Shown here: positions 1 to 36,845 of the stretch, in pieces
How positions within the stretch are numbered: position 1 is the stretch's first letter
Layout of the letters: each line of letters opens with the position of its first letter
DNA from: a virus
Virus record (IMG/VR): IMGVR_UViG_3300021170_000043
Coordinates: 1-36,845 of that record
Strand: one strand, 5' to 3'
Length of the DNA: 36,845 nt
Program-made: the position numbers and the translations under genes
The notes under the pieces: generated by a model
Databases searched by the model: none
What the model was told of the DNA's origin: nothing
What the model saw: the letters and a program-made list of their open reading frames with translations, nothing else

Positions 1-229
1 TGAGCGTGGTGCTTTGCTCCGAGGTGTCCTGCACGCTGGCCGCCGGCCCGTGGCGAGTCGTGAAGTCATTGGGCAGACGAATGCGAACGGTTGTGCCGAT
101 CTTCGCGCCAGTCTTCGCGAATTGATCGTCGTACTGCTGATCGATATGCTGAATGAATTCGTTTGAGTTCTTCCAGAGGCGTACTGCCTCGCGAGTGATC
201 TCGTTGATAGTGAGAATGGTATTGGCCAT
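1..229 (-). CDS. Major capsid (coat) protein, P22 gp5-like, 3' end outside window
   Basis: The ATG at 229 opens a frame that runs off the left edge (76 codons). It begins MANTILTINEITREAVR and continues with FIQHIDQQYDDQFAKTGAK and IGTTVRIRLP. This is the characteristic N-terminus of P22-like coat proteins (MANTxLTIxxITREA, then YDDxFAKxGAKIGxTxRIRxP), which form the icosahedral head shell. It is the last visible gene of the late operon and follows the scaffold candidate, as in P22-type head modules. The ribosome site is weak: the nearest purine run (GGGAG) is about 20 bases upstream. The family assignment is strong; the C-terminal fold is not visible here. Confidence 0.9.
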   Translation of the reverse strand, partial: MANTILTINEITREAVRLWKNSNEFIQHIDQQYDDQFAKTGAKIGTTVRIRLPNDFTTRHGPAASVQDTSEQSTTL

Positions 230-406
230 AGCCCGATGCGCAGAGCGCACTCCCTATTGGGTGACACAAGGGAGCGGGGGCAGTGTCCCACCACGTCGCT
301 CCGCGAATGCCAGGGGCCTGAGCCTAGCTGTTTGATGCAGGCAGGGCAAGGTTCGATGCAGGAACCCCGAAGTCTGCCTAGGCGTGCAGGCGCCTAGTCC
401 CAATTC
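230..406 (-). promoter_or_regulatory. Scaffold-coat intergenic leader with a perfect hairpin
   Basis: This is the longest spacer in the head module, where neighbouring genes otherwise overlap. It holds a perfect 7-bp inverted repeat at 378-397 (CTAGGCG, 6-base loop, CGCCTAG) just after the scaffold stop. No U-tract follows on the minus strand, so it is not a standard intrinsic terminator. A weak TTGCCC-N17-TAGGCT promoter-like match also lies here. The element may protect or process the coat message, which needs very high expression; that role is inference. Confidence 0.4.
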
Positions 407-1315
407 CTAGTGCCGAGTTTGATTGTATTCGCGCTCTTGCTTATTGCGAAGCGCGATGAAATCCTTCATTGGCATCGTTTCGAGATTCGGTTCAGCAGAC
501 CCACGGCCGCCAACGCGCGGCTGGATCGGCTTCGGCGCCTTGGAAACCTTCGGTCCTTCCTCCCCTGGAATCGGCCTCGCGTCGGCAAGCTCACTCGCAA
601 GTTTCTGCAGTGCAACGGCTTGCTTAATCATCGGAAGGGACAAGATTCGATCTGCTTCGGCGGCATTCTTGCCCAGGTGGTAGATGATCTCCGAAGCCTC
701 GCCAGTCTCCAATGCTGCCGCGAGGAACTCCGCGGGGACGACTGGCCCAGTGATCTTCTTCAGTCCGTCGATGGCCTCGTTGTAGTCCTCGTGCGCCGCA
801 CGGCCAGCAATCACTGCCTTGTCCACTTCGCTGTGGAAGAGGTTCTGCGCGGCAAGCCGATTCGCCTCCGCTTCGACCTCAGCCGCGGTAAAGGTGCGCG
901 GAGTGGGTTTCGCTGGGGGCGTCTCTCCGTCCTTCGGTGCCTCCGCGCCTAGCTTCTGCAACTCCGCAATGGTATCCTCGGCGAGCTTCGCCCTTGCATC
1001 GGCAGCGTCTTTGGCTCGCTTCAACTCCCACTTCTCAGCAGTTAAGGCGTTGATGCGAGCGGCAACAGGGTCGGACTTAACAGGGGGCTCGACTTCGCCG
1101 CCCTTCTCGTCTTTCTTCCCGAGAAGCTCTGTGATGGGCTTCAAGGCGCCCTTGGTCTCGTCTCCTACCTTGACCTCCGGCTCTGGCTGCGGAGTAGGCG
1201 TCGGGCCGGGCTCGGGGGTAGGAGTAGAAACTCCCCCAGGGCCGAGAGCTTCCTCGTCCTTATCTGCGGAGCAGAGGAAGGAGCGATCAAGGAAGTGGAG
1301 GTGTTTCAGGAACAT
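407..1315 (-). CDS. Putative scaffolding protein
   Basis: 302 aa. After a short N-terminal stretch there is a Pro/Thr/Glu-rich linker (residues about 30-50), then charged Ala/Glu/Lys-rich helical sequence (AKDAADARAKLAEDTIAEL) and a basic end (RNKQEREYNQTRH). Position directly upstream of the coat gene, high charge, predicted coiled helix and lack of Cys after the N-terminus fit a scaffold that templates procapsid assembly and leaves before packaging; P22 gp8 is also about 300 aa and binds coat through a basic C-terminus. The start at 1315 is coupled to the previous stop (TGAGATG). No catalytic motif was seen. Assignment rests on position and composition. Confidence 0.65.
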   Translation of the reverse strand: MFLKHLHFLDRSFLCSADKDEEALGPGGVSTPTPEPGPTPTPQPEPEVKVGDETKGALKPITELLGKKDEKGGEVEPPVKSDPVAARINALTAEKWELKRAKDAADARAKLAEDTIAELQKLGAEAPKDGETPPAKPTPRTFTAAEVEAEANRLAAQNLFHSEVDKAVIAGRAAHEDYNEAIDGLKKITGPVVPAEFLAAALETGEASEIIYHLGKNAAEADRILSLPMIKQAVALQKLASELADARPIPGEEGPKVSKAPKPIQPRVGGRGSAEPNLETMPMKDFIALRNKQEREYNQTRH

Positions 1316-1316
1316 C

Positions 1317-1667
1317 TCAGTGAAGCCTCAGTTGTGCGCGTTGCGCTCGGCGTTGGTGGCGATTGCGCCCAACGGTAAGGGCGTTGTCAGCCACGAGTGC
1401 ATCATAGATTTGCTCCTTCTGTTTCTCCGATACATTCGCGTTTCCGGGGCCTAACATTTGGGCTAACGTGGCCCGCGCCTGCGGGACTAGCTTCGGCCAG
1501 AGGAGTTCCAGGAACGCGATCTCGCAAGTGGTAGGAGTCAGTTCGGGGCAGACCTTCTTCCACTGCGCGTAGATGCGATTATCCTTCATGACTTGCTGGT
1601 AGACCTCTGCAGCCATTTCGATGGCTGTCGCGCGAATGAGCTTGTGAACGTGCATGACTTTGGTCAT
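1317..1667 (-). CDS. Conserved-looking head-module protein of unknown function
   Basis: 116 aa, largely alpha-helical in composition (ATAIEMAAEVYQQVMKDNR), with a basic tail (RNRHQRRAQRAQLRLH) that could bind nucleic acid or other virion proteins. The ATG at 1667 overlaps the preceding stop (AAATGACC), so translation is coupled to the ADP-ribosyltransferase-like gene, and the scaffold candidate starts two bases after its stop. The context suggests a minor virion or assembly role. No domain recognised. Confidence 0.75.
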   Translation of the reverse strand: MTKVMHVHKLIRATAIEMAAEVYQQVMKDNRIYAQWKKVCPELTPTTCEIAFLELLWPKLVPQARATLAQMLGPGNANVSEKQKEQIYDALVADNALTVGRNRHQRRAQRAQLRLH

Positions 1668-3508
1668 TTGGCGCCTCCGGCGGTGTCTCCAGGGAATGGG
1701 TTATGGTCAACGTCGCGAACTTCTTGCAGCTTTCCATTATGTGTAGCAGCATACGCTGCCGTTGCCCCTGCGAGCGGAATGCCAGCCTTTATGTTGGCTG
1801 AAGTGAACTTCCCTGGATCGAAGTCTGCCCACGGCAAGCGCGCGCCGTATACGTGGCCGGGGGAGGAAGGAGACTCGCGGAAGAGGATGTAGGAGTCGTG
1901 GCCTTTGTCTTCGACTACATTCTTGTATACAATAGAGTCGTAGCCTTTATTCTGCAAGTAACTTCGAAGATTCTGTGTTCGTTCTACTGTGTGCTCCATA
2001 TCTTTGGCGCTTAGACGCGAAGCCTTGTCTATGTCTTCTATTCCAGCAATTCCTTTCCACTGAGCTGCATTAACTTCATTTTGCGGCAAACCGTTCCTTA
2101 TAAGATTTCTTGCTAATTTGCCAGGAGACCACTCTCCTATGTCATCCAATCTAATAGGATTCTGGGCGACAATGGCAGCGGGATAGACCCTCGGCGCAGT
2201 GCTCCAATCCAGGGTACTTCCCTGAATTTCCTGCGCTGCTCGCGGCGAGCCGAAATGAACGCCGATTTCATCATCTGGCAGCTTGAATTGATCAAAGATT
2301 GTTGGCACGCGAGTGCCGTGGTGAAGAAATGCATTGTAGCCCTGCTCAGTCGCCTGCGCTTGCTTCTCTGCTGGTAGCTGCCAAGTTACCCCCCTAGGCA
2401 GCGTGTCAGTGTCAATCGGAATGTGCTCCGGCTCAGGATTCTTCACTCCACTGAGCTCGAAGATACTCATCCCAGGGTTACTCGCGAGCTTCGCGTCGAT
2501 GTCCTCGTCACTCAGACTCGGCTTCACAGGACCCTGTTGCCACTTTCCAGCTTTGATATTCCAATTAGTGTCATCTAGCCCCGGCATTCCTTTCTGCTTC
2601 GCCCAAGTAATGAGTTCATTGTCTCCAGTCATGTCAACTTGCTTCTTCGTTGCATGACCGTGAGCTTGCAGGAAGTCCTCTGCAACTTTAGCGGTGTTAT
2701 TGATCCAATCTTGGCTTCCAACTTGCGAGGAAGGTCCAACATAATCTGGATGATTAGCGATATTATGGAAATTCATAGCTGACAACTTGCCTTCACCAAT
2801 TGAGCCAACTTCCTTGCTCACGCCGTTTGGCATCTCGAGAAGGTAGCCATCGTCAGTCTTCGTCAGAGAGGCAATTTGCTTACCGTTTGCAACTACGAAG
2901 TGATCAGAAGGCTCAGCAGTTGGAATAGTGCCTATATCCTCAATATACAACTTATTGATCTTCGGAAGTGACTTCGCAAACTCCATTGCCGCTTCCGCGC
3001 CAGGATTTCCATAATGCGCAACGGGATTACTCGGGTCTAACTTCTCCCAACTAGACCCCTGTTTCGGCAAGTTCGCCGCGTGGTCCCAATCACCTCCAAG
3101 GGCATCTTTGATTGCACTCAGAATTTTCTCTGTATCGTCCTGCGGAATGCCCTTCAAGGCCCCTCGGAACGACTCCGCAGCGAGATCGGCGAGTTTCGGC
3201 GCAGCCTTCTTCGCTGCACCTCCTGCTGCCATCGCAATGCCGAGGCCCTTCCCGGCTCCCATAGGCCCCACAAGGCCCAGAGCCGTCGCCGCTGCGGCAC
3301 TTCGATCCTCGTCAGATATTTGATCTCCTAGCAGGCCCTGCGTGGCAGTGTTCGCGGCATCCGCGATGGGCTGCGCAAGTGCGCGGTAGCCCTCACCAAG
3401 CGCACCAACCGCAGGCCCCTGCCGGTAGCGAAGCAGGGCATTCGCCATCTCAGGCGTGATTTGGCTAGGAAGTGGGGAGTCCTGCGGGGCAGCGTTCAAT
3501 TCGTCCAT
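1664..3508 (-). CDS. Putative virion-associated ADP-ribosyltransferase-like protein
   Basis: 614 aa from the ATG at 3508, which overlaps the portal stop (TGATG); a longer frame reaching 3562 would lie inside portal. Two Ala/Gly-rich segments near each end (LGLVGPMGAGKGLGIAMAAG and AGIPLAGATAAYAA) resemble the membrane-active regions of ejected head proteins. In the C-terminal third, LHHGTR, GVHFGSPRAAQ and GYDSIVYKNVVE are spaced like the ADP-ribosyltransferase fold of polyvalent phage proteins, which transfers ADP-ribose from NAD to host targets. Position between portal and scaffold suggests packaging in the head and delivery at infection. The ART call is a motif-level reading; the target is unknown. 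Confidence 0.65.
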   Translation of the reverse strand: MDELNAAPQDSPLPSQITPEMANALLRYRQGPAVGALGEGYRALAQPIADAANTATQGLLGDQISDEDRSAAAATALGLVGPMGAGKGLGIAMAAGGAAKKAAPKLADLAAESFRGALKGIPQDDTEKILSAIKDALGGDWDHAANLPKQGSSWEKLDPSNPVAHYGNPGAEAAMEFAKSLPKINKLYIEDIGTIPTAEPSDHFVVANGKQIASLTKTDDGYLLEMPNGVSKEVGSIGEGKLSAMNFHNIANHPDYVGPSSQVGSQDWINNTAKVAEDFLQAHGHATKKQVDMTGDNELITWAKQKGMPGLDDTNWNIKAGKWQQGPVKPSLSDEDIDAKLASNPGMSIFELSGVKNPEPEHIPIDTDTLPRGVTWQLPAEKQAQATEQGYNAFLHHGTRVPTIFDQFKLPDDEIGVHFGSPRAAQEIQGSTLDWSTAPRVYPAAIVAQNPIRLDDIGEWSPGKLARNLIRNGLPQNEVNAAQWKGIAGIEDIDKASRLSAKDMEHTVERTQNLRSYLQNKGYDSIVYKNVVEDKGHDSYILFRESPSSPGHVYGARLPWADFDPGKFTSANIKAGIPLAGATAAYAATHNGKLQEVRDVDHNPFPGDTAGGAK

Positions 3509-5808
3509 CACGACACCAACGAGTACGCGCCCGGCGTCCGAGCATAATTCTTCACATACCAATGCCCATCAGCGCCACGACGAGCACCTGGAACCGGAGG
3601 GGCATCAGTGATCTTGCTCTGCGCACCAGTGGGAGTAGCACCATTGGCAGGACTACTTCCTATTGACTCCGCAAGATCACTCTCTGCTTCGCTTCCCAGG
3701 TGTGCATCGAGGGACTCTTGCATCGTCTGCGACACTAGAGCCTTGATCTCATTCGGATCAATCGCTTCGGCGGCGCGGGCCTTATCATCTAGGAACACTT
3801 TCAATCGCTCCGTGAATGCCTTGTAGGAGTCAATTACGTGCTTGCCGCTGCGATCGTGTCCCTTCAGTTTCTCCCTGCTAAGTTCCTCCATAGTCTTCTG
3901 CAGAAGTTGCATAGTCTGCTGCAATTGCTGTTGCGCTTGCATCTCACTCGGCGTTGGACCCTCGCCCAGGGCCTGCTTTGGCACCATGCGGCGAAGGCGA
4001 CTTGCCGCCTCATCGCTTAGGTCAAAGTCGCTGGATTTCAGCAGGAGGTCACCAATTATAGAAGTCAGCTGCGGAGCTTGAGTGAGAATGAGCGTAAGGG
4101 CATTGAAGGCTTCCTCCCTCTTCGTTCCCCAAGATGGGCCAATATCTGCCTCGACTTCGTACTGACCAACAGAGGGATTCAGTATGTGAGTCGCCGTCAC
4201 GCCGTCGTGCTGCATTCGCTTCGCGTAGACCTGCTGCGCCTGCGGGTCAATTTCGAGTTCGAAGTCAACTCCATCCTCCGCCATAATTCGCATGATTCTC
4301 TTCGTATCGTAGAGCTTTGGGATAAGGTCAAGAAGTATCTTACCCACCTGACGGATCGCGATAGCGAGATTGTCGATGAAATGGTATGTAGCTGTATCGC
4401 CCTGCCGCTGACGCTCGTTGATAGCTTTGCCAGAGCGTTCATTAGAACGTTCTCCCATCGAGTCTTGGTACTGGCCCGAGGCCATCATAAACTCGCCCTG
4501 TGCAATTTGCATTCCAGTAAGCGCAACCGGCGCTGCCACCGGCGGCTCAACACGCTCCGGAGCAGCAATTTTTTCCCCCGCATCGTTCAAGCCATTATAC
4601 GGCAGGACAGAATGGTTGACCTTATTAGCAGTTTCCCAATAGGTCTCATATCCCTCAATAGCCTCTGCAGGAGCCTTCCAGGGAGTCTTACCCTGCAACG
4701 CACCGTACTCGACAGCGGCCGAGCTCCAATAATTATAGATGCGCTGGGGATCGAGCAGGGCTCGCGTATGACCCTTCAAGTCCATGATGCCGTCGATGAC
4801 AGTCTCTTCGCCTATGACTGGCACAATCGGAATGTACTTCCCAGGCCAAGTCGCCTCATCAACTATCTTGTTCCCAACGATGAAGTACCACTCGATCGTA
4901 TCGGTGGTAGTCTCGCGGGACTTTGTCCGAGGATCACTTTTCACCTGTTCTAAGAGCTCTGGAGCTTTTTCCAAGACACTCTTCCGAAGGAAGATGGTCT
5001 GCCCGGACTTCTTATCGTTGTAAGCGAAGAGGGTGTCCTTCTTGCTCACTTTCCGGAAGTACTCGCAAGTCCTCACATGATCCTTGCTGATCCACCCAGC
5101 ATTATCGCTAACTGCATTCTGTGCAGCAGCCTCTTCCTTGTACTCTGGGTACTTGCTTTCGAAGTCCTCCTTTGCCATATCCTCGAATAGAAAGCACCTC
5201 GTCATGTCGCTTTTGTCTGCTTCCTTCGCATTCGAGTCCAGAACGACATTCAAGGGGTCATTCACTCGCACGATGATGGGCTCCTGGTCGAAGGAGTCCT
5301 CGTTCACGTAGCGCGTAATAACTCGCAAGTAGCCGATGCCGCCGTTCACTTGGAACGTGGAAGCGGTATCATAAGCCGCTGTGGCATTGCTGCGATACTC
5401 GATGTTTCGCATAATCGCATTGTACATCGAGGCGGACTCGAAAGTAGCCCCGTTGCCAGTCGCACGAATCTTAATTGCCGGCTTGTTCTTCTTCGAGTCA
5501 TTAACGATCATCAAGTTGTGTTGTCGGGTCTTGTTAATTGTCAGGCACGGCCGCTCGTCGATGTCCCGGTTCCGCCGGATGTCATTTGGCCACTGGTGGC
5601 CGTTGTAAGCATCTGCATTCGCGAACTTGATGTCCTCTAGGAAGTTCCGGCGAGCCTGATGCGCGTAGTCAATGTCAATTCGGAAGTCATCCTTCGCTTG
5701 CTTAAGGACCCGCTCGTGTCGTGTCGCATCGCCCTGGGCGTTATCATCCGTCTGCTCGACGAAGGAACCCGGCCGAGGATCTGGAATGGTCTGCGCACGC
5801 TCAGCCAT
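3508..5808 (-). CDS. Portal protein, P22-type
   Basis: 766 aa, in the usual range for P22-family portals (about 725 aa). The N-terminus has HQARRNFLEDIKFANADAYN, QWPNDIRRNRDIDERPCLTI and NKTRQHNLMIVNDSKKNKPA, typical of this family, followed by PDPRxxxD-like segments (VRVNDPLNVVLDSNAKEADK). The C-terminal region is Gln-rich helical (MQAQQQLQQTMQLLQKTMEE), as expected for the portal barrel. The dodecameric portal sits at one vertex and is the channel for DNA packaging and ejection. It starts just after the large terminase stop (5812) and its stop overlaps the next start. Confidence 0.93.
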   Translation of the reverse strand: MAERAQTIPDPRPGSFVEQTDDNAQGDATRHERVLKQAKDDFRIDIDYAHQARRNFLEDIKFANADAYNGHQWPNDIRRNRDIDERPCLTINKTRQHNLMIVNDSKKNKPAIKIRATGNGATFESASMYNAIMRNIEYRSNATAAYDTASTFQVNGGIGYLRVITRYVNEDSFDQEPIIVRVNDPLNVVLDSNAKEADKSDMTRCFLFEDMAKEDFESKYPEYKEEAAAQNAVSDNAGWISKDHVRTCEYFRKVSKKDTLFAYNDKKSGQTIFLRKSVLEKAPELLEQVKSDPRTKSRETTTDTIEWYFIVGNKIVDEATWPGKYIPIVPVIGEETVIDGIMDLKGHTRALLDPQRIYNYWSSAAVEYGALQGKTPWKAPAEAIEGYETYWETANKVNHSVLPYNGLNDAGEKIAAPERVEPPVAAPVALTGMQIAQGEFMMASGQYQDSMGERSNERSGKAINERQRQGDTATYHFIDNLAIAIRQVGKILLDLIPKLYDTKRIMRIMAEDGVDFELEIDPQAQQVYAKRMQHDGVTATHILNPSVGQYEVEADIGPSWGTKREEAFNALTLILTQAPQLTSIIGDLLLKSSDFDLSDEAASRLRRMVPKQALGEGPTPSEMQAQQQLQQTMQLLQKTMEELSREKLKGHDRSGKHVIDSYKAFTERLKVFLDDKARAAEAIDPNEIKALVSQTMQESLDAHLGSEAESDLAESIGSSPANGATPTGAQSKITDAPPVPGARRGADGHWYVKNYARTPGAYSLVS

Positions 5809-5811
5809 TGG

Positions 5812-7164
5812 CTAACCCCCTAGCCAACGCTGCGGGGAGCCAGGAGTTCGGTAGTTCGCGTACTCACCATATTCGCTATTCTTCTCAACGGTGGATTGAA
5901 TACCGAGCATTCCACGAAGTGACAACTTGGGCGCCCGCGAGGGCATCTTCGAGGCGACACCGAAGTACTCAAAGGCGCTCGCCGCATCGCTATTCTCGTC
6001 GTGAAGCGGAACCTGGGAGAATTGCTTCGTCTGCTGGTCTACCTCATAGCGATAATGTCGAAGACGCTGAATTCCCTCCGCGCACTTGTCTTGGTCGAAG
6101 TAGCACTGCGGGAAGACAGTCCTCGCGGCGTTGATTTTGTCCTTGATGCTCACGCGCGGGACGATGCGGACGGAAGTGAACTTCGCTCGCGCCTGCTCCT
6201 CAATTGTCATCTTGCTTCCGAGCTGCTTCGCCGTCGCATCGTGGGGAAGCCAAAGGGTTCCATACAAGTAATCGCGATCTTGCAAAACTTTCAAGTAATG
6301 ATCGATGTGCTTCAGTCTCGCCTCGTAGAAGTCAATAATTCGGTACTCGTAGCCCACTTGCTGGATGAACCAAATGCTTGTATGGTCGCTCCTGCCCAGG
6401 TCCCAGTAGGTATTAACTGGCTTCGAACGGTCGTAGATGACTTTGAGGATGCGGTTCTGGGTAGTGCATTCCCGAAGTTCATCCGCATAGACGCTGCCTT
6501 CAAGATTCTGCTTACATTTCCCCTCCCAAACGTGTAAGTAGGAGTCGTAATTACGCGCCTTCAAGAGATCACGCTCGGCCGGCAGCTCTGTCTCTGCGAA
6601 CCAAGGGTTATCCCTCCAATTGATGTTCACCAGTGCGCAGTTCGGCGGTGTGTGCAGGACGAATCGCTGATAGGTCGCGTCAGTTTCCAAGTCGGGGTTG
6701 AAGGTGACGATGATCTCGCTACCGGGCTTTCGAATAGTGGGGACGAGGACTTCCCACGAGGCCTCCGAGACGCTCTGCGCCTCTTCTACCCAACAGTACT
6801 CCACCCCTTCATAGCTCTTAATCTTCGCGCTGTTATGCCGGATACCCTCGAAGTTAAACTCCGTTCCGTTGCTGCCTCGAATCTGTGCTTGCTGAATATC
6901 ATACAAGTGCCCGAGCCCTAAAGACTCAATCTGCTGACTCAGCAACTTGTGAACCGAGTCCTTGATAGAGTTCTGCAACTCGCGGACGCAGAGGACCTGC
7001 ACAGGGCGCTTCGCACCTTCGAGGAGCAACCATCTAGCTACTCCCCATGACTTCGCGCCGCCTCGACCACCATAGAACACCTTGTAGCGATGGGGTTCGA
7101 AAAGCGGCTGGAGTTTCTCAGGAAACTTGGCAATTACTTCGGGAGCTGCGGTTTGGGCGAACAT
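5812..7164 (-). CDS. Terminase large subunit (ATPase/nuclease)
   Basis: 450 aa. Walker A is YGGRGGAKSW (residues 31-40) and Walker B is YCWVEEAQS (123-131), with the catalytic carboxylates EE. The RNase H-like nuclease half begins near WDLGRSD (254-260) and has a further acidic site at LPHDA. These match PBSX-type large terminases, which cut concatemers and pump DNA through the portal. The next gene is portal, as expected. The start at 7164 has no good Shine-Dalgarno site, and its first 31 bases overlap a small upstream gene, so translation may be coupled. The small subunit is not adjacent but about 5 kb away. Confidence 0.93.
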   Translation of the reverse strand: MFAQTAAPEVIAKFPEKLQPLFEPHRYKVFYGGRGGAKSWGVARWLLLEGAKRPVQVLCVRELQNSIKDSVHKLLSQQIESLGLGHLYDIQQAQIRGSNGTEFNFEGIRHNSAKIKSYEGVEYCWVEEAQSVSEASWEVLVPTIRKPGSEIIVTFNPDLETDATYQRFVLHTPPNCALVNINWRDNPWFAETELPAERDLLKARNYDSYLHVWEGKCKQNLEGSVYADELRECTTQNRILKVIYDRSKPVNTYWDLGRSDHTSIWFIQQVGYEYRIIDFYEARLKHIDHYLKVLQDRDYLYGTLWLPHDATAKQLGSKMTIEEQARAKFTSVRIVPRVSIKDKINAARTVFPQCYFDQDKCAEGIQRLRHYRYEVDQQTKQFSQVPLHDENSDAASAFEYFGVASKMPSRAPKLSLRGMLGIQSTVEKNSEYGEYANYRTPGSPQRWLGG

Positions 7165-7316
7165 CGGGATGGGGCCACTTCTGTAATTCCAATTGTGTGC
7201 GCGCGAGGCGCGCTACTCGGTGGCTCTTCTCCCCGTCGCCTCCGCTTGCGACGCCTTGCAATCGCATCAATCACGAGGCACTGAAACTTGTACTTCGTCC
7301 AGCGGACATGTTTCAC
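7134..7316 (-). CDS. Small basic protein overlapping the terminase start
   Basis: 60 aa from a GTG at 7316. The start MKHVRWTKYKFQCLVIDA looks folded and helical, followed by a run of arginines and lysines (ARRRKRRRRG). It fills the otherwise empty space between the 115-aa gene and the large terminase, and its 3' end overlaps the terminase start. The Arg/Lys cluster suggests nucleic acid binding. No strong ribosome site. Function unknown; moderately sure it is translated. Confidence 0.5.
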   Translation of the reverse strand: MKHVRWTKYKFQCLVIDAIARRRKRRRRGEEPPSSAPRAHTIGITEVAPSRCSPKPQLPK

Positions 7317-7325
7317 AGCAGGAAC

Positions 7326-7673
7326 TTAGGTAATCCCAAGGGCCTGCAAAAGCGTAGCATCGCCGGTGAATACCGGAGGGTTGGGGCCGCCAAGGGGCGA
7401 AGTGTTCACGACCAACGAGCCATCACGATTCAGGCTTGCGACGACTTGCACATTCGCAGTGGAATTGATAATATCCACGAGGTTCTGCGCAGAGTGAATA
7501 GCTGCCTCAAAGGGGATAGTAATGCCGTTGATGATGATCCGTGCGCCCCGCTGCGGCGTATTCAAGACTTCCGGTGCTTCGCCACTTGTGCTTCCGAGTG
7601 TGAATGTCGCGGGCTCCGGTGTCGGCCCCATTGCGCCCAGGGGCAGGAAGGAGATAGAGGTCTCACCTTTCAT
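7326..7673 (-). CDS. Flagellin-IN-like repeat protein, paralogue of its neighbour
   Basis: 115 aa. The second half has LVDIINSTANVQVVASLNRD, then LVVNTSPLG and GDATLLQALGIT. The pattern DII..IN...NV.AS.NRDG.L...T....P...G.AT.L.ALG.T is shared with the next gene (7722-8117), so the two are paralogues. It resembles the IN motif of flagellin and hook-associated proteins, a small beta-rich module; that likeness is by eye only. The N-terminus is Pro/Thr-rich. AGGAG lies 9 bases before the ATG. A role as virion decoration or tail protein is inference from position. Confidence 0.65.
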   Translation of the reverse strand: MKGETSISFLPLGAMGPTPEPATFTLGSTSGEAPEVLNTPQRGARIIINGITIPFEAAIHSAQNLVDIINSTANVQVVASLNRDGSLVVNTSPLGGPNPPVFTGDATLLQALGIT

Positions 7674-7721
7674 CGCAGCAGACTCCTAGTATGTACAGCT
7701 ACCGACTTATGTTTCCTGTAC

Positions 7722-8117
7722 TTAGCCGTTGTAGTTCCCGGCGGTGAGGCCGAGGGCCGCGAGGACTGTGGCATTGCCAGCGATCACAATCGGCACATTG
7801 GTAGGGGTAGAAAGGGAGATCTTTCCGTCCCTATTTACGCTCGCACTTACATTCGTGAGCCCATTGATCGCTGCAATGATGTCCTTGTTGCCCCAAGTCG
7901 TGAGATCAAGTGATCCCACACCGTTACTGCCCCCCGCGCCACTGATATTCACCCCTTGGATTGTCAAGGCACCAATGCAGCCGGCAGCAGCCGCGGGTGT
8001 TGGTGTACCCACTGCAAGGCTCGGCGGCGAGCCGGGGATTGGGTCCGCTGCCGGCGTCTGCGGGTTTGCAATGCAGGGGAAGTGATTCGAGCCAATGGAA
8101 GCAACGACAGTAGTCAT
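7722..8117 (-). CDS. Flagellin-IN-like repeat protein, paralogue of its neighbour
   Basis: 131 aa from the ATG at 8117, chosen because AGGGAG lies 8 bases upstream; a longer frame to 8315 would run into the fibre-like gene. A Pro/Ala-rich first half (PQTPAADPIPGSPPS) leads into TWGNKDIIAAINGLTNVSAS, VNRDGKISLSTPT and ATVLAALGLTAG. The last 60 residues repeat the module of the 7326-7673 gene. Probably a structural or decoration protein of the virion; the function is not known. Confidence 0.65.
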   Translation of the reverse strand: MTTVVASIGSNHFPCIANPQTPAADPIPGSPPSLAVGTPTPAAAAGCIGALTIQGVNISGAGGSNGVGSLDLTTWGNKDIIAAINGLTNVSASVNRDGKISLSTPTNVPIVIAGNATVLAALGLTAGNYNG

Positions 8118-8142
8118 GGAAGGAACTCCCTCGAAGAGGTGT

Positions 8143-8186
8143 GGTAGGACGAGCAAGCTCAGGAGGCCAAGTTCACTCGTCCTACC
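8143..8186 (-). promoter_or_regulatory. Perfect 11-bp hairpin between fibre-like and paralogue genes
   Basis: GGTAGGACGAG and CTCGTCCTACC form a perfect 11-bp stem around a 22-base loop, lying in the 97-base spacer between the fibre-like gene and the 131-aa gene. No U-tract follows on the minus strand. It could be a processing or stability element that sets different expression of the flanking genes. Confidence 0.5.
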
Positions 8187-8214
8187 GGACGCAGACTCCA
8201 ATCCGGCGAAGGCG

Positions 8215-9456
8215 TTAGAAGTCCGCGTAAGCGTTGATGACGCCGGAACCGCCAGCGTCATAGAGTTGCGCCGCAGTACCGGCAGCGCCGAAGCCAGCAG
8301 ATGACGTACAGTCAATCGGAACGTATTGGGTAGATGCGGCAGCAGAGGCGAGAGTGGTAGATGTCCGCGTCACAGTGCATGCAACTGCCGAGGTCTGCGC
8401 AGCGACAGTGAGGGAGAAGCCGCTGGTGTAAGTCATCGTCGGCACTGCGCGCATGATCGCCGGGAAGGCAATCTGACACACCGCCAGCGATGTGGAAGAC
8501 ACTGCGCACATTCCACGCTGCACAACTGGAGCAGCCTCGGTAATGCGCCAGAAGTATCTCTGCGCAACTCGCTGCTCTACTTCGAGTGGAAGGAATTCGA
8601 AGGCAGTAGGCGCTGGGGCGACTTCAAGCTGCGCGCCGACGAAGGCGAAGCCATCGGTAGTTCCCGCACCGCTCGCCGTAGGCGTGAAGCAGATCGCCAC
8701 GCCGACTTCCGTCGCAGTGGTGGGGATGGTCGCAGTCGCGCTGTACTTCGTGAAAGTCGTCGTGATGTTGAAGGACTGCCTATTCACTGCGAATGCAATG
8801 CCAGTCCAAGCAGGCGTGATGGCCGGCGAGGCCGTCATGGTGCCCAGGCCCTCATCGGTGCCAGTTCCATAGAATATGCTTAGGTCTGCAAGCCCGCCGT
8901 TGTCGGCGACGAGGCCAGCGAGGGCATCAAGCAGGACGCTGAAGGTGACTTGCTTCCCTGCGAGGTACGTGGAGCGAACAGTGGGAATTTCCTGGTACGC
9001 GCAGACGGGCTGCAGCAAGGCGCCGGAAGTCCGATAGATTTTCATACTGGCCTGGAAGCCCGTCGGCGGAGCCGGCGTAGCCGTGACAATTTGACCCCTT
9101 CCCGCTCCCACTGCCACGTTGGCTCCGCAGCCCCAGCGATCCGCCGGATGTGTGGTGACGGACTGGCCAGCGTTCTGAGCGCAGGTGATGATGCCCGTCC
9201 CGTACTGCTGCACGGCCATCGCGCCGTTGTCGAGGTAGTTCTTCGGATTCCCGCTCAGATTCGAGAGCATCGCGCTCGGAATGAGAACCGTCTGTGGAAC
9301 AGCGCCCGCCGGCAGGTTCGTATCCGCCGGAATCATCTCCGTGCCGGCAAGCCCAGTCGTCTGCGGGAACCCTGGGAAGATACCAGCTGCGTGCGCGGCA
9401 ATTGCGGCGATCACAAGGGCGCCAGCAGCGCCCAGGAGGCTTTGTCGAAGTCTCAT
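8215..9456 (-). CDS. Putative tail fibre or receptor-binding protein with N-terminal signal peptide
   Basis: 413 aa. Residues 1-24 (MRLRQSLLGAAGALVIAAIA) form a clear Sec-type signal with an AHA-A cleavage-like site, unusual for a virion protein. The mature part has NYLDNGAMAVQQYGTG, then ADRWGC, and is beta-rich with many Thr/Ala/Gly. The pattern N..L.NG.M...Q then DRW is common in phage tail fibre and sugar-binding proteins. The start has GAGGT 6 bases upstream. It probably binds a receptor or decorates the particle. The export signal and the binding role are both inferred from sequence. Confidence 0.6.
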   Translation of the reverse strand: MRLRQSLLGAAGALVIAAIAAHAAGIFPGFPQTTGLAGTEMIPADTNLPAGAVPQTVLIPSAMLSNLSGNPKNYLDNGAMAVQQYGTGIITCAQNAGQSVTTHPADRWGCGANVAVGAGRGQIVTATPAPPTGFQASMKIYRTSGALLQPVCAYQEIPTVRSTYLAGKQVTFSVLLDALAGLVADNGGLADLSIFYGTGTDEGLGTMTASPAITPAWTGIAFAVNRQSFNITTTFTKYSATATIPTTATEVGVAICFTPTASGAGTTDGFAFVGAQLEVAPAPTAFEFLPLEVEQRVAQRYFWRITEAAPVVQRGMCAVSSTSLAVCQIAFPAIMRAVPTMTYTSGFSLTVAAQTSAVACTVTRTSTTLASAAASTQYVPIDCTSSAGFGAAGTAAQLYDAGGSGVINAYADF

Positions 9457-9518
9457 GGTGTTACCTCACTGGGGCGTTGGTATATCTCGCGGAAGGCCCC
9501 GTCACTGTCCGCTAGCTC

Positions 9519-9764
9519 TTACTTCCGGCGGAGTTCCTTCATCGCATTTCGCATCGACTCGGTGCCAGGGTTGGTATCACGCGCCTTTTCGCCAATGCCA
9601 GGATTGGTTTTCGAGAACCTCTCGCTACTAGTGTAGCCCTGTGCGGTGCTCCGCGACTCGCGGATGATGTAGCCGTTGTCGATCTTGCGGATGTCAACGG
9701 AGCAACACTCGCTCTCAATCAGCGAAGCCGGGCAGTCGACAGCTGTGCTAGCTTTTTGGCCCAC
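9519..9764 (-). CDS. Small protein of unknown function
   Basis: 81 aa from a GTG at 9764, chosen because GGGAGG lies 5 bases upstream; an ATG at 9794 would add 10 residues. The core VDIRKIDNGYIIRESRST reads like a small beta-rich domain found in phage head-tail regions, with a charged Lys/Arg end (RNAMKELRRK). It overlaps the 43-aa gene by 17 bases. Unknown function. Confidence 0.6.
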   Translation of the reverse strand: MGQKASTAVDCPASLIESECCSVDIRKIDNGYIIRESRSTAQGYTSSERFSKTNPGIGEKARDTNPGTESMRNAMKELRRK

Positions 9765-9879
9765 GCTTGCCTCCCAGGGTAGGTGACTTCGCACTTACGC
9801 CCTTCATCGTCGCCCCAGGGGACTTCCCGAGGCCGAACCGAGGCGTCTTCGGCAGCTTTGCCTTCGGCAGCTTCGCCAC
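9748..9879 (-). CDS. Tiny Lys/Pro-rich basic protein
   Basis: 43 aa from a GTG at 9879, with GGGGAG 9 bases upstream, four bases after the stop of the His-rich gene. It starts MAKLPKAKLPKTPRFGLGKS, with a KLPKA/KLPKT internal repeat, and is strongly basic with no acidic residue. It overlaps the next gene. Position and ribosome site support translation; a DNA- or virion-binding role is only suggested by charge. Confidence 0.5.
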   Translation of the reverse strand: MAKLPKAKLPKTPRFGLGKSPGATMKGVSAKSPTLGGKRGPKS

Positions 9880-9883
9880 AGGG

Positions 9884-10117
9884 TCAGACTCCCCTGTGGT
9901 TTGGCTTGTGATTGAAGAGCTTGTTCTTCCTGTGCCCGATGTCCGGCGTTGGGGAGTGGTGGTTCAACCCCGCCGGGCTCGCCTCGGGACTTGCCAACTT
10001 GCGATCCGAGCCGTGGTGCCCGCCGATTTTCTCATGCTTCGGATGCGGCAGCGCGTTCTCGCCGCCCTCGGGCGACTCCAGGTGCTTGCCGTGGTGCATT
10101 CCGTGATGCTTCGCCAT
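9884..10117 (-). CDS. Histidine-rich small protein
   Basis: 77 aa with about 15 His, many in HH or HxxH pairs (MAKHHGMHHGKHLE, KHEKIGGHHG, LNHHS). GGAG lies 8 bases before the ATG. The His spacing could bind divalent metals (Ni, Zn, Cu), and low complexity suggests it is disordered. It sits in the late operon between a membrane peptide gene and the Lys-rich gene. Function unknown. Confidence 0.6.
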   Translation of the reverse strand: MAKHHGMHHGKHLESPEGGENALPHPKHEKIGGHHGSDRKLASPEASPAGLNHHSPTPDIGHRKNKLFNHKPNHRGV

Positions 10118-10158
10118 TTGGAGGGCTCCGTTTCAGCGTGTGGATTGCGGATGATCGG

Positions 10159-10305
10159 CTATGGTGCGCGGCCGGGGCGCGTAGGTGCAATGTAAGGTGA
10201 CTCGGCAGCACGCGGGACGCGCGAAATGTGGCCTAGAGGCAGCCCCACACCTAGAATTACTACAAGTGCGCCGGCTACGGCGGTCCTCTTCCCAAGAAGT
10301 GCCAT
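10159..10305 (-). CDS. Small single-pass membrane protein
   Basis: 48 aa from an ATG at 10305 with an excellent Shine-Dalgarno (GGAGG, 9 bases upstream) inside the end of the nuclease gene. The N-terminus MALLGKRTAVAGALVVILGV has a positively charged start and a hydrophobic helix, then a Pro/Arg-rich tail. It could be an uncleaved anchor or a short signal peptide. It fills what would otherwise be an empty 150-base gap. Possible roles include lysis helper or envelope modification; neither is shown. Confidence 0.6.
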   Translation of the reverse strand: MALLGKRTAVAGALVVILGVGLPLGHISRVPRAAESPYIAPTRPGRAP

Positions 10306-10769
10306 ACCGGACTTCCTCCATTGAGGCATTTAAGAAGTGTCGTTCGAAAGGAATCACAGACGCTCCGCGGATCACTCGCCCTAGTGAGATTCTTGCACAC
10401 CACAAAGCCTACACACGGCCGTTGAGTTGCCATCTTGACGATAGGCAGGTAGAACTCCCGTAACTTGCGCCAAGCTTCTTCAGTGTCAGTAAGTTTGCAC
10501 TCCCCGACAACATAGTGATCCATATTCGCGATGTGCAGCAAGAGGTCTACCTGTGCATAACCCCTTCCGTTGGCGTCGTGAAACTCGAACCACTGCCCAT
10601 ATTTCACCGGAACGGTGCCGTAGGTACGTTGCAGGGCCTCCGCAACCGTCCGCTCATAGCGGATGCCCAGCGCCTTCACACCGCGAGGCCGACCAATTGG
10701 GATACAACTGGGCCGCTCGCAAGGCGTTGCGAATCGCAAGCCGCAGACCTTTCGCTCTTCCCTAGCCAC
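10275..10769 (-). CDS. PD-(D/E)XK-type nuclease-like protein
   Basis: 164 aa from a GTG at 10769 with AGGGA about 10 bases upstream. GIRYERTVAEAL supplies a helix with a conserved Glu, QVDLLL gives the catalytic Asp (D75), and VVGECKL gives Glu90 and Lys92 (E-x-K). This order matches the restriction-endonuclease-like fold that cuts DNA with divalent metal. It lies among structural genes, so it may be a packaging, resolution or virion nuclease. Specific activity is unknown. Confidence 0.6.
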   Translation of the reverse strand: MAREERKVCGLRFATPCERPSCIPIGRPRGVKALGIRYERTVAEALQRTYGTVPVKYGQWFEFHDANGRGYAQVDLLLHIANMDHYVVGECKLTDTEEAWRKLREFYLPIVKMATQRPCVGFVVCKNLTRASDPRSVCDSFRTTLLKCLNGGSPVWHFLGRGPP

Positions 10770-10773
10770 AGCA

Positions 10774-11025
10774 CTAAAGTCCCTGTAAATACGCTTGAAT
10801 CCAGTTCTGCTTTACGATTTCCAGCCTTCCGATGGCATCCGGGAAGTCCATCGAGCCGCTTCGCTCATCAGACCAAGAGTTGTCGTTGTGCTTCATGATG
10901 AGTAGCATAGAGCAAATTTCGCCCTTCTCGGCCTCAGCAAGGGCCTCCCGAAGCGTCTCCACGATGTCTTGCTTGATTTTATCCAGAACAGTAGGCTTTG
11001 GAGCGATGGAGAGGGTGTCAGCCAT
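10774..11025 (-). CDS. Phage hypothetical protein
   Basis: 83 aa. AGGAGG lies 7 bases before the ATG. The C-terminal part (NSWSDERSGSMDFPDAIGR, then LEIVKQNWI) resembles a small protein I associate with phage late operons, without known role. Cys38 and acidic helices in the N-terminal half. Its stop precedes the nuclease GTG by 5 bases. Confidence 0.65.
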   Translation of the reverse strand: MADTLSIAPKPTVLDKIKQDIVETLREALAEAEKGEICSMLLIMKHNDNSWSDERSGSMDFPDAIGRLEIVKQNWIQAYLQGL

Positions 11026-11036
11026 AGAAGGGCCTC

Positions 11037-11675
11037 CTAGTTCGCCTCAAACTTGTCACATACGTCATCAGGAAAAATTGCGCCCTTGACCCAGGTACAG
11101 CGCTGAAGGCGCGGCAGGAACATGGCACAAGCGTCGCACTTCCGCTTCTCCCCACCCTCGCGGTAGCGAACTTCCTCCTTCGTGAACTGCGACTTCGCGG
11201 CGACCTTCGCCAAGTGCGCGCGCAACGGGCCACTGTAAGGGTAGAGGTCCAAATCCGGCGGGACGCGCGTGATGTCCTCATGTTCCAGCGGCTGGAACTC
11301 TGGCCGAAGGCCGCCCTCGTACTTCGCCCACTCGTAGCCGTCTTCCAGCACGGAGAACTCCTCCGCAGCAGTGGCCAAGTGATGCGCGGGTTCATAGGAT
11401 AGGCCCGCTTCATTCACCAACGCCGACTCAACGCTCTCATGCACCTCGATGTACTTCGCCAAGGGCACGCCCTCGGACTTCTCCGGCAGATGTCGATCGA
11501 TGTAGACATACTTTCCATCGCTCGAAATGCCACCCAAGTATGGAATGTCAAAGCCGAAGCAGAGCATTCGCTCTAGTCGAAGGCGCCGGCCGATGGCGGG
11601 GAAGCGGATCAGTAGTGCCCTGAGCTTCGCGAGCGAGCCTGGCTTGTCGTCGAACTTGCTATCACCAGCGCTCAT
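11037..11675 (-). CDS. Possible zincin-like protein with C-terminal cysteine cluster
   Basis: 212 aa. The middle holds YVYIDRHLPE, then EVHESVESAL (H79-E80) and AHHLATAAEE (H98-H99), a layout like the metal site of zincin-type phage proteins. The last 35 residues carry KCDACAMFLP, QRCTWVKG and DDVCDKFE: four Cys spaced like small iron-sulphur or zinc modules (C..C...C...C) common at the end of phage proteins. The start overlaps the stop of a 29-codon frame (GCATGAGC). The fusion of both parts is evident; catalysis is not proved, because the motif is not a canonical HExxH. Confidence 0.55.
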   Translation of the reverse strand: MSAGDSKFDDKPGSLAKLRALLIRFPAIGRRLRLERMLCFGFDIPYLGGISSDGKYVYIDRHLPEKSEGVPLAKYIEVHESVESALVNEAGLSYEPAHHLATAAEEFSVLEDGYEWAKYEGGLRPEFQPLEHEDITRVPPDLDLYPYSGPLRAHLAKVAAKSQFTKEEVRYREGGEKRKCDACAMFLPRLQRCTWVKGAIFPDDVCDKFEAN

Positions 11676-11761
11676 GCGTCATACTTAATGCTATCGACTA
11701 CCCGCTCAGGCCTGGTAATTGTCACATCTTCTGCCACTGAGTGCTCAGTGATCTCGCGCAT
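11672..11761 (-). CDS. Very short coupled ORF (29 aa)
   Basis: MREITEHSVAEDVTITRPER plus nine residues, ending with TGA that overlaps the ATG of the 212-aa gene. Codon use resembles neighbouring genes and the overlap fits translational coupling. It lacks a good ribosome site. Function unknown; may only be a coupling peptide. Confidence 0.35.
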   Translation of the reverse strand: MREITEHSVAEDVTITRPERVVDSIKYDA

Positions 11762-11900
11762 GTTTCGAAAGCATTATCTCGACTCGACGCCTTAGCAGGT
11801 ACAGTTGTATATCTGACCACACGAAATATAGATTGTGCGTGATGAACGCTGGAAATCCTCGTCTGTGAAGCCAAAGACAAACTTTTCCCTGAGGTGTCAT
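11745..11900 (-). CDS. Short ORF of unknown function (51 aa)
   Basis: The ATG at 11900 has AGGGAG 8 bases upstream. The product starts MTPQGKVCLWLHRRGFPAF and includes HNLYFVWSDIQLYLLRRRV, rich in aromatic and basic residues. It follows the 74-aa gene by 4 bases and overlaps the 29-aa frame. The ribosome site is the main support. Confidence 0.4.
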   Translation of the reverse strand: MTPQGKVCLWLHRRGFPAFITHNLYFVWSDIQLYLLRRRVEIMLSKHARDH

Positions 11901-11904
11901 GAAA

Positions 11905-12129
11905 TTAACTCCCTGCAAAGCTAGGGTGGAGTTCGATCTTCGGCGCGTTGACTCGCACGCTGTCGCGCTTCGCTCTCTCTGCGCACATCTTGTCGTGCCA
12001 TAGGAGAATTTGCTCAGCCATTCCAAGTAACACTTGGAGACTATCTCCAGTTGCCATATTGTGCGGCACTATAGTTGATGCGACTTCCAAAGCAAGTGAG
12101 ACCGTTGCGCGGTCAGAGATGGCGGTCAT
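11905..12129 (-). CDS. Hypothetical protein, 74 aa
   Basis: The ATG at 12129 overlaps the preceding stop (AAATGACC). Sequence is helical and Ala/Val-rich (RATVSLALEVASTIVPHN) with a charged second half (LLWHDKMCAERAKRDSVRV). No domain recognised. Coupled position supports it as a real gene of the late operon. Confidence 0.65.
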   Translation of the reverse strand: MTAISDRATVSLALEVASTIVPHNMATGDSLQVLLGMAEQILLWHDKMCAERAKRDSVRVNAPKIELHPSFAGS

Positions 12130-12419
12130 TTAGCATCTCGCAAGTGGTTTGTCAACTTCACTAGTGCAGCGATGAGAGTTGCTCGATCTGCAACAACTAC
12201 TGAGCCGGTAATGACACCTTTCGGCTCAATTAGCGGATCGGTTGGCATAATTCGCCCTGTCGGCTTCGGTTGCTCCACATAAAACATCTCGCCAAGTTGC
12301 TTATCAAGCCACTTCACGTCTAGACGGCAGATGAGAGAGTCTGTCTGAATCTCATACGTTACGACCATGCGGAACGACGCACGATCAGTTGATTGCTCAA
12401 TGAGTGGTCCTTGGGTCAT
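12126..12419 (-). CDS. Hypothetical protein, 97 aa
   Basis: The ATG at 12419 overlaps the stop of the putative small terminase. Mixed alpha/beta composition (MVVTYEIQTDSLICRLDV) with an internal Pro stretch (YVEQPKPTGRIMPTDPLIEP) and a helical end (ADRATLIAALVKLTNHL). No recognised domain or signal. Confidence 0.65.
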   Translation of the reverse strand: MTQGPLIEQSTDRASFRMVVTYEIQTDSLICRLDVKWLDKQLGEMFYVEQPKPTGRIMPTDPLIEPKGVITGSVVVADRATLIAALVKLTNHLRDAK

Positions 12420-13060
12420 TTCGGCGGCTCCAATTGCGGGGTGGTAGTGACTTCGATCAAGGGGGCCTCCTCGCCCCCTGGTGCCCTCGGCGAGACGAAG
12501 GAGACGTTCACGGTGACGCCGGCGGCAGCGCCGTTCGCGCCACGCGCAGAACCCTTCGCAGGTGCTACGCTCCTGTCGAAGGCAAACTCCGCGATCTCCT
12601 TCAACTCGCGGGTTGTGATCTTCTCCGGCGCTTCTTCCACTCGCTCCTGGAGGACTTCCACCACGCTAGTCCCCAGGACTGCGAGCCGGCTGGCAGCTTC
12701 GAGGAACTCCTGATTCCGCACTTCGGCGTAGTGCGCGATTAGCTCCATGAAGGCAGGGTCCTGCGTCTTCAAGCGATATATCGTCGCGACACTGTGGCCA
12801 GTGAAACACGCCGCCTCTGCCGGGGCCTTGCCGGCAGCGAGAAGCCTTGCGAGCATATGGTGGGAGTAGCGGAGGGCCTTAAGGACTGGTGCCGGCGCAT
12901 TCACAGGGACATTGTTAAGCACCTCGATGTCTTCCCTCGTGAGGTCGCGGGAATATTCCATAACGAGTGGAATGTCGCTACGAGTCCCTGCGCCGGCACG
13001 AGTTCCTGCGAACGCCTGCAGGGCGATGTCGTCGAGGAGGTCGGGGGCTGGGTCGCTCAT
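12416..13060 (-). CDS. Putative terminase small subunit
   Basis: 214 aa. Residues about 60-110 form a helix-turn-helix-like block: RYSHHMLARLLAAGKAPAEA, then CFTGHSVATIYRLKTQDPAF, followed by a long helix (ELIAHYAEVRNQEFLEAASR). This is the layout of phage small terminases, which recognise the packaging site and regulate the large subunit. The C-terminus is Ala/Gly/Pro-rich. It is separated from the large subunit by about 5 kb of small genes, but on the same strand. Start overlaps the Tat-signal gene stop (GAATGAGC). A DNA-binding regulator is the alternative. Confidence 0.6.
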   Translation of the reverse strand: MSDPAPDLLDDIALQAFAGTRAGAGTRSDIPLVMEYSRDLTREDIEVLNNVPVNAPAPVLKALRYSHHMLARLLAAGKAPAEAACFTGHSVATIYRLKTQDPAFMELIAHYAEVRNQEFLEAASRLAVLGTSVVEVLQERVEEAPEKITTRELKEIAEFAFDRSVAPAKGSARGANGAAAGVTVNVSFVSPRAPGGEEAPLIEVTTTPQLEPPK

Positions 13061-13347
13061 TCGAGCAGGCCCTGATATGAGCTATTTGCGCCGCTCATGA
13101 TAGACGCAGTGATGTTGGCTTGCAAGGTGTTAATCATCGGCTGAAGTATTCGAGCGCAGTAGGCATCCAGTGTTAGCCAATCTGGCTCCACTTCAAGTTG
13201 GTCATAGCAAAACGCTGGCCCCCACCACTCCGTATCGAGTGTACGAACTTGCATGAGCGAAGTGGCCCGCACGATGGCCGGAGCAGCAAAGCAAGCTCCT
13301 AGTCCTGCTAGGAAGCCGCGGCGACTGGGCAGTAGTAACTCGCTCAT
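13057..13347 (-). CDS. Small protein with Tat-like signal sequence
   Basis: 96 aa. The N-terminus SRRGFLAGLGACFAAPAIV has a twin-arginine motif (SRRGFLA) and hydrophobic core followed by RA, typical of Tat signal sequences for export of folded proteins. The rest contains two Trp and Asp/Glu residues (TEWWGPAFCYDQLEVEPDWL) and an Asn/Ser-rich end. It lies directly upstream of the putative small terminase. Function unknown; export is inferred from the signal alone. Confidence 0.65.
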   Translation of the reverse strand: MSELLLPSRRGFLAGLGACFAAPAIVRATSLMQVRTLDTEWWGPAFCYDQLEVEPDWLTLDAYCARILQPMINTLQANITASIMSGANSSYQGLLE

Positions 13348-13399
13348 TGGTGAATCTGCCGCTTCCGAGCGGGGCGCGGTAGGGCGCCCCGAGCCTTCG

Positions 13400-13636
13400 C
13401 TAGAACTTCTTCAAGACTTGCAAGGAAACAATGGCTTGCTTATCGAACGGACCGATTCCGGTTTGCACACTCACGATAAAGCCCTGCGCGACAGCCTCAT
13501 CGAGAATCACAAGGATTGGCGCGTAGGCTTCGGCGAGGCGCCGCTTAATGTCGCTCGCGATGTCCTGGTCGGTGCGGAGGGCGCGAAGTGGGAGGCGGGC
13601 GACTTCGTCGCTTGGAATGACCAAGGTCTCGTTCAT
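13400..13636 (-). CDS. Hypothetical protein, 78 aa
   Basis: The ATG overlaps the stop of the previous gene (AGATGAAC). Helical N-terminal two-thirds (DQDIASDIKRRLAEAYAPIL) with a beta-rich end (IVSVQTGIGPFDKQAIVSLQ). No recognised domain. It and the 124-aa gene are the first genes after the 14.03-kb promoter. Confidence 0.65.
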   Translation of the reverse strand: MNETLVIPSDEVARLPLRALRTDQDIASDIKRRLAEAYAPILVILDEAVAQGFIVSVQTGIGPFDKQAIVSLQVLKKF

Positions 13637-14007
13637 CTTCCCGATATTCCCTTGCCGACTTGGCCAGAAGCACGAACGGCGCTGCCGAGTTCCTGGGCAG
13701 TTAGCTCGCCCTTGGCAGCATCCTTTAGGATTGCTTCGGCCGCTAACTTAGCATCATTCCAGGTGCTTTTATCTCCCAGCCCTGGCTCTTTCTTCGCCTT
13801 GAGATCATCGAAGGCGCGCTGCAGGAGCCAGAGAGGATCTGGGTGCATTGCGCCGCTCAGGCGATGGCGGGGCTCGGAGTGTAGGACAAGGGCGAAGAGG
13901 TCAATCATCTCGACCTTGGCGCCGAGTATCTCGTTCCTGTGGCGTAACTCGCGAATTTCGTCTATCGCCCTTGCGAGAGCGTCTTCCAGTTGGTTGAGTT
14001 CTGCCAC
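13633..14007 (-). CDS. Hypothetical coiled-coil-like protein, 124 aa
   Basis: Starts at GTG 14007 with AGGAG 7 bases upstream. The N-terminal 35 residues (LEDALARAIDEIRELRHRNE) have heptad-like spacing of Leu/Ile, suggesting a coiled coil; the rest is helical with a Lys-rich middle. First gene of the late-arm operon, about 27 bases downstream of a promoter -10 box. Function unknown. Confidence 0.65.
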   Translation of the reverse strand: MAELNQLEDALARAIDEIRELRHRNEILGAKVEMIDLFALVLHSEPRHRLSGAMHPDPLWLLQRAFDDLKAKKEPGLGDKSTWNDAKLAAEAILKDAAKGELTAQELGSAVRASGQVGKGISGR

Positions 14008-14033
14008 GGCGGTGCTCCTTCAATGGTTGCGCG

Positions 14034-14062
14034 ACCGTAGCATGGCTTCCGACGCTGTGCAA
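14034..14062 (-). promoter_or_regulatory. Sigma70-type promoter for the structural operon
   Basis: TTGCAC (14057-14062), 17-base spacer, TACGGT (14034-14039), with TGC before the -10 giving an extended -10. Same spacing as the other promoters in this region but weaker boxes. It is placed to drive the minus-strand operon from 14,007 toward the capsid genes. Confidence 0.55.
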
Positions 14063-14165
14063 GCGATCGTAGGCAGGATGGCGGCGCGGTGGGTTAGGGG
14101 AGCGAAGCGGGAAGGCGCTGGTGAATGTTCTGCGCACATGCGCAGGCGCGGCCCCGGCGAAAAGG

Positions 14166-14450
14166 TCACTCGCTAGATTCGCCATTCGGCGGGATGTTAA
14201 GATAAGTGGAATGTACAGCTAACTTGTGCCACATGCGTAGTGGTAGCACGATAACGAGCCCTCCCACATTCATCCCTATTCCGCCGCCCTCGGTGACGAA
14301 AAGCGAGTCAGCGTAGTAGTCGCCTTCTCGCTCCCGCCAGAGTTCGCGATTGGTGTTGCGGGCAGCACAGTTAGCAGCAACTGACTGAAGGAACTTGTCA
14401 GATGCAACCTTTAGCTCTGCTGCCTTGGTAGCAATTTCCTCGTTCGTCAT
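14166..14450 (-). CDS. Hypothetical protein, 94 aa
   Basis: Start at ATG 14450 overlaps the preceding stop; a longer frame reaching 14675 lies in the upstream gene. N-terminal helix (TNEEIATKAAELKVASDKFL), then Arg/Glu-rich stretch and a Gly/Val-rich part (GGGIGMNVGGLVIVLPLRMW) that could be beta or membrane-associated. No domain recognised. Second gene of a two-gene unit. Confidence 0.65.
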   Translation of the reverse strand: MTNEEIATKAAELKVASDKFLQSVAANCAARNTNRELWREREGDYYADSLFVTEGGGIGMNVGGLVIVLPLRMWHKLAVHSTYLNIPPNGESSE

Positions 14451-14641
14451 GCGGCTAACTGATCCGTCTCCCTTGCGCTGCCCGAGTCGCCCCCTAGGGC
14501 GTCGTAGCGGACTTTGATTTGCTCGGGAATGCCGCAAGGCGAGTAGGCGTAGACCCTGCCGGCTTGCACGAAGGCGACAGTCATCACGACGCCTTGCGTC
14601 GTGATAACCCGTTGACCGGAATGGACATTCGGGGTGTTCAT
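14447..14641 (-). CDS. Hypothetical protein, 64 aa
   Basis: AGGAGG lies 5 bases before the ATG. Beta-rich sequence (VHSGQRVITTQGVVMTVAFV) reminiscent of small SH3/KOW-like folds, with an acidic Ser/Gly end. First gene after the promoter at 14666-14694, so probably an early gene. Unknown function. Confidence 0.65.
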   Translation of the reverse strand: MNTPNVHSGQRVITTQGVVMTVAFVQAGRVYAYSPCGIPEQIKVRYDALGGDSGSARETDQLAA

Positions 14642-14665
14642 GGAAACCTCCTATTGGTTGCCCAT

Positions 14666-14694
14666 CATGTAACACGCCAGGGCCGCGTTGTCAA
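14666..14694 (-). promoter_or_regulatory. Sigma70-type promoter
   Basis: TTGACA (14689-14694), 17-base spacer, TACATG (14666-14671), with TGT before the -10. The -35 is perfect, the -10 poor. It leads straight into the ribosome site of the 64-aa gene. Confidence 0.55.
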
Positions 14695-14820
14695 TGGGAC
14701 TTCGCCCGCGAGCTTGGCACGTGGGCTTAATGAAATCCCGATTGTATTAATGCGATCCTAGCCCAGCCCTTCCCACGGTCCGCCTCTGGCCAGTACCCCC
14801 GGCTTCGCCACTTGGATGGT

Positions 14821-14842
14821 AGCAGGGCTATTATGCCCTGCT
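14821..14842 (-). terminator. Hairpin at the end of the 56-aa gene
   Basis: AGCAGGGC and GCCCTGCT form a perfect 8-bp stem with a 6-base loop; the 56-aa gene's stop codon lies in the loop. No U-tract follows, so it may need a factor or may act in RNA stability rather than as an intrinsic terminator. Confidence 0.45.
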
Positions 14843-15001
14843 TAGTTCCACTAGCTCGCGCGCATATCGATGTGCTTCGCTGTTATCCGTTGTGCGCTTC
14901 ACCACTGACCAACCGCGCCGCGTATACGCGGTGACAGTATACTCCTCAGTGCTTCGATCGAACTCTACCCGAACTCGAAAGCCGTCCATTGTCCGTGCCA
15001 T
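14831..15001 (-). CDS. Hypothetical protein, 56 aa
   Basis: The ATG at 15001 has GAGGAG 8 bases upstream; a longer frame reaching 15091 would start upstream of the promoter. Beta strand-like first half (GFRVRVEFDRSTEEYTVTAY) and a helical second half (EAHRYARELVELSR). Monocistronic unit with its own promoter and terminal hairpin. Unknown function, probably early. Confidence 0.7.
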   Translation of the reverse strand: MARTMDGFRVRVEFDRSTEEYTVTAYTRRGWSVVKRTTDNSEAHRYARELVELSRA

Positions 15002-15034
15002 GTTATTCGCTCCTCTATCCGTTCCAACACATGC

Positions 15035-15063
15035 ACTATAGCACAGGCTTTGCGGCTTGTCAA
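15035..15063 (-). promoter_or_regulatory. Strong sigma70-type promoter
   Basis: TTGACA (15058-15063), 17-base spacer, TATAGT (15035-15040) with TGC before the -10 (extended -10). It sits about 34 bases upstream of the 56-aa gene start. Confidence 0.8.
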
Positions 15064-15179
15064 CTCCTATTTTGCCCTTCGAGCGTTGCAAGGGCGAATG
15101 TAGTGGGCGTACAATGGCCGGCGATATGCGACCCGTATGTGCCGCGAACCTACCATTTGCAAAGCGGGGCTCTCGCCCT

Positions 15180-15222
15180 GCCGACCCACTATTGGATTTA
15201 CAAGTGTGGGCTTGCGGCGGCG
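15180..15222 (+). repeat. Dispersed hairpin repeat, copy A
   Basis: Core GCCGACCCACTATTGGATTT followed by ACAAGTGTGGGCTTGCGGCG. CCCAC/GTGGG and TTG/CAA form an imperfect stem. It matches copy C at 26595-26634 at roughly 34 of 41 positions and copy B in inverse orientation. Confidence 0.6.
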
Positions 15223-15320
15223 AAGCCGCCTCGCTCCCCCGCGTAAACGGCGCTCCTTTTTCTAGTACTGCTCTCTATATTCTCTCTCAGTTAGAAGGGT
15301 AGGGGAGCGGGACATGGCGC

Positions 15321-15362
15321 GCGGCGGCGGACCCACTATTGTAAATCCATAGGTGGGCCGGC
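15321..15362 (-). repeat. Dispersed hairpin repeat, copy B
   Basis: Read on the minus strand: GCCGGCCCACCTATGGATTT then ACAATAGTGGGTCCGCCGCC. Shares GCCGRCCCAC, GGATTTACAA and GTGGG with copy A but lies in the opposite orientation, about 100 bases away. Confidence 0.6.
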
Positions 15363-15433
15363 GCCCACGTGGGACGCCTTTCAACAGGGTATGCTTCCGG
15401 GACATTGCCGGGTGTTGTACGCCCGCGACATGC

Positions 15434-15470
15434 GCAGAGGACTCGGCACAACGCGCATCGAGTCCTCTGC
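15434..15470 (-). terminator. Perfect 12-bp hairpin after the DUF6011 gene
   Basis: GCAGAGGACTCG and CGAGTCCTCTGC form a 12-bp stem with a 13-base loop that on the minus strand contains CGTTGT. It starts about 18 bases after the stop codon. No U-tract. Its size and loop resemble the hairpin at 32159-32197. Confidence 0.5.
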
Positions 15471-15488
15471 AAGGCGTTGCCTGCGTTC

Positions 15489-15995
15489 CTAGCAGGCCTC
15501 CGCGATCATGCGCCCGGCACATTCCGGGCCGAACCCGCTCGCGATAGACTCGGGCACGGTCAACTTGCGCGCGCATCGGCCGCATTTGCCCTCGTGCCAG
15601 ACTTCCAACGTGTCGGGCAATTCGCCACGCGACAGCATCATGAACGCCCAGGCGAACGCCTTGCACGACGCGGCATCTCGCGCCACGCGCGCTTTCGCGC
15701 CACCGTGGAAGTAAACGCCGCGTTTCACATACCCAATGTACGCGTATTGCGACTCGTTGTCGGGACCATTCAAGAGTCCGACAAAATGCACCGCACCGTC
15801 ATCCGACGCGCGGACCCTGTACGTGAACCGCGCCTGCGTGCGCGTCGATACGAGTGTAACCGTGGCGTTACCGGCCATCATGAAGCCGAGCGCGGCTTCG
15901 GCCGAGTCGAATTGCCCGTTGCGCGCCACCGGCGCACGCGGCGCAGCTACCGGGATAACCTCCAGCGCTGCAAAGATTTCGCTTAGTGCGTCCAT
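15489..15995 (-). CDS. DUF6011-like zinc-binding protein
   Basis: 168 aa from the second of two close ATGs (15995); AAGGAG is 8 bases before it but only 2 before the ATG at 16001. The middle is a beta-rich domain (TVTLVSTRTQARFTYRVRAS), and the C-terminus has GKCGRCARKLTVPESIASGF and GPECAGRM. The C..C then GPEC pattern is that of the DUF6011 zinc module, common in phage and plasmid proteins of unknown role. Monocistronic with its own promoter and terminal hairpin. Confidence 0.7.
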   Translation of the reverse strand: MDALSEIFAALEVIPVAAPRAPVARNGQFDSAEAALGFMMAGNATVTLVSTRTQARFTYRVRASDDGAVHFVGLLNGPDNESQYAYIGYVKRGVYFHGGAKARVARDAASCKAFAWAFMMLSRGELPDTLEVWHEGKCGRCARKLTVPESIASGFGPECAGRMIAEAC

Positions 15996-16024
15996 GTCCA
16001 TGTCTCCTTGTTCCAACAAGCGCG

Positions 16025-16053
16025 ACAATACCACACTGCGGCGCAAGTGTCAA
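16025..16053 (-). promoter_or_regulatory. Strong sigma70-type promoter
   Basis: TTGACA (16048-16053), 17-base spacer, TATTGT (16025-16030), TGG before the -10. It drives the DUF6011 gene, whose ATG lies about 30 bases downstream. Confidence 0.8.
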
Positions 16054-16056
16054 GCC

Positions 16057-16266
16057 CTATTCGCCATCGCTCGGCGAATAATCGGCATACTTGCTACTAA
16101 TGCCTGCCCACGGATGACACGCCGCATCGGCGCAGATGCAGCCAAAGTACACGGTCTCGCCCGTTGGCACGTGTTCGAGCACGACCGTATGCGATAGGTC
16201 CGTGTTCCCACAGCAGTCACACTGCAACACCTCGTCTGTTGTGCCCAAGCGGCGGAATAGCGGCAT
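16057..16266 (-). CDS. Small zinc-ribbon-like protein
   Basis: 69 aa from ATG 16266 with AAGGAG 8 bases upstream; the start overlaps the previous stop (TGATG). CDCCGNTDLSHTVVLEH and YFGCICADAAC supply paired Cys (C..C and C.C) that probably bind one zinc. Resembles small phage proteins with a CDCC start. Second gene of a two-gene unit; the hairpin ATTCGCC/GGCGAAT lies over its stop. Confidence 0.65.
   Translation of the reverse strand: MPLFRRLGTTDEVLQCDCCGNTDLSHTVVLEHVPTGETVYFGCICADAACHPWAGISSKYADYSPSDGE
16059..16079 (-). terminator. Hairpin over the zinc-ribbon gene stop
   Basis: ATTCGCC and GGCGAAT form a 7-bp stem with a 7-base loop at the end of the coding region, immediately before the next promoter. 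No U-tract. Confidence 0.4.
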
Positions 16267-16508
16267 CACACTTTCTCCTTCCGCACCGTTTCGCGCAACA
16301 CCAGCCAACCGAAACTCGCCCAACGGGCATTGGTTGGCGAGTTAAGATGCGAGCGCAATTGAACCTTGCGCGGCTCGTGCCTATTATCTCGGTCATACTC
16401 AAGACCGCTGACACTTTCCGAGTCAATCGGATAACAGGCATCATACCGCAACATATCGAGCGGAAATGTGCCATGTCCAATTACAGTGAAGGTCCACTTG
16501 TATTGCAT
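16266..16508 (-). CDS. Phage hypothetical protein, 80 aa
   Basis: Start at ATG 16508 with AAGGAG 9 bases upstream. MQYKWTFTVIGHGTFPLDML then RYDACYPIDSESV reads like a small phage family (xFTVxGxxxFPxDMLRYDxxxP) of unknown function, seen here by recall only. Basic middle, Trp/Arg-rich C-terminus. First gene of a two-gene unit with the zinc-ribbon protein. Confidence 0.7.
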   Translation of the reverse strand: MQYKWTFTVIGHGTFPLDMLRYDACYPIDSESVSGLEYDRDNRHEPRKVQLRSHLNSPTNARWASFGWLVLRETVRKEKV

Positions 16509-16536
16509 CGGTCTTTGCTCCTTCAATCTAGCCAGC

Positions 16537-16565
16537 ATCATAGCACAACCCCGCATACATGTCAA
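16537..16565 (-). promoter_or_regulatory. Strong sigma70-type promoter
   Basis: TTGACA (16560-16565), 17-base spacer, TATGAT (16537-16542) with TGC before it. Close to consensus, 28 bases upstream of the 80-aa gene. Confidence 0.85.
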
Positions 16566-16568
16566 CCC

Positions 16569-16584
16569 CGCGCGGCTCCGCGCG
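16569..16584 (-). terminator. GC-rich hairpin after the 65-codon gene
   Basis: CGCGC and GCGCG stem around GGCTCC, between the 65-codon frame and the next promoter. Consistent with a unit boundary; no U-tract. Confidence 0.35.
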
Positions 16585-16646
16585 TCCAGTCATCATGCAA
16601 ATAATCCGTTAGGCACGATACCATCGCCTCGGCAATCGCCACGTGG

Positions 16647-16844
16647 TTATCCTGCCCCCTTGTCAGTCATTTCCCATATGAAATGCACACCATCCTCGGC
16701 CATTACCGTAATGGTTTCATTTGCGCGCAGCACTGTCCACTGATTCGGATCGTAAGTGCAAAGCCGAGCGCCGTCGCTATCGGTGCGACATACAGTAAAT
16801 TGCCAATGAAGCAGTCTCCTATTTGCTATCGAGCATAGTAGCAC
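16647..16844 (-). CDS. Small ORF with unclear start
   Basis: The open frame encodes up to 65 aa with a sensible C-terminal part (YDPNQWTVLRANETITVMAE, then DGVHFIWEM). The only ATG (16844) lies upstream of the -10 box at 16835-16840, so it would not be on the transcript. AGGAG at about 16815-16821 is followed 8 bases later by ATT, which is in another frame. The true start may be non-canonical, or the sequence may have an indel. Function unknown. Confidence 0.45.
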   Translation of the reverse strand: MLLCSIANRRLLHWQFTVCRTDSDGARLCTYDPNQWTVLRANETITVMAEDGVHFIWEMTDKGAG

Positions 16845-16863
16845 ATTGCCGACGTTGTGTCAA
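16835..16863 (-). promoter_or_regulatory. Leftward half of the divergent promoter pair
   Basis: TTGACA (16858-16863), 17-base spacer, TACTAT (16835-16840) with TGC before it. Back to back with the rightward promoter at 16910-16938. Confidence 0.75.
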
Positions 16864-16909
16864 CCCACAAATTGCACAAATTTTGTGCATCTTCGCCCCA
16901 CATTACCTC

Positions 16910-16938
16910 TTGACAACCCCGCGCATATGTGCTATGAT
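16910..16938 (+). promoter_or_regulatory. Rightward half of the divergent promoter pair
   Basis: TTGACA (16910-16915), 17-base spacer, TATGAT (16933-16938), TGC before it. The first rightward promoter in the window. The 46 bases between the pair hold an AT-rich TTTTGTGC stretch that could carry an operator. Confidence 0.85.
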
Positions 16939-16965
16939 ATGCGTTAATCGTTAGGAGCACAATCC

Positions 16966-17202
16966 ATGACGACCGTATCTGTCACCATTACCGACGAGGC
17001 CATGCGCGCGATCCGCGCCGCGTCCACCAATGGCTTCAATCAGACCGGGACGCGCGCCGCGGACGGTTCCGGCGTGTGGAACGTCCCTTTGCACGTCGAT
17101 ACCCTTTCCCGCATCCATGACGCGCGCATGGCCGGCGAAACCCTATCGGACACTATTATCCGAGTCGTTTCCCTTGCCCAACATGCCGGCCGCACGCAGT
17201 AA
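16966..17202 (+). CDS. Hypothetical protein, 78 aa, possible early regulator
   Basis: AGGAG lies 8 bases before the ATG. The start MTTVSVTITDEAMRAIRAAS (strand then helix) and the later VDTLSRIHDARMAGETLSD look like a small DNA- or protein-binding fold. First rightward gene, alone behind a strong promoter, so probably expressed at once after infection. No domain confirmed. Confidence 0.7.
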   Translation: MTTVSVTITDEAMRAIRAASTNGFNQTGTRAADGSGVWNVPLHVDTLSRIHDARMAGETLSDTIIRVVSLAQHAGRTQ

Positions 17203-17233
17203 CATTTCGTGATCGCCCATCGGCGAATTGAGC

Positions 17234-17262
17234 TTGCCTTCCCTTCGAACTCGTGCTATAAA
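17234..17262 (+). promoter_or_regulatory. Sigma70-type promoter
   Basis: TTGCCT (17234-17239), 17-base spacer, TATAAA (17257-17262), TGC before it. It serves the 164-aa gene. Confidence 0.7.
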
Positions 17263-17318
17263 GGGCGTGTTGAACGGAACCGGGCAATACCGCCCAACAG
17301 AACAAAGGAACATTCCCA

Positions 17319-17813
17319 ATGTCCGAAGACAGTACCCTCACCTATGACAAATGGTCGGTCAATGCGAATGACCTTCCCGCGAAGGCTATCGCCTATCTCC
17401 TCCACAACGGCTTCACGCAGAGCATGACCGATGCTGCGGCCTTCACGAAGGAGCAGAAAGCCGGCAAGACCGAGCAGCAAGTGAAGGACATGGCCACCGA
17501 GGCGCGCGATAAGCGCTTTCAAGCCATCCTCGCCGGCAGCGTCGGCATTCGTGTCGGCGGCCCAAGGCTCGACCCCGTGTCCCGCGCGAGCAACGACATT
17601 GTGGACGAGCGCCTTGCCGCCATCTGCAAGGCCCGCAACGTCGCCATGCCCAAGGGCGACGTTCTCAAGTCCGCCCGCGCGAAGATCATGGCGAAATTCG
17701 GCGCGGAGATCAAGTCGGAAGCCGAGGCCCGCGTCGCGAAGACCCAGGAGTCCGTGGCCGAGCTGGAGGGCCTGTTCGACGAGCCCGAGACCGAAGGGCA
17801 GGCTGCAGCGTAG
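17319..17813 (+). CDS. Hypothetical early protein, 164 aa
   Basis: AAGGA is 8-9 bases before the ATG. Sequence: LTYDKWSVNANDLPAKAIAY, then Lys/Glu-rich helices, RVGGPRLDPVSRASNDIVDE and an acidic end (AELEGLFDEPETEGQ). It has its own promoter and a hairpin 20 bases after its stop. In layout (about 160 aa, own strong promoter, Lys-rich helices, acidic end) it resembles the 160-aa gene at 26705, though direct similarity is weak. Unknown function. Confidence 0.75.
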   Translation: MSEDSTLTYDKWSVNANDLPAKAIAYLLHNGFTQSMTDAAAFTKEQKAGKTEQQVKDMATEARDKRFQAILAGSVGIRVGGPRLDPVSRASNDIVDERLAAICKARNVAMPKGDVLKSARAKIMAKFGAEIKSEAEARVAKTQESVAELEGLFDEPETEGQAAA

Positions 17814-17833
17814 TAGCCTACCATCGAGACGAT

Positions 17834-17853
17834 AGGGCGCGCAAATGCGCCCT
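17834..17853 (+). terminator. Hairpin after the 164-aa gene
   Basis: AGGGCGC and GCGCCCT stem with a GCAAAT loop, 20 bases after the stop codon. Followed by GTTGCCTT, only weakly T-rich. Likely end of the unit. Confidence 0.5.
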
Positions 17854-17929
17854 GTTGCCTTCGCCCATTGCATCCCGCGCGGTGCAAGGAGCCGAGGCAA
17901 CAAAGCACAGGAAACATAAGGAGGGCACT

Positions 17930-18148
17930 TTGGCTACTCAATCGAAGATGAAAGGCCGCAAGGGCAAGATAGGAAAGAAGAAAGGCTGGATTGCGGCTTA
18001 CTATGCTTCCTGCCGACCGCTTTTCAATAAGGCAAGGCGACTTGTGAAGCATGTTCGGCGATATGGTCCTTACGATGCTTCCGCAAATGAAGCGCTCGCG
18101 GTCGCAATCGCTGGAATGCCGCGCCACATGTCAAAGCAATTTGACTAA
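17930..18148 (+). CDS. Small basic protein, 72 aa
   Basis: Start at TTG 17930, chosen because AAGGAGG lies 5 bases upstream. The N-terminus is very Lys-rich (KMKGRKGKIGKKKGWIAAYY) followed by KARRLVKHVRRYGPYDASAN. It probably binds nucleic acid. The leader contains CAGGAAACATAA, repeated before the next gene. Function unknown. Confidence 0.6.
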   Translation: MATQSKMKGRKGKIGKKKGWIAAYYASCRPLFNKARRLVKHVRRYGPYDASANEALAVAIAGMPRHMSKQFD

Positions 18149-18196
18149 GCACCAGAGTGCAGGAAACATAATGAGGAAACAAAAGGCGCGTCCTGT

Positions 18197-18592
18197 ATGC
18201 CCATCACTCAGCAACGCATGATCGCCCTTGTCCGCGCGGCGGACAGCCTCGCCAGCAAGTTGGAAACCCTGCGTGGGGCAGTGGGCAAAGTCATGCTCGC
18301 CCAGGACACGGAAAGCGCACTGGCAAATCTCGCCGTTGTTGCGCCGTTCTGCGCACCCACTACCAGCGACTTGGAAACGATCATAAGCGAGCGAGTGCAT
18401 TTCAAGCACTGTGAGCATCGGAACAATCGCTCCCGAGCGCGGATGCGCGCGGCGCGTGGAAACGCAAACGCAAACGACCAGCAGTACTTGGAACTATCGC
18501 CAGCGGAAGCGCAAATCTCGCTCAGCGAACTGGATAAGGAACTTGATGGAGAACTGGAATTGAGTACCATAACGCCTGCAAATGGAACATAA
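18197..18592 (+). CDS. Hypothetical protein, 131 aa
   Basis: Helical N-terminus (RMIALVRAADSLASKLETLR), a Cys/His pair (HFKHCEHRN), an Arg/Asn-rich middle and an acidic end (ELDKELDGELELST). The ATG at 18197 has no clear ribosome site; a 17-codon frame from 18171 (MRKQKARPVCPSLSNA) with AGGAA upstream precedes and overlaps it and may be a coupling leader. No domain recognised. Confidence 0.55.
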   Translation: MPITQQRMIALVRAADSLASKLETLRGAVGKVMLAQDTESALANLAVVAPFCAPTTSDLETIISERVHFKHCEHRNNRSRARMRAARGNANANDQQYLELSPAEAQISLSELDKELDGELELSTITPANGT

Positions 18593-18616
18593 CGAAAATT
18601 ATGTGTGACGGGCCTA

Positions 18617-18645
18617 TTGACACACACGCGCGCATATGCTATTGT
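18617..18645 (+). promoter_or_regulatory. Strong sigma70-type promoter for the rightward operon
   Basis: TTGACA (18617-18622), 17-base spacer, TATTGT (18640-18645), TGC before it. The next secure gene begins only at 19030, giving a leader of nearly 380 bases. Confidence 0.8.
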
Positions 18646-19029
18646 GTGCCTACCGTGTCCTATCGCCAACCTAACCGGAACGGATACCTCGCACGACCCA
18701 TTGACGGTTTCGCAACACACGGCGCGGCGCATGCCCGCACAACCGGAACCGCGTCACTGGCAGGATTGACAGAGGACCAAGGGCTTCACGTTCGCCCGCA
18801 CCGCGTTAGGTTGGCGCTAGGACATTCGGCGGAACGCACCGCACCGTTAAACTCCGGCCCTACGCACCGGAGGCCCGCAAGGCCCTTGTGGCTGATCCTG
18901 GCGAGGAGCGGGCACCATTTAGGGAGCGCGCGGGTTTTGCGTCGCGAACCCTGAACCCCGGCAGCGTGACGCCCCTTGCGCTGCCGGGGGACCATTCGCA
19001 AGGGGCGCAGTTTCGCAAGGGGCCTTGCA
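18646..19029 (+). other. Long leader or decayed gene upstream of the vWA gene
   Basis: No intact gene is convincing. Protein-like pieces lie in different frames: TKGFTFARTALGWR ends at a TAG near 18823, and a frame through VKLRPYAPEARKALVADPGE runs on from there into the vWA gene to 19100. They may be remains of one gene broken by a frameshift. A perfect hairpin (18956-18989) and a direct repeat TTCGCAAGGGGC (18995-19025) lie just before the vWA start. It could also be a regulated RNA leader. Confidence 0.4.
18956..18989 (+). promoter_or_regulatory. Perfect 11-bp GC-rich hairpin upstream of the vWA gene
   Basis: CCCCGGCAGCG and CGCTGCCGGGG with a 12-base loop, 40 bases before the vWA start. 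No U-tract. Could be an attenuator, processing site or operator. Confidence 0.5.
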
Positions 19030-19683
19030 ATGCAACAGAACACACTATGTGCTCGATCGAGCACCCTACTCGCGCCGCAGTTGGATTACATCCTCGTTGA
19101 CGGAAGCTCCTCAATGCAGGATAAGTGGTGGAACACCCTCGCCGCCCTGGATAACTTCACTTCCGTGCTGCGCAGTGCGAATATCGCCTCGCATGGAATA
19201 GTCAGTGTGTTCTCCGGCCGCGACTTGCAAATGATCCAGCGGGACGACGTTATCGCCAAGTGGCACACATTCGCTGCCGCTCCACTCGCTTCCACGTGGC
19301 ACGATACGCCCTTGTATGACGCAGTTAACCTAATGGGCCGGCACCTTCGAGATCTCGCCCCTTCCCGCTGCAGCATTGTCATCGTAACCGACGGCGAGGA
19401 GAACGCTTCCCAGACCTCCGCCACGCAAGCGAAAAGCATCCTCGACTGGTGCCGCGCGCAGGGCTGGACCGTGACATTCCTGGGCGCCGACTTCGACAAC
19501 ACGACGCAAGCACGTTTGCTAGGCGCAAACGCCAGCAATTCCCTAGGGGTTCGCCGCGAGCTACTCCGCGAAGCCGGCACACTGCTCGGCAAGAAGCGAA
19601 TAGCTTGGCACGGCGACGGCGAAATCACATTCAGCGATGGTGAGCGGGCAAAGTTCGGCGGATACTTGGGGCACGCGCAATGA
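19030..19683 (+). CDS. von Willebrand factor A (vWA) domain protein
   Basis: 217 aa from ATG 19030 with AAGGGG 7 bases upstream; an upstream in-frame start at 18976 has poor support. The domain covers almost the whole protein: DYILVDGSSSMQDKW gives the MIDAS DxSxS, TPLYDAV supplies the conserved Thr, and IVIVTDGEENAS the DGEE metal ligand. vWA domains bind partner proteins through a divalent metal. Such proteins occur in phage accessory regions without a known role. The next gene overlaps its stop, so they are probably co-translated. Confidence 0.85.
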   Translation: MQQNTLCARSSTLLAPQLDYILVDGSSSMQDKWWNTLAALDNFTSVLRSANIASHGIVSVFSGRDLQMIQRDDVIAKWHTFAAAPLASTWHDTPLYDAVNLMGRHLRDLAPSRCSIVIVTDGEENASQTSATQAKSILDWCRAQGWTVTFLGADFDNTTQARLLGANASNSLGVRRELLREAGTLLGKKRIAWHGDGEITFSDGERAKFGGYLGHAQ

Positions 19684-20045
19684 GCGGGGCAACAGCAGCA
19701 GAACTTCCGAAGCAGGACCTTCTTGCGAAGCTCCTCGCCATGACGACTTCGCCCAATGATGGCGAGGCCCTATGCGCAATGCGCAAAGCCAACGCTCTGC
19801 TCCTCGCCGCCGGGTGGACTTGGGAGCGCTTGATCCAGGGGAAGATTAGGGTTCTCGAGGACCCCTTCAAGAGCATAGTCGAACCCGCTATCCGGCCGGC
19901 TGAGGAAATGAAGCGAGCCACCACGCCGGCGCAACAGCAGCCGTACTCCTACAACCCCGCGCCACGCCGCCCTCGCGCGCCATACAATCCTGCGAAGCGC
20001 AGAGTACCGAAGACAACCCTGGCCGATCTCGGCTTGGATGCGTAA
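19680..20045 (+). CDS. DUF2786-like small protein with C-terminal TTLADLGL tag
   Basis: 121 aa. N-terminal helical part (LLAKLLAMTTSPNDGEALCA then MRKANALLLAAGWTWERL) resembles the DUF2786 pattern of ageing Ala/Leu helices. Then a Pro/Arg/Tyr-rich disordered linker (PAPRRPRAPYNPAKRR) and the end TTLADLGLDA. That end peptide recurs in three other genes of this operon. The ATG overlaps the vWA stop. The linker-plus-tag design suggests recruitment to a shared partner; this is inference. Confidence 0.75.
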   Translation: MSGATAAELPKQDLLAKLLAMTTSPNDGEALCAMRKANALLLAAGWTWERLIQGKIRVLEDPFKSIVEPAIRPAEEMKRATTPAQQQPYSYNPAPRRPRAPYNPAKRRVPKTTLADLGLDA

Positions 20046-20055
20046 GGGGAGCGCA

Positions 20056-20259
20056 ATGACACAAGTCACCATTTCCTCCCTGCGCTTCGTCGCGCCATCG
20101 CCGAGTCTCCTGTTCCTCGTCGGCTGGCCCATCTCGCTCATATTCGCGCAGGAGTTCGGCTGGCGAGTGTGCGTGCGCGACGTGCCAACGGCAGGGCAGT
20201 ACGCTTCGCGAGACGAAGCGGCAAACGCACTCGCAATGGCGATGGGAGTAGCGCAGTGA
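20056..20259 (+). CDS. Hypothetical protein, 67 aa
   Basis: ATG 20056 with GGGGAG 4 bases upstream; an in-frame ATG at 20038 overlaps the previous stop region. It has a hydrophobic stretch (SPSLLFLVGWPISLIFAQEF) and a helical Ala-rich end. Could be a small domain with a buried core or weakly membrane-associated. Unknown function. Confidence 0.6.
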   Translation: MTQVTISSLRFVAPSPSLLFLVGWPISLIFAQEFGWRVCVRDVPTAGQYASRDEAANALAMAMGVAQ

Positions 20260-20454
20260 GCACCCGCATCGTAATGGACGTATGGAGCGGAAAATGGCTC
20301 GCAAGAGCACGTCGCGCGCTTCATTCGTTCACTTGAAGACGCCTTCATTCTGTCTCGCAGTGAATTGCGTGCAGGAAATCTTGTGAATTCGCGCAGCGAA
20401 GCTGCTTGGGGCACATACGAAGAGTTCGATAACAGAGGGGCAAAGTTGCAATGA
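20256..20454 (+). pseudogene. Small gene with apparent frameshift at an A4 run
   Basis: GTG 20256 overlaps the previous stop (CAGTGAGC) and encodes MSTRIVMDVWSGK, but this frame stops near 20336. From about 20290 a different frame reads GSQEHVARFIRSLEDAFIL to AAWGTYEEFDNRGAKLQ and ends in TGA at 20452-20454, overlapping the next ATG as all neighbours do. Removing one A from AAAA (20291-20294) joins the two into one 65-aa protein. It is a broken gene, a sequencing or assembly error, or a programmed frameshift. Confidence 0.6.
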
Positions 20455-20849
20455 GCGAGATCTATCCAATTCCCAAGTTCGCCGCCTACATCTGGCTAAC
20501 GGGAGATTCGCTCGCAATCGGGCTTCCTCCCGGCGACGAGGCTGAGCGCGGGCATACAGTGCTCATTCCATTGGCAAAGCTATCCGCCCTTCGCCCCATT
20601 GGCGACTGGGAGCACGATCATGGTACAGTGGACTTGTCTCGCTACGCCGCGACAGTGGGCTTCACAACACTAATTGACTTGCTGCGTGAACGCGAGCGTG
20701 TCGGCCGTGTGTCACCGCGCCTGGGCGAGCGAAGCGAACCTACCCAGTATAACATCGACGCCCTGCTGCGCCACGTCACAAAGTATAACTCGCGAGGAGA
20801 AGTAGCAGCGACGACCTTGGAAGATCTCGGTCTTGGGGAGGACTTCTGA
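20451..20849 (+). CDS. Hypothetical protein with C-terminal TTLEDLGL tag
   Basis: 132 aa. Mixed alpha/beta N-terminus (AAYIWLTGDSLAIGLPPGDE), then helices (TLIDLLRERERVGR) and a segment TQYNIDALLRHVTKYNSR. It ends EVAATTLEDLGLGEDF, the shared tag. Start and stop both overlap neighbours. Function unknown. Confidence 0.75.
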   Translation: MSEIYPIPKFAAYIWLTGDSLAIGLPPGDEAERGHTVLIPLAKLSALRPIGDWEHDHGTVDLSRYAATVGFTTLIDLLRERERVGRVSPRLGERSEPTQYNIDALLRHVTKYNSRGEVAATTLEDLGLGEDF

Positions 20850-21133
20850 TGGCCTTCGCGAATGCACCGAACAGCAAGATCATCCTCGAACGTGCAATGG
20901 CGCTCCTCGCCACATTCCACGAAACTGACACGAATGAGCATGTGGGCAACTCGCTCCTATTCGCCCTCGTCGTGCATAGCCTCACGGCCCGCGACAAGCG
21001 AATGACCCTCTGCGAGCACTTCGATGGCCTACGGGAGAAGTACGCGAAGCTATTCAAGCTAGTCCAGGCCACTGGCCTAGAGCAAGATTACGAAGTATAC
21101 TTGCAGGGCCAGCGTAGGGAGGAAGTCAGATGA
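20849..21133 (+). CDS. Hypothetical helical protein, 94 aa
   Basis: ATG overlaps the previous stop (TCTGATGG). Helical throughout (SKIILERAMALLATFHETDT, then SLLFALVVHSLTARDKRMTL) with a Glu/Arg end. No recognised domain. Coupled on both sides. Confidence 0.7.
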   Translation: MAFANAPNSKIILERAMALLATFHETDTNEHVGNSLLFALVVHSLTARDKRMTLCEHFDGLREKYAKLFKLVQATGLEQDYEVYLQGQRREEVR

Positions 21134-21528
21134 CTAAAGTTTCCGCACCCCTCGTCGGTATGCACTTCAGGCCCCCAGCGAAGGCGATCTTGCAGCACCT
21201 CCCTGCTGACTGTCCCCTGCAAGTCGTCCCGGAGCCGGACAACGCACATGACGAACACGCGTTGCAAGTGTTCGTAAAGAGCGCGGATATTCCCGCAAGC
21301 CAGCACGAAGACCTCGCCTCTGCCGCGCAGCTATTCGGCCACAGCATCGAGGACATTCTTGCACAGGAGCAATGGCACCTCGGATACGTGAAGGCTACTG
21401 AGGCCCTGCACTTGCAACCGCGTATCATGCAACTCGCCGCAGACACGAACACAGACGAGATATGTGTTCCGGCGACCCTCACATTCGGCGCTAGCGGCAA
21501 GCCGCTTGTGACAATGGAGCTTCCATGA
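21130..21528 (+). CDS. HIRAN-domain protein
   Basis: 132 aa. LVGMHFRPPAKAILQHL, then LQVVPEPDNAHDEHALQVFV and WHLGYVKATEAL follow the HIRAN pattern (G..F......L..L......L..EP.N..D..A..V......LGY....). HIRAN domains bind DNA 3' ends or damaged and stalled DNA in helicases such as HLTF and in stand-alone bacterial or phage proteins. The C-terminal 25 residues look like an extra strand. Here it lies upstream of the helicase, consistent with a DNA-repair or replication role. Confidence 0.75.
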   Translation: MTKVSAPLVGMHFRPPAKAILQHLPADCPLQVVPEPDNAHDEHALQVFVKSADIPASQHEDLASAAQLFGHSIEDILAQEQWHLGYVKATEALHLQPRIMQLAADTNTDEICVPATLTFGASGKPLVTMELP

Positions 21529-21977
21529 CGCAGGAACTCGAAGGCGCCGCTGGCGCCACGTCCCCTCGCCCAAGTCTCACCGAGCATGTTCAGCGCGCGG
21601 TGGAGGGCACGCGACTATTGCAAGAAGATAACTCGCGGCTTCGCGAGGACCTTGACCGGGCGAATGCCAGCCTTGCAATGGAGCAAACCAAGAACGAGCA
21701 ACTCGCAGGGCACTTGGCCAAGTGCGAGGCCCTCCGCGACCATTACATGCGACGGGCAGTGGAACTCGAAGTCGTCCTTACGACCCTGCAGTGCCTCGTA
21801 ATGGAAGCGGTGACGAATGGGAAGGCTGGGGAGTTCCGGGGAAGCGGGCAGCGGCAGAAGACAAAGCTCGAAGAGCTTGCTATCAGTTCGTCGCCGCCGC
21901 CTCTTACTGCCGATAGCAGGGCGCTCAGTAGCCTCGTCGCAAAGATCGGGCAGGGCGCGGGGCAGTTGAAGCCATAA
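21525..21977 (+). CDS. Coiled-coil protein, 150 aa
   Basis: Residues about 30-85 (LLQEDNSRLREDLDRANASL, then EQLAGHLAKCEALRDHYMRR) have heptad-like spacing, predicting a coiled coil. The C-terminal part is Ser/Pro-rich with a short amphipathic end. Start overlaps the HIRAN stop. No catalytic motif; may be an adaptor. Confidence 0.7.
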   Translation: MTQELEGAAGATSPRPSLTEHVQRAVEGTRLLQEDNSRLREDLDRANASLAMEQTKNEQLAGHLAKCEALRDHYMRRAVELEVVLTTLQCLVMEAVTNGKAGEFRGSGQRQKTKLEELAISSSPPPLTADSRALSSLVAKIGQGAGQLKP

Positions 21978-21992
21978 GGAGGAACTAGGAAA

Positions 21993-22022
21993 ATGAAGAA
22001 CTTCACTCCGCTGAAGCCATGA
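21993..22022 (+). CDS. Nine-residue leader peptide
   Basis: MKNFTPLKP with AAGGAGG about 10 bases upstream; its TGA overlaps the ATG of the next gene (CCATGATAA). The next gene has no ribosome site of its own, so this mini-frame probably loads ribosomes by coupling. Confidence 0.45.
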   Translation: MKNFTPLKP

Positions 22023-22426
22023 TAACTCGCACGCTCCGCAACGGCATTACTCGCACATATTATCCGTGGTCGGAAGCGGAAGTAATCCGCCGCAGACTTC
22101 GAGTCTCCGGAGCTTCGCTATCCAAGCTCCTTGGATGGAATCCAGCTATGTGGTCAGACTGGAAGCGGATAGGCTTCATACCTTCCCCTGTCATGATTTC
22201 GTTAAAATTCCTCGCCCGCTCAAAGCAACTCATTCCAAGCAGCATGCTGCAAGACGACTCAAACCGATGGGGAATAGGAGCAATCCCCGTTGGCCACTTC
22301 AAGTGGATCGAGACCACTGCCCTACGCAAAGCCCGCCGCGCTGTTGGTCGCTTCCACGACAGAAACGCAGGAAGGTTCTCCATGAAGACCTTCAAGGGCG
22401 GAATCATGATCTATAGGCATTCATAA
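22019..22426 (+). CDS. Helix-turn-helix-like basic protein, 135 aa
   Basis: Residues 17-60 (SEAEVIRRRLRVSGASLSKL then LGWNPAMWSDWKRIGFIPSP) resemble an XRE-type HTH with recognition helix near WNPAMWSDWK. The C-terminal half is rich in Arg/Lys/Trp/Phe (HFKWIETTALRKARRAVGRF). Likely DNA-binding. Translated by coupling with the leader peptide. Confidence 0.6.
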   Translation: MITRTLRNGITRTYYPWSEAEVIRRRLRVSGASLSKLLGWNPAMWSDWKRIGFIPSPVMISLKFLARSKQLIPSSMLQDDSNRWGIGAIPVGHFKWIETTALRKARRAVGRFHDRNAGRFSMKTFKGGIMIYRHS

Positions 22427-22626
22427 TGCGAGTCACGATCTCCTTGCAAGTGCCGAAGTCCTATTCGCACCTTTCCGCGAAGCAGGTGCAATTCTTACTG
22501 AAGCGTGCCATTGAACACGACAGGTTCTGGCAACGGCAGTTCCTGCGACGAGGGAAGGACCAACCATTTCAGCGAACTAGGGTACTTGTAAGTGGGGACA
22601 CTGTGGCAGACTTGAGGGCACGATAA
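22426..22626 (+). CDS. Small basic protein, 66 aa
   Basis: ATG overlaps the previous stop (ATAATGCG). Sequence SAKQVQFLLKRAIEHDRFWQ has Arg/Gln-rich helices and a short strand end (TRVLVSGDTVADLR). It is directly followed by the helicase start. No domain recognised. Confidence 0.65.
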   Translation: MRVTISLQVPKSYSHLSAKQVQFLLKRAIEHDRFWQRQFLRRGKDQPFQRTRVLVSGDTVADLRAR

Positions 22627-24165
22627 ATGACCTCTTTCACTCCCACCGCCGAGCAGCAAGCCATCGTGAGCGCTGCGACAGGAAGCAAGACTTCCCTCAT
22701 GATCCAAGCCTTCGCTGGTTGCTCGAAGACGACGACCTTAGAGCTTGTGGCTCGGGCACTTCCCAGCGACCTGCCAATTCTCTACATCGTTTTCAATTTG
22801 AAGAACAAGAAAGAGGCCGAGGCCAGATTCCCTCCCAATGTCGTAGTGAAAACCATCAACGGCCTCGGCCACGGCGCCTGGGCCAAAGCCATCGGCAAGC
22901 GGCTCACATTGGATGACCGCAAGCTCGGGAAGCTCGTCACGGCCATTGCGAAGGAGCGCGGCTTCAACCCTTCCACTGACCAATGGTCGGGCATCCGCGA
23001 GCTGGTAACGAAAGCCATGCAAGTCGGGCTCGTTCCTAGCAACTACTCCCAAAGGGGCCTAGTAGAGGACACCCAGGAAACGTGGAACGATCTCGCGGAC
23101 TCCTGCGGGGTATTTGAGCAAGTGGAAGTCCTGACAAGCATTGCGAGGGAGGTCCTCGACGCGAGCATTAAGCAGGGGTTCTCGGGTATTATTAGCTTTG
23201 ACGACCAGATATACCTCAGCGTTTTGTTCCACGGAGTCTTCCCTCGGTTTCCACTTGTCCTTGTGGACGAGGCCCAGGACCAAAGTATGCTCAACATCAA
23301 GATGATTTCCCGCACGGCGGCAGACCGCTTAATCGTCGTGGGAGATGACAAGCAAGCGTGTTACCTGTGGCGCGGGGCAGCAGGAGACGCGATGAAGCAA
23401 CTTCGGGTGCTTCGTGCCGAGTGGATCGACCTCCCACTTGCGACTACATTCCGCTGCCCCAAGGTCGTCGTCGCGCGGCAGCAGAAGCACGCACCGGGAT
23501 TCAAGGCATGGGAGCAGTGTAAGGACGGTGAGCACATTCGGTTTCCAAAGAAACCACCGCAAGATGCCCCTGACGAGCAGCCCCATTGGATTTGGACAGA
23601 TGTTCCAAACGGCGGAACGGCTGCCGTTATCTGCCGCAATAACGCGCCGATCCTCTCGCTCGCCTTCAAGCTCCTCGCGCAGGGCACGGCAGTCGTTATG
23701 CTCGGCCGGGACATCGGGAAGGGGCTAGTGGCACTTAGCAAGAAACTCCTGCCGCGCGATGACTTGCAGCGCGATCAGTGTGCCGCACTGATCGAAGATT
23801 GGCGCAACAAGGAAGTCGCGTTCGCGAATGCCAACGGGCAAGAGCGGAAGGCCGAAGGGATCAACGACAGGGCTGACTGCCTTCTCGCCGTGCTCGGAAG
23901 TGAGGGCGTGCAGCATAGCGGCGATCTGCGAAGCAAGCTCGAAGCCCTCTTCGCTCGCGAGAACGGCAAAGTGACCCTCTCTAGCATCCATCGCGCAAAG
24001 GGCCTCGAATGGGATACCATTGTCCACTTGGACCCTTGGCGCATCCCTTCGAAGTATGCGAAGCGCGACCCGGCGCAGCTCGTGCAAGAGTGGAACTTGA
24101 AATATGTCGCGGAGACTAGAACAAAACATACTTTAATAGAAGCTTGTTTAGAGGATTTTCAGTAA
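22627..24165 (+). CDS. SF1 (UvrD/Dda-like) DNA helicase
   Basis: 512 aa. Motif Q/N-terminal TPTAEQQAIVSA, motif I QAFAGCSKTTT (27-37), motif II LVLVDEAQDQS (210-220), motif III VVGDDKQACYLWRG (about 237-250), LATTFRCP and motifs V/VI SSIHRAKGLEWD and VAETRTK (about 494). This is a superfamily 1 ATP-driven helicase, shorter than UvrD and closer in size to phage Dda. It likely unwinds DNA during replication or recombination. The last 17 codons are AT-rich and duplicate an orphan tail 72 bases further on; see 24184-24237. Confidence 0.9.
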   Translation: MTSFTPTAEQQAIVSAATGSKTSLMIQAFAGCSKTTTLELVARALPSDLPILYIVFNLKNKKEAEARFPPNVVVKTINGLGHGAWAKAIGKRLTLDDRKLGKLVTAIAKERGFNPSTDQWSGIRELVTKAMQVGLVPSNYSQRGLVEDTQETWNDLADSCGVFEQVEVLTSIAREVLDASIKQGFSGIISFDDQIYLSVLFHGVFPRFPLVLVDEAQDQSMLNIKMISRTAADRLIVVGDDKQACYLWRGAAGDAMKQLRVLRAEWIDLPLATTFRCPKVVVARQQKHAPGFKAWEQCKDGEHIRFPKKPPQDAPDEQPHWIWTDVPNGGTAAVICRNNAPILSLAFKLLAQGTAVVMLGRDIGKGLVALSKKLLPRDDLQRDQCAALIEDWRNKEVAFANANGQERKAEGINDRADCLLAVLGSEGVQHSGDLRSKLEALFARENGKVTLSSIHRAKGLEWDTIVHLDPWRIPSKYAKRDPAQLVQEWNLKYVAETRTKHTLIEACLEDFQ

Positions 24166-24183
24166 CACTTGCCCGAAAGATGC

Positions 24184-24237
24184 GAGACCCGTTCGAAGCA
24201 CACGCTGATCGAGGCTAACCTGGAGGACTTCGCATGA
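24184..24237 (+). pseudogene. Orphan second 3' end of the helicase gene
   Basis: These 17 codons encode ETRSKHTLIEANLEDFA and stop. The helicase itself ends ETRTKHTLIEACLEDFQ, 72 bases earlier. Almost every third base differs: the in-gene copy uses AGA, TTA and ATA, this one CGT, CTG and ATC like the rest of the operon. The TGA here overlaps the ATG of the next gene, as expected of the ancestral end. An 18-base segment (24166-24183) separates the copies. Confidence 0.75.
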
Positions 24238-24464
24238 ACGATGCACGAAGGAAGGCGCTTACACAGGCGCAGAAGCTCATAAGCGAAGCGCAATCCGTTG
24301 TCGAGGCTGCTCGCGACGAAGAACAGGACGCTTTCGACAACAAGCCAGAGCCGCTGCAAGGAAGCGAAAAGGGCGAGGCTGCAGAAACGGCCATTACTAG
24401 CCTCGAAGAGGCAGCAAATTCGCTCGAAGAGGCAATCGGCGCAATCGACGTGGCTTGCGAATGA
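24234..24464 (+). CDS. Small acidic helical protein, 76 aa
   Basis: RRKALTQAQKLISEAQSVVE, AARDEEQDAFDNKPEPLQGS and SLEEAANSLEEAIGAIDVA predict two helices, probably a helical hairpin. It resembles a phage family with the core RDEEQxAFDNxPExLQxSE, of unknown function. ATG overlaps the orphan helicase tail's stop. Confidence 0.75.
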   Translation: MNDARRKALTQAQKLISEAQSVVEAARDEEQDAFDNKPEPLQGSEKGEAAETAITSLEEAANSLEEAIGAIDVACE

Positions 24465-24670
24465 GGCTCCTTCTCGCCCTTTCCCTCGCCGCTTCCGTCG
24501 CCTTCAATTGGCTCGCCATCGGCGCGTGGTACGTGGAGTACGAAAGCGCTCTACGCTGGCAGAGCCTTGCAAGGGAGCAAGACGACGTGACTACGCAGCA
24601 GGACGAAGTAGTTCGAAAGGCCAGCGCTGCGCTGTCGCAGTGCATGGAACTCTACATCCAGGCGAGGTAA
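24461..24670 (+). CDS. Small single-pass membrane protein
   Basis: 69 aa. Residues 2-24 (RLLLALSLAASVAFNWLAIG) form a membrane helix or signal anchor, followed by a charged helical part (WQSLAREQDDVTTQQDEVVR). Layout resembles an inner-membrane spanin (Rz-like), but size and context are not enough to call it. ATG overlaps the previous stop. Confidence 0.6.
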   Translation: MRLLLALSLAASVAFNWLAIGAWYVEYESALRWQSLAREQDDVTTQQDEVVRKASAALSQCMELYIQAR

Positions 24671-24717
24671 GGGCACTCGCTACAACCCAGGCTTGTTAGA
24701 CAAGCAGGAGGCAGGAA

Positions 24718-25968
24718 ATGCAAACCATCTTCTTCCAGAACCCAGGTGAGATTGATCCGCGCGTGATAACTACCATGGGCGTGAACGTGAAGCCAGGCGC
24801 GGCCGCCAGCGGCCCAATTGGCTACTTCGGCACCGGGCTCAAGTACGCCATCGCAGTGCTGCTTCGCAATGAGCAAGAAGTCGAAGTTTGGAGCGGCCTT
24901 ACGAAGTACTCCTTCTCCCTCGCTCCGCAGGACATAAGGGGGAAGTGGTTCAACCTAGTCGCTATGGCGAAGGACGGCGGCTCGCCCCGCTCCCTCGGCT
25001 TCACATCTGACCTCGGCAAGAACTGGACCGTGGAGAACGCCTACAGGGAGCTTCACTCCAACTCGCTCGACGAGTGCGGTGAGCCGGGGCAGGAGGGCGA
25101 GCCGGCGCCGAGGGCAGGGCGAACTTGCATCGTGGTGCGAGGTGGAGCCTTCGCAAAGGCTCATCGAGAGCGCTTCAGTTTCCTTCTTGATCCCTCGCGA
25201 GTGAAACTCTTCAACGATGGCACTGTGGAAGTCTTCGCCGGGCAGAGCAGCAAGGTATTCTACAAGGGAATAGCTGCGATGCAACTCCCCGAGGACTGCC
25301 CCTCGTCCTACACATATAACTTGCTCGGTAAGCAGCGACTCACCGAGGATCGCACGTTCGAATCGTGTTGGTCCATTCAAGAACAAATCTCCAGGTGTCT
25401 TTGTACCGCTGCACCCGAGGGCGTCCTGGAAACGGTCTTCACTTCCAAGTCTGTGATGGAAGCGAACCTCTCCTACGGCTTCGCGAAGCCGAGCGAGCAG
25501 GCACTCGACACGATTGAGAAGATTATGAAGGAGCGCCCATTGGCGCTCCTTGACAACGTGCGAAGCGTGTATTTTCGCAATCGTTCGAAGGAAGTGAAGC
25601 GCGAGGAGGCGCAGCTAAGTAGTGAGCAAAAGGCGGCCCTTGCAGACGCCATGAGGTTTTGCGAATCCATCGGCTTCCACATTTCGCAGTACCCAGTGAA
25701 GTACTGCCAGAGCCTTGGCGAGCGCGTCATCGCCCTAGCAGACCAGGGAACGATTTGGCTCTCCCGAAGGGCGTTCGACGAGAGCCTTCTCGTGGAGAGC
25801 CTCCTTGAGGAGTTCATCCACCTGCGCAATCGCGTCGCGGACGAGACGCGGCAAATGCAGAATGTGCTCTTCGCGGAGATCATTCGCCTCGGTCGGCAGA
25901 CCAGAGGCCTTCCGCCATTGGGCAGACAGCCCCCGCGCATTCTTCTGAACGACGAAATTCCCTTCTAG
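24718..25968 (+). CDS. GHKL (HATPase_c)-type ATPase with SSB-like C-terminal tail
   Basis: 416 aa. IFFQNPGEIDPRVITTMG and GPIGYFGTGLKYAIAVLLRN (G2 box GYFGTGLK, 35-42) match GHKL ATP-binding folds (Hsp90, MutL, histidine kinases). A later LLEEFIHLRN (E-E-x-x-H) lies in a helical C-terminal part. It ends PRILLNDEIPF; DEIPF closely resembles the DDIPF tail of bacterial SSB, which docks replication proteins. AGGAGG lies about 7 bases before the ATG. Possibly a partner of DNA maintenance proteins; mechanism unknown. Confidence 0.7.
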   Translation: MQTIFFQNPGEIDPRVITTMGVNVKPGAAASGPIGYFGTGLKYAIAVLLRNEQEVEVWSGLTKYSFSLAPQDIRGKWFNLVAMAKDGGSPRSLGFTSDLGKNWTVENAYRELHSNSLDECGEPGQEGEPAPRAGRTCIVVRGGAFAKAHRERFSFLLDPSRVKLFNDGTVEVFAGQSSKVFYKGIAAMQLPEDCPSSYTYNLLGKQRLTEDRTFESCWSIQEQISRCLCTAAPEGVLETVFTSKSVMEANLSYGFAKPSEQALDTIEKIMKERPLALLDNVRSVYFRNRSKEVKREEAQLSSEQKAALADAMRFCESIGFHISQYPVKYCQSLGERVIALADQGTIWLSRRAFDESLLVESLLEEFIHLRNRVADETRQMQNVLFAEIIRLGRQTRGLPPLGRQPPRILLNDEIPF

Positions 25969-25983
25969 AGGAGTTCCTGCAAG

Positions 25984-26241
25984 ATGCACTACTCCAAAGT
26001 CTCCCCTGGCCTCTGGATCATCCAGACCCACGGCACAGTGGGCCGCATGGGTTGCATCTCGCGCGTGTTCCTCGACCACACCTGCGAGGTGCAATTCGGC
26101 ACGGACGGACCATTCGTAGTGCTCCGCTCTCGCTCCTTCCGCCCTGCTACGAAGGAAGAGAAGAAAGCCTTCGGAACTAGCAACTACGGCGTCGTGGAGC
26201 CACAGGAATGGAGTGCTGCCAATGCGCTACCACGCACCTGA
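25984..26241 (+). CDS. Hypothetical protein, 85 aa
   Basis: GAGG is about 13 bases before the ATG. Beta-rich sequence (GLWIIQTHGTVGRMGCISRV, FLDHTCEVQFGTDG), Lys/Glu segment and a short end. Could be a small SH3/KOW-like fold. Its 3' end overlaps the next gene by 20 bases. Confidence 0.65.
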   Translation: MHYSKVSPGLWIIQTHGTVGRMGCISRVFLDHTCEVQFGTDGPFVVLRSRSFRPATKEEKKAFGTSNYGVVEPQEWSAANALPRT

Positions 26242-26584
26242 ACGACCACAGTACGGAAGTGATCTTGCGAGCGCATTACGTATCATTGGCCCCGCCGGCC
26301 CGCTCGGCGCGTTGCCTATACTGAACATGGAGCCGAATGAGGACGGAACTTGGTGGATCAGGGTCCACTTGCAAGTAAGCACCTCAACGTTTCGGGAGTA
26401 CACTTGCTGCATTAGTGCCATCAGAGAGTTTATGCAGTTGTGGTTACAGGACCCAGAAGCGGTCCTGAAAGACTTCTTCCACTACGACTTCTCGATGGCC
26501 CCCGCCAGGGCACCAAGGGGCACGCAAGGGCACTCGCAAGAGCACTCTGCTACAACACTGGAGGACCTCGGACTCGGCCCGTAG
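26222..26584 (+). CDS. Hypothetical protein with C-terminal TTLEDLGL tag
   Basis: 120 aa from ATG 26222 (GGAG 8 bases upstream; a GTG at 26213 is possible). Folded-looking first 85 residues (DGTWWIRVHLQVSTSTFREY and CISAIREFMQLWLQDPEAVL), then a disordered Ala/Arg/Gln/His linker (APARAPRGTQGHSQEHS), then ATTLEDLGLGP, the shared tag. It ends the unit that precedes the repeat and promoter at 26.6 kb. Confidence 0.7.
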   Translation: MRYHAPERPQYGSDLASALRIIGPAGPLGALPILNMEPNEDGTWWIRVHLQVSTSTFREYTCCISAIREFMQLWLQDPEAVLKDFFHYDFSMAPARAPRGTQGHSQEHSATTLEDLGLGP

Positions 26585-26594
26585 GGCCGGCCCC

Positions 26595-26634
26595 GCCGGC
26601 CCACAATTGGAAGTACAATTGTGTGTTGCGGCGC
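26595..26634 (+). repeat. Dispersed hairpin repeat, copy C
   Basis: GCCGGCCCACAATTGGAAGT then ACAATTGTGTGTTGCGGCGC. CACAATTG/CAATTGTG is a perfect 8-bp stem with a 6-base loop. GGGCCGGC/GCCGGCCC forms another hairpin just before and GGCGC/GCGCC just after. It lies between the 120-aa gene and a promoter, similar to copies A and B near 15.2-15.4 kb. Confidence 0.65.
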
Positions 26635-26652
26635 ATTGCGCCACCCGCCCCA

Positions 26653-26681
26653 TTGACACACTACGCCTGACCCTTTATACT
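26653..26681 (+). promoter_or_regulatory. Sigma70-type promoter
   Basis: TTGACA (26653-26658), 17-base spacer, TATACT (26676-26681). It lies 24 bases before the 160-aa gene. Unlike the others it has no TGn before the -10. Confidence 0.75.
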
Positions 26682-26704
26682 GCCCCACAACGAAAGGACC
26701 ATTC

Positions 26705-27187
26705 ATGGAACCCGCCGCCAAGCCCGCCGCCGCTTCGACCCTTGAGCTTGTGATCCACGGCATATCCTTCCAAGCACCGCAGCCCTTCAGCGAAGGACAC
26801 AGATGCTCCGCAGGGGAGGCCGCGGTGCTCAACGGCATCCTCGCCGAGAATCTCAAGTCGAACTTCAGCAAGAAGATCAAGGACAAAGACATCTCGGTAG
26901 AGGAAGCGCAGAAGCAATTCGCGGCCTACGCTGCCTCTTACGTCCTCTCCCCTCGCCCTTCCATCGATCCCACCGACCGTGCGGCCTTGCGCATAGCCGG
27001 CGACCTCGTGAAGGAAGCGCTGAATGCGAAGGGGCAGAAGCCGGGGGACCTCGCAGACGGACTGTGGGAGAAGTATGTCGCAGTGGTCGCGGCGAAGCCC
27101 AACGTGCGCGCAGAGGCGAAGCGCAGAGTGGAGGCTACGAAGTCTATCGTCTCGCAGACACTCGACCTCGACGGTATTGGCGGCTAA
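26705..27187 (+). CDS. Hypothetical protein, 160 aa
   Basis: AAAGGA about 6 bases before the ATG. Contains CSAGEAAVLNGILAENLKSN, then FSKKIKDKDISVEEAQKQF, RAALRIAGDLVKEALNAKGQ and an acidic end (SQTLDLDGIGG). Helical with Lys/Glu surfaces. Own promoter directly upstream suggests high expression. Its architecture recalls the 164-aa gene at 17319. Function unknown. Confidence 0.75.
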   Translation: MEPAAKPAAASTLELVIHGISFQAPQPFSEGHRCSAGEAAVLNGILAENLKSNFSKKIKDKDISVEEAQKQFAAYAASYVLSPRPSIDPTDRAALRIAGDLVKEALNAKGQKPGDLADGLWEKYVAVVAAKPNVRAEAKRRVEATKSIVSQTLDLDGIGG

Positions 27188-27301
27188 CGCCGCCAGAGAA
27201 CTATGACTACATTCGCTCGCCGCCTTGCTGTGTAGTAGGAGGACTGTGGAAGCTGGCGGCCGTACGCTTCCCTGGCCACAATAACAGAGGAACTAAAGAA
27301 G

Positions 27302-27568
27302 TTGGCTTCCGCCCCCAATCCGCAGTACGTTGAACTCCTCTATCGCGCCCTCGCCGCGCCCATCGGCATTGCAGTGTTGTGCAGTGATGCGACAAGGGCT
27401 CGGAATAGCCTCTACGTTGCGCGAGCGAAGCTTGCCGACCCGTTGCTCGATCGTTTGCAAGTTCGCGTGAACCCACTGCTGCCCGCGAAGGAACTTTGGC
27501 TTATCAAGACGCCAGAGGCGCCAAAGGCGCCGCCGAAGCCTGCGAAGTTCGATTTGAGTCTAATCTAG
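27302..27568 (+). CDS. Hypothetical protein, 88 aa
   Basis: Start at TTG 27302, with GAGGA about 10 bases upstream. Helical/strand mix (YVELLYRALAAPIGIAVLCS, DATRARNSLYVARAKLADPL) with a Pro/Lys-rich end. The 114 bases before it hold two mini-frames (MTTFARRLAV and, after AGGAGG, MEAGGRTLPWPQ) that may be leaders. Confidence 0.6.
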   Translation: MASAPNPQYVELLYRALAAPIGIAVLCSDATRARNSLYVARAKLADPLLDRLQVRVNPLLPAKELWLIKTPEAPKAPPKPAKFDLSLI

Positions 27569-27580
27569 GAACTGTCTGCT

Positions 27581-27820
27581 ATGAAACTCTGGCTTCTTCG
27601 ATCAATTGAGAATCCATTCGCATTTCCAGACAACAAGTCTGGCGGAAATTGTGGCAGCAAGAATGAAGTTCGCTCTGGCCAGCGTGTCATATACACGATT
27701 GATGGTCGCCACGCAATGCTTGACGAATGCTTGCAAGACGGAGATGCCTTCGTGACCTGGAACGACGGAACATTCGGCACGGTTAAGTGGAGCCACTTAA
27801 TTCCTGCGGAGCCGAAATGA
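27581..27820 (+). CDS. Hypothetical protein, 79 aa
   Basis: Beta-rich (SGQRVIYTIDGRHAMLDECL, DAFVTWNDGTFGTVKWSHLI); ends in a Lys. Resembles small SH3/KOW-like phage proteins, not confirmed. Its stop overlaps the next ATG. Confidence 0.65.
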   Translation: MKLWLLRSIENPFAFPDNKSGGNCGSKNEVRSGQRVIYTIDGRHAMLDECLQDGDAFVTWNDGTFGTVKWSHLIPAEPK

Positions 27821-28029
27821 TCGCTCGCAACACCAACGCTGACTTGCGCCGTCGGCACATCTGGATGGACGACGACGATTGGCAGTGGATTCATGAGACC
27901 TTCGGCCCGAGGAACATGAAGCCAAGCGAAGTCATTCGACTTATCCTTCGGAAATATCGCCAGGGCGTAGAGGCCAAGGCAGCAGCCCTTGCCCATCGCC
28001 CTGCCGTGGAGCCTCACATCGATGGCTAA
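27817..28029 (+). CDS. Possible ribbon-helix-helix protein, 70 aa
   Basis: ATG overlaps the previous stop (AATGATCG). RRRHIWMDDDDWQWIHETFG, then MKPSEVIRLILRKYRQG: strand, helix, turn, helix with an SEVIR motif as in ribbon-helix-helix DNA-binding proteins (Arc, MetJ). Probably a small transcriptional regulator. Confidence 0.6.
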   Translation: MIARNTNADLRRRHIWMDDDDWQWIHETFGPRNMKPSEVIRLILRKYRQGVEAKAAALAHRPAVEPHIDG

Positions 28030-28085
28030 AGGGGACCAGGAAGCTGAGCGCCGAAGGCTGCAGATTGCAGAAGGGAGGCTTCGAG

Positions 28086-28274
28086 TTGAAAATGGGCTTC
28101 TCCCTGCGCGAGTTGCTATTCCTACAGGCTGCACTTCGGATGATGCGAGCAAGGATTCGCTCCTCGCCGAGCATACAGAAGGAACTCCTTCTACTTGACA
28201 ATAGACTAACTCGTCTGCGAGCATTCTCCAATGGCCCCTCCGCCGCACCACAGAGCGAATCCGAAGAGTCGTAA
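28086..28274 (+). CDS. Small helical protein, 62 aa
   Basis: TTG 28086 with GGAGG 7 bases upstream, or ATG 28092. FSLRELLFLQAALRMMRARI and SIQKELLLLDNRLTRLRAFS form Leu/Arg-rich amphipathic helices. Acidic end. No domain recognised. Confidence 0.55.
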   Translation: MKMGFSLRELLFLQAALRMMRARIRSSPSIQKELLLLDNRLTRLRAFSNGPSAAPQSESEES

Positions 28275-28473
28275 GTTTAGCCTAAAGGCGCGAACGGCCA
28301 AAGGCCGGGCGAAGAAGCACGGCGATTTCCGCGAGTTATCCATCTACCTCACTACTCCGCAACTAGAACTCCTGCGAGAGCGAGCAGAGCAGAATGACAA
28401 CTCCCTCAGTGCCCAAGTCCGAAGCGACATCGAGCGCGCCAGCCAGCAGTGGTGTGCCTTCGCCCCTCGCTGA
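28231..28473 (+). CDS. Possible ribbon-helix-helix protein, 80 aa
   Basis: Basic N-terminal arm (RKFSLKARTAKGRAKKHGD), then RELSIYLTTPQLELLRERAE and NSLSAQVRSDIERAS, matching a strand-helix-helix pattern of RHH regulators. It overlaps the previous gene by 44 bases and the next by 80. Ribosome site unclear. Confidence 0.5.
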   Translation: MAPPPHHRANPKSRKFSLKARTAKGRAKKHGDFRELSIYLTTPQLELLRERAEQNDNSLSAQVRSDIERASQQWCAFAPR

Positions 28474-28708
28474 AGCCGACGCGCAGTCGCTCGAAGTCCT
28501 AATGTCCCGCGATCCTTTCGAGATGATTGTCGAGGACGACTCGGAAGTCGCTTCGGCGCGCGAAGCGCGGAACTTCCCCACTATCGTTGCAGCACTTCGC
28601 CGGCAGCGCGAGGCTTGGAAGCGCGCCGAAGCGACAGGTGCGACTAAAGCGCCAAAAGCAGCTAAGGCGAAGGTTACCACGAGCCTTGAAGACCTCGGAT
28701 TAGAGTAA
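28394..28708 (+). CDS. Hypothetical protein with C-terminal TTSLEDLGL tag
   Basis: 104 aa. Disordered Ser/Pro/Ala start, acidic middle (SRDPFEMIVEDDSEVASARE), helix (TIVAALRRQREAWKRAE), Ala/Lys-rich linker (GATKAPKAAKAKV) and end TTSLEDLGLE, the shared tag. Its first 80 bases overlap the RHH-like gene. Confidence 0.65.
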   Translation: MTTPSVPKSEATSSAPASSGVPSPLAEADAQSLEVLMSRDPFEMIVEDDSEVASAREARNFPTIVAALRRQREAWKRAEATGATKAPKAAKAKVTTSLEDLGLE

Positions 28709-28709
28709 G

Positions 28710-28958
28710 ATGACTGAACAAGTCAAGACATGTCCTTTTTGTGGCACAGCCGCTGCTTTCTTGAAGAAGGAAAGCGCGAGAGCTGCGGAAGGCGAAGCAC
28801 CGATGAGAGCACTGGGCTGTAACAATGAAGGCTGTAGCATACGTCCGCAGACGCCCTGGCGCGATACACAGCAATGGAAGCAAGGAGTTGGTTATTACGA
28901 CGTAAGCTATGACAAAGTTGCAATTTCTGAATGGAACCGCCGCCTTGCAGACCTTTGA
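28710..28958 (+). CDS. Lar-like restriction-alleviation zinc protein
   Basis: 82 aa. KTCPFCGTAAAFLKKE and LGCNNEGCSIRPQTPW supply two Cys pairs (C..C and C....C) and the end has KVAISEWNRR. This is the layout of the Lar family (CPFCG...C...C, then A...WN.R), whose founding Rac-prophage member counters type I restriction. Function here is by family resemblance only. Start is two bases after the previous stop. Confidence 0.65.
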   Translation: MTEQVKTCPFCGTAAAFLKKESARAAEGEAPMRALGCNNEGCSIRPQTPWRDTQQWKQGVGYYDVSYDKVAISEWNRRLADL

Positions 28959-29892
28959 AACCAACAGCGCATTCTCCAAGGTGCAGCCAAACTTGCAACT
29001 CGCCTGGGATAGCACCAGCAGTGGGCTACTCAAAACCTGCCCACGCCTCTACCAGTACGCCATTATCGAGGGCTATGAGTCCCGCATTCGAAACGTCCAC
29101 TTGCACTTCGGCATTCTCATGCACGAGGCGAAGGAAACCTACGACAAAGCGCGGGCACGTAGTGCCCCTCACGACGCAGCAGTAGTGGAAGCACTTCGCC
29201 ACATCATGTGCTCGACTTGGAACAAGGATCTAAATCGGCCCTGGGCCAGCGAGGACAAGCACAAGAATAGGGAAACGCTAATCCGAACGGTTGTCTGGTA
29301 CTTCGAGGAGTACAAAGACGATCCCATTCACACTGTCGTCTTCCCCGACGGAAGGCCAGCTGTTGAGCTGAGTTTCTCCTTCAACACAGACTACTTCGCC
29401 GGGACAGGGGAACGTTTCCTGCTCGCCGGCCACATAGACCGGATAGGAGAACTTGGCTCACAAACCTTCGTCTGTGACGTGAAGACAAGCAAGTACCAAC
29501 TCGATGAACGATGGTTCGCGCAATTCACTCCGCATAACCAGTTCACAATCTACACCATCGCCACGAAAGTCGTCTACGCCTTGCCGGCGCACGGACTCAT
29601 AGTCGATGGCATCCAAGTCGCCATGACGTTCTCTCGCTTCGAGCGCCGGCCGGTGTATCGTAGCGAAGCACAACTGGAGGAATGGTACAAGGGCTTCGGC
29701 GTGCTCGTGAAGCAGGCAGAGCAGTACGCGAAGGACAACTATTGGCCAATGAACGAGACATCGTGTGATAAATTCGCCGGATGCCAGTTTCGCAGGATAT
29801 GCAGTCATTCACCACAGGTGCGAGAACAGTGGCTGAAGAGCGACTTCATAAAGCGCACTTGGAATCCACTCGCGGTGCGAGGAGATGTGTAA
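28909..29892 (+). CDS. Cas4/AddB-like PD-(D/E)XK nuclease with Cys cluster
   Basis: 327 aa from 28909, or 315 from TTG 28945, which avoids a 50-base overlap with the Lar-like gene. TCPRLYQY (C44) and the C-terminal CDKFAGCQFRRIC (Cys near 285, 290, 296) make the one-plus-three cysteine layout that binds a 4Fe-4S cluster in Cas4 and AddB. GHIDRIGEL (Asp) and FVCDVKTSK (D-x-K) are the catalytic PD-(D/E)XK motifs, followed by a QF...Q motif. Probably a DNA-end exonuclease of the phage recombination module. Confidence 0.85.
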   Translation: MTKLQFLNGTAALQTFETNSAFSKVQPNLQLAWDSTSSGLLKTCPRLYQYAIIEGYESRIRNVHLHFGILMHEAKETYDKARARSAPHDAAVVEALRHIMCSTWNKDLNRPWASEDKHKNRETLIRTVVWYFEEYKDDPIHTVVFPDGRPAVELSFSFNTDYFAGTGERFLLAGHIDRIGELGSQTFVCDVKTSKYQLDERWFAQFTPHNQFTIYTIATKVVYALPAHGLIVDGIQVAMTFSRFERRPVYRSEAQLEEWYKGFGVLVKQAEQYAKDNYWPMNETSCDKFAGCQFRRICSHSPQVREQWLKSDFIKRTWNPLAVRGDV

Positions 29893-30056
29893 TGGGCAAC
29901 GGTATAATCCTGTGGAAGTCACAGAAGTCCAGCCTTGCGAGTCCTCCCCCGCGCATTTCGCCGTATGATCGCTCTGGTGACGCGAAGCGGAAGCGAAGGG
30001 TGAAGATTACGCTGCCGAAGTTGAAGTGCTTGGAAGAGGATACCTCGCCTAAATGA
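29892..30056 (+). CDS. Small basic protein, 54 aa
   Basis: ATG overlaps the nuclease stop (TAATG). MGNGIILWKSQKSSLASPPP then a Lys/Arg-rich stretch (RSGDAKRKRRVKITLPKLK). Overlaps the Sak4-like gene start (ATGA). Unknown. Confidence 0.6.
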   Translation: MGNGIILWKSQKSSLASPPPRISPYDRSGDAKRKRRVKITLPKLKCLEEDTSPK

Positions 30057-30943
30057 CCAACATCGCGCAGCACCAGAGCGCCCAGACTACAAAGTTGCTC
30101 CTCATAGGTCACTCAGGTTCCGGAAAAACTGGGGCCTTGGCAAGCCTCGCCGCAGCGGGTTACAAGCTTCGCATCCTTGATTTCGACAACGGCCTCGACA
30201 TCTTGAAGAACTACGTGACAGACGCACAGTCGCCATATGTTAAGCAGGCACCCAATTGTGCGGAGAACATCGACTACATCACCTGCACCGATAAGATGCG
30301 GAACATCGCCGGAAATATATCCTGCCAGAAGGCAGAGGCTTGGCAAAGGGCAACGGAAGCGCTAGTGCACTGGAAGTACAAGCAGGGGGAAGTCGCCGTT
30401 GACCTTGGCAAGATCACCGATTGGGGGCCAGACACCATTCTATGCGTTGACTCCCTTTCAATGGCAGCCACAGCGGCCCTGAACTTCCACCTGCAAATGA
30501 ATGGTAAGCTCGGACAGGCAAGGACGCAGAACGAGGGGAGAAGGGACATCGGGGCTACGCAGGGGCATCTTCGGAAGTTGCTCGAACTCCTGTACGACGA
30601 CAGCATTAAGTGCAACATCATCGTGAACTCCCACATAACTATGGTGACGGAGAGTGGCCTTGGTCCACAGAGCGAAGAGTTCAAAGCGGAAGGTGGAAGC
30701 GAAACTCCAAAAGGCTTCCCTAGTGCTATCGGTCGCGCACTCAGCCCCATCATTCCACGATTCTTTAATTCCGTACTGTTTGTCGATACTGCAGGAAGCG
30801 GGGCTTCTGCGAAACACAAGATTTACACCCGATCCCAGGGGGCCATCTTGGTCAAAACTACTGCGCCCTTGCGCGTCAAGAACGAATATGACCTTTCAGA
30901 CGGACTAGCGCAGTACTTCGCCGCCGTGAGGGCACAAGCATGA
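30053..30943 (+). CDS. Sak4-like RecA-type ATPase
   Basis: 296 aa. Walker A LLLIGHSGSGKTGAL (GHSGSGKT, 19-26), LRILDFDNGLD, Walker B TILCVDSLS (about 126-134) and NIIVNSHIT. This matches phage AAA_24/Sak4 proteins, RecA-related single-strand annealing recombinases. It is preceded by the Cas4-like nuclease and followed by the candidate ssDNA-binding gene, the usual neighbourhood for a phage recombination set. Confidence 0.85.
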   Translation: MTNIAQHQSAQTTKLLLIGHSGSGKTGALASLAAAGYKLRILDFDNGLDILKNYVTDAQSPYVKQAPNCAENIDYITCTDKMRNIAGNISCQKAEAWQRATEALVHWKYKQGEVAVDLGKITDWGPDTILCVDSLSMAATAALNFHLQMNGKLGQARTQNEGRRDIGATQGHLRKLLELLYDDSIKCNIIVNSHITMVTESGLGPQSEEFKAEGGSETPKGFPSAIGRALSPIIPRFFNSVLFVDTAGSGASAKHKIYTRSQGAILVKTTAPLRVKNEYDLSDGLAQYFAAVRAQA

Positions 30944-31269
30944 CAGAGTATACTTTTGCAACGAGTGTCAGCGGCACGATTTGCACAACAAGTCCGTCGA
31001 TGACGTATCTCAATACAAGCCCGATAGCTGTTCAAACTCCTCAACAAGGAAACCCCCAAATGTCTCGCGATCCAGATCTTGCCTGGAGCTTCATCCAGTT
31101 CGCCTTCGCTTGCATCCTATTCGCAGTAGCGGCCGGCATCGTTACTGCCGCACGCATTTTCTACAACTACTCTGCCGAAGAATGGGCCGCGACTCGCGCG
31201 AGTACGAAGCGTGAGAAGTGGCTGGCAAAGGAAACGAGGCAACGAGTTAAGGCAAAGAGAGCGAAGTAA
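30940..31269 (+). CDS. Single-pass membrane protein, 109 aa
   Basis: ATG 30940 overlaps the previous stop. FIQFAFACILFAVAAGIVTA (about residues 51-70) is a membrane helix, followed by a strongly basic tail (RQRVKAKRAK). A second in-frame ATG (31060) with AAGGAA 9 bases upstream would give a 69-aa form. Function unknown. Confidence 0.65.
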   Translation: MTEYTFATSVSGTICTTSPSMTYLNTSPIAVQTPQQGNPQMSRDPDLAWSFIQFAFACILFAVAAGIVTAARIFYNYSAEEWAATRASTKREKWLAKETRQRVKAKRAK

Positions 31270-31349
31270 GGGTATGAAGTACCGTACTCCCGCCCCCATT
31301 CCATCCTGAGATGGAATATCACGAAGCAACCAACCAGGAGCACCTACCA

Positions 31350-31814
31350 ATGACAGTTGACTTCAAAGCCCTTCTCGCGAAGCCACTTGACGATGTGAAA
31401 CGCCCTCCCGCACCGCCTGCCGGCACGTACTTCGGCATCATAAGGGCGTTCAAGTTCCAGGAGTCCGCGTGGACCAACAACGATACCGGGGACAAGGACG
31501 CCCAAGTCCGCTACACCATCAACAACATCGAGGCAGGGGAAGCGATCCTCGCCGATGCCTCGCTGCTCGAAGGAATCGACCTCACAAAGAGGCAATTCAA
31601 CTGCGATTTGCCCCTTTCTGGCGGCAACGAGTGGGTTACGAAGACCTTCCTCGACTCCCTCGGCATCGCTACCAGCGGCAAAGGTTTCGGCGAAACCTGC
31701 CCGGAGGCTATCGGCCACGCTGTGATGTTCGACGTAACCCATCGGCTCAACAAGAACGACCCCGCTGCGCCGCCGTTCACCGACGTGAGGAACCTTCGCA
31801 AGAGGCCTGAGTAG
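31350..31814 (+). CDS. Putative single-stranded DNA-binding protein
   Basis: 154 aa from ATG 31350 with CAGGAG 9 bases upstream; an earlier in-frame ATG at 31311 lacks a site. PPAGTYFGIIRAFKFQESAW, QVRYTINNIEAGEAI and GHAVMFDVTHRLNKNDP are strand-rich, with PPFTDVRNLRKRPE at the end. The arrangement fits small OB-fold SSB-like proteins next to Sak4-like genes, but no acidic tail was seen. The call is from context plus composition. Confidence 0.5.
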   Translation: MTVDFKALLAKPLDDVKRPPAPPAGTYFGIIRAFKFQESAWTNNDTGDKDAQVRYTINNIEAGEAILADASLLEGIDLTKRQFNCDLPLSGGNEWVTKTFLDSLGIATSGKGFGETCPEAIGHAVMFDVTHRLNKNDPAAPPFTDVRNLRKRPE

Positions 31815-31819
31815 CAGTT

Positions 31820-31978
31820 GTGCCGTGGCAGGAAGCAGCAAACTTTACTTGTGGATTGGACAAGTATGGTCGTGTCTCCATCCAGCACGTACCTTGGAGA
31901 GCTAGCCTGCGCCCCGCTGACCCCGAGGGCAAATGCGGTTACAGAATATCGGGGAGAGAAAATCCGCGAGTCGGGTAG
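31820..31978 (+). CDS. Small ORF, 52 aa
   Basis: GTG 31820 to TAG 31978. MPWQEAANFTCGLDKYGRVS then IQHVPWRASLRPADPEGKCG has balanced, protein-like composition and good codon use. Ribosome site weak. It overlaps a structured DNA segment (CCCCGA/TCGGGG). Function unknown. Confidence 0.45.
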   Translation: MPWQEAANFTCGLDKYGRVSIQHVPWRASLRPADPEGKCGYRISGRENPRVG

Positions 31979-32218
31979 CGCCGACCGGCACTTTGCAAAT
32001 TGCAGGAACGAGAGCCGGTCCTGGGCCGTAATTGTTCCTGCCCCGAGGGTGGTGCGGTTCAACTCCGCCTCGCTGGCCGAGATCGGGTGAGAAGTTAGGG
32101 TTCAAATCCCTGGCAGCGGCGCGCCGCTTGCATCATTGCCACCGTGAGGGTGGGGCCAGAGGCCAGGGTAGAGGTCGTTGTACGCTACCCTGGCCTCAAA
32201 TCCGCAGGAACTTGGAAA
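31979..32218 (+). ncRNA. Structured segment with two tRNA T-arm-like hairpins
   Basis: No gene frame is convincing. Inverted repeats: ACCGGC/GCCGGT, GCAGGAAC (32002-32009)/GTTCCTGC (32034-32041), and a 13-bp hairpin at 32159-32197. GCGGTTCAACTCCGC (32054-32068) and AGGGTTCAAATCCCT (32097-32111) match tRNA T arms. The second is flanked by GCTG (32072-32075) and CAGC (32114-32117), giving an acceptor/T-arm-like minihelix. No full cloverleaf could be built. Either decayed tRNA genes or an unusual tRNA-like RNA. Confidence 0.4.
32159..32197 (+). promoter_or_regulatory. Perfect 13-bp hairpin before the 68-aa gene
   Basis: GAGGCCAGGGTAG and CTACCCTGGCCTC around a 13-base loop containing CGTTGT, 22 bases before the next start. 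Same stem/loop scale and CGTTGT loop core as the minus-strand hairpin at 15434-15470. Confidence 0.5.
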
Positions 32219-32425
32219 ATGGCACCGTACATATTACTTTACGACATAGAAGAAGATGCCTTTTTCCAGTGCGAAATTGATGAGGGATCTGCGCGGAAAG
32301 CTAGAGCGGCTGGGCCATTCAGCAATTCAGTGATTGACATTAGAGAAACTCCATTTCCCAATATCAAGATCAGGTCGAGGTATCGCTCAGTGCGAATGAG
32401 GAGTCTTCCTGATGCTACTTACTGA
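32219..32425 (+). CDS. Hypothetical protein, 68 aa
   Basis: ATG 32219 with AGGA about 8-9 bases upstream. YILLYDIEEDAFFQCEIDEG starts it, then basic and Arg-rich parts (IKIRSRYRSVRMRS). Overlaps the methyltransferase start by 14 bases. Unknown. Confidence 0.6.
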   Translation: MAPYILLYDIEEDAFFQCEIDEGSARKARAAGPFSNSVIDIRETPFPNIKIRSRYRSVRMRSLPDATY

Positions 32426-33821
32426 CGACTTACTTCGAGTGGAGCTGACGCAGATCGTCATCCTTCGTGACGATCGCCAGCGCCGGAAGATATACGACGA
32501 GTCCGGGGCGTTCATTAACTCCGACGGATTGCTAGAGTCCGTGAAGGCGCGCGGCGTTATTCAGCCCCTTATCGTTAATCGCGAACTCGTCCTAGTTGCC
32601 GGGGAGCGCAGGTTAGAAGCCTCTCGCTGTGCGGGGCTCACAAGTGTCCCTGTCCGGTTCGTGGAAGACCTCAGTGAAACCGAAGCGAAGATCATTGAGC
32701 TGGAAGAGAACCTTCGTCGAGCCGACTTGCCGTGGCGAGATGAAGTCCTCGCAGTTGCTCAGTTGCACACGCTTTACAAGGCCTCGAATCCCGAGCACAC
32801 CATAACCGACACACTGCGAGCGACGAACTACGGCCAGCTGAACGAGGCCCTCCGCGTAGCCCGCGACATCGACTCGCCTCGCATTAGCAGCGCGACGAGC
32901 GTGAGACAAGCTTGGAATACGCTGCAACGGCTGGACGAACGGGCGACGGCAGACGCGGTGAATGACATCATCGACGCGGGCGAGTTTGTCTTTGGGGGGG
33001 CGCAGGACGACGCCCATGCGTTAAATGGCGACGGGGCGGCACCGAACGCGGGCGACGGATCAACGCACCACGGACGCGCGGAAGGTGCGCACATGCGCAT
33101 CCCACTGCCAGCGCAACCAAGCGAGTCCATCCTCCTTGCTGACTTCAAAGAGTGGGTTAAGACGTACTCGGGGCCAAGCTTCAATTTCATTCACTGTGAT
33201 TTTCCCTACGGAATAGACGTGTTCGGAGGCGTATGGTCTGGCAAGAACTCCCAGCGCACGTATAGCGATACGCAGGGCGAGTACGAGGAACTAATCACAG
33301 TGCTTTGCGCTAATCTGCCAAAGTTACTGTCGCACAGTGCGCACTTGATGTTCTGGTGCTCTGCCGACATCGCAATCCAGCATCGTACCGTTGAGCAGTT
33401 TCGGGCGCTCGCCCCAAGCCTGATATTCCAGATGAAGCCACTAATCTGGCACAAGACTGACAACCTTGGGATCATGTCTGACCCTAAACGTGCCCCTCGG
33501 CACGTTTACGAGACGGCCTTGGTCGCAAGCCAGGAAGATCGCCTCGTCGTGAAGCCAGTCAGCGACGCCTACGGCGCTCCCACTGACAAATCCCACCATC
33601 CGAGCACGAAGCCGGAACCGGTTCTACGTCACTTCATGCAGATGTTTATTGATGAGCATTCGCGCGTGTTTGATCCTACTTGCGGCAGCGGGTCTGCCTT
33701 GCGTGCTGCTGAGTCCCTGGGTGCTTGCCACGTCCTCGGGCTGGAGAAAGACCCCGAGCACTTCAAAGCCGCGCAAAGCGCGCTCAGGAACTTTCGAACA
33801 CTCAGAAAGGTAGCCAAATGA
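32412..33821 (+). CDS. ParB-like/DNA methyltransferase fusion
   Basis: 469 aa. N-terminal ParB-Srx domain: ARGVIQPLIVNRELVLVAGE, with GERRLEAS (64-71) and a following Glu-rich helix (IIELEENLRR). After a linker comes an amino-methyltransferase of the beta arrangement: motif IV HCDFPYG (about 262-268; a DPPY variant), target region, then motif I FDPTCGSGSALR (about 419-430) and VLGLEKD. It probably methylates adenine-N6 or cytosine-N4, protecting phage DNA from restriction or marking it. The ParB part may guide DNA binding. Recognition sequence unknown. Confidence 0.85.
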   Translation: MLLTDDLLRVELTQIVILRDDRQRRKIYDESGAFINSDGLLESVKARGVIQPLIVNRELVLVAGERRLEASRCAGLTSVPVRFVEDLSETEAKIIELEENLRRADLPWRDEVLAVAQLHTLYKASNPEHTITDTLRATNYGQLNEALRVARDIDSPRISSATSVRQAWNTLQRLDERATADAVNDIIDAGEFVFGGAQDDAHALNGDGAAPNAGDGSTHHGRAEGAHMRIPLPAQPSESILLADFKEWVKTYSGPSFNFIHCDFPYGIDVFGGVWSGKNSQRTYSDTQGEYEELITVLCANLPKLLSHSAHLMFWCSADIAIQHRTVEQFRALAPSLIFQMKPLIWHKTDNLGIMSDPKRAPRHVYETALVASQEDRLVVKPVSDAYGAPTDKSHHPSTKPEPVLRHFMQMFIDEHSRVFDPTCGSGSALRAAESLGACHVLGLEKDPEHFKAAQSALRNFRTLRKVAK

Positions 33822-34276
33822 AACTCACATTCGCCTTGCTACTCGTCACCACGACCGCCCTCGCCGACCCACTTCCGAACCTAACGCTCACTCCCGGTGT
33901 TGCAAGGAGCGATCTTACCACTGCCCAGGTCTGCATGACGAAATGGGGCAAGGACACTCGGGCAGTGACAGAGGCTATGAAGCAGCAAGTCTTCAAGTTC
34001 TACGGCTTCTCCATTCTGAACCACGACCCCAGGTGCCCCTGCGAGATCGACCACCTCATCTCCCGCGAACTTGGTGGCGCCGATGACGTGCGGAACCTGT
34101 GGCCGCAGTCCTACAGCGGACCTTGGAATGCTCATATGAAGGACCGCTTGGAGAACCGCCTACATAAGGAAGTCTGTGAAGGAAAGCTGCCACTTGCGGC
34201 TGCTCAGCAGAGCATCGTGGCAGACTGGACTTCGCTCTGGAAAATCTACTTCGGCGGCGCAGGAGTGGCGAAGTGA
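33818..34276 (+). CDS. Exported HNH-type nuclease
   Basis: 152 aa. Residues 1-16 (MKLTFALLLVTTTALA) form a signal peptide with ALA-D cleavage. The mature part has CPCEIDHLISRELGGADD, then VRNLWPQSYSG and NAHMKDRLENRLHKEVC, the HNH pattern (DH, then N-W-P...N..KD..E). It could degrade DNA in the periplasm or exclude superinfecting phages. ATG overlaps the methyltransferase stop; Cys are consistent with periplasmic disulfides. Confidence 0.75.
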   Translation: MKLTFALLLVTTTALADPLPNLTLTPGVARSDLTTAQVCMTKWGKDTRAVTEAMKQQVFKFYGFSILNHDPRCPCEIDHLISRELGGADDVRNLWPQSYSGPWNAHMKDRLENRLHKEVCEGKLPLAAAQQSIVADWTSLWKIYFGGAGVAK

Positions 34277-34596
34277 CAAAGCAGAGAAAGATCGAACCAG
34301 GGCTTCGTTACGACGCAGGGAAGATTCGGTACGACCTCATTCCAGCGGATAGCCTTTGTGCGCTTGCCCACGTGTACACCGTTGGCGCAGCGAAGTACGC
34401 AGATAGGAATTGGGAGAAGGGGATGAGCTGGAGTAGAGTGTTCGGAAGTCTTCTTCGCCACTCTTACGCCTTCTGGCGGGGCGAGAACATCGACTCCGAA
34501 ACCGGCTGTCATCACATGGCTATGGCAGCTTGGAACTGTCTCGCTCTTTGCAGCTACGAGATGCGCAAGGTAGGAACTGACGACAGACCGCTATGA
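34273..34596 (+). CDS. dATP/dGTP pyrophosphohydrolase-like protein (DUF5664)
   Basis: 107 aa from GTG 34273 overlapping the previous stop. RYDAGKIRYDLIPADSLCAL, YTVGAAKYADRNWEKGMSW, LLRHSYAFWRGENIDSE and GCHHMAMAAWNCLAL match the DUF5664 all-helical nucleotide pyrophosphohydrolase (MazG-like) family: AxKYxxRNWEKG and H...W..GE....G..H..........L. It would hydrolyse dNTPs to alter the nucleotide pool; in Z-genome phages related enzymes remove dATP. No purZ was found here. Confidence 0.75.
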   Translation: MTKQRKIEPGLRYDAGKIRYDLIPADSLCALAHVYTVGAAKYADRNWEKGMSWSRVFGSLLRHSYAFWRGENIDSETGCHHMAMAAWNCLALCSYEMRKVGTDDRPL

Positions 34597-35645
34597 CCCA
34601 CGTCGCCGCGCCAGCATTCAAGTATTCCAGCGGGCCGCGCGACGCGAAGCTCGCCTTCGTTGCTGAGTGTTGGGGCGAGCAGGAGGACATGGTTGGCAGA
34701 CCCCTAATCGGCAACGCCGGGCAGGAGTTCACTCGGCTGTGTCAGGAAGCAGGGATTAACCGAAATGAGTGCTTCCTGACCAATACTATCTGCGCCCGCC
34801 CGCCAGACAACAAGTTCGACGAATTCTGTTGCAAGAAGGACGAGACCGGAGAGGGATACAGCTTGCCGCCACTCGCGCAGGGCAAGTACTTGAAGCCCGA
34901 GTTCCTTGGGGAGCTAGATCGCCTTAAGGAGGAGCTATGCACCGTCTCGCCAAACTTGGTCGTTGCGCTCGGTGCAAAGGCCTTGTGGGCTCTCACCCAG
35001 ACATCTGCAATCGGGTCAATGCGGGGGACGGTTGCCTTCTCAAAGATGTTACCGAAGCAGAAAGTGCTCGCCACGTACCACCCAAGCTACCTGTTCAAAG
35101 TCTGGAGCTACAGACCAATCGTCCTAGCAGACCTAATGAAGGCGAAACATGAGGCGACGTTTCCGGAAGTTCGCCGCCCAGAGCGAGAGGTGCTAGTCTT
35201 CCCGACGCTGGAGGAAATCGAAGAGTGGTTTCTGAGATGGCAACACACTCCCATCCTCTCCATCGACATTGAAACCAGCCGTGGGCAGATAACCGACATA
35301 GGGTTCTCGCCGCGTAGGGACCGCAGCCTGGTTATCACGTTCGTACAGCGTGATGGGACAGATTTCTGGCCAACTCTGGAGCGCGAATGTGCAGCGTGGA
35401 AGTGGGTGCAGGCGCTCTGCGCCCTCCCCTGCAGGAAGTTATTCCAGAATGGAGTCTTCGATCTCTCCTACCTCATGAAACAAGGCATCAAGGTGCGCAA
35501 CTGCGCAGATGACACGATGCTCTTGCATCATTCAATGTATCCCGAGCTTCAGAAGGGTCTAGGGTTCCTAGGCTCGATATACACTCAGGAGCCCGCGTGG
35601 AAGCTAATGGCTCGGCATAAAGAGGAGTTTAAGAAGGATGAGTGA
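34593..35645 (+). CDS. Uracil-DNA glycosylase-like/3'-5' exonuclease fusion
   Basis: 350 aa. First half: KLAFVAECWGEQEDMVGRPL then IGNAGQEFTRLC, FLTNTICARPPDN and TYHPSYLFK match family 4/5-like uracil-DNA glycosylases. Second half: SIDIETSRGQITDIGFSP (D225, E227), FQNGVFDLSYL (Exo II) and a C-terminal Tyr-containing end like the proofreading exonuclease of family A polymerases (Exo III region YTQEPAWK). It stops exactly where a polymerase domain would begin. Likely part of the replicative polymerase set. Confidence 0.8.
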   Translation: MTHVAAPAFKYSSGPRDAKLAFVAECWGEQEDMVGRPLIGNAGQEFTRLCQEAGINRNECFLTNTICARPPDNKFDEFCCKKDETGEGYSLPPLAQGKYLKPEFLGELDRLKEELCTVSPNLVVALGAKALWALTQTSAIGSMRGTVAFSKMLPKQKVLATYHPSYLFKVWSYRPIVLADLMKAKHEATFPEVRRPEREVLVFPTLEEIEEWFLRWQHTPILSIDIETSRGQITDIGFSPRRDRSLVITFVQRDGTDFWPTLERECAAWKWVQALCALPCRKLFQNGVFDLSYLMKQGIKVRNCADDTMLLHHSMYPELQKGLGFLGSIYTQEPAWKLMARHKEEFKKDE

Positions 35646-36165
35646 CTTCGTACATGGCCATAGTGGAGAAGTGTTGCCAGAAATTAAGCCAAGTTTGTTT
35701 GTGCTTCAACCTTGGGTTGGACAAATTCCACTTCGGCAGCAAGGAGTATTGCTTCTCGCGTTGCGCGGCCCTGATGGGATTCGCAAAGAGTCAATTGCTA
35801 AGATAATCTTACGAAATCTTCGTGGCTGCGTAATGCTTTCTGGTCGTGAAGAGAAGCCAATGGCAATGGGAACTGAGTATGATGGCGACACCTTTATGCG
35901 AACAATCGAGATCACATCAAAAGATAAGTGGGAAAGGATTACAAAGGAGTTCTTCTCAAATATAGATGAATACAATGTTCACTTTCTGCAGCATCTTTTG
36001 CACGCCGCACAGGTCATAGGAGTAAATCATTGGAATAACACGGTAGCTACTAACTGGTGGAATTTCTACGCTGAAGGCGTGCATAGACTTCACCTGAAGT
36101 GCGAAACTGCAGACGAAATGAAATTCAGACTTAGAAGCGGGAGAAGATTGCAAGAAGATGAGTAA
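35638..36165 (+). CDS. Phage hypothetical protein, 175 aa
   Basis: LPLRQ...GPDGIRKESIAKIILRNLRG then LQHLLHAAQVIGVNHWNNTV, ATNWWNFYAEGVHRLHLKC and ETADEMKFRLRSG. This helical, His/Trp-rich protein matches by recall a family seen near phage DNA metabolism genes, function unknown. ATG lies inside the end of the UDG gene (8-base overlap). Codon use is more AT-rich than neighbours. Confidence 0.7.
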   Translation: MSDFVHGHSGEVLPEIKPSLFVLQPWVGQIPLRQQGVLLLALRGPDGIRKESIAKIILRNLRGCVMLSGREEKPMAMGTEYDGDTFMRTIEITSKDKWERITKEFFSNIDEYNVHFLQHLLHAAQVIGVNHWNNTVATNWWNFYAEGVHRLHLKCETADEMKFRLRSGRRLQEDE

Positions 36166-36358
36166 CTTCTACTCCTGCTATGACTTCAACGGAATTGTCT
36201 TCGGCGACAGGGTGGAGAAGATTAGTGGAGATTACAAGTTCGCTGGTGTAGTTGTGTCTTGCTTTATTAAGAAATCTGCTGCGCCGAGGATAGTTGTTGA
36301 AAACGATGATGGTATACTGCATATTTTCCATCCAAAACAGCTAAAGAAAACCATATGA
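36158..36358 (+). CDS. Small beta-rich protein, 66 aa
   Basis: FGDRVEKISGDYKFAGVVVS, CFIKKSAAPRIVVENDDGIL, HIFHPKQLKK: a pattern of strands typical of small KOW/SH3-like phage proteins (GxVVxxF.K.....R.VVEN.DG..HIF.P.QL). Function unknown. AT-rich like its upstream neighbour. ATG overlaps the previous stop. Confidence 0.7.
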   Translation: MSNFYSCYDFNGIVFGDRVEKISGDYKFAGVVVSCFIKKSAAPRIVVENDDGILHIFHPKQLKKTI

Positions 36359-36744
36359 ACGACAGCCTCCCCCCACGCCCTTCCGAGTACATCTACCTTG
36401 CGAGCCCTTATAGCCGCGCCGACGGGATGCTTCGCGAGGAACGATACCTCGCTGCGGCTGAGTGCGTCATCTGGCTGCTTCGTGCAAAGCGATGGGTCTA
36501 CAGTCCTATTGTCCACTGCCATGAGATCTCGAAGATCGCGGAGCTTCCCAAGGGGTTTGACTATTGGCAGGAGTATAACTTTGCGATGCTTCTCTACGCC
36601 CGCGCGTTCTACATTCTCACCATCCCCGGCTGGAGGGAAAGCGATGGAGTTGCAGGGGAACTTGCGTTCTCGCTTCGTGAGGGTATTCTCGTGCGATATG
36701 TTAGCAAGACTCCAGATGGATATGAGATCAAGTCAATGCCATGA
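36355..36744 (+). CDS. DUF1937 protein (nucleoside 2-deoxyribosyltransferase-like fold)
   Basis: 129 aa. YIYLASPYSRADG at the start, VYSPIVHCHEISK, then YWQEYNFAMLLYARAFYILT and IPGWRESDGVAGEL. These are the DUF1937 signature blocks, related to nucleoside deoxyribosyltransferases, with ASPY and GWRES..V..E positions. Possible role in nucleotide salvage. ATG overlaps the previous stop. Confidence 0.75.
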   Translation: MNDSLPPRPSEYIYLASPYSRADGMLREERYLAAAECVIWLLRAKRWVYSPIVHCHEISKIAELPKGFDYWQEYNFAMLLYARAFYILTIPGWRESDGVAGELAFSLREGILVRYVSKTPDGYEIKSMP

Positions 36745-36821
36745 ATTCCGACGTTCTGATTAATCAGCCAACGGTGGCGTGAAACTCTAATGCGCCACAC
36801 ACGCCCTACTGAGCGGGCAAC

Positions 36822-36845
36822 ATGAGGAAAATCAATGTATGGCGA
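36822..36845 (+). CDS. Start of a gene cut by the window edge
   Basis: ATG at 36822 reads MRKINVWR to the edge; an alternative ATG at 36835 with GAGG 7 bases upstream reads MYG. No homology can be judged. The 77 bases before it hold no gene. Confidence 0.35.

Follow-up and report, generated by a model that had tools for sequence, protein, structure and literature searches.

The window analysed here, i.e. a stretch of 36,845 nucleotides of phage DNA, encodes four small proteins with unrelated bodies that share a C-terminal peptide close to TTLEDLGL. We propose, with a probability of about 0.6, that this tail is a C-terminal docking motif tethering accessory proteins to one partner, most likely a replication-core protein encoded by the phage. 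As a short linear motif, the tail would occupy the flexible C-terminal end of small products of the phage replication/recombination operon and would tether these otherwise unrelated proteins to a single shared partner, probably one of the core formed by a PDDEXK nuclease, Sak4, an OB-fold SSB and a polymerase. With such a phage-encoded core partner, tail and pocket would be expected to diverge together in each phage line.

The first-pass annotation had claimed four proteins with a common C-terminal peptide, and all four were recovered in frame (all window genes cited below lie on the + strand). p1 (19680..20045), with a weak DUF2786 match near its N-terminus and a Pro/Gln/Tyr-rich linker, carries TTLADLGL at 20013-20036, followed by DA. 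TTLEDLGL is encoded at 20811-20834 in p2 (20451..20849), where GEDF follows, and at 26552-26575 in p3 (26222..26584; alternative start GTG at 26213), where GP follows. p4 (28394..28708), whose gene is directly upstream of the PDDEXK nuclease gene, has a body of the type LxELFxRDP...R..R, an Ala/Lys linker and the tail TSLEDLGL (28679-28702) plus a final E. The shared motif therefore stands as annotated, but not its exact terminal position, as 2 to 4 residues trail GL in three proteins and one does in p4. The window contains four in-frame DLGL, each at the C-terminus of a protein, and a six-frame scan of the window revealed no further DLGL. The 238 ORFs that are 60 aa or longer were searched for [TS]Lx[DE]LGL within 18 residues of their C-terminus; four ORFs carried it, against a mean of 0.001 expected after residue shuffling (maximum of one in 2000 shuffles).

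The tails of p2 and p3 are identical over eight residues while 7 of their 8 codons differ (one codon in common), which indicates selection on the peptide. The same codon divergence refutes a cause at the DNA level, i.e. a signal common to the 3' ends that serves ribosome binding or coupling at the following gene, or else a recent DNA duplication. The stop of p2 does overlap the start of the following gene, as coupling would have it, but the spacing to the next gene varies among tailed genes from overlap to more than 100 bases, and we consider the probability of this explanation negligible. The bodies of p2, p3, p4 and p6 are unrelated: in profile-profile comparison, every pair among them scored below 0.5 % probability. 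p6 (17319..17813) is a paralogue of p5 (hhalign 100 %); its window copy ends in ..AELEGLFDEPETEGQAAA only, whereas in relatives it carries the tail (VSLEDLGL, IDMDDLGL). p5 (26705..27187) has the tail ..SQTLDLDGIGG and is tagged in some relatives (LLDDLLDEAA in genome G004).

Three of the four tailed genes (p2, p3 and p4) recur with their tails in a 62-kb relative. The p2 orthologue (L002) is 70 % identical and ends in AATSLADLGLDDEPVNHEFP; that of p3 (L005:797-1144) is 43 % identical and ends in STTTLEDLGL*; that of p4 (L005:3818-4141) ends in TTSLAELGLDD*. Tail retention in relatives, proposed as a check in the first-pass annotation, is thus observed, and the outcomes it had named as fatal, such as tailless relatives or bodies aligning as duplicates, were not borne out. 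In IMG/VR, the exact tag pattern occurs at 13 loci and is C-terminal only in G001 and G002. No near-identical match to the region turned up in INPHARED, nor any tblastn match to p2, p3 or p4; the sole tblastn match of p1 was weak, to a DUF2786 protein of Bdellovibrio phage phi1422. The bacterial genome scan yielded only 3 MAG contigs. The close relative G001 also encodes a different DUF2786-like protein (L002:5961-6692), in which the tail is absent; under the more tentative address-code reading given below, the tail on the DUF2786-like p1 would look like a gain of the local spelling.

Among 45 dereplicated relative genomes, the tail bearers are small accessory proteins of the replication operon, whose core consists of the PDDEXK nuclease, a Sak4/RAD51-like ATPase, an OB-fold SSB and a split Pol I, usually with UvrD. 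The p4 family is a general carrier of the tail, and the p2 family occurs in 17 genomes. Two further small conserved proteins, x27302 (27302..27568) and x27787 (27787..28029), are tagged in some relatives (for x27302, YSLADLLGDE in G004 and QEDLDLE in G011) or have tail-like ends in a few of them (x27787). The tail is common to the proteins of one genome while its spelling varies between genomes (LEDLGL, LSDIGL, LDELLGD, AEDLDL, DLGELKL, NIELDI). One cultured phage, Caulobacter phage Kuura, which is published with Caulobacter sp. B15 as its host, shows this pattern; its tagged proteins include the p4 homologue Kuura_036 and Kuura_051. No shared tail sets were seen in the regions read of Pseudomonas phage NP1 and Salinibacter phage SRUTV-1, which are helicase relatives outside the lineage.

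Within-genome matching of tails exceeded that obtained by label permutation in the 45 dereplicated genomes (z=5.1, 0/20,000), and the internal-segment control was not significant. For p3 and p4, tail similarity was 21.9 within and 15.7 between genomes (p=5e-5); the signal of x27302/x27787 taken alone became weaker after stronger dereplication. These statistics are uncorrected for how many tests and thresholds were tried. The p4 tail found 32 matches in its own genome versus 8.9 expected from other genomes. At the threshold used, 23 of 42 genomes held no second protein matching their own p4 tail, some of them because of partial contigs or diverged tails. When the ORFs of every frame were paired by how similar their tails are, the outcome was noisy, yet the real tags emerged. 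Single genomes throughout the lineage do combine several tagged proteins, which the annotation had suggested checking. The same peptide on unrelated bodies at flexible ends, kept in relatives despite synonymous codon divergence and co-varying genome by genome, strongly supports its claim of a short linear motif. Because the tails co-vary in this way, recruitment by one partner is the best inference.

Such a partner could also be a host protein, e.g. the beta sliding clamp. The LGL ending resembles the Pol IV motif QLVLGL, and no phage-encoded clamp was found among the conserved families checked. Motifs for beta-clamp and PCNA (QLxLF; PIP-box) likewise serve one hub with many partners through a short hydrophobic, often C-terminal peptide. 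However, the defining Gln of the consensus Q-L-x-L-F or QxxLx[LF] is missing in all four window tails, and the phage tails are respelled from phage to phage. A conserved host pocket should not favour per-phage spellings, yet the tails diverge strongly from one genome to another while matching inside each, with the proviso that the hosts might also be different. We therefore regard docking on a host protein as unlikely.

Within-genome matching would also be expected if the tails bound each other, i.e. if they were stickers gathering small proteins with no separate receptor, and the amphipathic helix seen in a model (see below) would suit such a role. An isolated acidic helix that has just one or two leucines would, however, be a weak motif for self-association, and other genomes have strand-like tails, so that self-association appears quite improbable. 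Some tails look helix-like (LLKDLGL) and others strand-like (NIELDI); this range is wide for one pocket and counts against the docking reading. A distant subgroup has an additional second C-terminal tag that is basic (FKRRF, LTLKRI). These tags resemble the MuA-type ClpX signal RRKKAI, and many tails have a hydrophobic last residue, as might degrons recognised by a host protease, e.g. ClpXP or Lon. Against this, the tails of the window and of G004 run past the motif and end acidic or mixed (GLE, LLGDE, GEDF), and the spelling is phage-specific; degradation signals are in our opinion highly improbable.

The genomic context bears on a last alternative, in which the tails would be capsid-targeting or cargo-loading peptides carrying proteins into the virion. 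HK97-fold shells are known to be loaded with cargo through shared terminal peptides; with encapsulin cargo peptides and the T4 capsid targeting sequence, several cargo proteins bear one and the same peptide at an end, much like the tailed proteins here. The tagged proteins are small, and p4 has a very weak match to a scaffold family (E=0.032). The tagged families nevertheless belong to the replication operon, and a link to capsid genes was not found. Tag-bearing genomes have conserved replication proteins in common, but not structural ones: apart from TerS, structural genes of genome G031 occur in at most 6 other-group genomes, while its replication genes occur in most. No joint conservation of the tag with a shell protein was seen, the G031 structural genes being considered as a set. 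Cargo loading is accordingly very unlikely, and the virion partner raised in the first-pass annotation is less likely, since the tagged genes belong to the replication operon and the structural modules vary from one tag-bearing genome to another.

Returning to docking on the phage replication core, the candidate partners in the window are the PDDEXK nuclease (28909..29892; Pfam PDDEXK_1, 2e-16; Foldseek matches of its model include AdnAB, RecE and MGME1), the Sak4/RAD51-like ATPase (30053..30943; phrog_124, 2e-9, AAA_24; Foldseek matches include RAD51) and the SSB-like OB-fold protein (31311..31814; Foldseek match to PrgE 8s4s, TMt 0.64). For the nuclease, 473 relatives were found. The UvrD-type SF1 helicase (22627..24165; phrog_1967, 4e-75) is unlikely as obligatory partner because no UvrD homologue was found in the tag-bearing phage Kuura. 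Docking was probed by AlphaFold on natural same-frame read-through chains, with stops replaced by Gly, and read by pLDDT. In a p4-nuclease-Sak4-SSB chain (G029), the tail was predicted as a helix with a pLDDT of 67, flanked by low-confidence linkers; this value is intermediate and can be given by an isolated amphipathic helix. In a p3-polymerase chain (G012), modelled with p3 lacking an alignment, the tail block had a pLDDT of about 30 and was not docked. A mirror-tree test with partial correlations singled out no core protein. The net charge of the tail correlated with that of the nuclease over all genomes (rho -0.55); this correlation was not significant within the acidic-tail group and is thus confounded by lineage.

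Among the closest known analogues is the acidic C-terminal tip of bacterial and phage SSB, likewise a short peptide of acidic and hydrophobic residues which follows a flexible linker and recruits proteins of DNA metabolism. Such tips include DDDIPF and, in HK620 SSB, NDYPPF, which Sak4 requires for binding SSB-coated ssDNA (PMC5928155); a Sak4-SSB gene pair lies near the phage tailed genes too. Here, however, the SSB-like protein of the window has no acidic tip, a DDDIPF-like tip was absent from the C-termini of 34 SSB-like homologues, and the peptide is instead on several small unrelated proteins. Rather than acidic residues with a terminal hydrophobic IPF or PPF, the LxDLGL-like tails show Gly-Leu, often with trailing residues. 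If the phage SSB were the receptor, a possible model would be RPA70N, an OB-fold of an ssDNA-binding protein that binds acidic amphipathic motifs of many partners (PMC10479964), although this system is eukaryotic, its motifs are internal instead of C-terminal and the phage OB-fold is a candidate receptor only.

As a phage precedent for different replication proteins using one tail type and one partner, we considered T7. Its gp2.5 and gp4 bind the gp5 polymerase through acidic C-terminal tails. The T7 tails differ in being strongly acidic with a terminal aromatic residue; here more protein families are tailed, and the p3-polymerase chain did not predict docking on the Pol I-like polymerase.

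Our searches of the open-access literature brought up no account of a tail shared in this way among phage proteins, and a shared docking tag for the phage DNA-replication machinery appears to be undescribed so far. More tentatively, the tails might constitute a private C-terminal address code, in which each phage has its own tail spelling and maintains a cognate pocket in the replication core, thereby recruiting no accessory proteins but its own. On entering the operon, unrelated genes would then acquire the local spelling, and the distant subgroup would have added its second, basic tag, also marking Sak4 and the small terminase.

If the docking reading is true, a rapidly respelled shared tail would correspond, in phages, to the SSB tip or the clamp motif, but with many functionally uncharacterised small proteins as its carriers. 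It would provide a handle on function, as proteins with the tail of their genome could be assigned to the same complex from sequence alone, and the natural tail variants would offer a ready test of peptide-pocket co-evolution. These variants may also be informative on how replication machineries stay separate when several phages infect one cell.

The first-pass annotation had proposed that four unrelated proteins of the window share a C-terminal tag, and it placed them correctly: p1 (19680-20045), p2 (20451-20849), p3 (26222-26584) and p4 (28394-28708), all on the plus strand, lie within the replication operon. A six-frame scan of the window found DLGL four times only, each a few residues from the stop of one of these genes, and residue shuffling within the 238 window ORFs of at least 60 aa gave an expected mean of 0.001 tails versus the 4 observed. 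TTLEDLGL is identical in p2 and p3 as peptide, with seven of the eight codons different and every change synonymous; this divergence excludes both a recent DNA duplication as the origin of the tail and a nucleotide-level signal as its cause and points to selection acting on the peptide. The carriers' bodies do differ: in a profile-profile comparison with the last 25 residues removed, every pair among p2, p3, p4, p6 (17319-17813) and the small proteins x27302 and x27787 had a probability below 0.5%, p6 and p5 (26705-27187) being the sole paralogous pair. Adjoining paralogous structural-region proteins (7326-7673 and 7722-8315, minus strand; 43155-43950, minus strand, in G001) end in ATLLxALG[IL], worded like the tail and judged a different repeat.

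G001, a 62-kb IMG/VR contig, is a close relative of the window (UvrD 78% and Sak4 83-85% identical), with tailed orthologues of p2 (AATSLADLGLDDEPVNHEFP; body 70% identical), p3 (STTTLEDLGL; 43%) and p4 (VTTSLAELGLDD; 64%). A degenerate TTLEDLGL pattern matched 13 IMG/VR loci and was C-terminal only in G001 and in G002 (L018), a distant syntenic relative with a UvrD helicase and a p5 homologue. Small proteins with a twin-arginine-like N-terminal signal (SRRGFLAGLGACFAAPAIVRA) were also seen in the window (13057-13347, minus strand) and kept in G001 (L002:197-583, minus strand; L005:2763-3458), with a Pfam TAT_signal match at E=0.088 only.

Using the helicase alignment and then the nuclease alignment as queries, we retrieved about 160 loci. 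The tag does co-occur within single genomes, many relatives bearing their own spelling on several unrelated proteins: FKLSDIGL, PKSLSDIGL and FSLADIGL (G003); SLDDLLD, LDFDDLLEGLE, YSLADLLGDE and SVDELLSGLD (G004); LTLADLGL and LTLKDLGL (G008); NAEDLGL and APEDLGL (G009); AEDLDL and QEDLDLE (G011); IDDLDF, AADMEF and DSVDF (G012); LSLEDLGL-type on four proteins (G013); VDLKELGLL and VDLEELGLL (G015); DLGELKL and DLGELSL (G019); NIELDI and NIAIDI (G034); MLSELGL, MLEELGL and MLGELGL (G037). The same pattern was found in newly added loci (e.g. L169, L175, L178, L191, L213, L222) and in Caulobacter phage Kuura, the sole cultured relative found (ELNIDDLFSE on the p4 homologue, LSIDDLLSTL on Kuura_051).

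Among 45 genomes whose nucleases are less than 65% identical to each other, between-family tail similarity within genomes exceeded all 20,000 permutations (z=5.1), strongest for p3-p4 (21.9 within versus 15.7, p=5e-5), then p2-p3 (p=0.0026) and p4-p6 (p=0.0028); several thresholds and windows were tried for the tail statistics, whose exact values are indicative. An internal protein segment gave no significant within-genome matching in the same test. Across 42 genomes, the p4 tail had 32 matches in its own genome's proteins versus 8.9 expected from other genomes, with at least one own-genome match in 19.

A distant subgroup (G022, G023, G024, G028, G031, G038, G040; loci L044, L045, L148, L150, L152, L153, L155, L159, L160, L161, L162) bears a further C-terminal tag that is basic (FxRR[LIFVMA] or LTLKRI) and resembles the MuA-type ClpX signal. 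Every p4 of the subgroup ends in it (FKRRF, ARRF, FVRRV, FRRL, FRRRL, FRRM, FTRRL), and an LxxLLG[LI] motif followed by a linker often precedes it there. The tag also ends most of the subgroup's Sak4 proteins (LTLKRI), every small-terminase homologue found (FRRI, FRRL, FRRRA, FKRRA, IARRF) and other proteins; main-group members of these families lack such ends. Small-terminase family excepted, structural genes of G031 were present in at most six other-group genomes.

Nearly universal among the genomes are p4, the PDDEXK nuclease, Sak4, the SSB-like protein, UvrD, a UDG-exonuclease and the paralogous p5/p6. A VWA-domain protein (18976-19683) lies immediately upstream of the DUF2786-like p1, and profile search found no homologue of either in the other genomes of a 35-genome set. 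An apparent fusion of a ParB-like N-terminal domain with a DNA methyltransferase (32412-33821) belongs to a family present in 23 main-group genomes and none of the basic-tag subgroup. The protein at 33725-34276, whose N-terminus resembles a signal peptide, is possibly an exported HNH endonuclease (weak Pfam matches, E=0.039). Family A polymerase is split in two (34593-35645; L005:9252-12501 in G001): the exonuclease subunit has a UDG-like part ahead of it, and the polymerase subunit is separate, the window contig ending before its gene.

As to the partner, an obligatory role of UvrD is unlikely on gene content, because no UvrD homologue was detected in the tail-bearing Kuura. The nuclease, Sak4 and SSB are candidates. 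In an AlphaFold model of a natural same-frame p4-nuclease-Sak4-SSB read-through from G029, all three enzymes were well folded, their fold matches identifying an AdnAB/RecE-like nuclease, a RAD51-like Sak4 and an SSB-like protein near PrgE, an OB-fold ssDNA-binding protein; the p4 tail was modelled as a helix at pLDDT 67 versus about 30 to 55 in the flanking linkers, which is not convincing, and the tail in a p3-polymerase read-through had pLDDT of about 30. A comparison of tail with nuclease charge was confounded by lineage, and a mirror-tree test singled out none of the core proteins. In phage HK620, Sak4 requires the acidic C-terminal tip of SSB (PMC5928155), whereas the SSB-like proteins of the window's lineage have no such tip.

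The short linear motif of the first-pass annotation is real and part of a lineage-wide, genome-specific tail system. By the features tested, the tails belong neither with the SSB tip, the nearest known system in behaviour, nor with the clamp-motif family. C-terminal docking peptides are already known, and the tails would be a new variant among them, best explained, we infer, by recruitment of their carriers to one co-evolving phage partner.
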